A DNA stretch of 64,000 nucleotides from contig VLTN01000042.1 in assembly GCA_008330645.1 (NCBI GenBank), forward strand, positions 124,001 through 188,000, given 5' to 3'. Each line of letters opens with the position of its first letter. The stretch's first letter is position 1. Origin of the DNA: Cafeteria roenbergensis. Its lineage: Eukaryota > Sar > Bigyra > Bicosoecida > Cafeteriaceae. Under the pieces are notes generated by a model. It was given only the letters and a program-made list of their open reading frames with translations. It searched no databases and was not told the origin of the DNA. Positions 1 to 64,000 of the stretch are shown here, piece by piece. The translations under genes and the position numbers were made by a program.

Positions 1-161
1 GCGCGCATTGGCACTTCAAGCGCCACCTGCCCCCTGGGGCAGTGCGGGCGCCCGAGGAGCATTCGCGCGAGCAGCTTGTCCACACCGACACGGAGATGGA
101 CGATGCGTCCGCCGGAGCGGCCGAGCCCGAAGCGGCGGAGGCCAGCGAGCAGCGGGCCTGA
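1..161 (+). CDS. C-terminal end of an unknown gene (5' truncated by window edge)
   Basis: The reading frame starting at base 3 is open from the window edge for 52 codons to a TGA at 159-161. It starts with a His/Lys/Arg-rich stretch and turns strongly acidic (many Glu, Asp and Ala) up to the stop, which looks like a real charged protein tail rather than random GC-rich frame. There is no recognisable domain. The other two frames over the same bases are Arg/Pro-rich, as expected of shadow frames. The next gene on the same strand begins 315 bp downstream. Confidence 0.4.
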   Translation, partial: AHWHFKRHLPPGAVRAPEEHSREQLVHTDTEMDDASAGAAEPEAAEASEQRA

Positions 162-476
162 GCGCTGGCTCCCACGGAAACACGGCGATTTTGCGGTCTT
201 GATTTGGCCCCAGACTCCTCCACAGCACCGGCCAGACCGCCATGCGCAGCCAGCTTTCCCGCCTACTTCCCTGTCCCGCTGCGGCTGTGTGAAGGGGCAG
301 ACGGTGCGGCGAGCAGCGCTCTGCAACGAATATAGGCAGCTCACTTCCGCAGCTATCTCGCGCGCAAGCCGGCCCATGCCACGTGCGAACACGCCCATTG
401 CATGAGAGTTTGAGTCGGCGCGGTGTTGCTCTGTGCCTTTCCGTGTAGTGGCGAGCGCAAAAGCTGAGAACAACTG
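162..476. other. Intergenic, 315 bp
   Basis: No convincing coding frame, RNA gene or repeat is seen. It presumably holds the 3' end of the truncated gene and the 5' leader of the gene at 477. Confidence 0.5.
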
Positions 477-2660
477 ATGCAGAGTTGCGACCGTCTTCAA
501 CTCAGCAAGCGACTCTGCCGATCTGCGCTATTCACACTCGCGCTGTACGCACCCTTGAACCTCAGGGCGCCATCCGGCGGGGCGCCAATTGGCGACCTGA
601 GAAGAATCGAGCGGCTAGTCGTCTCTGCGTCCCAAGACGCTTCGCCCAAGGCGCCGTTTCGGAGTGCAGTGGTGATGGCTTTGCAGGCCAAGGACTCGGG
701 GGCAATCGCACGTCCCAACGGGCCGCACGCTTCGAGGCACGACGCAACCGCCAGTTCGGGTCAGCCTATGAGTGTAGGTCGCGACCCAAGTGCTGCCTGT
801 GGCCCAGATGCCGACGAGGCAGCCGACCTTGCGGCGCAGCAACAAATGCTTGCTGAAGCCGCAGCGGCCTTCGCCGCGATGTCCTTCGGCGACGACGAGG
901 CAGGCGCATGGCAAACAGACACACGGCATGCATGGGGCCAGCCCGCCGGCGAGTGGTCCTCCGAGGAGGTGGAGGACGAGGACGAGGAGACGACGGCTGA
1001 AGCTGACGGCTGGGCAGCGGACATGCTCGGCCCTGGGAGAACGGCCGGAGAGCGAACGCGTGCATCCTACCACGCGCGTCTGGCTGATCACCTCGCCCGC
1101 ATAGCCGCCTCCCGCCGCTTTGGAATCGACACCGACCTCCTCTTCAGCTCCGCAGGCGAAGCTCGCGGTGGCAACCCAGCGGCTCTGCCAGCCCTCCCCT
1201 TGCAGGGGCCTTCGCGGCTCACAGGAGCAACGCCGTTCAGCGTGGAGCACGACGCCTCCCTCAGCGAGTCAGCAAGTCCCACTCGGCTCAGCGCTGCTGA
1301 GGCCGCTGGCGCAGCTGGCGCTGCTGGCGCTGCCCTCAGGCCGGCCTGGTGGAAGACGGACGCCTCCCCGGCCAAAGCAGCCGAGTCGAGCGATCGCATG
1401 GGACCACCAGCCGGCTCGGCGATGTGTCGAGCCGCAGCGCCCGCGGTGGCGCTGCCCGACATGCAGAAGGCAATCAGAGCGAGAGCGTCTCATCGCAACA
1501 GAGCGGTGACGTCAGCTGCAGGGCGGGTGAAAGCTGATGCTGAGGCGGCCTGGTCGTCGTCTCTGCGGCCAGGCGCGACAGCCGAGGCCGAAGCTCGCGG
1601 CGAGGGCTTGTCCAAAGACAAGGCAGCGAGCGAGGACGAGCGAGCTGCGCGACGCATGCAGAGGCAGGCGCGGGCAGCGATTCGGGGAGGCGAGACGGCG
1701 TGCTCTGACGACAGCTCATCGGGCCCAGAGTCGCCGCACGCGGGGGAGGCCGCGAGCGAAGCCGGACGCGAGGACGGACGCGAGGACGGACGCGACGCAG
1801 ACGCGAGATCGACGGCGCACGGACTGCAGAGGGCCGTGTCACCCCCACAGTTGCCGGAGATGGTCGATAGAATGGGTGTTCCCCGTTTGGACGTGATGGT
1901 TGACTCGACGCTGATGTTCGGGAGCCAGCAGCCGTGGGTGGACGAGGTGCCTGCCCCGTACGCCCGGCCTGGCCAGACCGGCCAGCCGCTCGCTGGCAAT
2001 GCAGAGGCTGCGACCGGTGTCTCGACGGAACCGTCTGCTGCCACAGGCTCGGCTTCTGGTCGAGCATCTCCTCAAGCCGCAGCTGGGGCTGTCGCTAGCG
2101 CCGGGCCTGCAGTACCCAGCGACGTTCCCGAGTGTCCAGACGCTGTCGCCGCCGCCACAGCTCTGCTCGATGCGATGGACCGTGGGATGGCCCGGGATCA
2201 GCAGGCAGGAGGTGTTGGCAGCTTTGGCTCTGCCGAAGGGGCTGCGGCTGGGCAATTGCCTGTGAGCCTGCGGGCCTCTACCGATCGGCAAGCAGCGTGG
2301 GTTGCGGACGATGACGCTGACCGCGCCGCGACTGCTGGCGGCCTGGCGTTCGACGCTGAGGCGCAGAGCAGCGACCTCGCGATATCGGACAATGAGGCAG
2401 CTGTGCCAGGCTCAACGGCTGCTGCTCTCCAAGCCGAGCATGACCCTGCTGGTCGGCTGGTTGAGCTGGAGCGGCTGCTAGACGAGTCGAGCAGCGCATC
2501 TCGCGGCCGCAGTCGCGAGGCCGTACAGCTGTGGGCGGCGGCTGCGGCGGTGGGAGCCGGCGGCGGCGCAACGCCAGAAGCAACGCTTGCAGCTGGGGAG
2601 ATGCAAGGGGCGGATGTTGCTAAGGCGGTTGCCGAGCTTCGGCGGTTGATGCGGCCCTGA
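477..2660 (+). CDS. Hypothetical low-complexity Ala/Ser/Glu-rich protein (727 aa)
   Basis: An uninterrupted ATG-started frame of 727 codons ends in TGA. The product is dominated by Ala, Ser, Gly, Asp and Glu, with an acidic patch near residues 160-172, alanine-rich runs, and short tandem Glu-Asp-Gly-Arg repeats near residues 430-440. The last 70 residues look partly helical (Leu/Glu-rich, then Ala-rich). The first 30 residues contain a weak hydrophobic stretch after basic residues that could be a poor signal peptide, so a later ATG near residue 67 is also possible. I recognise no catalytic or binding domain and propose no function. The length without a stop and the acidic composition favour this frame over the antisense ones. 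Confidence 0.5.
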   Translation: MQSCDRLQLSKRLCRSALFTLALYAPLNLRAPSGGAPIGDLRRIERLVVSASQDASPKAPFRSAVVMALQAKDSGAIARPNGPHASRHDATASSGQPMSVGRDPSAACGPDADEAADLAAQQQMLAEAAAAFAAMSFGDDEAGAWQTDTRHAWGQPAGEWSSEEVEDEDEETTAEADGWAADMLGPGRTAGERTRASYHARLADHLARIAASRRFGIDTDLLFSSAGEARGGNPAALPALPLQGPSRLTGATPFSVEHDASLSESASPTRLSAAEAAGAAGAAGAALRPAWWKTDASPAKAAESSDRMGPPAGSAMCRAAAPAVALPDMQKAIRARASHRNRAVTSAAGRVKADAEAAWSSSLRPGATAEAEARGEGLSKDKAASEDERAARRMQRQARAAIRGGETACSDDSSSGPESPHAGEAASEAGREDGREDGRDADARSTAHGLQRAVSPPQLPEMVDRMGVPRLDVMVDSTLMFGSQQPWVDEVPAPYARPGQTGQPLAGNAEAATGVSTEPSAATGSASGRASPQAAAGAVASAGPAVPSDVPECPDAVAAATALLDAMDRGMARDQQAGGVGSFGSAEGAAAGQLPVSLRASTDRQAAWVADDDADRAATAGGLAFDAEAQSSDLAISDNEAAVPGSTAAALQAEHDPAGRLVELERLLDESSSASRGRSREAVQLWAAAAAVGAGGGATPEATLAAGEMQGADVAKAVAELRRLMRP

Positions 2661-3205
2661 GGGCGAAGCTGAGCTGCTTTTACGGCCGAGTTGGCAGCCT
2701 CGCACAGTCGCCAGCACACTGGTCGCAATAGTGGGGCAGCGTGGTGGTGGGACCGTTCGCATGGCGCACCCGCATTTGCCTGGCCCGGGCCTGCCACAAA
2801 CCTGCAGCCCGCGTCGAGAGAATGGAGCAGCTCGAGCCCGCACGAGCATGTTGCTCACCCACGCGATGATACGCGTCAGCAGTCCACCCGTCGCACCCGG
2901 TCAAACGCCCCGTGTGCGAAATCCAGGAGGGCCGGGCAACGGAGCGCTGCGAGGGTGCGCCAGAGTGCTGCTGCAAGCAATGTGACTGCCGGTGACGGCT
3001 CGGTATCAGCACCTGTTGCCTTCCCCTCTCCCCTCCCCCGCCCATTTGGGATGCTTTCCCCCCAGTTCAAGCCCGGAAGCACGGTGCTTGGACGGCCTGC
3101 AGTTGGCGGGCTGCTGAGCGCGAGGTCCCGCACGGCTGCGTCTCGGCGTTTCAGGCGGCGTTTCGATTCGTGGCAAACGCCATTCAGCGTTGCACTCCTG
3201 CGGCC
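2661..3205. other. Intergenic, 545 bp
   Basis: I see no supported gene or repeat. It contains the likely leader and promoter of the HAP2 gene, including a C/T-rich stretch around 3020-3065. Confidence 0.4.
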
Positions 3206-5233
3206 ATGCAGCCGCCCAGTCGGGGAAGCTCCGCGGGCACACCAGAGTACGCTCTCCGTGGCGTGCCTCGCGAGCGTGGCACTCGTTCATCCCAGGATCG
3301 GCGGCGGCCAGCCACGGCGCCAAGGTCGCTGGCTCGCGTCGTGCTGCTGGCCGGCATGGGGCGGATAGTGGGCTCCTCCATTCTTGCTGCCGGCAGCATG
3401 GAGGCGTGCGTCGACGACGGGGACAAGCTCCGATGTGCCCAGCGTTTTGTCACAACTCTCACCGTGGAGAATGCGCAGAACCGAACCGAAAGCATCACGG
3501 CCTACCGCCTTCGAGACTTTTCTCAAGCGGACGGAACAAGGGTGGAGCTGGAAGACAGCCTCAGCGTCACGCTTGCGAAGTCAAGCATTGTGCTGCGCTA
3601 TCCGCTTCAGTACGAGCGAACTTATAATGCCGACCCGCGGGAACTGATTCTCGTGCGGGACGGGCAAGGGCGAGACTACAACTGGCTGACGAACCCCTGC
3701 AAGGACGGCACGGCGGCGGATGCAGCCTGCGGCTCGTACGTCGATCCAAGCACAGGCAAGGCCGTGCCCTACTCGCAGGGATTCTGCTGCCGGTGCGACT
3801 TTGGCGACTACCTGTCAGGCGGCCCCGTCGGGCTGAGCCGAGCCAATCTGCAGTGCTCGCTGCTGTCCACCGAACTGGCACAGTCGGCCCACTGCTTGCG
3901 ATGGGGGCCGCTTTGGTATCGTGCGTTCTCCCTCGGGCCACCCGTCGTCCATTTTGTGATCGAGGCTGAGATAAAGTTCTGCCCAGGACGGAGCGAGTGC
4001 AGGACTCGGACGTACTATCTCAGCCCGTCCTCAAACGGTCTGTGCGTCGTCCTGCCTGGCCTCGCCTCTGACGAGGACCACCCTTGCGACGTTCAGCTTT
4101 CGCTTGAAGGCGACTTGGCGTCATACGAAGGCGCAAAGAGCTTCGCGTCTAGCCTGCTCATGCGGCCACACTCGTGTGACGACTTTGCCGCCTGCGGGGC
4201 ACAAGTGACAGAGTCGCCCAGCCGCTGGCTCATGGTGCCCCGGAGCTACACAACGCAGGGGTCGCACTGCGACCGGATCGGTGTGAGCCACGAGGCCTTT
4301 GCGGGGCAGCCACAGCGGTGCGGCATGGACATCAACTCCTGCCTCAAGCAGCAGCTTTCGGACTTGTATGCGGCTGACGTGGAGGCAGAGGCGGCCGGCC
4401 GCAAACCGTCATACTTTGTGAGCTCGCACGGATACGGTGGCAGGTTCGCCGTGGACGATAGCGACCCAAGCAAGACCATGGCCCTGTTCGAGACAGCCCG
4501 CCTGCAACGCAGCCTTGTGGCCGTGCAGGTGTCTGCTGACCGCCTACGCTATACGGTGCTCGTGGCGCAAGCAGTCATCGTCAGCGCCGCCGTGGCACCG
4601 TTCGAGGCAAAATCGGGAGCCGGCGTGCTTCGCGTTCGGATCCAGTCCGTGGGGCGCGTGCAGGCCCAATTCTCGCTGTCTGTGAGCTGCTCAGCCTCGC
4701 TCCTCGCCCCAGTTCCATCTCGCGCGCTCTCGCTCGAGCCAGGGAGCGCGGGCGAGGCCGCCTTTCCCCTCGAGGCGGTGAGTTCGGCAGCGGGCAGCGG
4801 CACATGCACTGTTGTTGTGAGCGACTCGCTGCACAGGCAATGCGACAATGCCACCGTTTCGGTGTCGGTGACGGAGCTTGAGGAGGAGCGGGGCACGCAG
4901 GGGGGGGGGCTCGACGAGGATGCCCCGACCGAATCGCACGGTGCCGGGCCAGCCCCACTAGCCGACCAGCCGTGCGAGCAGAGGTGCAGTTGGACCGATG
5001 CGTGGTGCGCGGTCGTGGCGTGGTGCTGGCCGCGCCTTGTGGAGTACACGGCCGTCGCCGCAGCTGCCTGCGTGGGCCTGGCGGCACTCGTGAAGCACCC
5101 CGGACTGTTGGTCTGCGCTCCGTGTCGGAAGGCAAGCCGTGCCTCGCAGGCTGGCGGCCAAGGCGTGGAGAACCCAGCGTGGGCGCGCGGGCCAAGGCGC
5201 GACAAGCGACGCAAGCGAAGCTCGAGGCGTTAG
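3206..5233 (+). CDS. HAP2: HAP2/GCS1 gamete fusion protein
   Basis: HAP2/GCS1 is the class II fusogen that merges gamete membranes in many protists, algae and plants. The frame from ATG 3206 gives 675 residues; the frame stays open upstream only from a GTG at 3170. Visible in order: a basic N-terminus, a hydrophobic segment at about 44-63 (signal peptide), then a Cys-rich ectodomain. The family signature lies at about 190-250: QGFCCRCDFGDY, then a conserved Cys, AHCLRWGPLWYRAFSLGPP and a following Phe-x-Ile strand. A hydrophobic segment at about 611-629 is the transmembrane helix. It is followed by a Cys-containing and very basic cytosolic tail (RRDKRRKRSSRR), both typical of HAP2. Length is in the usual range and no intron is needed. 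The signature is specific, so the assignment is strong; expression in one mating type is inference from other organisms. Confidence 0.93.
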   Translation: MQPPSRGSSAGTPEYALRGVPRERGTRSSQDRRRPATAPRSLARVVLLAGMGRIVGSSILAAGSMEACVDDGDKLRCAQRFVTTLTVENAQNRTESITAYRLRDFSQADGTRVELEDSLSVTLAKSSIVLRYPLQYERTYNADPRELILVRDGQGRDYNWLTNPCKDGTAADAACGSYVDPSTGKAVPYSQGFCCRCDFGDYLSGGPVGLSRANLQCSLLSTELAQSAHCLRWGPLWYRAFSLGPPVVHFVIEAEIKFCPGRSECRTRTYYLSPSSNGLCVVLPGLASDEDHPCDVQLSLEGDLASYEGAKSFASSLLMRPHSCDDFAACGAQVTESPSRWLMVPRSYTTQGSHCDRIGVSHEAFAGQPQRCGMDINSCLKQQLSDLYAADVEAEAAGRKPSYFVSSHGYGGRFAVDDSDPSKTMALFETARLQRSLVAVQVSADRLRYTVLVAQAVIVSAAVAPFEAKSGAGVLRVRIQSVGRVQAQFSLSVSCSASLLAPVPSRALSLEPGSAGEAAFPLEAVSSAAGSGTCTVVVSDSLHRQCDNATVSVSVTELEEERGTQGGGLDEDAPTESHGAGPAPLADQPCEQRCSWTDAWCAVVAWCWPRLVEYTAVAAAACVGLAALVKHPGLLVCAPCRKASRASQAGGQGVENPAWARGPRRDKRRKRSSRR

Positions 5234-5475
5234 CCTGCGTGGCGGCTAAGCAGCAACGCTGTCCGAGGGAGTGGCTCCCCAGCTTGTGCGACTGCCTGCG
5301 TCCGGCATGCGCCCCTGTGCCCCGAACGCGCTTCGCCAAGAACACCTTTGGACGCGCGCAAATATCATGCAGAGCCGGCCTGCGCGCAGTTGCCAACCGA
5401 CGCCTGGCTCGGCCGAGGGATGGGAGCGGCGGCCCGGCGGGGCACTTGCCGCCGCTGCAAGGGGCTGCGGGCCCA

Positions 5476-8143
5476 ATGGCATCGACAAAGCCTTCCGGCG
5501 GGGGCACTCGCCGCAAGACTCGTGCCCGGCGCGCCGTCGACGAGGTCCCGGATGTGCCTGTGAGCCCGCTCGAGCCCTCCGCGGCTGGACACTGGCCTTG
5601 GCTGGGCTCGTTCCCCGCGCTCGCGGCCGGGTCCAGAGCGTGCATCATCCTGAGAGGACGAATCACGGCACCTCTTGCCCAGGCACCGGCATGCGTGTGG
5701 TGTGGGTCGAGCCTGGGGTGCCCAGCAAAGGCCTGGTCAACGGCACTGCAGCATTCAGCGAGCGGCTTGCGTTCCGCTTTAAGCCACCGTGAACGTCTTC
5801 CCCCCCCCTACCGCCTCTCCCCGTCGCGATGCTCGCAGCGCCAGGAATTCGTTCGGCCGGCCAATCAGGAGTCCCTGACACCCGCGCAGCTGGCCGAGGA
5901 CGTGCCGCGCAGTCTCATGGCCAAGGACCCCAACCTGCGCTCTAACATCGTCTGCTACTCCTTTGCCGACAACGCGTTCAAGCACATTCCCGGAGGTGGG
6001 GGCGATGACAGCGTGGTATTCCACTTCGTGATGGAGGGCTGCTTGCTGCACAAAGGTGAGGTTGCCACACCTGGTCGCGCTGCGGCGCATGGCGCCGGCA
6101 GCTTGCGCATCCTTGAGGCAGCCACGACTCCCAAGGCCGCGTCCTCTTGCGCGGCTGCCTCTCGTTGCGTTGCGGCGGAATCACCGTCGCCGCCCGCGCT
6201 GGCCGGTTCCCCCAGACCCGCCTTGCTGTCTCTGACCGGAGGTCGCTCCACCTTGCCCCGCAGACGGCGACGAGGCGGCCTCGCAGCTTGCCGCCGAAAA
6301 GAGCGTCCGGGAGGACCTGCGGGCCCGGCGCCGCGCGCTGGAGGCCCGCGCGCAGGAGGCGGGCAAGACGGTGGCCGAGGTGGAGGAGGAGGAGGGCGAC
6401 GCTGGAGGCCGCAACCAGTTCAACTTCTCGGAGCGCGCCGCGCAGACGTACGCGCCCCTCATGCGCGATCGCGGAATCAGCACTGCGCCTCCGGAGACGC
6501 TGGAGTTCGGCGCCACGGCCTCTCGCTGGGAAGCGTATGACTGCTACCGCGCCGAGTTCGAGCGGCTCAAGAGCGAGGAGGAGAGCGGTGGTCTTGCGCG
6601 GCCCGTGCTGCGCCCCGAGGAGCGGGGGGGCGAGGCCACGGTGCACTCCGCCGCATGCGGGTGGTCCCTGAAGCTGCTTGAGCGCATGGTGGTGCAGAAC
6701 GCGCAGGACGAGCTCTTCAGCGACTTCCGCTTCTGGGAGGACGAGAGCGACATGTACAAGCCGGGGGGTATGGGCACCCTGCTTCCCCTCTGGCGCTTCA
6801 GCGACGCCCGGGCGAAGCGCAAAATGGTCACGGCCGTGGACACTAACCCGCGCTACCCCGACCTGGTGGCCGTGTCGTACGGCAGCTACGACTTCATGCG
6901 GCAGGGCACTGGCGTGGTGGCCGTGTACAGCCTGAAGAACCCGGCCTTCCCCGAGTTCGTCTACACGATGGACTCTGGTGCGATGTGCCTGGCCTTCAGC
7001 CCTGCGCAGCCGTCGCTGCTGGCGGTGGGCTGCTACGATGGCACGGTGCGCGTGTACGACGTGCGCAAGGGGGAGGACCGGCCGCTGTACGCGTCGGACA
7101 TTCGGTCGGGCAAGCACACGGACCCCGTGTGGGGCGTGCGCTGGCAGTCGGACCCCATGGCCAAGGACGCCACGTTCGTCTCAATCTCCACTGACGGTCG
7201 CGTGGCATCCTGGGTGCTTTCCAAGAACGAGCTGCAAATGGAGACGCTGGTGTCTCTCAAGCTCGTGCAGAGTGCTGCGGGCGGGGGTGACGGCGCGGCA
7301 GGCAGCAGCCCCGCCGGGGCAGGTGCCGCCAGTGCGGCAGGGGCTGGGGGGGCAGGGGGGGCTGCTGCTGGAGGGGCTGCGGGCGCAGGAATGGTCGTGG
7401 CGGACGACGAGGGCACGCTGACTGGTCTGGCCGGTGGCTGCTGCTTCGACTTCAACCCCTTCGCGCCGCACCTCTTCCTCGTCGGGACGGAAGAGGGAAG
7501 GCTTCACAAGTGCTCAAAGGCCTACACGGGGCAGTACCTGGAGACGTACGAGGGCCATTCGATGGCCGTGTACGCTATCAAGTGGTCTCCCTTCCACGAG
7601 CGCGTCTTCCTGACCTGCTCCGCGGACTGGACCGTCAAGCTGTGGGACCACATGACGCCCCGCGCGGTGGCAGTGTTCGACCTCGAAACCGCCGTCGGGG
7701 ATGTCGCCTGGGCGCCCTACTCCTCCACCGTGTTCGCCGCCGTCGCGGCAAACGGCAAAGCCTATGTGTTTGACCTGGACGTGGACAAGCACGACGAGCG
7801 CTGCGTCCAGAAGATCGTCAAGAAGGCCAAGCTCACCCACGCGGCCTTCTCGGCAACGGACCCGATCCTCCTCGTTGGCGACAGCTCTGGCCACGTGAAC
7901 TCGCTCAAGCTCAGCCCCAACCTTCGCCGCATCACGGACATCCCGGTGCCCGAGGTGAAGAAGGGCGAAGCCGCGCCCCAGCCGCCCTCCAGGCTGGAAG
8001 TGGAGGTGGGGAAGTTGAACGCGGTCATGCTGGCGATGGACGTGCGCGCAGCTGTGCCCATCGACTCGGTGACAGGCAAGACCGTTGCGCCTGCCAAAGC
8101 AGGCGCTGGTGCTGGCGCAGGAGCAGCCGCCGCCGTGGCTTGA
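5476..8143 (+). CDS. DNAI1: Axonemal outer-arm dynein intermediate chain 1 (three exons)
   Basis: This is the WD-repeat intermediate chain (DNAI1, Chlamydomonas IC1/ODA9 type) that scaffolds outer dynein arms on ciliary doublets. Three exons join in frame: 5476-5559, 5839-6055 and 6264-8143. The introns are GT-AG, of 279 nt (phase 0, long C/T tract before the acceptor) and 208 nt (phase 1). The 726-residue product is close to animal DNAI1 length. Exon 2 carries the N-terminal motif RPANQESLTPAQL and NIVCYSF. Exon 3 carries the hallmark NQFNFSERAAQTY at about residue 150, then YGSYDF, SLKNPAFPEF, FLVGTEEG, CSADWTVKLWD and VGDVAWAPYSSTVFAAV, all matching the family WD region. A Gly/Ala-rich insert of about 40 residues (7269-7390) sits between WD repeats. 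The first exon is less certain than the other two. Confidence 0.93.
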
Positions 8144-9270
8144 CGAGATGCGGTGTGTGGAAGATGCATTGCCAGACTCGTCCCCGGCAGTGTTGCTGCG
8201 CGGTGTGCATTTGTGAAGCGCGCGTGGCTGCTGGGCGACCAACGCAGCTCGGCCTGCGGAGTTGCAGCCAAAGCACTTCTTCGCAGAAGCTTGCGAATGC
8301 GCGCGCGGACACACCGACACGCAGACAGACTGATTACGTGATGGGTCTGGCATGCCAAGTGCCCAAGAAACGAAAGCGCGCCGCACGCGGCAACTCGCCG
8401 CGGCCTGGTCGAAGATCGCCGGCTCGAAGCGCAGCAGGTGATTTTGGTTGATCAGTGCGGAAACTCACAACCAAACAGCAATTTGTTCTGAGTGTTCTCG
8501 GCCGCATGACCAGCCTGAACTCCGCCACGCACTCAGCGGCGAAGCTCCTCTCTTTGTCACTGCGAAAGCCTGGCCTGCTGGTGGTAGTGGTGCGTGGCGC
8601 GGCACGAGCTCCTGGCTGAATGTCCAGCGTGCGGATCGCCGCCCGCCCGCCCGCCACACGGGCTCCAACCTGTGCCACTCGTGATCGGAGGTGTCATTTC
8701 GCCGCAACGGGTGCACTGGCATGCCAACTGACCACTTTCCAGTGCTGCTGGTGATCCCGAGCGGGACTGAATGGAATCGGACCTGGGTCCGATGCGAAGA
8801 GTTTCGGCTTTGCCAGCCCAGTTTGATTTGCTTGCTCCCAGCCGCCTACAGGAAGAAAAGAAAAAAACCCTGGGGCCCAAGTCCCAGGGAGACGTGTCGT
8901 GTGCCATGGTGTTTGGCGGTGGCGTGCAGTGCTCATGCTCCTTCCATTGTGCCGAAAGTGATGGCGAAAAGGGCCGGGCGTGGACCCAAGTCAGAGCGAC
9001 AAATTGCACTGTTCTTGTCGAAAAACCGGGCCCCGAAAGTGCACCACAACCATGTGCCCGAAGGGACCATTCGGCACCAATGAGAGGGCGAGAGCAGCTT
9101 CCACAGCTAAACCTGTCTGCAACGCGTCGAAACCTCTTCTGCGTTGAAGCAGAGCTTCTTGAGCCGTGGCGCCAGGTTTCAGCCTTGCAGGATGATGCGC
9201 GCATGAGCGAGGGCAAAGGGCTCTCACTCGCGCTGAACGACCGCCTCTTGCCACCACCAAGCACAGCGTG
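8144..9270. other. Intergenic, 1.13 kb
   Basis: Several short frames exist on both strands, but none shows motifs, membrane segments or codon bias that I can support. It separates the dynein gene from a glycosyltransferase on the same strand. An A-rich patch occurs near 8852-8870. Confidence 0.4.
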
Positions 9271-10470
9271 ATGCAGGCGGCGGAGCAAGGCAGCGCCGGT
9301 CGGTTTGGTGCATCGCAAGCGCGGCGAGCAGCTGCTTCGCCTCACAGGCCGTCGAGCTCCGCTTGGTCTGTGGCGATCCTCTCTGTAATCGGCTTGGTCG
9401 CGGCAGGCATAGTTGTGGGCGGTGGGACTGCCGCATCAACAGGCTCGGTGCGCATCGGTGCCCCTCACGCTGCCGTTGCGCCTCGAGTGGCGGTGCAAGT
9501 GGCATCACCAAGCCCCGCGCCAGACCCTTCCCCCTCATCCACGCCAACACCAGCTGCCACCCCATCACCCACCCCACCAATCCAGCGGTCGCAAACTTCG
9601 TGTGTGGGCATCGGGCCGATGGCTGGAAACCAGGCTCGGTGCGCCATTGCGTACACCCTGTACGTGCCATACTCCAAGGCGCTCCCCAAAATGGACAGAT
9701 ACCTCACCGCGCTTCAGGCCCGTCGGGTGGAGGCAGTGCGCCATTTCCCCGGATGGGACGTCAGACTGTACCTCGACGGCCGCTTCACCAAGGGGATGGC
9801 CGACGTCATTCGCCAGCTCGGGTACACGGTGGTGCATTTGCCCCCGTCTGACAGGAGCCTACCCGAGTGGCACCACGTGTCCTCGCGTTTGCGCGTCATC
9901 GACGACCCGGGCGTGGACGTGTTCATGATGCGAGACCTGGACTCGGCGTTGTCACCGCGCGACGCCATTTCGGTCTGGGTCTGGCTCAGTTCTGGCGTGG
10001 AGTTTCATGCGATGCACGACCACCCCCATCACAAAGACGTGCTGATGGCTGGCATGTGGGGAGGGCGCTCAGAGGCGGCTCGGAGGCGCTTTGCTCCACG
10101 AGGCATTGACGCCTTCCTTGCGGAAGCCGCCGCGAATGTGGACCACCGCGGGAACGACCAACTGTTGCTGACCAAGGCGGTGTGGCCACATATCGAGGGC
10201 AACACCTTGCACATGGACATGCCGCAGACCTATTGCAAGTACGACGGGAAGCTTTGCGTGCCGTTCCCAATGGCTCCGCACTCCGGTCAAGTTATTGATG
10301 GCTTCGTGGGGGAGGTCGTCGCAAGCAAGGCGTTGATGCCACGCCCTGTGGATGTGGAGTGCAAGGCCTTGGCCGAAGGCTTGGACAAGACCGCTGTGTT
10401 TGAGGAGGCAGACTTGCAGCAGCAGTGGGTCAAGGATGCATGGCCGCGCATGCGCAGCTTTTGCAACTGA
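9271..10470 (+). CDS. Type II membrane glycosyltransferase-like protein (GT-A type)
   Basis: The ATG at 9271 gives 399 residues. A short basic cytosolic tail precedes a hydrophobic signal anchor at about 28-50, then a Pro/Ser/Thr-rich stem at about 75-110. The lumenal domain holds strand-helix segments typical of GT-A enzymes: YTLYVPYSK, a DxD-type metal motif in MRDLDSALSPRD (about residue 220) and a downstream HAMHDHPHHKDVLMAGMWGG. The combination of a RDLDS-type motif, a His-rich stretch and a GMWG motif occurs in a family of nucleotide-sugar transferases of algae and protists. I recall that family but cannot name its donor or acceptor. It probably acts in the Golgi on surface glycans. The frame also runs one codon upstream from a GTG, which I reject as the start. 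Confidence 0.72.
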   Translation: MQAAEQGSAGRFGASQARRAAASPHRPSSSAWSVAILSVIGLVAAGIVVGGGTAASTGSVRIGAPHAAVAPRVAVQVASPSPAPDPSPSSTPTPAATPSPTPPIQRSQTSCVGIGPMAGNQARCAIAYTLYVPYSKALPKMDRYLTALQARRVEAVRHFPGWDVRLYLDGRFTKGMADVIRQLGYTVVHLPPSDRSLPEWHHVSSRLRVIDDPGVDVFMMRDLDSALSPRDAISVWVWLSSGVEFHAMHDHPHHKDVLMAGMWGGRSEAARRRFAPRGIDAFLAEAAANVDHRGNDQLLLTKAVWPHIEGNTLHMDMPQTYCKYDGKLCVPFPMAPHSGQVIDGFVGEVVASKALMPRPVDVECKALAEGLDKTAVFEEADLQQQWVKDAWPRMRSFCN

Positions 10471-10774
10471 TCAACGAGGGCCAGGCAGCGTGGAAAAGCA
10501 GAGGCTCGCCCATCGCTGCGCAGCCAACAGGAGCGACATGGTTCACTCGCGCGGATTGCTCATGGGCGCATTTGTGCGCTTCATCGTTCTGCATGCTCGC
10601 GTTGCACGCAAGCAGGCTGCATTCGAATCACAGAAACCACGCAAGGGAGCTCCGAATTTGTCACCGACGCAGTTGCCTCAGCCATGCCGGTTTGCACCAC
10701 ACCAAGATGGAACGATCACGCCTCGCTTGACGGACGCTGTGCTCGCCCGGAGCAACGTGGGGGTACGTTGCATA
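10471..10774. other. Intergenic between convergent genes, 304 bp
   Basis: It lies between the tail of the plus-strand glycosyltransferase and the tail of the minus-strand EF-hand gene. No gene or repeat is seen; probably two 3' untranslated regions. Confidence 0.4.
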
Positions 10775-12033
10775 TCACGGCTTGGCTCCGGCGGGCGCTG
10801 CCCTCGAGGCCGCGGCAGTCGAAGGTTCGCTCCCGCCTGCATCACGCGGGGGACCCCGGCCCGCGGCCGCATCCGCAGCAATGAGGTCCAGTTCCTTCTT
10901 GACAATGGCCGTCAGTCGCTCCACCATGCGCTTGGCAGCTGCTTCGCCACGAAGCGCAAGGCGGCGACTGAAGTTCAGCCACTCGGCCAACTCGAGCGTG
11001 CCGTTCGAGTCCTGCAGCGATTGAAGATCCGTCACAACACGAAACGGGCATGCTGCCAAGGGTGATGCAACTTTGCGTCCGCACCGTCGAGGAAGCCGCC
11101 GGTCCCGCTCGAGCGACGTGGGGGTTGGCCAAGTGCAAGGCAAGCCTGGCCAGCCACGAGCCACGGCTGGACGCTTACCTTGTCTGCCTTGTTAATCTGT
11201 GACTGGGCCACGCTCCTGCTGGTCTTGTCCCACCCAATAGCGCGTCCAAGGATCACGAACTCCTCGGCGTCCAACGACCCGTTGCCTGCGGAGTCGCTCC
11301 GTGATGCAGGGGCGAGCGGCTCGGCAAGGCAATGGGGAAGCGCGCGCTCGGGAAGCCTGGCCGTGTCTCATTCTGTGGCGCTGAACGCGTGGCCATAATG
11401 CCCGAAGAGCATCGTCGCCTCATACGTGAGAGATGGCAGTTTGGCCCTCCGCTACAGCTCACCATCGCGGTCAAGCTCATTGAACAAATCTGTGAGCATC
11501 CGCTTGAGCTCGTCGGACAGCTCCGGAAGGTCCTTTTCAGCAACAGCCTGCGAGCCCGCACGCGGGTTGGCGAGAGAGAGGCGGGGGAGAGAGTCCGCAA
11601 GCGCGGACCAATCGATGCCGACGCCGAACCAGATGCAGTGCTGAGCCGGCGCTGAGCCGGCCCCGCGGCGCCACGGGCCCCGGGCAACCAGAGAAGGAGG
11701 CCAGCGATTCCAGGCAGGCGCGCGCGTCGGAATGGACGGCACACGCCGGGCAAGCGGCGGGGCGACTCTCGCTGAGGCGAACGGTGGGCACCGACGACCG
11801 CCCGGGTTGCACGCAGCAGTCGCCGCCAGCGTCCGTTCCGCGCTCAAGCTCGCGGCCAGCCAGTTCCCAGCGCAGCGCTGCTACCCAGCAGCGCTCCCTA
11901 GAGGCAAGCGGCCTCCCGGGCAGTGGTCGGCCGCATGGGGCGCGGCGGCCGCAACAGCCGGGATTGCGCTCGCATAGGCGCGGCCTTCGCAGCACTGCAG
12001 CGTGCGCTGGCATCACGAGGAGCTCACTGCCAT
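10775..12033 (-). CDS. Two-EF-hand calcium-binding protein (spliced; first exon tentative)
   Basis: Three minus-strand pieces join in frame: 11640-11463, 11285-11179 and 11011-10775, through GT-AG introns of 177 and 167 nt. Splicing builds two canonical EF-hand loops. The first is DRDGNGSLDAEE, made across the first junction (phase 1). The second is DKDSNGTLELAE, made across the second junction (phase 0). The loops lie about 40 residues apart with helices such as LKRMLTDLFNEL on their flanks. Both loops have acidic or Asn residues at positions 1, 3 and 5, Gly at 6 and Glu at 12, so both should bind Ca2+. The tail is helical and then Ala/Pro-rich. A plausible first exon is ATGGCA at 12033-12028, followed by a GTGAGC donor and a 387-nt intron; that would give 175 residues. 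That exon is inference; the three downstream exons are well supported. No other domain is seen. Confidence 0.65.
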
Positions 12034-12354
12034 GGGTGAGTCTCAAAGTCAGGCGAACACCTGAAGAAGGCTAAGCGAGCTGCCGCGGGCTCTCAACGCG
12101 TGGGGAGGCTAGGGGGAGGAGGGGTGGGGTGGGCACTGCTGGGTTCGCAGCAGGGGCGAAGCCCTCGCCGAGTTGAGGACCTGTCCGAATGGAGACTTCA
12201 GCAAGCGCAACTCGCGGCACTGAGTTCTGCAGGCTGTCCGGCAGAGCCGCGCGATGCGAGAGCTCAGCGACGACGGCCACGCAGCGCTCGGACGCTGGCA
12301 AGCAACGGGCTGGCCAGGGCCGGAGGGGCCCACTGTTGCGGCGTGGCTGGCTGC
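12034..12354. other. Divergent intergenic region, 321 bp
   Basis: It lies between the probable start of the EF-hand gene and the first in-frame ATG of the GT61-like gene. The plus frame is open from about 12100 but lacks an ATG until 12355, so part of it may be coding if an upstream exon exists. Confidence 0.35.
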
Positions 12355-14409
12355 ATGCTGGGCGTGGCGGACTCTCGGGCACCGGCGGTACCCGCCCGGC
12401 GCCGATTCGGAGACTCGCTTGCGTCAAGCCGGGTTCGGCAGCAGCGCAAACGACGCTCGCCTGCCGGCTCAGCGCGTTCTAGCGGCAGGGCGTGTTTTGG
12501 GACCTTCGCCTCGTCGGGCGGTGTTTGGCCCAGGTGCGGCTTGGTTCTGCTCCTCGGCGTCGCCGTGCTCTTGCTCGCCGTTTACGTCGGCCGCGCGACG
12601 ACCTGCAAAGTGCGCGTGAGCGAGGGAACGGCGGCGATATGCAATTTGGAGCCGCCCATGCCCAACTGCGGACCATCTCTGCACGGCGAGGCCTGTGGGC
12701 GGGGGACGCTCGGTGCAGGCGACGCGGGCCTCAGCGGTGGTCAAAATGCACATCGGGCACGAGCTTCGATGGAGCCCTCAACGACGGAGGCGTATCTTCG
12801 AGGGCGTGACGTGCACATGCACGGAGTGTGCGTGACTGCCAACATGCCGTACCGGGTGACCGGGCTGACGGAGCGTTCCTGTGGCGGCAGCGCAACGCTG
12901 CTCGAGCTTCAAAACGCCTCGAAGAACAGGGTGCTCACGTGCAGACACGACGCCGGCGCGGCCGATCGGCTGTGCAGAGGCTACGTGACGGTGCTGGATG
13001 ACACCCCCGGCGACTGGCACGGGGAGATGTGCGGCCGTTTCGGGGTCAAGTACATAGAAGAGGCGGTCCTGGCGCCGATGGAGTTTTTCGACTACAACTT
13101 TGGGCACATCGTCACGGACGGAGCCATGGCGGTAGCCGCGGTGCGATTTGCGCAGGCAAACGCCCGGCAGCGCCGCTTGCCTGGTGACCGCCCCGCGGAT
13201 GCAACAGCCGCGCGTGTACCCACGTACGTGTGGCGGTCGCGGGGGCGACCGTTCACGGACCAGCCACTGCCAGCGCTCTGGGAGGGCTACATGCGACAAG
13301 CGGGGCTTCGGTACCTGCCCGTGTCGGATGGCAGTGTGTGCTTCGGATCCGTCACGATTCTGGCGCAGCCGCTGAACATGCTGTCGTGGCACCGTATCGC
13401 CTCGGCCCCCTTCCTGCATATGGCTGACGCCTGGGGGGGCTTCGCCAGACTGACGCAATGGCCAGCCGACCACCCCATGGTGGGAGGGGCGATGTTCGAG
13501 GCAGAGGCAGTGGCTGAGGCGGCGCGGAGAGTTGATGCTGCGCCGGGGTCGGGCGGGCCGTCGGACCCAGCTTTGGGCGGGGTGAGCAGGGCGTCTGTTC
13601 TGGGCCGGTCGCGGGCGCTACGGAAGCGGCTGTGGATGCGGGCGCCTGCGAGCCTGCTCACCGGGCCGGCGTGCGGAGATGCTGGTCGCCGCGCCGGTGT
13701 CGGCAGCCAGGCCCGCAAGCCCCGCGTGCTGGTGATCAACCGCACAGGACGGCGTCGGGTCCGGAACATGGCGGAGCTCATGGAATGGCTTGCGAGCAAT
13801 GGCTACGAGGTTCAGGAGTGGAGCCCGGGCGGCGCTTCCGCCGCGGAGCAGGCTCAGCAAGTTCAGGCGGCCGACATTTTCGTCAGCAACCACGGGCAGG
13901 GCCAGGCGTGGGGCATGTTTATGCGCGAGGACGCGGTGATGGTTACGCTGTGCTCGGCCAACCAGGTGGCGCTCGGCAGCTGCACCTACTACCCCATCGC
14001 GACGCGGAACGGCGGGCACAGCTCCCGCCGCATATTCACCATGGTGTCCAAGGACGCGCAGTACTTCCAGGGCAGCCTCATGCGCGACGCAGACATGCAG
14101 GCCATTGTCCGGGCGAACGGGGACGGCAGGGACGGCGGTTCCTGGCACTACAGCGAGACGCACTTTGAGGACATTGCACTTGACGTGGGCCAATTCGCGA
14201 CGGAGTGGGCAGCCTTCCTGCTCGGGGACGGCGAGCACCGCGCTCCCGACGGCAGCGCTGACGCGTTTTGGCGCTTTTGGTGCAATTTCAGCGATGTGGA
14301 GGCTGCTGTGGATCGCGCCGACGGCGAGGCAAGAGCGACAAGCGACCCGGGGTCAAAGTACCTGGCGGACCGCGCTCCGCGCCTCGGCGAGGGGGTGGCT
14401 CTGGTGTGA
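12355..14409 (+). CDS. GT61-family-like glycosyltransferase, type II membrane protein
   Basis: The ATG at 12355 gives 684 residues; the frame is open further upstream only from non-ATG codons, so the start is provisional. A basic N-terminus is followed by a signal anchor at about 62-81. The lumenal part resembles GT61 (the family of plant xylosyltransferases and animal EOGT). It has FDYNFGHIVTDGA at about residue 248 in place of the family's Asn-x-x-His segment, a PRVLVINRTGRRRVRNMAELM stretch (Arg-Arg plus Asn, the usual nucleotide-sugar region), and VSNHGQGQAWGMFMR at about 512, matching the HGAG-like motif ahead of the last strand. Cys-rich spacing in the stem suggests disulphides. The likely site is the Golgi, modifying glycoproteins; donor sugar unknown. 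A Gly/Ala-rich linker around 395-430 separates the two halves. Confidence 0.75.
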   Translation: MLGVADSRAPAVPARRRFGDSLASSRVRQQRKRRSPAGSARSSGRACFGTFASSGGVWPRCGLVLLLGVAVLLLAVYVGRATTCKVRVSEGTAAICNLEPPMPNCGPSLHGEACGRGTLGAGDAGLSGGQNAHRARASMEPSTTEAYLRGRDVHMHGVCVTANMPYRVTGLTERSCGGSATLLELQNASKNRVLTCRHDAGAADRLCRGYVTVLDDTPGDWHGEMCGRFGVKYIEEAVLAPMEFFDYNFGHIVTDGAMAVAAVRFAQANARQRRLPGDRPADATAARVPTYVWRSRGRPFTDQPLPALWEGYMRQAGLRYLPVSDGSVCFGSVTILAQPLNMLSWHRIASAPFLHMADAWGGFARLTQWPADHPMVGGAMFEAEAVAEAARRVDAAPGSGGPSDPALGGVSRASVLGRSRALRKRLWMRAPASLLTGPACGDAGRRAGVGSQARKPRVLVINRTGRRRVRNMAELMEWLASNGYEVQEWSPGGASAAEQAQQVQAADIFVSNHGQGQAWGMFMREDAVMVTLCSANQVALGSCTYYPIATRNGGHSSRRIFTMVSKDAQYFQGSLMRDADMQAIVRANGDGRDGGSWHYSETHFEDIALDVGQFATEWAAFLLGDGEHRAPDGSADAFWRFWCNFSDVEAAVDRADGEARATSDPGSKYLADRAPRLGEGVALV

Positions 14410-15196
14410 GTGTCCCCCGTCCTTGTCACAGCACCAGGCGGAAACCGGTTCGCCCGCGTCGTGCAGCCCGCCGACTGTGGACGGCATGCGGCAACGTGCG
14501 CGTTTCCTGGAAAGGCGCCGACCCACGACCAGGAAAGCTCTCTGCGAGGCGCGGCGCGGCGCAGGCCCCGCGGGGTCCAATCCGACCGCACCCCTGTCCA
14601 TGGTAATGCCTCCAGGGAGCACTGGAGCGCGGGGCAACAGCGGAGACTGTCCCGCGCCGGCGGCCCAGACTGCGCCGCTGTCTGCGATCGGTGAAGGAAA
14701 ACGAGTCACTGCGACAGGGATGGCACTGCCGACAGCGGCATCCACCTGAAGCACAGCTTTCGCCTCGCCCTCCCCCAGCTGCCCGCCGCCCCTCCGCGGC
14801 TCAACTCAAAAACGATTGCCTTGGCTCCAGTCATCCTCCCCAGTCGTCGTGAGCCGGGCGTGCTTTGCCCAGGGCGGCAACTTGCAGCCAGTTGCAGCTG
14901 CAAGTGCCAAGCGCGACTGCACGAGTCCCAGCTGCCGATCGGCGGCCCCTTTGGCCCAGCAGGCGGAGTATGCCTGTTGGCCATGAGATACCTGCCAACA
15001 GGTCGGCGCGGGGCCGGCTGGAATCGCGCTGGCGCAGGCATTTTGCCAAAGAACCTTTGCTCGAGTGCTGGCCTTCGCAGCCGGGCCGGCGTTGCGTCGC
15101 CCCCCTGATGCGCCCCGGCGCCCAGCGGCTTGGCCCCGTCATGCAGTGGCCAAGGCTTCTCCCTAAACCTCGCCTGCTGCCCGGCCGCAGACTACG
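14410..15196. other. Intergenic, 787 bp
   Basis: Only short frames without motifs on either strand. A C/T-rich stretch ending in a CAG at about 15190 could be a splice acceptor before the ATG at 15197. Confidence 0.35.
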
Positions 15197-16399
15197 ATGT
15201 CCCACGTGCTCCGGAAAGGACTGCAAGGGTTTGCACTCGAGAGCGAGGGCGCAGTCGACTTTCCGGCCCTGGCCGGCCGCCCGAAGCCCCCAACTGGTGC
15301 CAAGTCGAGCCCGTGGAACAGATGCAAGAGCTCTTCCGAGACCCTGCGCGGAAAACAACGTGCTTCGCCCTACGGCCATGAGCTTCTCGATCGGTGGCTC
15401 GCGGCCAGCGTCTGCAGTCCCCAGCTGTGGTGCAACTCATGCGGCACTTGCGCTCGGATCAACCTGCCGCAGCCGCGCGGCCAGGCGTTGCCCCCGACAC
15501 ACCCCGATGCAGACGCGCCGGCGGGCTCTCGCGTCGCGCTCAATGGCCCCGCCGTGGCCCGAGCAACGAGCTGTCACTGCCAAGGCTCCAGGCTGACAAG
15601 AGGATGGCCCTTGTGCCCAACGCGCCTGGTTGTGCTTGAAGTGGTGATCATAGCCTTGGCAGGGGCTCTGGCCAACGCCTCCGAGGGCCGCAGCTCTCCG
15701 GCTCTCTCGAGAGGCCTTGGAACACGAGGCGGCTTGAGATGGCATCAGGCCTTCGTTCCAGACGAGTGGGCGGGACTGCTCCTCACGCCTGCGTGCGATT
15801 CACAGCATCATCCAACCGGCGCGCTAGCTGCCCTGAGTGCGGCAGCTTCCGGCAGCAATGACTCGCGCGGCGGCGGCTGTGAGTTCGACCTGCGCCCGAA
15901 CTGGCAGGAGGAGTGGCGCGGCGAGTCGGGCGCAGCCTATTCGCACGGCGATGCGTTTGCGTCGCGCTGCAAGGCTGCCCTGGCCTTGGTGCTGCTGTGC
16001 CTGCTGCTCTTCAAGGCATCCGGCGAGCCAGACAGAGGGCGCTGCCTGTGGCAATGCTTGGAGCCGGTTCTGTTTGATTCGGGCCGCGGCATGTTTTTGG
16101 AGCCTCCCCGCCCCCGCCCACGCGTTCCGGACAGGGCCGGAGGTTGGTGCCACGCCCATGCCAACTCTGTCCGTTGGCTTGACGTTACAGCTCGCGGGCA
16201 CGTGAACGAGGCCCAGCGCGCGGAGTGCCAGCTATGGGCGGAACAGGCGGGCCATATCTTTGCTCGTGCACGAGCTGAGGCAGACGCCCACCACAAGCAT
16301 GGGTGCGTGGGGGCGCTTGCTGAGGCAGCCGCTCGCATTCTCGATCGGCTCGCCTGGTGCCTGTGCCTGTGCGCGCTTCTGCGGCGCTCTGAAGGTTGA
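15197..16399 (+). CDS. Doubtful ORF, possible single-pass membrane protein (400 aa)
   Basis: An ATG-started frame of 400 codons ends in TGA. It contains a hydrophobic stretch near residues 144-158, a second near 255-270 (ALALVLLCLLLF), and a third, Cys- and Leu-rich, close to the C-terminus. No known domain is recognised and the N-terminal half looks like ordinary GC-rich frame. The ATG follows a C/T-rich tract and CAG, so it may lie just inside an exon. It could be a real lineage-specific membrane protein or a chance ORF; antisense frames here are no better. Confidence 0.25.
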   Translation: MSHVLRKGLQGFALESEGAVDFPALAGRPKPPTGAKSSPWNRCKSSSETLRGKQRASPYGHELLDRWLAASVCSPQLWCNSCGTCARINLPQPRGQALPPTHPDADAPAGSRVALNGPAVARATSCHCQGSRLTRGWPLCPTRLVVLEVVIIALAGALANASEGRSSPALSRGLGTRGGLRWHQAFVPDEWAGLLLTPACDSQHHPTGALAALSAAASGSNDSRGGGCEFDLRPNWQEEWRGESGAAYSHGDAFASRCKAALALVLLCLLLFKASGEPDRGRCLWQCLEPVLFDSGRGMFLEPPRPRPRVPDRAGGWCHAHANSVRWLDVTARGHVNEAQRAECQLWAEQAGHIFARARAEADAHHKHGCVGALAEAAARILDRLAWCLCLCALLRRSEG

Positions 16400-16549
16400 T
16401 TCGATCGATGGCAATGCTGACTGGGTTCATTGGTGAGTTCATGTCCGAGGCTTGAGGCGCTTGCCTGGAGCCAGCCGTGATTTGTTGCGTGACTCGCCTT
16501 GCAGCTCGGCCCGCCGAGCAGCGATGCACAGCCACGCAATCGAGGTATC

Positions 16550-19500
16550 CTATCTGCCAAAAGGAGCCGCCATCCCCTTCACAAATGCTCGGACACACCT
16601 GCCCAGTCCGCAATCACCTGCCGCAACGTCTGCGGCAGCCTTGGGCGAAGTCTCGCAAGCTCTGCCGCGCCGGCCCGCTGCCCCCCTCGCTGCTGCCTTT
16701 GGCTTGCAAGGCCGCACGTCCGTTGCATAGCCGCCTTCCAGAACAGCGAGAATGGGCACGGGCTCGGACATTCCTCTGCCTGCCGCGTTGCTGAGAGCAC
16801 GAGCCACCCACTCAAAGTCGGATTCCCTCAGCCAGTAGTAGTTGTCGTGGTGGGAGGCGTCAAACCCAGCCGAGACGATGACCAAGTCAGGCCGTAGCGC
16901 TTCGATCCGAGGCAAGATATCATCGCTCACCGCTCCGCGCCAGGCAGCCGACGCAGCGTCGCAAGCAGCCGCCCGCCGGCTCGCCGAAAGAGCCGAACGC
17001 TTTCCTGGGTGCGTGGGCTCGATCGGCGGCAGAGGGCAGTTGACCACCCCGCCCGGCCAGCACCTGCTGTTGCCGCCTGCGTCGCTCCCGAAAAGATCGC
17101 TTGCTCCGCCGGAAGCTCCGCCAGTTTCCGGGTAGAACCCCCCGACGGAGCCGCCGTGCAGTGCGTCGCGGCTTCCAGGCAGAGGGTCTGCGCCAGCGGC
17201 CGCAGCGGACGCGTGCACGGCAGTGCCCCCGGCAGCATGCACGTGCACGGATGCGAACAGCACCTCTCTCGCGTCCGTGGGGTCCAGCCAAGGCTTCCAC
17301 ACCTGCTGCACCACAGGCGCGTAGCTTCCTGGAAGCGGAAGCTCCTTGGAGCACGGCCGCAGCGCCCTCACAATCTCCTCCGTGCCGTTGCCATGATGCA
17401 CGTCGATATCCACGATTGCGATGCGTCGCAGCCGTCGAGCCGCCGGCGAGCCAGCCACACGGCTCTCCCTGCCGGTCGCTGCAGGAGATGCCCCGTAGCG
17501 ACTGCGCGCGTGAGCCGCGGCAACCGCAGCCACGTTGACAAGCCCAAAGCCCGACGAGGCCATCGCCGGATCCAGGTGGAAGGCGCGCGACGGCACAGCG
17601 CCGCAAACGCCGGCGTGGTGTCCAGGCGGCCTCGCAACCACCAAAACCCGGGACTCTGCGCCGCTGGCTATGGCGTCCACAGCATCAGTCGCTGCCGTCG
17701 CCGCGCCCAGAGCTGCGTCCAGCGAGGCTGCGCTGACCCAGGTGTCGGAGTCGATGCGGCACACGTGCCGCCGCATTGCGTCCTGTGCCAGCTCCTCGGG
17801 AATTCCACGAACCGCGAGCTCCGCCCCTGGGAGCGACGCGTAGGGAACCGGCGTGAGCTGCCTATATATGGGCGAGGAGGGCATGCTGCTGCAGAGCTGC
17901 TCAGCGGCTGACAGCGCCACGAGCTGGGCAGCGCCGGCTCGATCGGTTGTTGCTGTTGCTGAGCTGGCCGCTTGACGGTCTGCCGCGGCGCACGTCGCGG
18001 CTCTGGCGGCCAGGTGGCGGATGTAAGCAGCATCGTGCACGAGGAGCAAGCTAGACAAGGGCAGAAACGGCCATGGCCGGTCGGGGTCCGGGTCCGGGTA
18101 CGAAGCCGGGGCCGAAGCCGAGGCCGGAAGCGCCTCCGCGATGGAAGCTGGTGGCGGGACCTCTCGGCCGGCAAGCGTCAACTGCACGCGCGCAACGACA
18201 CCGGCAACATCTGGGCGCATGAGTGCCCCTTCCACTACCAACCCTTCTGCCCAAGCAGCGGGCGTTGGTGCTGCGGACGCCGCTTCGACTCGACCGAGGT
18301 GGACATCTCCAGTGCAGCCGCCGTTCACCTCGGGAGCGCCGGCCGGAGCTGACCAGGGCGTAACGGATGGGCCAGTGCGCGCAAGGGCGGCGCTGCTGGC
18401 GATTTGGGCTCCGGCTTGCGCCGCGACTGCCTCTGCCTTTGCTGCCGGGCCCGGCTTGCAGCGGAACGGGGGCGCCCCTTGCAGCGCCACCGAGGTCCCG
18501 GCGATGGCAACGATGCGACGCACCGATTCCTGGTGAGCCGGGGCAGTGAGGTGCCCGTACGACTCGAGCGGGACGACCACTCTGACTGGTGGGCGACTTG
18601 GCAAGACGTGCGCCGAAGCGGCGCCGGACGCGGCGCCGCTGCAGGCGCTGGCCGACTCCTTTGCCTGTGCGGACGGCACTGCGGGGCCGGCCTCTACCAG
18701 CGAGACCGGGGCAGTGGCGTCTGCTGCGCGCTCAACCACAGACTGCGGCCAGGCCGGGTCGGCACCTGGCAGCTGTCTGCTAGCCAGCGATGCAGCAGAC
18801 CCAGAACCGCTGCAATTCTGCTGCAGGCTGGGGTCCCTTTCGGTAAGCCTCGCAGCCGTCCTGCACTGCCCGATGCTGTCGCTTGCCGCGCTCAAGGCGT
18901 CGGTTTGCGCCCGCCTGGCGGGCAGCGCCAGGGCTGTGCGCTGCAGCCCGGCGCTTGGAGCAGGCGAGAGCGTCCCAGTGGAAGCGGCGCCTCGACCCGT
19001 GCCAACGGAGCTTGCGCAGCTCAATGGAGACCGTGCGGAGACGGACGGACTGCATATGGAGAAGCGCGCGCCAACTGCCGGCGGCGGTGACGTGGGGTCG
19101 CCCTGCCGCGCACTCGCGCGGACACAGCTTTCGCCGGTTCCTCGGTCCGCGCCCTGCTCCGACTCCGAGGAGCCGGCTCTGCCAGGAACAAGTCTGGCGT
19201 GTACTTGCCCCTGGCAGCTGCTGCCGGATCGGCAGGCGCCGTGCTGGTCGGCAAGCGGTTCGGCAATCCAGTCCTCCCGGGCGGCTGGCTCTCCGTCATG
19301 CAAGGGGTGCATCGCCGGAACTCCGGCAACCAGCCCGACAGGCGTTGTACGTCCCTCGACGTGGTCTGCGCTCTCCCGGCCAGCAGCGGCCTGCGGCGTG
19401 GGCCGGCTGTCCAGACGCTTCGCAGCAGGCGTCGGGCCCGCTTGCTGCCCGCCCCGCGCCTGACGGCCAGGCGAGGAAGCCAGCCGGTCGACGACGACCC

Positions 19501-20242
19501 GTCTGGCCTCCGGAGTGGCATGGCTCGCCCACGCGGCGAAACCGCTGGACTGGGACCCAGATGACGAGGCTGGCGACGGAGCCCTCGCGGGCCGCGTCGA
19601 GGCAACGGCAACGGTGGCAGCCCTGCCAGCTCCAGGACGCACTTCACCGCTTGCAGAACCTGGCGCCACAGCCGCTCGTGCCACGTCCATCGTGCCCATT
19701 GGGTCGCTTCCCCGGCTCTGCCGCTTCCTCGATCCAGCTGAAGCTAGCGCGAAAGCGGGAGAGGAATGGCCGTGCCGGCGCCCTTCCAGGTCGTCGTACG
19801 AGGAAGGTCGGGACTGCGGCCGCAGGCGAACCGCGACACTGTGCGACGGACAACCCGCTGGGCTGGTCGAGCGGCCGCGGCAGCCGTTGTCGGGGCCATC
19901 AGCACCGCTGGCGCTGCTGCGCGCGGCCGAAAACCCGCCCACGGACCGCCTCCCTGTGGACGGAGACAGCCCATCGCAGCTTGAGCTGGCTGGGCGCGAG
20001 TCCAGGCGTTCCCTGCTGGGCTTGCCCGTGGCAGCCGTGCTTGGGGTCGCGTTTTCCGGCGTGAGCGACCGCAAAGCCTCCCGGCGCCCTGGCGCCCTCG
20101 ACAGCGGCCCGGGGTCCTCCGAGGCCCGCCCCGCATCGTGGATGACCTTGAACGCTGGTCTGCACACCCGTCGCGACCGCCGAAGGCGAATTGTCACGGG
20201 CTGCGCCCGGCCGGACTCGGCAGCAGAAGCGGACGCCTCCAT
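16550..20242 (-). CDS. Histone deacetylase (class II-like) with long disordered N-terminus
   Basis: The first in-frame ATG is at 20242 and gives 1230 residues; the frame upstream is open only from a GTG. About the first 800 residues are Ser/Ala/Pro/Arg-rich and look disordered. The last 420 form a Zn2+-dependent arginase-fold deacetylase. Visible motifs: the tandem-His active site VVARPPGHHAG (about 17610-17640), the metal and charge-relay motif IVDIDVHHGNGTEE (about 17375-17420), the second metal Asp in VSAGFDASHHD (about 16845-16875), and LEGGY near the end. The PPGHHA and EGGY forms, and the loop lengths, fit class II and related HDACs. Several Gly/Ala-rich inserts expand the catalytic domain, one after RPPGHHAG and one after the VHVHAAGG segment. 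It should remove acetyl groups from histone or other lysines. Nucleus or cytosol cannot be told; basic clusters early in the protein could serve nuclear import. Confidence 0.9.
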   Translation of the reverse strand: MEASASAAESGRAQPVTIRLRRSRRVCRPAFKVIHDAGRASEDPGPLSRAPGRREALRSLTPENATPSTAATGKPSRERLDSRPASSSCDGLSPSTGRRSVGGFSAARSSASGADGPDNGCRGRSTSPAGCPSHSVAVRLRPQSRPSSYDDLEGRRHGHSSPAFALASAGSRKRQSRGSDPMGTMDVARAAVAPGSASGEVRPGAGRAATVAVASTRPARAPSPASSSGSQSSGFAAWASHATPEARRVVVDRLASSPGRQARGGQQAGPTPAAKRLDSRPTPQAAAGRESADHVEGRTTPVGLVAGVPAMHPLHDGEPAAREDWIAEPLADQHGACRSGSSCQGQVHARLVPGRAGSSESEQGADRGTGESCVRASARQGDPTSPPPAVGARFSICSPSVSARSPLSCASSVGTGRGAASTGTLSPAPSAGLQRTALALPARRAQTDALSAASDSIGQCRTAARLTERDPSLQQNCSGSGSAASLASRQLPGADPAWPQSVVERAADATAPVSLVEAGPAVPSAQAKESASACSGAASGAASAHVLPSRPPVRVVVPLESYGHLTAPAHQESVRRIVAIAGTSVALQGAPPFRCKPGPAAKAEAVAAQAGAQIASSAALARTGPSVTPWSAPAGAPEVNGGCTGDVHLGRVEAASAAPTPAAWAEGLVVEGALMRPDVAGVVARVQLTLAGREVPPPASIAEALPASASAPASYPDPDPDRPWPFLPLSSLLLVHDAAYIRHLAARAATCAAADRQAASSATATTDRAGAAQLVALSAAEQLCSSMPSSPIYRQLTPVPYASLPGAELAVRGIPEELAQDAMRRHVCRIDSDTWVSAASLDAALGAATAATDAVDAIASGAESRVLVVARPPGHHAGVCGAVPSRAFHLDPAMASSGFGLVNVAAVAAAHARSRYGASPAATGRESRVAGSPAARRLRRIAIVDIDVHHGNGTEEIVRALRPCSKELPLPGSYAPVVQQVWKPWLDPTDAREVLFASVHVHAAGGTAVHASAAAAGADPLPGSRDALHGGSVGGFYPETGGASGGASDLFGSDAGGNSRCWPGGVVNCPLPPIEPTHPGKRSALSASRRAAACDAASAAWRGAVSDDILPRIEALRPDLVIVSAGFDASHHDNYYWLRESDFEWVARALSNAAGRGMSEPVPILAVLEGGYATDVRPCKPKAAARGAAGRRGRACETSPKAAADVAAGDCGLGRCVRAFVKGMAAPFGR

Positions 20243-20660
20243 TTCGTGCCGCCTGGCGTTGCCTGGCACTGCAGCGGCGGGAGGAGGCAGGAGAACGGCG
20301 TCGGAATTGTAGTTGTGCTCATGGCATCGGGAAACAGGCGCAAAAGTTCTGCAGGTGGTGCAGCGACCCCAGGCAGACCCGCGCAGAACCAACGGTCGCC
20401 AAGGGCCGGTTCGGCGCACCTCGAAGCACTGCCCAGGCCCACCCTCACGAATGAAACGATGAGGCTCGCGACGGCTGTGTGCGCTCGTGCACCCGAGTGC
20501 CTGGCCGCCACTGCCGGCCACTGGCGAATCAACGGTGGTCTCGAGCGTGTTCCACTTGCCGACGGCCGAGTGGCCCGCTTTGAATATTTAGGCAGGGACG
20601 AACATCCAGGAGCACGCGAGCGAATCGTGGCATTTCCGTCTGCTCCTGGACCAAGGGCGT
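20243..20660. other. Intergenic, 418 bp
   Basis: It lies between the HDAC start and the stop of TFIIH p44, both on the minus strand. It should contain the HDAC promoter. A short AT-rich patch lies near 20580-20592 within otherwise GC-rich DNA. Confidence 0.4.
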
Positions 20661-22451
20661 TCAGGCCAACCTAGTGCTGTCGCATCCAGGGCACACATGC
20701 AGTGCCTCGTGCACAGCCCGGTCGCAGGCGTCGCAAAACGTCCACAAACAGCACCTGCACACGAAGCGAGCGTCTGCGGAGGCCAGGCCGGCTCCACATC
20801 CTTGGCAGGCAGATGCGTCGCTCGAGTACACCATCGTCACTGCGTCGGACCCAGTGTGCCGTGTCTCGCTGGTGTCGTCGCCGGGCTCGCCGAGCGGCCA
20901 TGGCGCGGCAGGCAGCACAGCCTCGGGCGGCACGATGCCAACTGCAGCCCCGCCCAGCGAGCCGGCACTTGAGTCAACGACATCGCCATCAGCCTGGGGG
21001 CTGTCGGTGCGACTATGTGCTCCCCTCGCGAGGCTGCGCACGACGGCAGATTCGACCGAAGCTGGCAGCAGCGCCGCAAGCCCCTCCTGCACTGCGCGCG
21101 CCCTGCGCCTTTGGCCTCCGCCTGCGCGCCCTCTCGGCAAGCACCTGGCATTGTCACGGGCGGCCGCACCCCCCCTGCTCGTCAGTGCCGATGCTGCCCC
21201 ATGCAACGTTGCGCCGGCAGCCGCTGTGGCACCGCCCGCAAGCAGCGTCACATCGCCTGCGCCAATCGCAGTCGCGACCGCGCTGGCCTCCACCGTCGCG
21301 TCAGACATTTGAATGACTGCCCGTCCCGCGCGACCGTCGCCCGCCCGAGCCCCCGGCACCGCCGCGAAGGGTTGCACAGGAAAAATGTGGTGGTAGGACC
21401 TGGCGAGGTGCGCGGCCGACATGAGCCGCAGGCCGCAAACGCGGCAACGCGACGGGACGTCCCCGCAGCGGCACTTGCACCGGGGGCAGTCGAAGCCCTC
21501 GCCGGTGAGCCGGTGCTCAGGCAACAGCATGCCGGCCTCGCCCACGGCGAGCCGCGGGAACCCCACCTGCTCCATTGGCACGCGCTCCTCCCCGTTGGGT
21601 CCCGCAGCGCCGACGTCGTCGAGTTCTGGTGGCTCGAAGTGCGCTTCGAGCAGCTCTGCCAGGTGGGCTGCATGCAGGGCCGCGGCGAACCCTCCGCTCG
21701 TTTCTTCTGCAAGGCGCTTGCAGACATGCATTTCGCCCGCCAGGGAGACCACGCTGACCAGCATGCGCCTGTCCACGGCGGATCGAATCACCGCACCGAC
21801 GTCTGACCCGTCCTTGGTTGCGATGGAGCCGGTGACCAGCAGCGCCTCCTTCTTGCCATAGGACGGGACGGAGTCCAGGGCGCCTAGCGCCTCTGTGACG
21901 GCTGCCACGATCGAGAAGTCGCCGCCGACGGCGAAGGCCCTCCCTGCTCCGGCGCCGGCGCCGGAGTCGCCAGCTGCGAGCGCCTCGGCGTCGGCGTTGG
22001 CGTCGGCGACCTCCACTTCCGCCAAAGCCGAAAGGATCGTTCGCGGACCGTTTGTGAGCCGTGCGAGGGTGCGAGCCGTGCCATGGGACGCAGCCACGAG
22101 CGCCACAGACGCCACCGGGTTGGCGGCGAAGAAGCCCGCAACGAAGGCTTGCAGGGCCAATGTCGCCACGGTAAGGCGCGACGGGGGCAGGTCGCGCGCC
22201 AAGGCAGGCGCGGCCGAGCAGTCGAGCACGACCACAAGGTGACGGAGCAGCCCGCGACGGGACGGCGTGAAGACGGACGGCCGAGCACTTGCGCGCCGCT
22301 TCCACTCCGTGCTCCCCTCCCCGCAAGCCCCGCCCACGACGAGGCGGCCAGCCGCGTCCTCCTGAACCGTGTCCCACGAGCGCTCGTACTGCCTCTCCCA
22401 CTGGTATTCGTCATCGGGCGTCTCGGCTTCCCGGCCGCGCTTTTCCGACAT
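20661..22451 (-). CDS. GTF2H2: TFIIH core subunit p44 (Ssl1/GTF2H2)
   Basis: p44 is the TFIIH subunit that binds and stimulates the XPD helicase in transcription and nucleotide excision repair. The frame from ATG 22451 gives 596 residues, against about 395 in animals. Order: the conserved N-terminal QYERSWDTVQED, a Ssl1-like von Willebrand A fold (RHLVVVLDCSAA, GKKEALLVTGS and RRMLVSVVSLAGEMHVCKRL, with LAEETSGGF), and a C4 zinc finger CPRCKCRCGDVPSRCRVCG followed by the signature AHLARSYHHIFP. The C-terminal zinc module comes last: CQGCGAGL, CRCCLWTFCDACD and HVCPGC. Between the finger and the last module an Ala/Gly/Ser-rich insert of roughly 170 residues accounts for most of the extra length; another acidic Ala/Asp stretch lies inside the vWA fold. 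The antisense-open frame upstream of 22451 is a shadow of the carboxypeptidase gene. Confidence 0.93.
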   Translation of the reverse strand: MSEKRGREAETPDDEYQWERQYERSWDTVQEDAAGRLVVGGACGEGSTEWKRRASARPSVFTPSRRGLLRHLVVVLDCSAAPALARDLPPSRLTVATLALQAFVAGFFAANPVASVALVAASHGTARTLARLTNGPRTILSALAEVEVADANADAEALAAGDSGAGAGAGRAFAVGGDFSIVAAVTEALGALDSVPSYGKKEALLVTGSIATKDGSDVGAVIRSAVDRRMLVSVVSLAGEMHVCKRLAEETSGGFAAALHAAHLAELLEAHFEPPELDDVGAAGPNGEERVPMEQVGFPRLAVGEAGMLLPEHRLTGEGFDCPRCKCRCGDVPSRCRVCGLRLMSAAHLARSYHHIFPVQPFAAVPGARAGDGRAGRAVIQMSDATVEASAVATAIGAGDVTLLAGGATAAAGATLHGAASALTSRGGAAARDNARCLPRGRAGGGQRRRARAVQEGLAALLPASVESAVVRSLARGAHSRTDSPQADGDVVDSSAGSLGGAAVGIVPPEAVLPAAPWPLGEPGDDTSETRHTGSDAVTMVYSSDASACQGCGAGLASADARFVCRCCLWTFCDACDRAVHEALHVCPGCDSTRLA

Positions 22452-22772
22452 GGCAACTGCAGCGTGGGCGTCACAAAGCGGTGTTTTCTCGCCCCCAGGA
22501 CAAATTGGCGGCTTCACCGTGCGAAAGTAACGGGGCCTGCTGTGTCCGGAGCCGCCTCTCTCGCTCTCGAGTGCTGCCAGGCAGGCTTGCCGCTCCTCCT
22601 TGCACGACGCCGCTTGCAGAGCTGAGCGCGGAACATCCTCGCCGTCGCAAGCGCTGCGCTGTTGTCCACACCGCAGCGCCACCCCGGTCCGACCCTGGCG
22701 GAGGCCGCGCCGGCAGCCGATTCTTGCCGCCGCGTCTCGCTTGGCGCGCTTGCCGTGGGCAGGCCGTCGGCC
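22452..22772. promoter_or_regulatory. Shared divergent promoter region, p44 and carboxypeptidase
   Basis: These 321 bp separate the divergent start codons of TFIIH p44 (minus) and the carboxypeptidase (plus), so both promoters must lie here or overlap the coding ends. No TATA box or other named motif is evident. The call rests on gene geometry only. Confidence 0.45.
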
Positions 22773-25700
22773 ATGGGGTCCGTCGAGGGCGCCTCGGTTG
22801 CAACTACCCGCGGCATGCAACTTGCCGGGCAGCGCAGCAGGTTGCACAGACCTGGCTGTGCGTCGGCCTCGATCAAGGTTGCGCTGGTATCGGTGATGCT
22901 CGCGGGAGCGTCCTGGGCTCTGATCCCGGGGAGCCTCTCTGGGCGCCTTCCTGCAAGCTCCGGCGCTTTCGTGGACTCGGCAGGCGCGCTTGCTTCCGGA
23001 ACCGACGAGGGCCCCAACGGAGGCATGCCATGGAAGCCATTTGTGTATCCAAATACGGAGGAGATGCGCCAGTTCGCTCAGCGCTGGGCCAAAGCGGCCC
23101 CGCACCTCGCGCGCGCAGACACCTGCCAGCGGCGCTACGGCCTCCCCGCCTTTGGCAAGTGCGGCATGCGCGATGGGGTCAAAGTCAAGTGCGAGCAGCC
23201 GTTTCTCGTGATAACGCACTGGGGCAGCTGGGCCGGGTACGGGCGCGCCCCGTCCGCCAGCGCGACGACTTTGGCCAGTTCGAGCAACGCTTCGGCTGCG
23301 GAGGCTTTCAGGCAAGGCCTGCCCGGTCGCGGCGCCCCTCTGGCATCCGCGGCCTCCCTTGAGCGCCCCCACGTCCTCATCAGCGGCAGCGTTCACGGCG
23401 ACGAGCAGGTGGGACCCGTTGCCTCGCTGGCGCTGGCGGAGCTGCTGCTGGCCAACTACCTGGAGGCCGAGAAGTGGCTTGCGCAGTGCGGGGCGGCGGG
23501 AGGGCCAGCCTGCCAGCGGCAGCGGCGCCGGCTGCAGCGCTCGCTTCGCATGTCCACAATGGCCTCCGGCAGCGGGCAGGCAACGGGGACGGCGTTTGCG
23601 CAGCAGGTCGAGGCGGATGCAGCCCGCACCGCCAGCGCCGGCTTGCCGTTCAACCCCTGGCTGAAACTGCTGGTGGAGACGCGCGTGCTGGTGCTGCTTC
23701 CAACAGCCAACCCTGACGGATACCACAACATGCGTCGCGGCGAGGTGCTGACTACATCCAGTGGCAGGCAGCAGGAGGTCGATCCGAACCGTGACTTTGC
23801 GTACGACCCCGAGGACGGTGCCGCTGGCTGCATGCGCACGATCACCGCGCGCTGCGTGAACGAGCTGTTCCGTGAGCACCTCTTCCAGGGCATGGTGACC
23901 TTTCACGGGGGCGACCAGAGCGTCACGTACGAGTGGGGCACCAACCGTCACACTGACAGTCACTCTGCATCGCCGGATGACGTGGCACAGGCGGCCTCTG
24001 CAGTTGCGATGAGTGCCTTTGGAGGGGCGTTTCCCGAAGGCCAGCCTTACCCGACCGGCCGAATGAACAGCGTCATGTACCCGGTGCAGGGAGGTCTTGA
24101 GGACTGGAGCTACGCCGCCTCCTGGGACACCACGTACAACGTCCAGTGCCAGCCAGACACCTACGGCGGCTACGACGCGTCGCGAACCGCCTACGGGACG
24201 GCAGAGCTCCGTTGCTCCACGATGCTTGTCGAAACAAACAATGCCAAGCGGCCCGACGCAAAGCAGCTGGGCTACTGGGGCCCCGCGCTGCTCGCCCCCG
24301 CCAAGAGCGGCGCCCGCATCAGCATCACGGGGCCGGCCACGCAGACGGACGTGCTGCCTCAGGGGGTCGACGCGGGCGATGTTCCGCGAAACGTTCGGCT
24401 GGCGCTCAGCCACCTGGACTTGGCTCGGCCGTACGCCGTGGCGCTGTCAGTTGCGACAGCTGATCAGCCTGCGGGCCCCGGTGAGACGCCGGCGGGCAGC
24501 GCAATGGACCGGCCAGTGGCGCTGTTTGGTCCCGCTGAGTCCGCCAGCACCCAGGGCCCAGAGTCGCTGCGGTCGGAGTACCACGAGTGGAGGACCATCA
24601 CCGGCGAGTCAGACGCGGACTCCATTGCTGTGGACATCGAGTGGGACGTTGGCGGGGCGGCCGTGGCCGACAGCACGGGATTGATGGCCTTCCGCTGGCC
24701 AATCGGCGTGCCCCCCTCGCTGCTGCTGCTGGCCACGGGCACGGCCTTCCCGCCCGGCTCTGCCGCCGGCAAAGCAGCGAACCGTTCCTTCTCGCAGCCA
24801 GAGGCGGCGGAGTCGATTGACAGTGCTTCGCTCGCTGGCGGAACCCTGCCCAGCTGGGCCGGAGTCATGCGCGGCTTCGCAGAGGCTGGCAGCGCTGCTT
24901 TGCCTGCTGGGCTGGGTGCCACGGTCGCGGCGGCGGACGCTGCAGCTGCCATCGCTGCTGCTGCGGTTTCTGATTCCATGTCCGCAGCTGGGGCGACGGA
25001 CCTGCCTCCGAACGCCTGGTCGATCCTGCTGCCTGCAGAGCTCTCCGTCGCCGCAGCAGTCCAAGCAGCGCGGGGTTCCAGCAACGGCTCTGCCCCGCGG
25101 CCTGCAGTCACGAACGACAGCCAGGCCGGCCGCCGGCGCGCCGTTGGACCTGTAGCCGCGCCGCTTGCTGTGGCGAAGAGCAGGCCTGCCAGATGGTCGC
25201 GATCGACCAAGGACGCATCGGCGGCGCCGTTCGTGGCGGCCTTCTCCGCGCGAGTGTCGCTGCCTCCGCTCTCTGCTGGGCACCTCGCCGATGTAGGCTG
25301 CATCGTGCCCGCTGAGCGTGGCGGCGGGCAGGCCAGGCTGTCCCTCTGTCCGGACGGCTCTGCTGCCGCTGCCGCGTACGTTATCATCCCCTGGGTGAAG
25401 GCTGACGCAGCCTGGAGCCCGCCAGGGACCGAGCCGCAAACGCATCTGTCGCGGGTGCGTACGGACCCGCACTGGCTGAAATCAAACAACGGCTTCGTCG
25501 CCCGCGGCCAGCGATACTTTACAGGGTCTGCCGTGTTCGTCGGGGTGGTCGATCGCCGTCCGGCCCGGCTGCAGTCCGCGTGGCAGGCCGTATCTGAGCT
25601 GAGCAACGCGGCCTCGCTGCCCGCGCCGACGCCCCTGCCATCAGCAGCGCCCTCTTCGTCGGCATCGCCTCCACCCTCGCCGTCAGCGACAGCGTCAGCA

Positions 25701-26474
25701 GCGCCGCCGGCGCCCTCCGCGTCTGCCTCGCCTGCAGCACCCACAGCGTCGCCCTCGCCCTCGGGCTGCGCCAGCGGCGCGGCAGGCACCGGCGGGGACG
25801 CACCCCTCGTGCCCGGCACCCCGCCCCGCTGTTCCGGAGACGACGCCAGCGGAGCCAGCTCGCCGGGCCAGAGCGCAGACGACCGCGCTGCGGTGTTTGG
25901 CGTGCCAGTGAGCGCGGAGACGGCCGCGGCCCTGGCCCAAGCGGCGCTGTCAATGCTCGTTGCGATCGGGTGCTGGAGATGCTGCGTGTCGGGGCGGGTC
26001 TGCTGCGGCAGGAGGTGTCCCGGCGGGTCGGCTCGCCAGACGCCGGTTGGAGCTCCGAGCGCAGCGGGTGCGGGCGGCGACTCTGCCACGCAGGAGCCGC
26101 TGTGGTGCGCGGCCCGCCGGCGCGACGGGAGCGTGATGGGGCCGCTCGACTGGGCTGTGTCGCTGTGCTTTGGGGAGGGCGGGCTCGTTCAGCGGATCCG
26201 CGGCGCGCCGGTGTACGAGCCCGCCAGCGCTCTGCCAGACGACGATCTTGACGGATCAGACCACGACGTCGGCGGGGCCGCCGCTGGGTCGTTGGGAAGC
26301 CCCTCCTCGGATGCGTCGTCGTTCCAAGGTGTCGAGCTGGTCGGCGGTGTTGCGGTGCCGGGGCCAGGGGTGCAACCTGTGCCTGGGTCGGGCAGCGAGC
26401 GCGCACCTCACGAAGCGGCCACCTTCAGCAGCGTGCCCGCGTTTCGCGACAGCTCGGATTCCGATGGCGTTTGA
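22773..26474 (+). CDS. Membrane-anchored M14-family zinc carboxypeptidase
   Basis: The first in-frame ATG is at 22773 and gives 1233 residues. A hydrophobic segment at about 37-52 is a signal peptide or anchor. The peptidase domain shows the M14 residues: zinc ligands in SVHGDEQVG (HxxE, about 23395), NPDGY, the substrate-binding Asn-Arg in DPNRDF, the third zinc His in VTFHGG (about 23900), and the catalytic Glu in MLVETNNAK (about 24225). After it come Ala/Ser-rich regions, then a Pro/Ser stem at about 25618-25760. A hydrophobic segment at about 25920-25970 is followed by a Cys-rich stretch, consistent with a C-terminal membrane anchor and cytosolic tail. It probably trims C-terminal residues of extracellular or lumenal peptides; whether basic or other residues is not evident. 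Its last 190 bp are duplicated at 33.7 kb. Confidence 0.85.
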   Translation: MGSVEGASVATTRGMQLAGQRSRLHRPGCASASIKVALVSVMLAGASWALIPGSLSGRLPASSGAFVDSAGALASGTDEGPNGGMPWKPFVYPNTEEMRQFAQRWAKAAPHLARADTCQRRYGLPAFGKCGMRDGVKVKCEQPFLVITHWGSWAGYGRAPSASATTLASSSNASAAEAFRQGLPGRGAPLASAASLERPHVLISGSVHGDEQVGPVASLALAELLLANYLEAEKWLAQCGAAGGPACQRQRRRLQRSLRMSTMASGSGQATGTAFAQQVEADAARTASAGLPFNPWLKLLVETRVLVLLPTANPDGYHNMRRGEVLTTSSGRQQEVDPNRDFAYDPEDGAAGCMRTITARCVNELFREHLFQGMVTFHGGDQSVTYEWGTNRHTDSHSASPDDVAQAASAVAMSAFGGAFPEGQPYPTGRMNSVMYPVQGGLEDWSYAASWDTTYNVQCQPDTYGGYDASRTAYGTAELRCSTMLVETNNAKRPDAKQLGYWGPALLAPAKSGARISITGPATQTDVLPQGVDAGDVPRNVRLALSHLDLARPYAVALSVATADQPAGPGETPAGSAMDRPVALFGPAESASTQGPESLRSEYHEWRTITGESDADSIAVDIEWDVGGAAVADSTGLMAFRWPIGVPPSLLLLATGTAFPPGSAAGKAANRSFSQPEAAESIDSASLAGGTLPSWAGVMRGFAEAGSAALPAGLGATVAAADAAAAIAAAAVSDSMSAAGATDLPPNAWSILLPAELSVAAAVQAARGSSNGSAPRPAVTNDSQAGRRRAVGPVAAPLAVAKSRPARWSRSTKDASAAPFVAAFSARVSLPPLSAGHLADVGCIVPAERGGGQARLSLCPDGSAAAAAYVIIPWVKADAAWSPPGTEPQTHLSRVRTDPHWLKSNNGFVARGQRYFTGSAVFVGVVDRRPARLQSAWQAVSELSNAASLPAPTPLPSAAPSSSASPPPSPSATASAAPPAPSASASPAAPTASPSPSGCASGAAGTGGDAPLVPGTPPRCSGDDASGASSPGQSADDRAAVFGVPVSAETAAALAQAALSMLVAIGCWRCCVSGRVCCGRRCPGGSARQTPVGAPSAAGAGGDSATQEPLWCAARRRDGSVMGPLDWAVSLCFGEGGLVQRIRGAPVYEPASALPDDDLDGSDHDVGGAAAGSLGSPSSDASSFQGVELVGGVAVPGPGVQPVPGSGSERAPHEAATFSSVPAFRDSSDSDGV

Positions 26475-26623
26475 GCTGCGCGCGGCAGCAGAGCCCGAAC
26501 GGGCGTGTGATGCCGGCGACGGCGTGGCCATGAGTGCGCTGCGCACGTGTCCAAGTTGCAGACTCGCGTCGCTCGCGTCGCTCGGCCATCGAGGGCCTGC
26601 TGCACGCTGCCACCTCACGCGCG

Positions 26624-27938
26624 TCACTGATCTGGCGGGCACGGCTCTTGGAGCACCTTCTCGAGCTCGAGAAGGTGCTGCTTCTTCATGTAGTGCATCG
26701 TGATGATGGGGCCCTGCGGCTCTGCCGGGACCTCGTGGAACGGGTGACGGCAGCGCACTGCATGCGCTGTGAGTGCTCCCCATGCCCCGTCCGAGGTGAC
26801 CCCGTACCCTTGCGCGCTGAGCCCGACAATGCTGTACAGCCGGACGCCTGCCCGCAGCTGACACTCCGTCAAGTATACGTCCTCTGCGTAGTTGTCCGTG
26901 CCAAGGGTATCACCGAGGAAACGGACGCAGTCGGCCATGCCGCTCAGCGTTTGCGGCGACCCCATCCACGCCGCGACAGACGCGCCCGACAGGAACGAGC
27001 TGGCGCCCCCTCCCACGAAGAGGTGCCCGGGATAAAATGGGCTGCCACCAAGCCGGCCGTGGTGCGCGAGCTCCCTGAACCCGCGCTCGTCGTTGATGAG
27101 GTGCATCTTCATTGCGGCCGGCAGCATGCGCTCGATATCCACCCAGTTGTCGTCCCACAGCCGCATGTACCAAGAGTAGCCGTGCCAGTGAGTCCACACG
27201 TGGGACCACACGTCAATCATGCGGTTCGTCATCTGTGCGTACACAGGGTCTACGCAGTGGTCCAGGACGATGAGCCTGCCCCGCAAGCGCTCATCGGGCT
27301 GGGTGGAGTACCAGACGAACCCCGGCATGGCGCGGGCCCAGATGCGCTCCGACTCGACTGTCAGGTCGTGGTTCTTGTCATACGTGACCCCGAAGCTGAA
27401 CATGGTGGCGCCGAACTTCGTGCGGGCCTCAGCGGCAGCCGGAGCCCGGCCGCTGGCGCCAGGCCGCAGCTCCGGGTCAAGGTCGGCCACGCCCCACCCC
27501 GGTCGCTCCACGAAGGGCCTGTTGTTGCACGCCTTCTCCCGAGGACCGGCGGGCCATTGGGCGGCCACCGCGGGGATGGGCGGCACGGAGGGCTCGGGGT
27601 TTGCGGGTGGGGCCGCTTGAGCAGGCGAGGCACAGGGAGTGAACGACACACAAGGTGCCACAGCTGCTTCCGTCACAGCCGGCTTGTCGGGAGCGCCTTG
27701 GCTTGTGCGAAGGCCCAGTCCCAGATTTGGAGCCCTGCGATTCCAGGTCACACGGCGCTCTCCGGACTCCAGCTGAGCATTTGAGGCAGCGGCGATCTCT
27801 GAAACGAACTTAACCGATGTGCAGGCCTCCTGCTCACGTTTTGGTGCTCAGGGAAATGATGCCCATCAAGCTTGCAACCACGAGTGCTGTCCCGCCAACC
27901 GCTATTGTCTGCCTCCCGCATCGCCATTGCGACTGCAT
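26624..27938 (-). CDS. Fringe/core-1-like beta-glycosyltransferase (GT31-like), copy A
   Basis: Two exons, 27938-27838 and 27734-26624, are joined across a 103-nt intron (donor GTGAGC, acceptor CGCAG, phase 2) and encode 403 residues. Exon 1 encodes a short tail plus the signal anchor (IAVGGTALVVASLMGIISL); exon 2 encodes a Pro/Ala-rich stem and the catalytic domain. GT31 features: GYSWYMRLWDDNWVDIE, where DDN takes the place of the usual DDD metal motif, FVGGGASSFLS matching the family Gly-Gly-x-x-x-x-x-Ser motif, and NYAEDVYLTECQLRAGV matching the family EDV segment. It is probably a Golgi beta-1,3-type hexosyltransferase; donor sugar unknown. The long minus-strand frame also continues past the acceptor from a GTG, but the spliced form supplies an ATG and a membrane anchor, so I prefer it. 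Copy B has the same structure. Confidence 0.83.
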
Positions 27939-28251
27939 TCTTGAGCAAGGAAGAGTGTCATTGCAACTGTGTGCAATCGGGTCGACGAGGGTCAAGTTTC
28001 GATCGACCAACGATTTGACCATGGCTCGGTTCGGCTGCAAACGACTGCTTGCAGGGCAGTATCGGCTTAAGCCCTCAGCGTCCTTGGTGGGGGCTTGGCT
28101 TCGTGCCATCACACCACACATTCCCATCGAATCCTTGTCAGAGCTATGCGCCCACGTGCCCATCGCCTCCTCGACGCGACTTGGCAACTCTACCAGCGAT
28201 GCGATGTTGCCAGCCGTCCACGGCCACACTGGACTCCGGGCAGCAGTCGTT
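27939..28251. other. Intergenic between two minus-strand GT genes, 313 bp
   Basis: It lies upstream of the GT31 copy A start and downstream of the StrF-like GT stop. Much of it is conserved in the second block (about 35356-35854), where it carries extra sequence. Confidence 0.5.
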
Positions 28252-29811
28252 TCACGGCAGAATGCTCTTGTCAAGCTTGCACGCCGTAGTATCCACGGGC
28301 CGCAGGTCGATCGTGTGCATCCACTTCTCCGTGACAAACTTGCCCGCACGCGCGAGCGCCACTTGATCGATGGATTGCTGCCAGATGTTGAAGTCGGGGT
28401 CATACCGAACGAGTGCGCCACCTGAATGCCAAGTCTTGTGTGACGCCACGAAGGTGTCAGTCGCATGCACAAACTTGTCTGCGGCAAGACAAGAGAATGA
28501 AAAGTCAGCGCCGTAACAGTGGAACTCGCTCATCTTGGAGTCGAACTGTCCGGAGCTCCCACGGAGTGTCACCATCATGGCCTCGTCGGCAATGAGGCGC
28601 GCTTCTCGAGCCGATTCTTGCATTCGCCGCCACAGCGGAGTCATGCCGAAATCCAACCACTCTCCTCGGGTGGCGAACTGGTCGTCTTCTCCACGCACTC
28701 GCGCACTCCCCATCGCGATTCCACACCACGAGTGGGCGTCGACATCTGACCCGTTCAGGCGGTGCACTTGCTCGTAGATAGACAGCTCGAAGTTGGGAAG
28801 GAGGTGAACGTCGTCGTGAAGAAATACAACGATGTCGCTTGGCCGTGTCGCCACGCTCCAATATCCTGACGCGTTCCCGGCCAGACTAGATTTGCGAGCG
28901 GCATTGTATGCCGCGGGAATTCCAGTCAATTGGCTGCGCTTGGCGTCCACGACCGTCCACCTATGTCCGCCAGGCAACACAGGGTCGATGTAGGCCGCCG
29001 AACGGAGCAGGTTCGAGCTGGCTTTTACGACGTCGTTGCTCACGCTCACAAAGTGCAGCGGACCCCACAAGCTTGCCAGTTCTATCACTCGACTAGCATC
29101 CTTCGGCCGCTCAATGGCCAGCATCTTGGCATCGGGGGTGTCGGGATCAAGCTCGATGGAAAGCGAATAGCCGGACCAACGCTTAGGGTCCGGAGCGGTG
29201 CTGACCAAGGTTGCGCCAAAAGGCGCCTCCAGCCTCGTGGGCAAGTGCAGAGGACCACCCAGTTCTCTCACACGGCGTGGGCTGGGGAGGTCCATGAGGA
29301 ACACCGGCCTGCCGTCCTCGCCGAATACCCAACACGTCCGTCCTCTGCCGGCGGCGTCAACTTCTCTGCAAGGCAACGATGTGGCGAATCTTGATTGCTT
29401 GCTGCCGTGGGGCTCGCCATGACCCGTTGCGTTGCGGGTCGGTTTGCAATCCGCGGCAGTCATGCCGGCTTGAAAATCGGAGCTCGACGATTGGCGCGCG
29501 TTGCGCACTGCCGCAAATGTAAGGTTTGGCCCTGCGCGTGCACAACTCAAAGCATGCAGCGTCTCAGCTTGGCCTCCGTCGCCGCCATGCCCAGCCATGT
29601 GATGCCATGCCCAGCAGGCGGCACGTGCCACTCAGGGGTAGGACTTCTTCGAGGCGCCGCGGCTGCGCTCCGCGAGCCGCTTAGGGACGTCTCACTCACC
29701 AACAACGACGGTCAAGCCCAGAAGCCCAGCACCAAGTACTGCGATAGTGGCTGCAAGGAAGCCTGAGCGCCGACAGCGGCACGACTGCAAGTCAGTTCCT
29801 GCCATTTCCAT
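28252..29811 (-). CDS. StrF/GT2-like glycosyltransferase with signal-anchor exon
   Basis: Two exons, 29811-29700 and 29531-28252, are separated by a 168-nt intron (donor GTGAGT, acceptor CGCAG, phase 1) and encode 463 residues. Exon 1 is too short to stand out as an ORF, but it encodes a start, a Cys/Arg tail and a hydrophobic anchor (FLAATIAVLGAGLLGLTVVV). The catalytic half shows IPAAYNAA, then VVFLHDDVHLLPNFE at about residue 275, a strand plus DxD-like motif seen in the StrF-type GT2 branch. WCGIAMGSARVR and YGADFSFSC follow, with a final helix-rich tail. It is likely a Golgi or ER lumenal sugar transferase; donor and acceptor unknown. Two in-frame ATGs six bases apart could start exon 1. 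Only its last 40 or so codons survive in the second block. Confidence 0.75.
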
Positions 29812-30333
29812 TGTCTGCGGTGCTCATCGGTACGAGCAAAGGATGGGGCGAACGGAGCAGCTCGTCCAAATTGCTTGGCGAGAAATATTGCGCGACAAGC
29901 AAGAGGTGTCGTCTCAAAGCATGACTATTGACCTGAACTGACACAAAGCAGGTTCGCTTTGCCCCACCCCGGTAGACCAGACGGGGAAACGCTTTTTTCA
30001 TACTCCTACCGGCAACATTGGCACACGCTTTGCCCACCCCGCGCCACAGCGTTCAACGCCGCTTGTCTCAAGGGGCTGGGTGCGAGTGCTTTCCGTTTGG
30101 GCGCGGCTTGAGAGGCTCGTCATTCGTCTGTTCTCGTGCTCGGGCACGGTGCACAGCGGAAGTTTTGAAGTGCTGCGCGAAGAATTGCCTGGCGGCAACC
30201 GAGTCCCTGGCAGTGTACTACGCATAAATCTGGTGCTGCGCTCGTCGGTGCTGGTGCAAGTGAAGGGTTGCCAGCAGTTGCAGAAAGAGTTGACGGACTG
30301 AAACAGATCATGTTTGTGATGTAAATCTTGTGC
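29812..30333. other. Intergenic, 522 bp
   Basis: It lies upstream of the StrF-like GT and should hold its promoter. It is visibly lower in GC than the coding flanks. No gene is seen. It ends at a terminal-inverted-repeat element. Confidence 0.4.
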
Positions 30334-30837
30334 TGCTGTCCCCTCGAGTTGAGAGGCCGCCTTCAGATGCGGCAACAACACCGGGCCCGCTCTGCCCCAC
30401 GGCAGGCGCGGGCCATCCCGACCCGCTCGCAAGCCCGCCCTCTGGGCGAGCACTCCGACCCGAGCCCGCGTGGGGGCTCGCCGGCCGTATCCCGTTCCCG
30501 CCGCGCGCATGCGTTCCGACTAGCGCGCGAGCGGTCCCGACCACATGACCCCGGCTCTGCCTCACGGCAAGCGCGGGCCATCCGACCCGCTCGCAAGCCC
30601 GCCCTTTGGGCGGGCACACCGGTTCGAGCCCGCGTGGGCTCACCGGCCGCACCCGCACCCGTACCCGCCGTACGCGCGCGCCCCGAGTGGTGTGCGTGTG
30701 CTCGATTCGATCGTTTGACCCTCCCTCCCGTCCCTCGGGCGACCCCGTGCGGTCCCCGCCGCGCCAAACTTAAGCCATTTGAGTCAACACCAGTCCTCCA
30801 CCAACAAGCGGCCTCTCAACGCCCACTCAGGTCAGCA
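30334..30837. mobile_element. Short non-autonomous TIR element, copy R1 (about 504 bp)
   Basis: The ends form an inverted repeat: GTTGAGAGGCCGC at 30348-30360 and its exact complement at 30808-30820. The outer ends begin TGCTGTC and finish GGTCAGCA. The interior is very GC-rich and carries two diverged direct units (about 30381-30485 and 30549-30650). One contains GGTTCGAGCCC, which resembles a polymerase III B box. No coding capacity is seen. Copy R2 at 32.5 kb shares both ends and one unit. The best fit is a MITE-like DNA element; a tRNA-derived SINE is a weaker alternative. Confidence 0.6.
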
Positions 30838-31160
30838 CCATAAGACGCTTTCTGGCGTTTTTGTGCAGTGCCTTTGTGACGGCAGCAATTCCCAATTCGC
30901 AACGTCGGCTCCAGGTCATTGACAACAGCGACATGGCGAGCGTGACCTTGCGTGCGCTTTGCATCGTCGGGCGCGCAAGAAGTGTGGGCTCGCAAGCCTC
31001 GCGTCGTTTTCGCCGAGCCTTTTGAATTGTTGAGACATGACCGCCGGCTGCACTGCTGGAAAGTCCGATCGGGCCCGACGAAATTGGTAGAGCCGGACTG
31101 CTGGGATCGCATCTATCGGCATCAAACACTGGCCCTTCACCTCTCTTCATCGCAGACGCA
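30838..31160. other. Intergenic / 5' leader of small GT, 323 bp
   Basis: No gene is seen. The stretch just before the ATG (CTTCATCGCAG at 31145-31155) looks like a possible splice acceptor in the leader. Confidence 0.35.
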
Positions 31161-32144
31161 ATGTCGGAGGCAGATCATCAAAGGCCCTGCCCAAGCCGCC
31201 CCGTCTTCGCCCTCGTGGCAGTCGCTGCCGCTTTCGTCTTCGCCTTCAGCCAGCTGGGACGTCACCTTGCAGGCGAGACGGTTCGACGACACGCAAGCTT
31301 GACCGCAAGTAAGGCGCCGCACGCCGGGAGAGAGGTGCCTGAAGGTCCTCCTACCCCGCACCTAGACGAGCCCAACGTGCACCTATCGCTGGCAGAGGAG
31401 AGCCATTCCAGCCCCAAGCAGGGCGTGCGATTGATCCACTTCAAGAACGCAATCGACCCGACGCTGCCCAATGTCAGCGCCATTGTGCGGACGTATGAGG
31501 GCGATGGGCCAAAGTTCTTGCCCCTGCTCATGTCCTTGCTGGCGGCGGCTGAGGGCCACGTCAACCTGAATGTCATTGCTGTCAATGTCGAGCGGGCGGG
31601 GCGGGAACGGCTCCGAGACGCGGTGGCGCACGTCAACGAGCTGTGCGAGCGGCCTTCGGTACACCTCGAGCTCGACTGGGTCTACGAAGGAAACCATGTG
31701 CCCGAAAAGAACGCCATGTACGGCTACGATGCGACGGATGCAATGCTCAGCCGCATCCTGAAGGAGACCCGCAACCAGCGCGACGCTGGCGGCTGGCTGT
31801 TGGTGACAAACGGCGACAACCTGTACGCTTCTGCGTTCTTTGAGGCGGTGAAGCAGCACATGAATGGCCCAGCTGCCGTGATCGCCACTAGATTCCTCAC
31901 GAGGTATCCGATGCCCACTGAGTTCGGCAAAGTTGCAAATGTACCACTTACTCCGGCTCCTCACATGAACGGGATCGACTTGGGATGCTACGTTTCTCGC
32001 ATGTCGCGAATCCGGGAGCTGGGAGTAAACTTTGTGAACAACACTGCAAATATCCGCGGGGCTGACGGATTGTTTGCAGAAAAGCTCAAGCCCGACGGCG
32101 AGAAGTTCGTCATGATCCCAAGGGTGTTATTCTACCACCAGTGA
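31161..32144 (+). CDS. Small type II glycosyltransferase-like protein, intact copy
   Basis: The ATG at 31161 gives 327 residues. A short tail is followed by a signal anchor at about 14-32, then a short stem. The lumenal domain begins with NVSAIVRTYEGDG and LPLLMSLLAAAE, a GT-A nucleotide-binding start, and contains WLLVTNGDNLYASAFFEAV at about 210, where NGDN lies at the place of a DxD motif. A C-terminal segment LGCYVSRMSRIRELGVNF follows, and FVMIPRVLFYH ends the protein. It is probably a Golgi sugar transferase; family not named with confidence. A broken copy lies at 36052-37395. Confidence 0.72.
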   Translation: MSEADHQRPCPSRPVFALVAVAAAFVFAFSQLGRHLAGETVRRHASLTASKAPHAGREVPEGPPTPHLDEPNVHLSLAEESHSSPKQGVRLIHFKNAIDPTLPNVSAIVRTYEGDGPKFLPLLMSLLAAAEGHVNLNVIAVNVERAGRERLRDAVAHVNELCERPSVHLELDWVYEGNHVPEKNAMYGYDATDAMLSRILKETRNQRDAGGWLLVTNGDNLYASAFFEAVKQHMNGPAAVIATRFLTRYPMPTEFGKVANVPLTPAPHMNGIDLGCYVSRMSRIRELGVNFVNNTANIRGADGLFAEKLKPDGEKFVMIPRVLFYHQ

Positions 32145-32452
32145 TGGGTAAGCTTTGATTCGTGGTATGGACAGAAGACTCTGCGTCGTACAGCGTGCGC
32201 ATCTGTCTAAACAGTCAATGCATACCTGACATTTCTTGCCGACCTTTCGAAGTAGGGCCACTTCCCTGCCAGCCGCGCTTCTGTCAGCCCCAAGTTCACA
32301 TCCAGGGTGGATGCCGAAGAACGTGGACCGCTGTGGAGCAAAATGTGACTGCGATCCCGCTGCGCAACAAGTTCGGCTTTGGCTCAGACCAGAGGATCCA
32401 AAACACTACTGAACTTGCGGCATTCATGATCATGCGTTCGATATTCATTTGA
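32145..32452. other. Intergenic, 308 bp
   Basis: 3' flank of the small GT. No gene is seen; comparatively AT-rich. It ends at element R2. Confidence 0.4.
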
Positions 32453-32796
32453 TGTTGCCGTCCCCTCAAGTTGAGCGGCCGCCGCCCTGAAGATAGGGCA
32501 ACAACCCCGGGCCCGCTCTGCCTCACGGCAAGCTCAGGCCATCCGACCCGCTTGCAAGCTGGCCTTCTGGGCGGGCACATCGGTTCGAGCCCGCGAAGGG
32601 CTCACCGGACGTACCCCGTACCCGCCGCACGCACGCGCCCCCGAGTGGCGTGTGAGTGCTCGATTCGATCGTTTGATCCCTCCCTCCCGTCCCTCGGGCG
32701 ACGCCATGTGGTCCCCGCCGCGCCGAGCATAGGCCATTTAGGTCAACATCAGTCCTCTACCCGCACGTGGCCTCTCAACGCCCACACAGGTCAGCG
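32453..32796. mobile_element. Short TIR element, copy R2 (about 344 bp)
   Basis: Same family as R1. The left end GTTGAGCGGCCGC at 32470 and the right end GTGGCCTCTCAAC at 32767-32779 are imperfect inverted repeats; outer flanks CCGTCCCCTCAAG and ACAGGTCAGC match R1. It has a single interior unit with GGTTCGAGCCC and the core CCTCCCGTCCCTCGGGCGA also seen in R1. Non-coding. Confidence 0.58.
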
Positions 32797-32848
32797 GCAG
32801 CCATCAGGCAGAGCGATCAAATGCTCTGTCAAAAAGCACTCATGTGCC

Positions 32849-33206
32849 TGCTGTCTTATTTCTGGTTGGCAGAGTGGAGGCGAGAATCGCCGATGCTGAC
32901 CTAGTGGCTAAAGATTCGGCTCGGCGGGGACCGCCAGGGTCGCCCGAGGGACGGGAGGGTGGGTCAAACGAGTTCACGCACACACCACACGGGGCGCGCG
33001 CGCGAGACGGTACGGGGGGTCGCCCGGGAAGCCCACGTGGGCTAGACCACCGGGTGCGCTCGCTTCTCGGAGGGCGCAAAACGATTGACGATCGGCGAGG
33101 TGCAGCTCTGCCGTAGAAAGCAGAGCCACATGCGCTCGCAAGGTTTAGCGGTAGCGTTTCGATGCCAACCAAGTTGTACAGCAGCCCTAGATTTCGATCA
33201 TTTCCA
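32849..33206. mobile_element. 358-bp element, copy R3 (inverted relative to R4)
   Basis: This segment is the reverse complement of 36793-37150; I find no mismatch by eye. It includes the CCCGTCCCTCGGGCGA core of R1 and R2 in reverse orientation. An internal TGGTTGGCA at 32863-32871 pairs with TGCCAACCA at 33163-33171. The shared unit begins TG and ends CA; its left end TGCTGTC matches the end of R1. No coding capacity. Confidence 0.65.
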
Positions 33207-33617
33207 GATTCTGTTGTTGAAGTGCGTTCTGGGCGTCGCGTTAGCGCCCCAACTGTTGTCCGCAGTTGATCGTGCAGAGATGGATGGGCTTGACCACATG
33301 GTCGGTAGCTTGACCTCGACGCGTGCATATTGGCATGCACTCAAACATCGTGGGCAGCGCTCTGCCAACGGCCGCCGGCCCGCAAGCTGCTGACCGGGCA
33401 ACCTCGCTCGAGTGCGCACCCAGCATCGGCCTCAGCGCACTCCGCCTGCCGTTGAGTGACCGTTTCCCCCACCCTCCCAGCCCTTGGGCAGAGCTGAGGC
33501 GGCTCTGCCCGCCGTGCTGTGGGGCTCTAAACGAGCCCCGTCTGCCACACGCCGTTATCCCCCTGATGTAGGCGGATAGAAATCACATGTGAACTCCAGA
33601 TCAGAAGCTCAGCCGGC
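33207..33617. other. Spacer between R3 and duplication block 2, 411 bp
   Basis: No gene, repeat or similarity to block 1 is seen. The stretch 33440-33560 is C-rich and non-coding in appearance. Confidence 0.35.
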
Positions 33618-33890
33618 GCTCTCAGGCTGCGCCAGCGGCGCGGCAGGCACCGGCGGGGACGCACCCCTCGCGCCTGGCACCCCGCCCCGCTGTTCCGAAG
33701 AGGGTCGTTGGGAAGCCCCTCCTCGGATGCGTCGTCGTTCCAAGGTGTCGAGCTGGTCGGCGGTGTTGCGGTGCCGGGGCCAGGGGTGCAACCTGTGCCT
33801 GGGTCGGGCAGCGAGCGCGCACCTCACGAAGCGGCCACCTTCAGCAGCGAGCCCGCGTTTCGCGACAGCTCGGATTCCGATGGCGTTTGA
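33618..33890 (+). pseudogene. Carboxypeptidase 3'-end fragment (duplicated relic)
   Basis: About 80 bp matching 25760-25838 are joined to a copy of 26288-26474, keeping the same terminal TGA (33888-33890). It lacks the peptidase domain, the transmembrane segment and any start. It came along with the duplication and should be non-functional, though it may supply the GT31 copy B 3' region. Confidence 0.8.
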
Positions 33891-34039
33891 GCTGCGCGCG
33901 GCAGCAGAGCCCGAGCGGGCGTGTGATGCCGGCGACGGCGTGGCCATGAGTGCGCTGCGCACGTGTCCAAGTTGCAGACTCGCGTCGCTCGCGTCGCTCG
34001 GCCATCGAGGGCCTGCTGCACGCTGCCACCCCACGCGCG

Positions 34040-35355
34040 TCACTGATCTGGCGGGCACGGCTCTTGGAGCACCTTCTCGAGCTCGAGAAGGTGCTGCTTC
34101 TTCATGTAGTGCATCGTGATGATGGGGCCCCGCGGCTCTGCCGGGACCTCGTGGAACGGGTGACGGCAGCGCACTGCATGCGCTGTGAGTGCTCCCCATG
34201 CCCCGTCCGAGGTGACCCCGTACCCTTGCGCGCTGAGCCCGACAATGCTGTACAGCCGGACGCCTGCCCGCAGCTGACACTCCGTCAAGTATACGTCCTC
34301 TGCGTAGTTGTCCGTGCCAAGGACATCACCGAGGAAACGGACGCAGTCGGCCATGCCGCTCAGCGTTTGCGGCGACCCAATCCACGCCGCGACAGACGCG
34401 CCCGACAGGAACGAGCTGGCGCCCCCTCCCACGAAGAGGTGCCCGGGATAAAATGGGCTGCCACCAAGCCGGCCGTGGTGCGCGAGCTCCCTGAACCCGC
34501 GCTCGTCGTTGATGAGGTGCATCTTCATTGCGGCCGGCAGCATGCGCTCGATATCCACCCAGTTGTCGTCCCACAGCCGCATGTACCAAGAGTAGCCGTG
34601 CCAGTGAGTCCACACGTGGGACCACACGTCAATCATGCGGTTCGTCATCTGTGCGTACACAGGGTCTACGCAGTGGTCCAGGACGATGAGCCTGCCCCGC
34701 AAGCGCTCGTCGGGCTGGGTGGAGAACCAGACGAACCCCGGCATGGCGCGGGCCCAGATGCGCTCCGACTCGACTGCCAGGTCGTGGTTCTTGTCGTACG
34801 TGACCCCGAAGCTGAACATGGTGGCGCCGAACTTCGTGCGGGCCTCAGCGGCAGCCGGAGCCCGGCCGCTGGCGCCAGGCCGCAGCTCCGGGTCAAGGTC
34901 GGCCACGCCCCACCCCGGTCGCTCCACGAAGGGCCTGTTGTTGCACGCCTTCTCCCGAGGACCGGCGGGCCATTGGGCGGCCACCGCGGGGATGGGCGGC
35001 ACGGAGGGCTCGGGGTTTGCGGGTGGGGCCGCTTGAGCAGGCGAGGCACAGGGCATGCACGACACACAAGGTGCCACAGCTGCTTCCGTCACAGCCGGCT
35101 TGCCGGGAGCGCTTTGGCTTGTGCGAAGGCCCAGTCCCAGATTTGGAGCCCTGCGATTCCAGGTCACACGGCGCTCTCCGGACTCCGGCTGGGCATTTGG
35201 GGCGTTGGCGATCTCGGAACCCGAACTTGACCGTGGTGCAGCCCTCCTGCTCACGTTTTGGCGCTCTGGGAAATGATGCCCATCAAGCTTGCAACCACGA
35301 GTGCTGTCCCGCCAACCGCTATCACCTGCCTCCCGCATCGCCATTGCGACTGCAT
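34040..35355 (-). CDS. Fringe/core-1-like glycosyltransferase (GT31-like), copy B
   Basis: Exons 35355-35255 and 35150-34040 are joined across a 104-nt intron (donor GTGAGC, same acceptor context and phase as copy A) and give 403 residues, exactly as in copy A. The signal anchor, DDN motif, GGGASSFLS and EDVYLTECQ motifs are all kept. Differences from copy A are few and mostly mild (for example Thr to Val before the anchor, FVWYS to FVWFS, AWMGS to AWIGS, GDTLG to GDVLG). No stop, frameshift or splice-site loss is seen, so both copies look functional or the duplication is very young. The frame also continues antisense-open upstream for 190 codons, which I regard as chance. Confidence 0.83.
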
Positions 35356-35854
35356 TCTTGAGCAAGGAAAAGTGCCATGGCAACTGTGTGCAATCGGGTC
35401 GACGAGGGTCAAGTTTCGATCGACCAACGATTTGACCACATGCCTCGGCTCGGCGGATCACCCGTCCACCGTTGCATCCAGGCCAGGAGCATGCAGCCGC
35501 GCAACCCCACACAGCCCCCTCGCCAACGCAGCGCCCGCAGTGCCTCTGAAGTGCTCCCCTCGTGCGAACTAGGCCATTTAATGATGCTGTGGGGGAAACC
35601 GATGATGGTTGCAAGGCCCTGTCACCGATGCAAGCGACTGGTTGCACAACGGGGTAGGGCAGTGTCAGCTCGGGCCCTCGGCATCCTTCGTGGGGGCTTG
35701 GCTTCGTGGCATCACACCACACATTCCCATCGAACCCTTGTCAGAGCTATGCGCCCACGTGCCCATCACCTCCTCGAGACAACTTGACAACTCTGCCAGC
35801 GATACGATATGGCTAGCCGCTCACGGCCACATTCGACTCCGGGCAGTAGTCATT
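35356..35854. other. Duplicated intergenic region with extra sequence
   Basis: It corresponds to 27939-28251 of block 1. About 35450-35610 has no counterpart there, while both ends match block 1. No gene is seen. Confidence 0.5.
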
Positions 35855-35978
35855 TCACGGCAGAATGCTCTTGTCAAGCTTGCACGCCGTAGTATCCAGC
35901 GGCCGCAGGTCGATCGTGTGCATCCACTTCTCCGTGACAAACTTGCCAGCACGCGCGAGCGCCACCTGGTCGATTGCA
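35855..35978 (-). pseudogene. C-terminal scrap of the StrF-like GT
   Basis: Same strand and stop position as the end of the gene at 28252. The last 40 or so codons (VALARAGKFVTEKWMHTIDL and on to SILP) are kept almost unchanged, then similarity stops abruptly. The start, anchor and catalytic motifs are missing. This marks the left edge of the 2.8-kb deletion in block 2. Confidence 0.85.
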
Positions 35979-36051
35979 GAGCCTGGCAGTCCGTGGCGCC
36001 TCGAAGCAGCAGTCTCCCTTGCTTGAATTTCACCTCTTGGCTGCATGCTCC

Positions 36052-37395
36052 ATGTCGACATCAGATCAAATAAGGCCGTTTCCCACCCGGCCCGTCCTAG
36101 CGCTTGTTGCAGTGGCTGTCGCTGCAGTCATTGCTTTCAGCTTCTTCGCGGAGCAGTTGGACGATGGGGCAAATGCAAGGCCTGCTGTCCGTAGTGAGAT
36201 CCTGGTTCCCCACAGAAGGAACACGACGCTTGCAAACGAATCCCTGTGCCCAAGCACGCAAGAGCAAGCGGAGGCCTCGCCAGCTGTGTGCGAGTGCCCG
36301 TTGACTCCCCAGCAGCGCGTGCGATTGAATCACTTCAAGAACGCAATCGACCCGACGCTGCCCAATGTCAGCGCCATTGTGCGGACGTATGAGGGCGATG
36401 GCCCGAAAATTGTGCCCCTACTTTTCTCCCTGCTGGCGGCGGCTGAGGCCACGTCAACTTGAACGTGATCACTGTCAATGTCGAACGAGCTGGGCGGGAA
36501 CGGCTCCAAGACGCGGTGGCGCACGTCAACGAGCTGTGCGAGCGGCCTTCGGTACACCTCGAGCTCGACTGGGTCTACGAAGGAAACCATGTCCCCGAAA
36601 AGAACGCCATGTACGGCTACGATGCGACGGATGCAATGCTCAGCCGCATCCTGAAGGAGACCCGCAACCAGCGCGACGCTGGCGGCTGGCTGTTGGTGAC
36701 AAACGGCGACAACCTGTACGCTTCTGCGTTCTTTGAGGCGGTGAAGCAGCACATGAATGGCCCAGCTGCCGTGATCGCCACTAGATTCCTCATGGAAATG
36801 ATCGAAATCTAGGGCTGCTGTACAACTTGGTTGGCATCGAAACGCTACCGCTAAACCTTGCGAGCGCATGTGGCTCTGCTTTCTACGGCAGAGCTGCACC
36901 TCGCCGATCGTCAATCGTTTTGCGCCCTCCGAGAAGCGAGCGCACCCGGTGGTCTAGCCCACGTGGGCTTCCCGGGCGACCCCCCGTACCGTCTCGCGCG
37001 CGCGCCCCGTGTGGTGTGTGCGTGAACTCGTTTGACCCACCCTCCCGTCCCTCGGGCGACCCTGGCGGTCCCCGCCGAGCCGAATCTTTAGCCACTAGGT
37101 CAGCATCGGCGATTCTCGCCTCCACTCTGCCAACCAGAAATAAGACAGCACGAGGTATGCGATTCACACCGAGTTTGGGGTGTATCCGAACGTGCCAGTC
37201 ACTCCAGCCCCTCGGGTGGGATCGATCGACTTGGGATGCTACGTTTCTCGCATGTCGCGAATCCGAGAGCTTGGAGTCTCCTTCACGTTCAACTCCTCGT
37301 CGATCTTGAGGGCTGACGGATTGTTTGCAGAAAAGCTCAAGCCCGACGGCGAGAAGTTCGTCATGATCCCAAGGGTGTTGTTCTACCACCAATGA
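36052..37395 (+). pseudogene. Small glycosyltransferase copy, broken
   Basis: The copy of the gene at 31161 starts with an ATG and a diverged but still hydrophobic anchor. After 130 codons a single-base loss near 36447 (GAGGCC against GAGGGCC in the intact copy) shifts the frame. The remaining sequence continues in the new frame to 36792, where a 358-bp element interrupts it, and resumes at 37151 up to the conserved end (FVMIPRVLFYH and TGA). The N-terminal 80 residues differ much more from the intact copy than the middle does, which is nearly identical. It is a pseudogene as it stands, unless the frameshift is a sequencing error; the insertion would still break it. Confidence 0.85.
36793..37150. 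mobile_element. 358-bp element, copy R4, inserted in the small GT copy
   Basis: Comparison with the intact gene shows the insertion exactly: CCTCA then the element then CGAGG, against CCTCACGAGG uninterrupted. No target-site duplication is left when the shared terminal CA is counted in the element. The unit is the reverse complement of 32849-33206. Its core matches R1 and R2. It begins TG and ends CA, but lacks the flanking duplication expected of an LTR. Class unresolved. Confidence 0.7.
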
Positions 37396-37396
37396 G

Positions 37397-37808
37397 GGGG
37401 TATTGCTTTTGAGGCTTCCCCAGACCCACGGCGTCGGCGTGTGAGCATCGCATTTGTTCGGAATCATCCCCACGCGCTGCAGCCTTGTTTCAAATACACG
37501 CTCGCTCGCGGTGCCGGCGTCAAGCAACTCTACGTTGCGTCAACCACTCGGGAGTGCACCAATGACAACTACCGCCGGGTTCTGCACGATGTGCAGCCCA
37601 GGCAGCCGCATCACCGCCGTGCATCAGTGTTTGCGATTCCGGCCAGCTGTCGGCATCTGACATATTTCACTGCGGCCAAAGATCAAAACATGCCGGCGCG
37701 CTGCCATCACTAGGAAGGCTGTGGGGAACTGGTGGCCAGGCCGAGGGGCTTCCCAGTTGGGCACCCGCTCCAAGCTGCGCTGCCCTTGAGTTCTGTGGGG
37801 CCGGAACC
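37397..37808. other. Intergenic, 412 bp
   Basis: 3' flank of block 2 and leader of the giant ORF. No gene or repeat is seen. Confidence 0.4.
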
Positions 37809-40802
37809 ATGCCTGGTGCGGCGCCAGCGTCGCAGGCCCAGGGCGACGTTCAAACTGCGCGATTTTCGTATTCCGAGCCTGCGGGCGCAGCTTCAGGACC
37901 GCCAGCAAGTGCTCCCGCCGAGGGTCAACGCGCCGAAATGGGGGCGGTTGGTGGCCAGGGTGGCAGCGGCATGGCTCGCCCAGAGGGGCCAAGAAGCAGG
38001 CCGGAAAGCGCTTCGGATGTGCCCGACTTTGCGGGCAGTTCCCTGGCTCCTGCGGCACGTGGCATCACGGCTGTGCTGACTGGCTCGTCCACGGAGCCGA
38101 CGGGCCAGTCGCAGGCTGCAGATGCCCCGCCTTATAGCCCTGGGAGCGACCGCGGCCCGGCTGCTGCGTCGACCAACAGTTTGCCCCCCGCCGACCACGT
38201 CACGACAGCGCTTCCGCCTCGCCCAGGAGGCCCAGCTGCCCTTCCGCAAGCCGCAGACACGAGGTCTGCGTCCGTTTCCGCGTCGTTCCAGTCCTCGTCG
38301 TCGTCCTCGGTTTTCGGCGGATCGGCCTCACCTCCCCGCACTTCCATCTTCCACCGTTCGTCCGCCACTCGGTGCGACCCTGGGGCGGCTGATGCGAGCA
38401 TCGTCCCCCATCCCAGTTGTCCTGGCACCGGGCGAACCGGCAATTCCATCTCAGCGCGCGCAGGCGCGGCTTGCGGGCAAGGGCCCGCTGCCATCAGCGC
38501 CTCGGCAGCCACGATTCCAGATGACGTCGACTTGACACAGCCCGACGACCTGACGACGCTTGATGAAGACGCCACCATGCCGGCATCAGCTGTACTCGAC
38601 CACGTGGTGGAACAGGAAGCCCCACACCGGCTTGGTGCACTTCCTGGCGACGAGCACGAGCCCACTGACCCCAACCGTCGGCGGGTGCAAGCGGGGGTGG
38701 GTCCGCGAGCCTTCAGGCAAGGTCAGGTGGCGCTGGGAGCCGGCCGGCTTCGCTCCGGGCAGAGCCGTCATGTCAGGCTCGTCATTCCGGACGACGCCCC
38801 GCGCGGTGCCTCGGCATCGCTTTCCGTTTCGACGTCTGTCTCGCCAACTGGAGGCGCCGGCGTGGGCTCTGTTTCGACTCCCTGCTTCGCAACCCAGCTT
38901 GACGCTTCTGCCAGCTCTGCTGCCAGATCGGTGGACGGCGATGAGATGCTTTCAGCAAGCTATTCTGCAGGCGGAGCTGCGCGTTCCAAGCAAGTCGTTA
39001 AGAGCAAGCGTGAGTGTTCTGCAGGAGGTCCGAGCAGCCGTCCAACGGCCAACGTGCCCGTTGCTGAAACTGCACGGCCTCGTGGCGCACATCGTCTCTC
39101 GGACGACGACGTCATCGACGAAGCTGACGAGCTGCAGCCCGGCAGAGCCATTGATGCGGCTAGGAGGGCTGGCAAGAGCACGGGGGTGTCGGCGGCTGAC
39201 ACTCCCAGCGACGTGGACAGCGACTGCGAGGGCAGTGCACGCGAGCATCGCGTCGCTCCATGCCTCACCGGCCGGACCAGGACTGGTGGTTCGGCCGAAG
39301 CTGCCGCCGGGCGTAGTCCAGCTCTCGCGTCTGGGGTGCCCAAACACGCTCCCAGCGCTACTGCATTGACCGCCAGACGGGTGCAAGCAGAGTCGCTGGA
39401 CGATCTGGAGGAGATCAACGAGGAAGAGCCACCTGGAGTGCTGTCAGCCCGCGCGCTCCGTCGGTCGTCATCACTGGAGGGGGAAGGGCAAGCGGAGGGA
39501 GTCGGGGGCATTGCGCGTGCTGAAGACAAATGCAAGCGTGCTGGACGTGCTGCTGGCCTGTCTGCGGTTCTTGTTGCATCAGCTGGCGATGGCTCCCTGG
39601 GCGATAGCTCCAGGTCATCCGCGCCTGGACCCGTCGCCGACTCAGCACATCTGCAGGGGCAATCACGCTCGTCGGCCCCAGAACTATCTCCTACTCTGAC
39701 CCCGATTGAAGAAGAGGAGGCTTCGTCTGGCAGGGCAGCACCACAAAACAGCCAGCGGGCGGAGCATGCTATCAACGGCGTGCTGGCTGCTGCGCCTGGG
39801 ACGGAAACAGCTCCGTCGTCGTCATCGGTGGGCTTGGATGTCGCCGCAGCGGGCTCGGCTGATTCTAGCGCCGGACAGTCCCCCTTGGCGCAAAGCGCAG
39901 ACTGTCCCTCTCGCGACACGTGCGCAAACACCGGATCTGCCGAAGCCAGCATGAGTCCTTCGACAACGAGGCGCGGGCTAGCAGACGACATTGGCGCGGT
40001 GGCCCCGACTGCTGTGTCGGCGACAGCTGCCACTGAGCGGCAAGCTGACGACTGCGGTCCAATACCTGGCGCTGATGCCAGTTTGCAGCATGCCGAGATG
40101 GAGCTGACGCTGACAGCTGCCAGCGAGGCGCCGACCCACTACGGTGCCACCCCGGCGTCGACCTCGCCAACTCGAGGTGGCTTTGCATCGGCGCAAGGGG
40201 CGCCGCCAAGCCCCGAGACTTCCACCCAGCAACCCCCCGGTATTGAGTCTGCAGGTGATGTGCCGGCGACTGACGCAGGCGCAACAACTGCGGGTCGACC
40301 AGCCGAGAAAAAGCCCTCTGGCGAGGCCGACAGAGACCCAGCAACCAACGGGCAGCGACCACCAGCGACTGCTGCTTCAGCCATCGCTCCGACGGCCAGT
40401 TCACGCTCCAGCGGTGGCTGGATCGACACCCGAGCTCCCGCTGCACCAACGAACGGGCACACCGGCGCCGCTCTGCGAAGCAGACGAGCGCAGAGAGCCT
40501 TCGGCGGGCGCAGCTCGTCGGAGTCTGGGTCTAGTGCGAAAATGAGGGATGCTTCAACCGCGAAGGCCGAGCCGACGGGACCTGCCGACCAGACTTGCAT
40601 GCAACATCCCGTAGAGGGCAGCAGCGAAGGGGCATCGCCAGCCGGAGGCTTGGCAGCAGCTGACGAGAGGCAAACGCGCGGAGAGGCTGGCAGTGTTTGC
40701 AGCGGCGCTGCTTCAGGCATCTCGGCAGCTCGGTCCACTGCCAGTGTTAACGGCCATGCCGCTGCAGCTGCTCCGCCCCCTGGGGCGTCGTCGTCCTCCT
40801 CA

Positions 40803-40835
<33 letters not shown>

Positions 40836-43800
40836 GCAATCCGCCAGTCGACTCTCACGGCTCCGCCTCCCTCCACTGCCCTTGCCCAGCGTCGCAGCAC
40901 CCGCTCGCAGTTGCGGCGATCGCTGGTTCCGGTCGGAGCATGGGCGCCAGATGAGCTCCTCTCTTCCGGGGATCATGTGCGAGTGACATGGAAGTCGATG
41001 GGCACATGGTTCGATGCAGTGGTACTGGAGAAGCGCAGAGCCACGCAAGCCGAGCTGCGGGCGCACTGGGGCAGCACTGCCAGGCTTGTGGTCGACGAAG
41101 ACTCAGTGGCACAGCCGCTTTCGTCGTCGCCGGCTGGCGGCAAGCGAAGCCGTCCCTCCCCGCAAGCCTCCAGGCTTGCTGCTGCGGTTTCTGCCAAGGA
41201 CCGACCTTCGGTGCTGCTGCCTGGAGCGCGAAGTGGTGCGGCAGCAGGCCCCTCTGGCAGAGCTGCCTCAGGCACCTCTCACGGCAGCTATGCGGCCGCA
41301 GAGCTGCCAGCTCCATTCCCTGCTCGCCGAGCAGCGTTCGTGTCGCGTGCTCAGCTGATCGCGTCGCTCGGTCCAACGCTGGGCAGAGCTGTGAATGTGG
41401 AGGAGTGCTGGTCCTACAGGTTGCTGTATCCAGAGGAGGTCGGATCGCAGCGCGAAGAGTGGCTTCTAGCAGGGGCAGCAGGGCTGGAAGTGGCGCTGGA
41501 GGGGCTTCCTGCTGCCATCAGGGCAGCGGTTTCAGCAGGGGGGCGACGTCGACGAGAGGCGTTGGGTCTGGCCACACCTGCTCTGCACGCAGCAATCGAT
41601 GCTGCTCGGGAAGCAGCTCTGCACGATGAAACCATCGCCGCTACGTCGGCTCAAAGAACAGGCGACACAGAAGGCGATTTTGCTGCCTTGAGCGGCGGAG
41701 GCGATGCTGGGGCAGGTGCTAGCCGAGGTCACGAGCGCGCCCAAGCCCCAGGTGCCGCAGCTACGGAGCTTGTTGCAGCTGACGACGTCGGTGCCTGCAG
41801 CTCTGACAACAGCTTCGTCTTGGAAGAGGCAGGCGGTCGGCAAAGGACGAAGCGAGGCCGTCGATCGTCTGGCAGAGCCGCTTCGCCAAGAGTGTCCAGG
41901 ACGCAAACACCGTCAAAGCGACCGCGTCGAGCCCGCGCGCGCCAGAGCCGACGCGATTCTCCGTCGCCAGAAGGCCTGCCAGGTGAGGGTCTCAAGCAGG
42001 TGGCCTCGCCGTCAGGGTCGGGAACGCCACCGAGGAGACCTCGCCGGGCAGAGCCAGCGGAGCTCCGCCTGCTCCGCCTCGAGCACAACAACCCGGGAGT
42101 CCGTGAGCTTGCGGAGCGTTCGGACTCGCGCGCTGCCGCAGCTGCCAGTGGGCCGTCGGCAGAGCGATCCTCGAGCACCTTCAGCGCCGCAAGGGAAGGT
42201 GGGGCCGCGGGCGGTGGTGCGCAGGGCGATCACGAAGCGCAGGCGGCTGCCGGCTCGCCAGCGAGAGCCCGCCGGCGCGCATCTGGAAGCCGGATTGCGC
42301 GCTGCATCGCGCCGTACTTGCGGGACCCGCACTCCCCTGCTGGCGAAGCAGCAGTCGGAGGCCAGCGTCGCAGCCGCCGGCGTGCGGCGTTGGCGGCGGT
42401 CACGGCCCTGAAACGGCTGTCGGCTGGCGAGGACAATTCCGGCGGAGCTGGTCCCACTGCCCGTGAAAGCTCTGCCCCAAAACACAGCCGCCCGCATCGC
42501 CGTCGCCGGGCCGATGCCGCCGCCAGCGACTCCCGCAACGGAAGCTGCTGTGACTCGGACTGCGACTCGTCGTCAGCAGATGGCTCGAGCGATGCACCAG
42601 CGGGGACTTCCCGCATCAGGAGCGCAAATCCAGCGAGGGGGTCGATGCGTGCAGGGGGGTCGGTGGGCAGCCAAGCCGATTCAGCGACGGGGCATGGTGC
42701 GATGCGGCGTGGCAGCAAGCGCCGTCGCGACGGGTCGCAAAGAGCCAAGCATCAACGAGCAAGGAATTCAAGACTGAACTTCGACGTGGTGTTCAGTCAA
42801 GACGTCGGTATGGACACGAGCGGTGCCTGGGGCAGCGACTCAGCGGATGACGAAAGCGATGCCTCGCTGGACGACGCTCTGAAGTCGGACGATGACACTT
42901 CCGACCAAGACGCAACTGAAGAGTCACTCGAAGCCTTGCTTGACCGCGTCATCCCTCTCCCTGCTCCAAGGGACCCTCTTGAAGCTGCGTTGCGGTTTCA
43001 AAGCCCGACTCTTGCTCAGCTGGTGTGCGACACCCTTAGCATTGCCTGGGGCACGAGCGCAAGCCCCGCGGGAGCCACCGCATCGAAGCCACGGCAAGGA
43101 GCGCCGGCCGGCTCAGCTGGGCCATGGAGAGGGCTTCCGCGGCTTCCGCTGGCGGGCGTGAACGTTGCCCTAACCGGCTTCGCGAAAGAGGCCGCTCCTC
43201 TGCGGCCCGGCGTCCCGACCGCTGCCGTTGAAGCGATCGCCAAGGCGCGCGCAGCTGCAGAGGCAGGAGTGAGGGCGGCGCTTCGCTCTGGCTCTGCACT
43301 TCGGTCTTCTCTGCAGCACTGCAAATCTGCTGCCGACGGTGTGCTTGCGGCTGCTGGAGCGGGGTTTGACGCCGTTTCTGGGCAGAGCGTGACCAGCAGC
43401 AAGCCGGAGTCAGCCACGGCAGCACAGCAACCAGGCAAGCCAGGGAGCCGCCCCGGGGCTAGGCCCCGCCGCCGCAGGTCGCAGCTTCCCGCTCGGTTTC
43501 GCAGCGACTCCAGCGACGCTGAGGCAGACGATTCCGTTTCGAGGGCTGGCCGCAGGGAGGCATGCTTGACCACCGAGGCTGCAGTCGTCCAGGCCTTGTC
43601 TCTTCCCGGCCCGAATGCAGCGGTTGCCGCAGCCACGGACGCGGCGGCACCCGCCAGCGGTCGCATTCCGTCCGTGGTCGATCGAGTAGCACTGCCAGCC
43701 TCCTGCAGATCGGATCCGTCCGCCCCTCCTGGCCTCCCCACCCTGTGGAGTCGTGTTGTGGTGGACGTTCTGGCCGGCACGCCTCCCCCGGGCAGATCTC

Positions 43801-46800
43801 TTCGTCGGCAGCGTGGGTTGAGCTCGGCGGCCAGCTATCCAAGTCGCCCAGTCACCAGTAGCGCTCAGCGGCATCGCAACGACCAGGCTGACGGCCCAGG
43901 CGGCGGGCTGTGGCGCAGATGCCGAGTGCTCACATTGGCTGCAGCGAGCGGTGCAGCGTTGCTTGGAGCATCTGAGCGAAGTGGCTCTGCGCCACGGTCA
44001 GCCGACGCCATCAGAGCTGCTGATGCTGATGCGCCCTTCGTTTACAACCGCCTGGCTGACCAGTCAGCTGACACGGTGGGAAGACAGAGCTGCCTGTGGG
44101 AAGACCGGTCTGAGGCGGAGCTGTTGCGTGCTCGACGCGTCAGAGGCGGCGGAACAGACGGGCGGATCGGGCAAGGCGCGGCAAGGGTACGCACTGATCG
44201 GGACAGGCACGAGCCTGAGGCAGCATGCGGCTCAGGTGGGGGCGGGGCTGCAGGGCCTGGCGGCGCTGCCGAGGGTGCCAGTGGGAGTTTGCAGGGCGAA
44301 GCAGACTGTACGTCCCTGCCCGGCCAAGCTGCGGCCCGAGATGACGCTGACGCACCGATGTTGGCATGGAGAGAGGTGCTCCGTGGCCAGGGCCTGGCTG
44401 CATCACAGGGGGTCACTGCAACCGGCGCTGAGGCCTCTGCTGACTCGGACGGCGAATCGATCGAGACCGACGCTGGGCAGGACCGCGCCGCCAACAGCTG
44501 CAGCTGGCGTGTGGGGGCGGCTTGCATTGACCCGACTTTGCTGTTCGAAAGTGTTTCCAATCCATCGGCATCAGACGTTGCCGCAGCTGTGACGGCGTTG
44601 GGCGGACGGGTGGTCCTTTCTGGTGCCTCCATCGATCAGGTCATGGCTGAGGCGGTCAGGGCCGATGCCGCGAGCCGGTGGGTGTTTGACGCTGCCGAGG
44701 GCAGACGCGCACTAGCATCGGAGACGGGCGGTGCAGAGTCCCCTGAGGCTTCGCCATCACAGCCGGCAGCAGCAGCCGCTGTTGCTGCCGAAACCAGTCC
44801 GAGCAAGCTGCCGATCGATCGAGCTCCGGGCTCCACCCCACCCCAAGAGTCTTCTCGTTTGACAAAGCCCACGGATCCAGAGAGCACGTCTGTTTTTGTT
44901 GTTCTCGGGCCTGCGGCCTGCGGGCGGACGGCGAAAGCGCTAGCTTCCACGGGGAGGGGTGTGGGCGTGGTGCATCCGTCGTGGCTGCTAGCGTGTGCTG
45001 CGAGCGGGGGCCTGGCCGACGCGCGGCCCTTCTTTCTTCCGACGAGGGACTCCGAAGGGCGTCTGACCCTCTGGCCCGGAGCGCCTACGCCTGCGACGCC
45101 GGCGTGTGCGCCTTCCCAGCCGCCGCAAAGCTGGACTCAAGCAACTGCCTTGCGGCTCGCCACCGCCGCGAACTGTCCCCAGTCGCGACTCACAAAGATT
45201 TCCCGTGCAGAGTCAGCCAGGGACCCTAGGACCAGGACTGCCAGTGGAGCAACCGACAGCACTGCCAGCGGCTTGGACCCCCGTTGGCTTGAAGTCGTTC
45301 GGGCCATGACTGATGGTGGTGGGTCCTTTGCCGTTCCGGATTGGTGGTCGTCCGTGACCTCAGCCGGCTTGGCGGCGACTCGGGCTGCGGAACTGTGGCG
45401 CGCTGCAGCCCTGAGGGAGTGCCCCTCCGATCCCGGTGGCAGAGCGATGTTGCACAGCGTCGCTGCTCTGCTGAGCGACGCGTCGTCGCTAGCGTGCGGG
45501 CCGCAGGCAGGATTGGTCGACCCTGGCCGCCTTCTGGCCGAGGTGGCAGCCACCCACGCAATGGATGACAACGAAGAACACTCGCCTGCAGTGGCTGAGG
45601 AGGGAGATGATTCTGCTGTGGCCGGCGCTGCGCTGATTCGAAACGCTGAAGGCGCCTTCAGGCGTCGACTGCTCGAAACTTCAGCAGTTGGGGTTCCCGT
45701 AGAATCACTCCGCGCAGCATTAGGCCGGTTATCCGTCCCAGCCATACCAGAGGCCCGCCGGGACCAAGGACCGGCGGCCACGCCGAGTGGGAACGCTGGC
45801 TCCGGTGCTGGCACCGGAGTTGGACCGGCACTGCGACTGCCTGTGTGGTCTGTGAGCCGCCCGACTGACGCCCGACTGGCGGCGTCGTCGGTGTTGCGGG
45901 CGCAGACGCTCCTGGCATCGCTCGAGCCGGCCAAGCTCGCAGGCTCGCTCGGCGGCTTTGCCTGGGTCTCTGCCGGAAACGATACCACCGATTCGGAGCT
46001 GCTTCGCTCGGCAGCAGCTGCAGCGCTGCTTGAAGGCATTCGGCCTGGCGAGGACGGTATCGGCTCACCGCAAATCGCGGCGTCGTCAGCTTCGTCCGTA
46101 TCGCCGTCGTCGCACCTTGAGTTAGGCAGAGCCAAACCGGAGGGGCAACCACCCCGTCATGGCGGTGCCACTGCGCTTCTGCTGCCGGACTGGTGGAGCA
46201 GCACCATGGGGCAGTCACGGCTGTGCCGAGCCGCTCTGCCGCTGCTTGGGGCGCTGCCGTCTCGACGATCGCTCGCGGGAGTCACAGTGCTCTCGCCGCC
46301 AGGAGCAGCGGGCGTGTGGTTCCGGTGCGCAAGCATTGCTGGTGCGCGAGTCATCAAAATGCCCGCAGTTCCACAGTCAGCAACGTCGTCGTCGTCTCTC
46401 ATTCCGGATGACCTCGAGGATGTCGTTTCCGGTGGCTCGTTGAGCTGCTCTGAGCGACGCCGCCTGGTCCGAGGACTGGTCGAGCGACGCCTCGTCCCAC
46501 AAGGCCCAGCCATTGCAATGCTCAATGCTTGCCTCAATCTTCAGTCCACCCGACGTCGAGCGGAACCTTGGCTGGACTGCACCGGCGTCTCCAGCGGCCA
46601 GATGCACGAAGCCGCGGCGCGAACCATCGCGGCCGCCGCCGGAGTGGTGGTCGTTCAGAGCGACGCGCCGCCGCTGCAGCTCGAGCGAGCAGTTGCGCAA
46701 GTAGTGTCGTCGCCGCTCTGCGCGCTGGCGGGTCGGCTGGCGGGAGCCCCAAGGGGCAGCTGGCGATCGACGGGTGTGCAGCTGGACGCTGCCGCTGCAG

Positions 46801-49628
46801 CAACCGATGCCTCGGGCGGTGGTCGACGTGGGGCGGCGGGAAGGCCACGCCCAGCCGCAGCGGCAGGGTCGGATCTTGCGACCTTGGCATCAGAGGGCGC
46901 TCTGCAAGCACAGGCTCTGGCGTTCAGCAGAGCGGCGGCTGCAGCTGCGGGCCTCCCGGCCGACCAGGCTGCGGAGCACTTGCGCATCAGCCGTGGGCGG
47001 CGGCTTGTCCTTGGAGGCATCCTGCCATCTGTTGCTGCAAATGCGACAGCGGACACTGCCGCTGCCGGTGCAGGCCCGTGGGGAGCGGACACCAGCGTAT
47101 CAGCCGTCCCCTCGGCTCTCATATCGCCGGCCATTGTCTCGCACGAGTGGCTTCTGTCGATGGCATTTTCGCCCAGCTCTTTTGGCAGCGCGTGCATGGA
47201 TTGGCAGCGGCACCAAGCGCTGTCTGCAGGGGCGTCGCGTCGGTCACAGCTCCACCGGATGGCCTCCCGGCCAAGCCGGACACTGAGCAACGCAATCGTC
47301 GGCAAGCCTCCGTCCGACCAGTTCGTGCTGACTCCGGCAGGCTCCGACGGGCGGCTGGTCTACGCGTCGCTCACAGGGCACAGCTTGTCCCACGCGGCCG
47401 ACGTTGCTGCATCCCACCGGCAGAGCCGTTCCACCAAATCCCCTGCGGCCGACACACTGGATGCTTGCCGCGCGCGGCCTGGCCACCAACCCATCGCTAG
47501 CAGTTTCATCATGTGCCCGGTGGTCCCTGGAATGGCTGCGGCTGAGGCTCTTGCGCGAGCCTGCGGCGGGTCAAACAGGGGCTCGCCTTCCCAGCCACCG
47601 CACCACCTGCGCTGCAAATGGGCGCCAGGAACTACGCCCGAAGAGCTCGTCCGGAGGCCCGTGGCGCTGCCCCTGGGAGCCGCAGCGGAGTTGCTGTCGA
47701 GCGGATGGTCGGCAGCGGATGGCATGGCTCTGCCGGCACAGCCGCAGATGTGCGGCATTCAGCTCAGCAGCGCCCAGGCGGAAGAGCGGCATTTTGCAGC
47801 CACCCAAGGGCCTGGTTCGTCACGGATGCCGCCATCGGCCACGGGCAGCTGTTTGGCGGTGCGGGTGATGTCATCGCTGAGCGGGGCTGGCTCTGCCGCT
47901 GGCCATGCCGCTGTCGTGGCAGGGGCGGCACGCTCACTGCGCTGGCTTGGCGCGCGCGGCCGTGAAGCTACTGCTGCGTCGCGGAGTGCCGTGGTTGCCG
48001 CTTCGGAGACTGTGGCCTCCACCATTCAGCACCTCTCCCAGCAGTGGCTGGCAGCGCCTGCTAGGCTGGGTGGGGGAAGCAGCGGTGGAGCTGCCTCGCG
48101 GGGTGCCGCGGGTGCATGTCGTGGCCCAGGTGTGGTGTTTTCGTCGGCCGTGCGTGTCAGCGGGCGGCGGGTCGAGGTGGGCGATGTCTGCTTTGTGCGC
48201 GTGCCGGCAGCGTGGGCTGCGGCTGCAATGACAGCGGCTGATTTCCTTGGAGCGCTGCCAGCTGACGCTCTTCCCGATGCAGCAATGCAGCCCGCTGAGG
48301 AGGCATCGTGTGCTGGCAGGGATCGCAATCCGGGCAGCTGCCCTCGGCCAGAGTGTGTTGCTGGCCTTGGAATATGGGATGGCGGCCTGCAGATCCTTCC
48401 GCCTGATGGCAGCGCCAGCCAAGGAGTCGCTTCGTCGGAACCGTCTGCCACAACTGCATGTGGCGGCGGCTTCGTCATTGTGATGGCGCGGCTTGACGGA
48501 GTCTGGAGCGTTGGCGCCCCGGGCGGTGCGTGTCGAGCCTCTGGGGTCAGTCTCCGCACCGGGTCGGCTGCTGCCACGCAGGCAGCCACTGCAACCGGCC
48601 TTCCTACCGTTGCGCCAACGCAGGCAGGTGAAGTGCCAGCGCCGACCTCTTCAGTCGGAGCAGCGGATGTCTCCGGGGGAGGCACAGCCGAAGCTGACGG
48701 GCAACCCTCGAGCGCCAGCGCCAGCGCTGGCAGTCCTGGTGCGGGCAGGCGACGGTCAGCAGCGCTGGCTTCCTTGGGGCCAGTTTGGGTGGGCTCGGAC
48801 GGGAGCGTGTCAAGCCTGAGTGGAGGAGTTGGCCCTCCCTTCGCCCGAGCACAAGCAGCGGCTGGCAGGCGACTTGGAACTGCGTGGGCTCCAGATGCGC
48901 CTTTGACTGCCGAGGCGGCAGAGGCTGTGGCCGATGCTGCCTGTGGGGGCTCAATACCGCGCACGGCCGTCGCAGAGAGGGCCTCGCATCGCCTGCCCGG
49001 GTCTCACCGCGCTGGCTCATGCGCATCTCTCTTTTCCGGAGTCAAGGCTGCTGTGACGCTGCTCAGGGCTGCCAGACCGGCTGCGCACAAGACATCATAT
49101 GCTAGCGCAACGACGCATGGCAGCGGTGGCCTTGGATGTGGCTCGTCGCCGTTGCCTCTCCTTGAGGCTGTGCCAGGATCCTCGACCTGGTGCGATGCGA
49201 TTTCTTTGCTCGGCAGGGCTGTCGTTTGCCCTGAAGGGGCGATGCCGGGCCCAGCATCGGTGCTGAGGTGGTGCGCGGCACGAGGTGTTGGCGCCTGCAC
49301 TGCAGCAGCTGGGGCCGTCACGCGGTGGGGAGTCGAGTCGGTGGCGCGAATGCCAGCTGGAGGCAGGCATGCAGGCAGTCTCAGGCGGTGCACTGCCAAG
49401 CGGAGCCGGCGGGCGCATTCCACCAGCCCGGAGCCCGCGACAGCAAGCCTGCGAACGGCACTGTCCGTGGCCTTGCCACTTCCATCGATCGGGGCCCTAC
49501 GCGAAGGCATGCTCAGCGACTCCGGCTGCTCAGCCAACGGGGTCAATCCTTCGCGCACTCTCGAGGCCGAAGCGGCATGCTTGCCGCAGATGATGTGGGC
49601 CGGTGGGGTGCAAATGTCAGGGCTCTGA
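37809..49628 (+). CDS. Giant protein with Tudor-like and BRCT-like segments (3939 aa)
   Basis: One ATG-started frame of 3939 codons has no stop for 11.8 kb, far beyond chance even at this GC. Most is Ser/Ala/Gly/Glu-rich and looks disordered, including an Asp/Glu-rich first third and a poly-Ser run near 1000. A Tudor-like strand set, GDHVRVTWKSMGTWFDAVV, lies at about 1054; its apparent partner YRLLYPEEVGSQREEWLLA lies at about 1203. BRCT-like elements follow, spread apart by long inserts: LAGVNVALTGF (about 1781), ALGGRVV (about 2262), GVGVVHPSWLLACAASG (about 2385, with the BRCT Trp), then LAGVTVL (about 2822), AGARVI, and PAIVSHEWLLSMAFS (about 3107, second Trp). The order Tudor then tandem BRCT is that of 53BP1/Crb2-type mediators that read histone marks at DNA breaks. 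That identity is inference. Basic clusters suggest a nuclear protein. Confidence 0.6.
40795..40842 (+). repeat. TCG trinucleotide microsatellite (poly-Ser)
   Basis: A run of TCG and TCC triplets lies inside the giant ORF and encodes about 15 consecutive serines. It is a likely site of length polymorphism; its length in triplets keeps the frame. Confidence 0.85.
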
Positions 49629-50628
49629 CAGCGATGTGTGCCGTCCAAGCCTTCGCGAGCGCGAAAGCACCTGCCAGTCGGACTCGAGGCAGCAATCAGA
49701 ACCGATAAAAGTCTCCAGAATGCCAGCGCTCCGCCTCGTGCGACTCAAAATGGTCACACACAAGAGTGCGGGTTGCCGTCCGCCAGCACTGAGGGTGCTC
49801 CCAGGCGACGCTGGTTCTTGCTCGTGGACAAAGCCTGCAGTCAAAAGTGCCACAAAGCTCCACAATTTCTTGTTTCGCTTGGCTGGATAGCATGGTGGCT
49901 GAGGCAGAGCATCCACTCTGTTTGGCAAAGCATAGCCAAAGACTTTGCGAGCTTGGTCTTCGCAAACCGGGTGCTGTTGTCATGCTCCACATTCGGATGG
50001 TGGGCAGCCGCATTGAGAAAGAAGGCGGAGGTCCGGCTGCCGTTGTATGGCAATTGCGACCCGGCTTATGTCGACAAAAAGACTGGTGGAGCTGTCCTCG
50101 ACTACAACGCGAGCATCGGCGGCTGGACCTTTCCCGACCCATTTTCGTTTGAGAACCGCCCTCAAGGCATGGACCGAGCCTATTGAACGTTGCACGACTC
50201 GACCGTCAGCTCGAGACGGCATTTCCCTCTTGGCCGCAGCACTCCAAAGTGCAAAACAGCCCGTTCGATTTGAGAGTGCATCTTGCTTGTGCGAGACGAG
50301 GCAAAGCCGGCCATTGATGCTCGACGGGCACTGGAACTGCGAGTGCAGCCGGAGTGTTGAAACCCATGCAAGGAACGTGCCGCCTCCCTCAGCCCACACG
50401 AAATAGCCCGTTCTGGCTCTCCGTAGCCTTGGGCCTCGACGAAAATGTCCACAATCTTGGAGACCTGGCATCTTGCTGCTCTGCCAGGTTCAAGCCAGTG
50501 GGGTTTCGCAGGGAATCGGCTGCAGCATCGCACAACTCAAACTCGGACCCTCTGAGATCGGCAGCAGCGCACCGGTGTCGTGAAGAGTGCCTGCCTGGCA
50601 AGGAGCCAGCTGCTCAGAGGCTGTTGCA
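49629..50628. other. Intergenic, 1.0 kb, with a possible exon relic
   Basis: No full gene is supported. The plus frame ending at 50186 has a tail of 47 residues rich in Gly, Asp, Asn and aromatics (from LYGNCDPAYVDKKTG to ENRPQGMDRAY) that reads like folded protein, but it has no start, no splice context I trust, and no family I recognise. It may be a gene fragment. The DNA is lower in GC than the giant ORF. Confidence 0.3.
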
Positions 50629-52521
50629 ATGTCCACTGCACGCAGACAGCGGCCACCTGGAGGGAAAAGTCAATGGCTCTGGTCATGGCAGTGCAGAGGA
50701 GACGCAACACTGCGAACCAGCATGGCATACTTTGTCGTGGCTATGCTTGTTGCTGCTGTGTTTCAGCTCATGCCCAGCGTCTCGTCGTCGACGGATGGTC
50801 AGGTGTCTCACTCGCAGGCAAAACCCATCCAGTCGAAAGTTCGTCTTCCTCCGCTTTCCCCGCTGTCAGGCCCTCAGCGAAATGACACCGCTTGCCTGCT
50901 TGCGACCTTGGCATCAGCGCCGTGTCCTTTCCCTGGCGCTGGCTGTGGAAGGAGGCGCCTCGGAGTCGACGCAATGGTCGACAGTGTTGGCCGCTTGGCG
51001 AATAGATTCAGCTCCAACAAAATTGAACCATGCGATGTGGTCACTGGCGAGAGGCTCGTTGACTTGGCAGAAGTCCATTTCTTTTCGAGCCAAGCTGTCG
51101 TCCAGCACAAGCTCATGCAGCTGGCTCCAGCCAAGCCAATCGTGCCTTCTGATTCGAGGGAGAGTTGGGAAAGGCTCATGATTGTACGAATCGCGGCTGT
51201 GGCAGCAGACTTGGATGAAGTGCAGGCTGCTAGTCCGTACATTCGGCGCATGGCGGCCGAAGGCCAACTGACAGGATTGATCGTGCACAATGCAGACGAC
51301 TCGCGCGGCCAGGTCTTGATGCGAGAGCTGCTCGACCAGTTTCCCAGTTTGCACGTCGTGTCCGCTGGGCCAACATTTCGGCATCCGAGATTTCATGGCC
51401 TTCCCATTGGCATGCAGAACGCACGGTGGCACCAGAGCGGGGCGACGGATGCCTCCGATGCAACTCGATGCCCGGTGCAGAATCGAGAGTTCGCAGCCTG
51501 CATGCCTCCGATGTCAATGGAAACAAACCCGCGGCGCCCTGATCTGGCCAAAGCGGCGGAAGCGGCTGGCTTCGCCCAACGACCGCGGACGCCACCGGAA
51601 GGCTACCTGAAAATGCTATGCGGGTGCAACTCTGTTCTTTGTCCCGAAGGAAATCAGCCGGATTCGCACAGGCTGTGGCAAGTGCTGTACGCAGGCGGGC
51701 AACCCGTCATGGAGGATCGTCCTTTCACCCACATGCTGGCCCAGACGGTCCCTGGTTTGGAACCTCGGATGGTTTTCGCCAAGCCCTCCTCGGAGAGCCC
51801 CGGGGCCCAGTCGGCAGAGAGCCACAGACTCCCCGCCTCAGACTTCAGGCAGGCAGTGCCTTGGCTTCGGCTCAGTTGGTTCTCGAATCTCATTTCGGCA
51901 ATTCGCCAAGGGTCTCTGGCACCGCCGGTCCTCCTCGTCGACCCAAGTAATTCTCCTGGCAACAGCTCCAAGTGGGCAAGGAGCGCTCGCCCCATAGCCG
52001 CGGCGAACCCGCACAGTGTTGTCGTCGTGCTTCGTCCAGCCGTGGAGCAGGAGTGCCGGTGGCGAGACTCGGAGTGGGAGTGTGGCCATCTCGATCTGCG
52101 ACCCGCGGGAGGTAATCTGCGGGCGAAGGAAGCTCCCGGGGGTGCCGATATGGACAACCGCGATATTGAGCTACTCAAGGATTGGTCACGCCGCCAAGTC
52201 CGAATGCACGAGCTCGTGTGGATCCGGAAGCTCGTGGCAGAGGTAAACAATCTGGACTTGCTGGCGTTGCGCCCACGTGCCCGCGCCTGGGGCACACGGG
52301 CAACGCTCGGCATGGCAGCTCCCGATGGCAAGGACGCCAAATTGGAGCCGGCGCTTTGCTTCGTCCACGACGACGGTGGCCTTGACGCGGTCAGTCGCGC
52401 GCTTGACGGCCTCAAGCAGACGCCCAGTTCTCAGCTTGCTGCCTCCCGCGACGACATCTCCTGGTTTTCGCTCGCCAACCCCGAGCCCGGATGGATCGAA
52501 CCGGTTTCACCACGAGTCTGA
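50629..52521 (+). CDS. Exostosin-like (GT47-type) glycosyltransferase
   Basis: The ATG at 50629 gives 630 residues; a second ATG at 50722 would start right before the anchor, and an upstream GTG is rejected. A signal anchor (AYFVVAMLVAAVFQL, about 32-48) is followed by a stem and a lumenal domain. The diagnostic segment is LCPEGNQPDSHRLWQVLYAGGQPVM at about 337-361 (conserved Gly-Asn, Asp-x-His-Arg, Trp and Gly-x-x-Pro), the nucleotide-sugar-binding motif of exostosin-like GT47 proteins. GLPIGMQNARW upstream also fits the family. After it comes a hydrophobic/Pro region and a Trp-containing tail with HDDGG. It probably adds a sugar to a surface polysaccharide or glycoprotein in the Golgi; specificity unknown. 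Part of the motif is quoted in pieces: key residues run from Cys-Pro-Glu-Gly to Pro-Val. Confidence 0.75.
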   Translation: MSTARRQRPPGGKSQWLWSWQCRGDATLRTSMAYFVVAMLVAAVFQLMPSVSSSTDGQVSHSQAKPIQSKVRLPPLSPLSGPQRNDTACLLATLASAPCPFPGAGCGRRRLGVDAMVDSVGRLANRFSSNKIEPCDVVTGERLVDLAEVHFFSSQAVVQHKLMQLAPAKPIVPSDSRESWERLMIVRIAAVAADLDEVQAASPYIRRMAAEGQLTGLIVHNADDSRGQVLMRELLDQFPSLHVVSAGPTFRHPRFHGLPIGMQNARWHQSGATDASDATRCPVQNREFAACMPPMSMETNPRRPDLAKAAEAAGFAQRPRTPPEGYLKMLCGCNSVLCPEGNQPDSHRLWQVLYAGGQPVMEDRPFTHMLAQTVPGLEPRMVFAKPSSESPGAQSAESHRLPASDFRQAVPWLRLSWFSNLISAIRQGSLAPPVLLVDPSNSPGNSSKWARSARPIAAANPHSVVVVLRPAVEQECRWRDSEWECGHLDLRPAGGNLRAKEAPGGADMDNRDIELLKDWSRRQVRMHELVWIRKLVAEVNNLDLLALRPRARAWGTRATLGMAAPDGKDAKLEPALCFVHDDGGLDAVSRALDGLKQTPSSQLAASRDDISWFSLANPEPGWIEPVSPRV

Positions 52522-53308
52522 GACGAGTGTCTCGCTCGGCAGCCGACGTGCGATGGAAGCAATCGCACTTGCGTTCCGGGGAAGCGGCCAGCATCTTGAA
52601 CTGCATTCGGATGGATAAGCTTGGCAGCTTGACATGGCATCGGTGCGCACAAGGCGAGCGATGTTGCTTGGCCGTGGCACTGTTGGCAGCGTGACGGGAC
52701 TGTGTGCGTCCTTACATGTCATTTGTGAACAGCATGCCGTTGCTTCGGGACGCGGTTGCAACTTTACAGCACCCCGTGACACTCACCACTGTCCTTGCCC
52801 ACAGAGTTGCGGGCTTGTCGCCTTTTGCACTCTCGACGAATGCCCGGCTGCAGCAAGCAGCCGCGGTGGCCCGACAAAAAGCTTGCCACCCGCAAACCCA
52901 GTGAGCATGTTTGCTGCGCTTTCCGGGCTCAAGGGTGCAGCGCAGCGGCACCAGTCGTGGGCGGGAGCGAGTGCTGAAAGACCGAATTTCTTTCCCACAG
53001 CTGCTTCTTTGCTTGCATATTTGCAAGCCCGCAAATAGCTCCAGCCGTTGGTCGAGAATGCGCAGGTCACGCTTTCGCGAGGCTCCGGCCTGCTTCGCAA
53101 GTGGCGAGGGCTTGGCGTATCCCGGGCCAGCAGACTTTCTCCTTCACCCCGGTGGCACCGCATCCGCAGTCGGGTCGGAAGCCGGCGTCGGGGCGGCTTC
53201 TGAGCGCCGTCGCAGCGCCCGCCCAGAGGCTGAACCCCGCCTCTCGGCGTGGCTGCCAGTCGTCCCCTGGTTCAACCCCATCCCCAGCAACACATCTTTG
53301 GCACTGTC
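52522..53308. other. Intergenic, 787 bp
   Basis: Short frames only, without motifs. Upstream flank of the membrane protein gene at 53309. Confidence 0.4.
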
Positions 53309-56300
53309 ATGTCTGATGCGGCTGCGCCGCGCTCCCAGGCGGAGGCCGCTGCCAGGCGCGAGGAGGACGACCCCGCGTTCGAGGCCCGCGAGACGCAACG
53401 CCTCAAATGGCTGCTCGCCGACCCGAATATCGTTCTTGCAGGCTCAGAGCAGGCCAAGGTAGCGGGTGCTGTCGTCATCCCAACTCGGGCGGGAGCTCTG
53501 CGTGAAGCTGCCGCCCGTCGTGCCGCCCGGGCCGCGGAAAAGCTGGGAGTTACTGCTGACGCAGAGCGTGCCGAGGCCGCCCTTTCACGCACAGATCTCG
53601 ACCGCGCTGAGCGGGGCCTGGTGCGCATTCCATCGGGCCCGCTGCCGGTGTCCCGAGCAGGGCTGGGCGGGGCGCCCGGCGATGCGAAGCCGGTCGCAGG
53701 CCGTCGACAGAAGAGCGTTGTGCGGCCTGTGGCCCGCGCCAACACGGCCGGTGAGACAGCCGTGGAACGCGCCCGAGCAGCAGCGGCGCAGCGAGCAGCA
53801 GCTCGGCGAACGCGCATGTCGGCCTCCGGCTTGCAGGCCGCCCCGCCCGGGCGAGGGGCGAGTGTGGGCTTAGGCCTGGGACTGGGAGCAGCTGGCTGGA
53901 GGCAGGCACCAGCTGCGGGGCCCTTCCCGGCCGGAGCAAGCAGCTCTGCGGGGGGCTCGGCATCGTCCCTCCGGGCGCACGACGGCGCGGCGCGAGAAGG
54001 TGCCGCGCCCGCTGAGCAAGAGGAGGAGGAGGAGGCGATGGAGGAGGAGGAGGAGGATGAGGAGGATGAGGAAGAGGAAGAGGACGCGGGCGGCGAGACC
54101 GGCTTCGGCTCCCCCTCGGCTCTACCGGGGATCGCCCGGCCAAGCCGCTCTGGCTTTGAAGGGGCTGGCAGGCTTGAGGCCGGGCACCCGCGCACCGCGG
54201 GCGACGCAACTTCGATCTCCCGGCCCCCGACCGGCGGCCCTCGCGTTGACGGCTCTGCGAATCGGCGTTCGCTCCGTGCGACAGCCTCTGCTGATGCTGC
54301 CAGCGGTCACCGTCGAGGTCGGAGCGACGCGAATGCGATTTTGGCACTGCGTCGCTCGCGTCTGCGGCGGGAGAGCGAATCATCAGAACTGTCCGGGAAC
54401 ATTCCGGTCTCTCACGTAGACGGGGTCATTCGGGGATTGGGTCTTGCCTCACCCCAGAAGGGCTCTGATGGACGCGGCAGTGAGACGGACACTGGTTCTT
54501 GGCAACCTGGACCCTTGCACGAGCAGGGCGGGCATGATGGGTCACTGGCGGCTGCGGGCGCGCCGGACGCCGGCTCGGGGAACAAGCAGTCAGAAAGGCC
54601 GGCCGCGGAGTCGTGTGACTCCGCCGCTTTTCGTCAGGACGGGGTGGCTTTGGAGGCGGACACGGCAGGTACTGTTGCAGGTGGCTCTGCCGCAAGCTCT
54701 GCCGCAGGCTCTGCCGGTGGCGGGAAGGGACGATCGGGCAAGGGACTGTTGAGCGTGGCAACACCCCAGCACGAGTGCTGTCACGGGTCCAGCTGCGTTC
54801 GGCAGTGCGGGTCGGCACCCTCCGCTTCCAGGCGGGTCGGGAGCTGCGGATGGATCCGCTGCTGCTGCAGCTGCCGCTGCAGCTGCTGCTGCTGCCAAAT
54901 TGGCGGCAGCGGTGGTCGGGCCCTCCCACCTGGCTCTACCGGGTGCCCTCGACCAGGGGCCCCTCCTTACATTCCTGGTGGGATGCGGCTTCGGTTTCAC
55001 GAGGTGGTTCTGCTCACCATGGAGGCCGAGCGACGCCGTTGCTCTGCAGCCGCGCTGTGCTGTCCTTGCTATACGTGTACAACGCCGCGCTGCCGGGCGG
55101 AGGTGCAGCTCTGCCAGCGAAGCGGGCCGTGGGTTGCGTTCAACGTCTTTCTCACACTGTCGCTGCTGGTGAGCAACGCGCTCCTGCTAGCCTTCCTGCC
55201 CAAGTCAGCTGACCCAGCCTTTTGGGCGGTGTACGGTTTCGCGTGCGCAGCGTTCCTGACGGACACTGCGCTGACGTCGGCGGTGGACAGGCGGGTGGTG
55301 TTCACGTTCTTCTGGGGTCTGGAACTCCTCTCAGCGCTAGCGCTGTTGCTAGATATTCTGCCGGTGGAGACGGCTGTGGTGGGGCTCTTTGTCAACAGCG
55401 ACCCCGCCGCGTCCGTTTCCGCCGGTAGCGAGGGCATCCAAGGCGTCACGTCTGGCTCTGCCAGCGGCAGCCCCGGCGCGAGCGCGGACACGTCGTTCGT
55501 GAAGCGCGCGGTGAGGGCCGGGGCGCAAGTCGGCGGCATTTTGCGGTTGCTCAAGATTGTCAGGTTTGTGCGGTTTCGCGAAGTGGCCAGATGGTTCCGA
55601 GCTCTGAGACGAGACGGTTGCTGCATCACCATGTTGGGGCGCCACCGCTACAAGCGGTGCGCTCTGAACCCGTGCGGGGCGCTGCTGCTCTGCCGGCCTT
55701 GTCGGGTTGCAGTCCGGCGGGCCAAGCGGCGGCGGAATCGCGCCAGGCTTGTAGAGGATCGTCAACGGCAGAGCTACGGGCGTGACGGCGGTTTTGCTGG
55801 CGCAAGCGGTTGTGAGCCGCGCCGAAGTGTTGCCCGGGCACAGGACCCCTCCAGTGCAGCGCAGTGCGCCGACCCTTTCGGCGGCGCCAGCTCTGCAGCC
55901 AGCCTGGAAGGCTCATCGCCGCGGGCAGGCAGCCCGAGAGCGGCTTCCGAGCGCGCCGGCAGGGTCAGCACCTCCTTGCCGGCGCCTCCGGCAGGGAAAT
56001 CGGCGGTGGTGTCAGGCTCTTTTGATGACATCAAGGGGAAGTGGGCAAGCGCTCTTCCGGCAGAGCCGTCGAGAGAGGACGAGGCAGGGTCAGATCCCAG
56101 ACGGCCGTCCCGGCCCGGCCTGGATGCAAAGTCCGCCGTGCATGGCGGCTCTGCCGGGAGAGCCAGCGTCGGGATGGACCCAGGCCTGAGCGCGGGTCGC
56201 GGCGGTGGCGGCGTCTCTGGCTTCGGCGAAGGCGGGTCCGACCAGGGACGCTCGGCGCCCGAGGCCAGTTGGCTAGCTGCCTCGCGCCATAGCGGCGCGC

Positions 56301-59300
56301 GAGTCGTGCCGCTCGGCTGTGGGCAGGGCCGCGGTGGTGGATCCGAGAAGCTAGCCTCCACCGGCGCGAGCGCTGTCCCAAACGGCGAGACTGGCAGCGT
56401 CGGTACCGGCTCTCTTGCTCGGTCGCAGCTCGGCATCGCAGATGCGGCGGCATCTGCCAATGGGGAAGCGAACGTTGCCGTTGCATCGTCAGGCCGAGGC
56501 GGCATCAGAGCTTCAGACGGGTCCGCTGAGATTGCTGCCGGCGAAGCCGGTTCCCAAGCACGACGAACGAGTATCTTCGGGGGGCTGTTTGGCCGAACCG
56601 GTGCCGGCGAGGCACTGCCCACGTCAGAAGGCGCTGGCGCGACAGCCCAGCGAAGCGTGGCAGGCCCTGCAGCTGCCGCCCGCAGAGGCCGCCAGCGGCG
56701 GGCATCCGAGGCCACTGCCATGGCCGCTATGGTGATGAGTGGGGCTCGGGCTCGGCGTGAGAGACGCGGCTCTGCCGTCGAGATGATCGACCGGATGACG
56801 TCGCATGCGATGGATGCTCGCGGCAGGCGTCACTCCGACGCTTCTCCGGAGTGGGGCGTTGCAGCGGCGCCGCGGCGGGCCTCGGTCTCTGCGCCGCGGT
56901 CGAAAGTCGCGGCCAGCGGCTTCGCGAAGCTTCAGCAAGCGATGGTAGCGCTGACGGCTCCCGCTCCCCCTCCGGGAGAAGACAATTCCAGCGAACTGGG
57001 AGGGTCCGACGACCTCGAGGGGCTGGATGGCGGAGATGCCGACGGCAGACGCGACTACGCGCGCCAACACGGAACGGCCGACGATCCGGAGCGTGACGAT
57101 GGTGTGACGGACACCCGACCGGCAGAGCCAGTATCGACATCACCAAGAGTTCCATTTCAGCACGTCAGGCACGAGAGTACGGGGGACGGCGCGGCTGACG
57201 GACCTGCTGATACTCTTGGCACAGCCTCTCTGCGCGTGCGTCGGCCAAGCGACTCCCAGCCTGACTGCCCGCCGCAGCCTTTGGATGCAACCACCTTAGC
57301 TGCGCCGGCTGGCCCGTCTGCCGCCTCCCCGCCCCTGCGAACGCTCCCTGGCACGCCCCAGGCTCGCGCAACGGCTGACAGAGCTGGGAGCGGAGTCTCC
57401 CCTCGCGGGGCCGCGCCAGCGGACGATGCCGAGCGCGTTGCCGGTGGTCGACCAACGAAGTCCGTGGCAGAGCCGCCGAGCAGGGCACGCTCCATTGGTC
57501 GTCGGCGAAACCGCGCATCGATCGCCAGCCTGCCCAGCTGGGAGGATGATCGTCCGCCGACCGACGCTGAGAGCGCGATCGCCCTCGCCCACGGCACTGA
57601 CGGCTCTGCAAATGGCCCTTCCGGCAAGAGCGGGACTTCTGCCGCCAGTGCCACTGGCGGCAGTGGTGGCGCCGACCTGGACGACCCAGAGTCGATTCGT
57701 GCTCTCTGGGAGGACGTGCGAGGGTCAAGCAGAGTTGGAGTTCGTATCTCTACCAGAGTTAAGATGAGAGTCATCGCCGGAGTCATCGGCATCGTCTTTG
57801 CGCTCCCCCTGATTTCGTACCAGTCGCCGGACTCCTTCCTGGCCGTTCCGCGATCGATGAACCTAATAGACGCCGTGGGTGGCGCAGCGCTGCAACAGGC
57901 TGCGGGGGAGCTTGTCGACGACGGCAGCGCCGGCAGAGCTGTCGTTTCATCAAATTCGAGCGTGTCAGCCGCCGCTGCTGATGCTGCGCGCGACGTGATG
58001 GTGGCTAGACTTGTGGCTGAGCGACCGGGAATCATATTCCTCCGAATCATCGGAGCGACTGGAGGCCTCTCCTGGCGGCAGAGGCAATCGGCAGGCTACA
58101 ACGCCTCTGCTGAAACCGCTTCGCCTTCGGACTGGAGCGGGGACCCGTCTGCACCCGTGCTGGGGATCACTGCGATTGCAGTTGCAGCCGGAACGGCCTT
58201 GAGAGGACTGGAGTCAGACCCTGCGGTGTACGTATACCGAGCGGACCACGCCGCCTCGCTGCGGCCTCATGAGCTTGCAGTCTTTGCAAGCGGCGAGGGG
58301 TCGCAAGCGGTCCTGGACGTGAGCGACGCAGCGCGACTCGCATCGCTCCTGACGTTCGTTCAGACGCAGTGCATTATCGCGCTGATGGGGCTGCTGGCAC
58401 TGTCGCTTCAGCGGAGCATCGATGTGCTGCTGGTGTGGCCCATCGAGAAGCTGTCGGCGTTTCTCAAGCCCGTTCTGTCGGACGCCATCGCTGCCATGGC
58501 ACAAGCAAGTGCACCTGGTGCCGGCGGGGCGGGCCGTGTTGCTGGGTCTAACGGACAAGCGGAGCAGTGGCGGCGTGCGCTCGGCGCAGACGACGGGGAA
58601 GAGCTATCCACGAAGCTCATGCTTGCCGCAGTCGACGTTCTGAGGCGAGATCTCAGCGCGGAGGCGCGGCGCAACTGGGCTCGAAAGGCGCTCATGTCGC
58701 AGATGCGAAGCGGAGACAAGGCTGCGGGCAGCATCAAGCGGTCAATGGTATTCCTGCAGAAGAACAATATGGTGGCCGCAGGCGGGGGAATCCGCTTCCA
58801 GCCTGTGGACGACACCGCGGCAGCACTCGAGGCTGCCAAGGCCAAGGGCGGGGCTGCTGCACCGAGCCTGCGGCTGCGAACGTCAGTGGTGCCGTACTCG
58901 GGCCTGGAGGCAGTGAGCGAGGTTCGATCCGCCCGGCGGGGCAAGTCTAGCAAGGGGGGCAGCTGGAGCAGTCACACGGCTGGAGCAAACGATGCAAGCG
59001 CCAGCAGTGGGGCTGCTGCGAGCTTGTCTCGCCATCCCCGCGGAAAGAGCGGGCGGGCCATCGCTGATGCAGTGCCCGAGGCCGACGACGAAGAAGAAGA
59101 CGAGGACGAAGAGGAGGAGCAAGACGAAGCGCGAGAGTACAAGGACAGCAGCAGCAGCGACGATGAAGACGAGGAGGAGGACGAGGAGGACGAGATGGAC
59201 GAGGAAGCTGAGGCGCTTTTGGCCGGGATGTTCACGGGTGAGGCCACAAAGGCACAGGCTGAGTCCGACAAACTGGCAAGCACGCTTGCCGAACACCGGT

Positions 59301-59302
59301 GA
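53309..59302 (+). CDS. Large multi-pass membrane protein with voltage-sensor-like segment
   Basis: The ATG at 53309 gives 1997 residues; the frame upstream is open only from a GTG. Order: a charged, Ala/Arg-rich N-terminus; an acidic Glu run (about 235-265); a Cys-rich patch with CCPCYTC; three hydrophobic helices (about 608-631, 637-657 and 663-687); then a basic amphipathic helix LRLLKIVRFVRFREVARWFR (about 745-765) resembling a voltage-sensor S4. A 700-residue Ser/Gly/Arg-rich cytosolic linker follows. After it come RVKMRVIAGVIGIVFALPLI (about 1486), an external loop, another helix (about 1682-1700), and PIEKLSAFLKPVL right after the membrane. A strongly acidic tail ends it. The paired-helix module plus PIEKL resembles membrane nucleotide cyclases of protists, but no cyclase domain is present. 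It may be a sensor or channel-like protein; function is not known. Confidence 0.6.
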   Translation: MSDAAAPRSQAEAAARREEDDPAFEARETQRLKWLLADPNIVLAGSEQAKVAGAVVIPTRAGALREAAARRAARAAEKLGVTADAERAEAALSRTDLDRAERGLVRIPSGPLPVSRAGLGGAPGDAKPVAGRRQKSVVRPVARANTAGETAVERARAAAAQRAAARRTRMSASGLQAAPPGRGASVGLGLGLGAAGWRQAPAAGPFPAGASSSAGGSASSLRAHDGAAREGAAPAEQEEEEEAMEEEEEDEEDEEEEEDAGGETGFGSPSALPGIARPSRSGFEGAGRLEAGHPRTAGDATSISRPPTGGPRVDGSANRRSLRATASADAASGHRRGRSDANAILALRRSRLRRESESSELSGNIPVSHVDGVIRGLGLASPQKGSDGRGSETDTGSWQPGPLHEQGGHDGSLAAAGAPDAGSGNKQSERPAAESCDSAAFRQDGVALEADTAGTVAGGSAASSAAGSAGGGKGRSGKGLLSVATPQHECCHGSSCVRQCGSAPSASRRVGSCGWIRCCCSCRCSCCCCQIGGSGGRALPPGSTGCPRPGAPPYIPGGMRLRFHEVVLLTMEAERRRCSAAALCCPCYTCTTPRCRAEVQLCQRSGPWVAFNVFLTLSLLVSNALLLAFLPKSADPAFWAVYGFACAAFLTDTALTSAVDRRVVFTFFWGLELLSALALLLDILPVETAVVGLFVNSDPAASVSAGSEGIQGVTSGSASGSPGASADTSFVKRAVRAGAQVGGILRLLKIVRFVRFREVARWFRALRRDGCCITMLGRHRYKRCALNPCGALLLCRPCRVAVRRAKRRRNRARLVEDRQRQSYGRDGGFAGASGCEPRRSVARAQDPSSAAQCADPFGGASSAASLEGSSPRAGSPRAASERAGRVSTSLPAPPAGKSAVVSGSFDDIKGKWASALPAEPSREDEAGSDPRRPSRPGLDAKSAVHGGSAGRASVGMDPGLSAGRGGGGVSGFGEGGSDQGRSAPEASWLAASRHSGARVVPLGCGQGRGGGSEKLASTGASAVPNGETGSVGTGSLARSQLGIADAAASANGEANVAVASSGRGGIRASDGSAEIAAGEAGSQARRTSIFGGLFGRTGAGEALPTSEGAGATAQRSVAGPAAAARRGRQRRASEATAMAAMVMSGARARRERRGSAVEMIDRMTSHAMDARGRRHSDASPEWGVAAAPRRASVSAPRSKVAASGFAKLQQAMVALTAPAPPPGEDNSSELGGSDDLEGLDGGDADGRRDYARQHGTADDPERDDGVTDTRPAEPVSTSPRVPFQHVRHESTGDGAADGPADTLGTASLRVRRPSDSQPDCPPQPLDATTLAAPAGPSAASPPLRTLPGTPQARATADRAGSGVSPRGAAPADDAERVAGGRPTKSVAEPPSRARSIGRRRNRASIASLPSWEDDRPPTDAESAIALAHGTDGSANGPSGKSGTSAASATGGSGGADLDDPESIRALWEDVRGSSRVGVRISTRVKMRVIAGVIGIVFALPLISYQSPDSFLAVPRSMNLIDAVGGAALQQAAGELVDDGSAGRAVVSSNSSVSAAAADAARDVMVARLVAERPGIIFLRIIGATGGLSWRQRQSAGYNASAETASPSDWSGDPSAPVLGITAIAVAAGTALRGLESDPAVYVYRADHAASLRPHELAVFASGEGSQAVLDVSDAARLASLLTFVQTQCIIALMGLLALSLQRSIDVLLVWPIEKLSAFLKPVLSDAIAAMAQASAPGAGGAGRVAGSNGQAEQWRRALGADDGEELSTKLMLAAVDVLRRDLSAEARRNWARKALMSQMRSGDKAAGSIKRSMVFLQKNNMVAAGGGIRFQPVDDTAAALEAAKAKGGAAAPSLRLRTSVVPYSGLEAVSEVRSARRGKSSKGGSWSSHTAGANDASASSGAAASLSRHPRGKSGRAIADAVPEADDEEEDEDEEEEQDEAREYKDSSSSDDEDEEEDEEDEMDEEAEALLAGMFTGEATKAQAESDKLASTLAEHR

Positions 59303-59581
59303 TTCGTCTGTGGTTGGCTTTTTGCGTTCCTCGGCAGCTTGCCCCAGAGCCGCCTTGTGACCTGGTCCCACTCGTGCCTCGGCCAAGCCGTGCGGAAAGC
59401 TGTGGGTTCAAGCAGCCATGCCGCCGAGTGCAAGGCTGCGTGCCAGCAATGATTGTGCGCAAACGGAAACTGCTGACCTTGACAACTCAACACTTGGCCC
59501 TCAATCCGCTGCTGTCGCGTGCTGGGGCCTGAACCCTGGGGAAGATGCAAGAACTGTGCGATCTTTCGCAAGGTGCTGACC
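59303..59581. other. Spacer between convergent genes, 279 bp
   Basis: It lies between the tail of the membrane protein (plus) and the tail of the repeat protein (minus). No gene is seen; likely 3' untranslated sequence of both. Confidence 0.5.
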
Positions 59582-62500
59582 TCAAACACGGAACACAATA
59601 AACCCGAACGTGCCCCCAAGGTGGGCTCCCAAGTTCGCTGTCGAACCAGCACTGTTGGCAACCGTAACCTCCAGCTGATGATCTGCAGGCACTCTTGCCG
59701 AAATGCTCATGGCATCATCGCTCGCGCCACCAGAGTGAGCAAATTGAGGGTGAACCATGACTATGTCGCCAGTCGCCGGGTCCCAGTTGCTGATATCACC
59801 AAATTGGCCCAAGGTGAGGACTTGAACAATTCTCTGCCCGGGGGCCAATGGGAGCGCCGATGACCACGTGCCAGCGGCGATTGTAACCCTGCCAACATAG
59901 AGAGAGCGAAACGGCGAGCCAAGGCCAAGTTTCAATGACCCAGAGGAGCCCCCAGTCGAGACACCAGGCAAAAGAACAACATCACCACCATTGCCGGAAT
60001 CCCCGTCCCCGGCTAAAAGCGACACATGGCCGGCTTGGCCGGCCCCCGAAACTGATCCAGCCTCAATTACCACACTTCCAGAGCTCGATCCAGTAGCGGT
60101 ACCAGCGACGACCGAAACGGAGCCACTGCTACCAGCGGCCCCGCTCCCAGACGACAGAACAACATCGCCGGACGCATCACTGGCCGCAGACGCAAGAAAA
60201 AGTGAACCAGAGGTGGAGGTGCCCACGCCGCTCACCACGCTCACGGCGCCGCCGGCGGTGGCGGCCTTGGTCGTCTCGCCGCCCGCCAGCAGCGCCGCCC
60301 CGCCCGCCCCGCCCGACGACTTGCCGCCCGTCACGCTCACCGACCCGCCGGCGCCCGAGTCGGTGCTTCCCGCCATGACCACCACGAACCCGGCCGCGCC
60401 GCCCGTCCCCACCCCGGACGCCACCGACACGGCGCCCGACGTCCCGCCCGTCACCGACCCGGACGTGAGCGTGGCCGCCCCCGACGACACGCTCCCGCCG
60501 GCGCCCGTGGTGAGCAGCAGGTTGCCCGACGAGTCGGTGCCGGCGCCCGTGCCGACCACGACGGCCCCGCTCGACTCGCCCGCCAGCAGCCCCGACGACA
60601 CCGACACGGTGCCGACCGCACCCGTGTCGGCGCTCCCCGACGTGAGCAGCACCCACCCGCTGTTCGCCGCGCCCGTCGCCCCCGCCGACGTGACCACGGC
60701 GGAGCCCGACGCCGAGGTGCCCACGCCGCTCACCACGCTCACGGCGCCGCCGGCGGTGGCGGCCTTGGTCGTCTCGCCGCCCGCCAGCAGCGCCGCCCCG
60801 CCCGCCCCGCCCGACGACTTGCCGCCCGTCACGCTCACCGACCCGCCGGCGCCCGAGTCGGTGCTTCCGGCCATGACCACCACGAACCCGGCCGCGCCGC
60901 CCGTCCCCACCCGGACGCCACCGACACGGCGCCCGACGTCCCGCCCGTCACCGACCCGGACGTGAGCGTGGCCGCCCCCGACGACACGCTCCCGCCGGCG
61001 CCCGTGGTGAGCAGCAGGTTGCCCGACGAGTCGGTGCCGGCGCCCGTGCCGACCACGACGGCCCCGCTCGACTCGCCCGCCAGCAGCCCCGACGACACCG
61101 ACACGGTGCCGACCGCACCCGTGTCGGCGCTCCCCGACGTGAGCAGCCCCCACCCGCTGTTCGCCGCGCCCGTCGCCCCCGCCGACGTGACCACGGCGGA
61201 GCCCGACGCCGAGGTGCCCACGCCGCTCACCACGCTCACGGCGCCGCCGGCGGTGGCGGCCTTGGTCGTCTCGCCGCCCGCCAGCAGCGCCGTCCCGCCC
61301 GCCCCGCCCGACGACTTGCCGCCCGTCACGCTCACCGACCCGCCGGCGCCCGAGTCGGTGCTTCCCGCCATGACCACCACGAACCCGGCCGCGCCGCCCG
61401 TCCCCACCCCGGACGCCACCGACACGGCGCCCGACGTCCCGCCCGTCACCGACCCGGACGTGAGCGTGGCCGCCCCCGACGACACGCTCCCGCCGGCGCC
61501 CGTGGTGAGCAGCAGGTTGCCCGACGAGTCGGTGCCGGCGCCCGTGCCGACCACGACGGCCCCGCTCGACTCGCCGCCAGCAGCCCCGACGACACCGACA
61601 CGGTGCCGACGGCGCCCGTGTCGGCGCTCCCCGACGTGAGCAGCACCCACCCGCTGTTCGCCGCGCCCGTCGCCCCCGCCGACGTGACCACGGCGGAGCC
61701 CGACGCCGAGGTGCCCACGCCGCTCACCACGCTCACGGCGCCGCCGGCGGTGGCGGCCTTGGTCGTCTCGCCGCCCGCCAGCAGCGCCGCCCCGCCCGCC
61801 CCGCCCGACGACTTGCCGCCCGTCACGCTCACCGACCCGCCGGCGCCCGAGTCGGTGCTTCCCGCCATGACCACCACGAACCCGGCCGCGCCGCCCGTCC
61901 CCACCCGGACGCCACCGACACGGCGCCCGACGTCCCGCCCGTCACCGACCCGGACGTGAGCGTGGCCGCCCCCGACGACACGCTCCCGCCGGCGCCCGTG
62001 GTGAGCAGCAGGTTGCCCGACGAGTCGGTGCCGGCGCCCGTGCCGACCACGACGGCCCCGCTCGACTCGCCCGCCAGCAGCCCCGACGACACCGACACGG
62101 TGCCGACGGCGCCCGTGTCGGCGCTCCCCGACGTGAGCAGCACCCACCCGCTGTTCGCCGCGCCCGTCGCCCCCGCCGACGTGACCACGGCGGAGCCCGA
62201 CGCCGAGGTGCCCACACCGCTCACCACGCTCACGGCGCCGCCGGCGGTGGCGGCCTTGGTCGTCTCGCCGCCCGCCAGCAGCGCCGCCCCGCCCGCCCCG
62301 CCCGACGACTTGCCGCCCGTCACGCTCACCGACCCGCCGGCGCCCGAGTCGGTGCTTCCGGCCATGACCACCACGAACCCGGCCGCGCCGCCCGTCCCCA
62401 CCCCGGACGCCACCGACACGGCGCCCGACGTCCCGCCCGTCACCGACCCGGACGTGAGCGTGGCCGCCCCCGACGACACGCTCCCGCCGGCGCCCGTGGT

Positions 62501-64000
62501 GAGCAGCAGGTTGCCCGACGAGTCGGTGCCGGCGCCCGTGCCGACCACGACGGCCCCGCTCGACTCGCCCGCCAGCAGCCCCGACGACACCGACACGGGT
62601 GCCGACGGCGCCCGTGTCGGCGCTCCCCGACGTGAGCAGCACCCACCCGCTGTTCGCCGCGCCCGTCGCCCCCGCCGACGTGACCACGGCGGAGCCCGAC
62701 GCCGAGGTGCCCACGCCGCTCACCACGCTCACGGCGCCGCCGGCGGTGGCGGCCTTGGTCGTCTCGCCGCCCGCCAGCAGCGCCGCCCCGCCCGCCCCGC
62801 CCGACGACTTGCCGCCCGTCACGCTCACCGACCCGCCGGCGCCCGAGTCGGTGCTTCCGGCCATGACCACCACGAACCCGGCCGCGCCGCCCGTCCCCAC
62901 CCCGGACGCCACCGACACGGCGCCCGACGTCCCGCCCGTCACCGACCCGGACGTGAGCGTGGCCGCCCCCGACGACACGCTCCCGCCGGCGCCCGTGGTG
63001 AGCAGCAGGTTGCCCGACGAGTCGGTGCCGGCGCCCGTGCCGACCACGACGGCCCCGCTCGACTCGCCCGCCAGCAGCCCCGACGACACCGACACGGTGC
63101 CGACGGCGCCCGTGTCGGCGCTCCCCGACGTGAGCAGCACCCACCCGCTGTTCGCCGCGCCCGTCGCCCCCGCCGACGTGACCACGGCGGAGCCCGACGC
63201 CGAGGTGCCCACGCCGCTCACCACGCTCACGGCGCCGCCGGCGGTGGCGGCCTTGGTCGTCTCGCCGCCCGCCAGCAGCGCCGCCCCGCCCGCCCCGCCC
63301 GACGACTTGCCGCCCGTCACGCTCACCGACCCGCCGGCGCCCGAGTCGGTGCTTCCCGCCATGACCACCACGAACCCGGCCGCGCCGCCCGTCCCCACCC
63401 CGGACGCCACCGACACGGCGCCCGACGTCCCGCCCGTCACCGACCCGGACGTGAGCGTGGCCGCCCCCGACGACACGCTCCCGCCGGCGCCCGTGGTGAG
63501 CAGCAGGTTGCCCGACGAGTCGGTGCCGGCGCCCGTGCCGACCACGACGGCCCCGCTCGACTCGCCCGCCAGCAGCCCCGACGACACCGACACGGTGCCG
63601 ACGGCGCCCGTGTCGGCGCTCCCCGACGTGAGCAGCACCCACCCGCTGTTCGCCGCGCCCCGTCGCCCCCGCCGACGTGACCACGGCGGAGCCCGACGCC
63701 GAGGTGCCCACGCCGCTCACCACGCTCACGGCGCCGCCGGCGGTGGCGGCCTTGGTCGTCTCGCCGCCCGCCAGCAGCGCCGCCCCGCCCGCCCCGCCCG
63801 ACGACTTGCCGCCCGTCACGCTCACCGACCCGCCGGCGCCCGAGTCGGTGCTTCCCGCCATGACCACCACGAACCCGGCCGCGCCGCCCGTCCCCACCCC
63901 GGACGCCACCGACACGGCGCCCGACGTCCCGCCCGTCACCGACCCGGACGTGAGCGTGGCCGCCCCCGACGACACGCTCCCGCCGGCGCCCGTGGTGAGC
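59582..64000 (-). CDS. Gly/Ser/Val-rich tandem-repeat beta-solenoid protein (3' part, N-terminus beyond window)
   Basis: The minus strand encodes a repeat protein that enters the window at 64000 and ends at 59582. The body consists of strand-turn repeats of 14-17 residues of the form Ser-Val-x-Val-x-Ser-Gly followed by Gly/Ser/Ala turns, as in beta-solenoid surface or secreted proteins of protists and algae. Eleven of these make one 166-residue unit, repeated about eight times. A unique C-terminal domain of roughly 130 residues (59582-59970) starts at LGSPFRSLYVGRV and ends GFIVFRV. It holds a WDPATGDIVMV segment; it may be a cap or anchor. The frame is broken between units by isolated one-base differences at about 60910, 61572, 61905, 62597 and 63658, all in C or G runs. 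They may be consensus errors rather than real lesions. Role unknown; adhesion or extracellular coat is plausible. Confidence 0.7.
60216..64000 (-). repeat. Near-perfect 498-bp tandem repeat array (about 7.6 units in window)
   Basis: The marker GAGGTGCCCAC occurs at 60216, 60714, 61211, 61708, 62205, 62704, 63202 and 63701, so successive periods are 498, 497, 497, 497, 499, 498 and 499 bp. Units are almost identical to each other at DNA level (for example the only variants seen in one stretch are GCACCC against GCGCCC and CCCGCC against CCGGCC). The array continues past the window edge. It is coding on the minus strand; the plus strand is also open but reads as Pro/Thr/Ala/Asp-rich shadow. Confidence 0.95.

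What the first reader, a model, noticed from the sequence alone, without database searches (positions are those of the whole stretch)
25760..37396. Tandem duplication of a glycosyltransferase cassette caught mid-decay
Block 2 repeats block 1 in order and strand but has lost two internal stretches. One gene is kept whole (GT31), one is reduced to its last 40 codons (StrF-like GT), and one is a pseudogene (small GT). The carboxypeptidase tail was copied as a passenger, which fixes the left breakpoint inside a host gene. It is a clear snapshot of how a protist glycan gene family expands and sheds members.
Basis: seen in the sequence. Interest (0 to 1): 0.72.

Follow-up and report, generated by a model that had tools for sequence, protein, structure and literature searches.

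The report
Patchwork duplicate of sugar-transferase genes
A marine protist carries two side-by-side sets of sugar-transferase genes whose patchy resemblance fits copying of different ages, later sequence exchange between copies, and a jumping-gene remnant stuck in a broken copy; each process is already known, so it is an informative but ordinary example.

Summary
The repeat is real: 25.76-32.15 kb and 33.62-37.40 kb share collinear, same-strand segments. GT31 is whole in both blocks once a ~103-nt intron is modelled. The StrF-like gene survives in block 2 only as its last 41 codons, and the small-GT copy there is a pseudogene. One duplication simply decaying does not fit. Identity runs from 44% to 99% within the small GT. 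Divergence is ~1% in GT31 exon 2 and its non-coding 3' flank, but 11-13% in the intron and the StrF 3' flank. Small-GT parts outside the near-identical tracts look older still, though they are also the least conserved parts of the protein. I infer gene conversion over copies of different age. The spacer between the blocks is rich in dispersed repeats. The genome matches Cafeteria burkhardae strain BVI, where solo AB repeats are published. Verdict: real, known processes, moderate interest.

The parts
22773..26474 (+). M14 carboxypeptidase-domain ORF (1233 aa); its tail is the left end of the duplicated segment
   Evidence: PF00246 E 9.8e-19; match starts at 25756
26624..27938 (-). GT31-type glycosyltransferase, block 1: exon 1 27938-27838, intron 27837-27735 (103 nt), exon 2 to 26624; 403 aa, intact as modelled (no RNA evidence)
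   Evidence: GT31 by profile
28252..29598 (-). StrF-like putative glycosyltransferase, block 1 (448 aa), intact ORF
   Evidence: paralogs on C30 (three), C42, C63, C74; label by motif only
30331..30837 (+). Two partial copies of the 343-bp dispersed repeat
31161..32144 (+). Small putative GT-A-like transferase, block 1 (327 aa), intact ORF
   Evidence: one distant paralog at C10:417635 (50% over residues 70-327)
32453..32795 (+). Complete 343-bp dispersed repeat
   Evidence: 50 places listed, 40 of 179 candidates scored
32849..33206 (-). Solo AB repeat of a Ngaro retrotransposon, 358 bp, identical to and inverted relative to 36793-37150
33284..33590 (+). Third dispersed repeat (~300 bp) ending about 25 bp left of block 2
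   Evidence: 6 other places at 82-85% over 281-304 nt, plus shorter matches
33617..33890 (+). Orphan carboxypeptidase tail, block 2, lacking the counterpart of 25841-26285
34040..35355 (-). GT31-type glycosyltransferase, block 2: exon 1 35355-35255, intron 35254-35151 (104 nt), exon 2 to 34040; 403 aa, intact as modelled (no RNA evidence)
35858..35980 (-). Remnant of the StrF-like gene: last 41 codons
   Evidence: residues 408-448, 93%
36052..37395 (+). Small-GT pseudogene, block 2: frameshift at about 36.45 kb and 358-bp insertion
36793..37150 (+). Solo AB repeat of a Ngaro retrotransposon inside the small-GT pseudogene, no target-site duplication

Best explanation
Block 2 is a paralogous patchwork. 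(1) The small-GT pair is an old tandem duplication. (2) Later, a segment running from the carboxypeptidase tail through GT31 to the 3' end of the StrF-like gene was copied into the space before the second small GT, next to dispersed repeats. (3) Gene conversion then re-homogenised patches: about 1.4 kb around GT31 exon 2 and its 3' flank, and tracts in the small GT, the clearest 31596-31907. Shorter tracts may have been exchanged with a third GT31 copy on contig C32. (4) The second small GT was lost through a frameshift and a Ngaro element whose solo AB repeat remains. Shown: the identity patchwork, open GT31 models in both blocks, the pseudogene, and the Ngaro-type repeat structure of the insert's family. 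Inferred: conversion as the cause of the patches, the order of events, and the two-event origin.
For: b1-b2 differences: GT31 exon 2 11 of 1033, its 3' flank 3 of 338, intron 11 of 103, StrF 3' flank 26 of 199; the two non-coding flanks differ sharply (Fisher 2e-9), so selection on GT31 is not the cause. Small GT identity along the gene: 49.4, 93.6, 82.9, 99.0, 62.3, 89.7, 44.1, 97.6%. Fourfold sites in 31596-31907 are 50/52 identical b1-b2 but 11/34 b1-C10; the adjoining segment 31490-31595, equally conserved against C10 (0.59 and 0.60), has 12/18 (P 0.003). Fourfold divergence in two well-aligned segments between the near-identical tracts (9 of 28) exceeds that of the GT31 intron (P 0.014) and the StrF 3' flank (P 0.021), hence an older small-GT pair. 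No blastn match beyond the small-GT coding region. Insert: A1-internal-B1-A2B2 element at C85 with RT (PF00078, 6e-10) and a below-cut-off YR match (PF00589, 1e-4); 18 of 19 copies lack a flanking direct repeat of 3 bp or more.
Against: The three low-identity segments of the small GT are also the least conserved against the C10 paralog (0.35, 0.29, 0.36 against 0.59-0.68; rank correlation 0.73, P 0.039), so part of the patchwork reflects fast-evolving regions, not age or conversion. Segment limits were chosen after seeing the alignment, so the Fisher values are descriptive. Fourfold counts are small. Donor and recipient cannot be told apart. Collinear order fits one block duplication too. Among 87 variable GT31 sites the b1-b2 run itself is not exceptional (P 0.157). 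No reads and no second strain were available.
Confidence: 0.55

Rival explanations
1. One old tandem duplication of the whole block (carboxypeptidase tail to small GT), then deletion of the StrF body and of 445 bp of the tail, with gene conversion of several ages keeping GT31 and its flanks similar.
For: Collinear order and strand of four elements; conversion is indicated anyway.
Against: It needs intermediate-age conversion across about 2.3 kb including non-coding flanks, since these differ by at most 13% while fourfold sites in small-GT segments between the near-identical tracts differ by about a third (9 of 28); no trace of the missing StrF body in block 2.
Confidence: 0.32
2. One reading: one tandem duplication decaying by deletion and mutation, without conversion; the low-identity parts of the small GT are simply fast-evolving.
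For: GT31 exon 2 and its 3' flank are 99% identical; the low small-GT segments are also the least conserved against C10.
Against: Two non-coding flanks of the same duplicate differ by 0.9% and 13% (Fisher 2e-9); fourfold sites differ between equally conserved small-GT segments (50/52 against 12/18, P 0.003); identical runs exceed shuffles.
Confidence: 0.06
3. Assembly artefact: two haplotypes joined end to end.
For: The paper describes high heterozygosity and removal of redundant contigs with Redundans.
Against: Parts differ by 11-56%, block 2 lacks the StrF body, and the flanks differ, which is not what alleles would show (inference); the longest identical stretches, 329 and 358 bp, should be far shorter than PacBio reads (read length from general knowledge).
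Confidence: 0.06

Closest known systems
Solo AB repeats of Ngaro retrotransposons in Cafeteria burkhardae (PMC8547959, passages seen)
   Same: Same organism as inferred; split direct repeats A1-[ORFs]-B1A2B2; solo AB repeats scattered in the genome
   Different: The passages seen mention solo repeats across the genome and in virophage elements; they do not describe one inside a duplicated glycosyltransferase pseudogene. The supplement was not seen.
Concerted evolution by ectopic gene conversion among tandem paralogs (general knowledge, nothing read)
   Same: Patchy near-identity in paralogs that are otherwise diverged
   Different: Only two or three copies, so direction is unresolved; possible exchange with a copy on another contig
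GT31 beta-3-glycosyltransferases (chondroitin sulfate synthase, C1GalT1; GT31 membership of these recalled)
   Same: Profile of six paralogs matches CHSY3 (2.1e-6) and C1GalT1 (0.0057); N-terminal hydrophobic segment in the modelled protein; WDDN at the expected acidic site (motif recalled)
   Different: No Pfam hit for the window copies themselves and no relevant PDB hit with a single sequence

Membership tests
Ngaro (DIRS-order) retrotransposon | Split direct repeats A1-[ORFs]-B1A2B2 | tested here: met
   C85 element L051 on its minus strand: A1 6513-6271, B1 1218-1122, A2B2 1121-764, all 100%
Ngaro (DIRS-order) retrotransposon | Reverse transcriptase and tyrosine recombinase | tested here: inconclusive
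   RT PF00078 6.1e-10, above cut-off; Phage_integrase PF00589 1.2e-4, 22.3 bits, below its cut-off of 27.1
Ngaro (DIRS-order) retrotransposon | No target-site duplication (recalled as typical of tyrosine-recombinase elements) | tested here: met
   18 of 19 copies show no flanking direct repeat of 3 bp or more; the exception, L008, lies next to its own B1; the 20th locus, L026, was dropped as incomplete
GT31 glycosyltransferase | Sequence relation to known GT31 enzymes | tested here: met
   Profile of 6 paralogs: CHSY3 2.1e-6, C1GalT1 0.0057; Fringe PF02434 0.057 on one paralog, below cut-off; single-sequence search gave nothing relevant
GT31 glycosyltransferase | GT-A fold | tested here: inconclusive
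   AlphaFold2 mean pLDDT 35.6, unusable
StrF-like GT (Glyco_tranf_2_5, PF13712) | Match to the family profile | tested here: inconclusive
   No Pfam hit listed at E up to 10 and no genome hit at E 1, but the latter search rang in none of 14 control genomes; no PDB hit with one sequence worth naming or a profile; the label rests on motif resemblance recalled
Small GT (GT-A) | Match to a GT profile or fold | tested here: inconclusive
   Only NTP_transferase 0.0026, below cut-off; AlphaFold2 pLDDT 38.5; PDB searches gave only matches at E 0.7 or worse

The most novel reading that the evidence does not exclude
Ngaro-related repeats shape this gene family. Dispersed repeats sit at the edge of block 2 and beside the other close GT copies (343-bp repeat in 3 of 3 close-paralog stretches, against 1 of 8 distant ones; one-sided Fisher 0.024, stretches of unequal length), so they may mediate the spread of GT genes. 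A fresh AB insertion may also act as a barrier that ends gene conversion: the 99%-identical small-GT tract stops about 8 bp past the insertion site.
Probability: 0.15. Interest if true: 0.5.

Novelty: new member of a known kind. Interest (0 to 1): 0.3.

Why it matters
It shows that apparent snapshots of duplication and decay in protist genomes can be patchworks of copying, conversion and transposon insertion, so identity alone does not date them. It also gives a testable locus for strain comparison in Cafeteria burkhardae, for which the paper reports four assemblies.

Tried and rejected
Introner reading of the 358-bp insertion: rejected. Its ends are TGG...GCA, not GT...AG, and it matches the repeats of a Ngaro element. 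Composite-transposon reading of the two inverted 358-bp copies: rejected, because the right copy interrupts homologous small-GT sequence on both sides. Frameshift in the block-1 GT31: rejected; it falls in an intron modelled alike in all three close copies, each giving 403 aa. Structure prediction failed for both proteins tried, so no fold search was run. The PF13712 search told nothing because its controls were silent. A control with random genome regions could not be fetched, so the link between the repeats and the GT copies stays suggestive; the only controls are the rest of the window (no hit outside 30331-33206 and 36793-37150) and 12 paralog loci, of which L045 overlaps L055 and was not counted. 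Paper searches: Cafeteria + Ngaro + genome assembly (3 papers); Ngaro + solo + tyrosine recombinase + retrotransposon (8, listing only apart from PMC8547959); Cafeteria + glycosyltransferase + gene conversion (0); Cafeteria + HAP2 + gamete (1 general review, listing only).
Full report
Organism. The window is contig C42:124001-188000 of a 36,303,456-bp genome in 167 contigs. Cafeteria strain BVI is reported with 36,327,047 bp in 170 contigs (PMC6972860, passages). The structure of its retrotransposons also agrees. I take it to be Cafeteria burkhardae BVI; this is an inference. Window GC is 59-71% up to 60 kb and 78-79% in the last 4 kb, against 70% reported for the genome.

Observation. Block 2 also carries about 186 nt that block 1 lacks.

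GT31. Read as plain ORFs, block 1 looks frameshifted relative to block 2. The three close genome copies (two here, one at C32:409639) share a GTGAGCAG donor and a CGCAG acceptor, and splicing gives exactly 403 aa in each, with introns of 103, 104 and 100 nt. There is no RNA evidence. Exon 1 encodes a hydrophobic segment, fitting a type II membrane enzyme (inference). A profile of six paralogs matches chondroitin sulfate synthase 3 (2.1e-6) and C1GalT1 (0.0057), which supports GT31; single-sequence searches found nothing relevant.

Patchwork. Between the blocks, GT31 exon 2 differs at 11 of 1033 sites and its 3' flank at 3 of 338, but the intron at 11 of 103, the StrF 3' flank at 26 of 199, the stretch 27823-28021, which includes exon 1, at 9 of 199, and the StrF remnant at 5 of 120. 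The contrast between the two non-coding flanks (Fisher 2e-9) is not explained by selection on GT31. In the small GT, identity runs 49, 94, 83, 99, 62, 90, 44, 98% along the gene (limits chosen after seeing the alignment). The longest identical run, 207 columns, is reached in 0 of 10,000 shuffles. Fourfold sites in the 99% tract are 50/52 identical, but 11/34 against the C10 paralog; the next segment, equally conserved against C10, has 12/18 (P 0.003). I infer gene conversion. Among 87 variable GT31 sites, b2-C32 and b1-C32 share runs reached in 5 and 75 of 10,000 shuffles, which hints at exchange with another contig; the b1-b2 run itself is not exceptional (P 0.157).

Result against this. The three low segments of the small GT are also the least conserved against C10 (rank correlation over 8 segments 0.73, P 0.039). 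Part of the patchwork is therefore intrinsic to the protein, and the 38-56% figures overstate the age. The age argument rests on fourfold sites in well-aligned segments between the near-identical tracts: 9 of 28 differ, more than in the GT31 intron (P 0.014) or the StrF 3' flank (P 0.021). These numbers are small.

Origin. blastn finds no match of the small-GT pair beyond its coding region, and the ~60 bp aligned on each side are not similar. Two events of different age are my preferred reading; a single old event with several rounds of conversion is not excluded.

Insertion. 36793-37150 interrupts the small-GT pseudogene; the same 358 bp lies inverted at 32849-33206. The genome search listed 55 places (40 of 178 candidates scored); 8 full copies, these two included, are identical. 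At C85 the sequence forms A1-internal-B1-A2B2, with RT and a below-cut-off tyrosine-recombinase match. Of 19 copies examined (one of 20 dropped), 2 have an adjacent B1 and 17 do not (solo); 18 lack a flanking repeat of 3 bp or more. The published account describes this structure and solo AB repeats in this species (PMC8547959, passages).

Repeats. The spacer between the blocks holds a 343-bp repeat, the AB repeat and a ~300-bp repeat ending about 25 bp before block 2. The 343-bp repeat also lies beside the close GT paralogs (3 of 3 stretches: L050, L053, L054) and beside 1 of 8 distant ones (L037).

Other limits. Donor and recipient are unresolved. The end of the near-identical tract about 8 bp from the insertion may be chance. 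Labels for the StrF-like gene and the small GT lack profile support. Both structure models failed.

Verdict. A real duplicated locus shaped by known processes.

Noticed in passing
window 3206-5233 (+): Complete-looking HAP2-GCS1 gamete fusion protein (PF10699, E 5.7e-98), single match in the genome search, in an organism described as having no known sexual cycle (PMC6972860). It suggests cryptic sex; one paper search returned only a general review.
   Followed up: partly
window 60216-64000: Tandem array of a 497-bp unit, 7.6 copies at 99%, running off the window end, with GC 78-79% and strong negative GC skew.
   Followed up: no
window 37809-49628 and 53309-59302 (+): Uninterrupted ORFs of 3939 and 1997 aa without any Pfam match at 0.001.
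   Followed up: no
window 12355-14409 (+): A further glycosyltransferase, family GT61 (PF04577, 8.6e-13), about 11 kb from the duplicated cassette.
   Followed up: no
C30:338285-339622, C30:402075-403415, C30:404266-405606: Three StrF-like paralogs at 78-80% protein identity, two of them in tandem; the 343-bp repeat lies beside the first and beside one end of the tandem pair.
   Followed up: partly
C107:4255-4902, C39:319651-320300: The AB repeat lies directly against the ~300-bp repeat in the same relative orientation as in the window, where 77 bp separate them.
   Followed up: no
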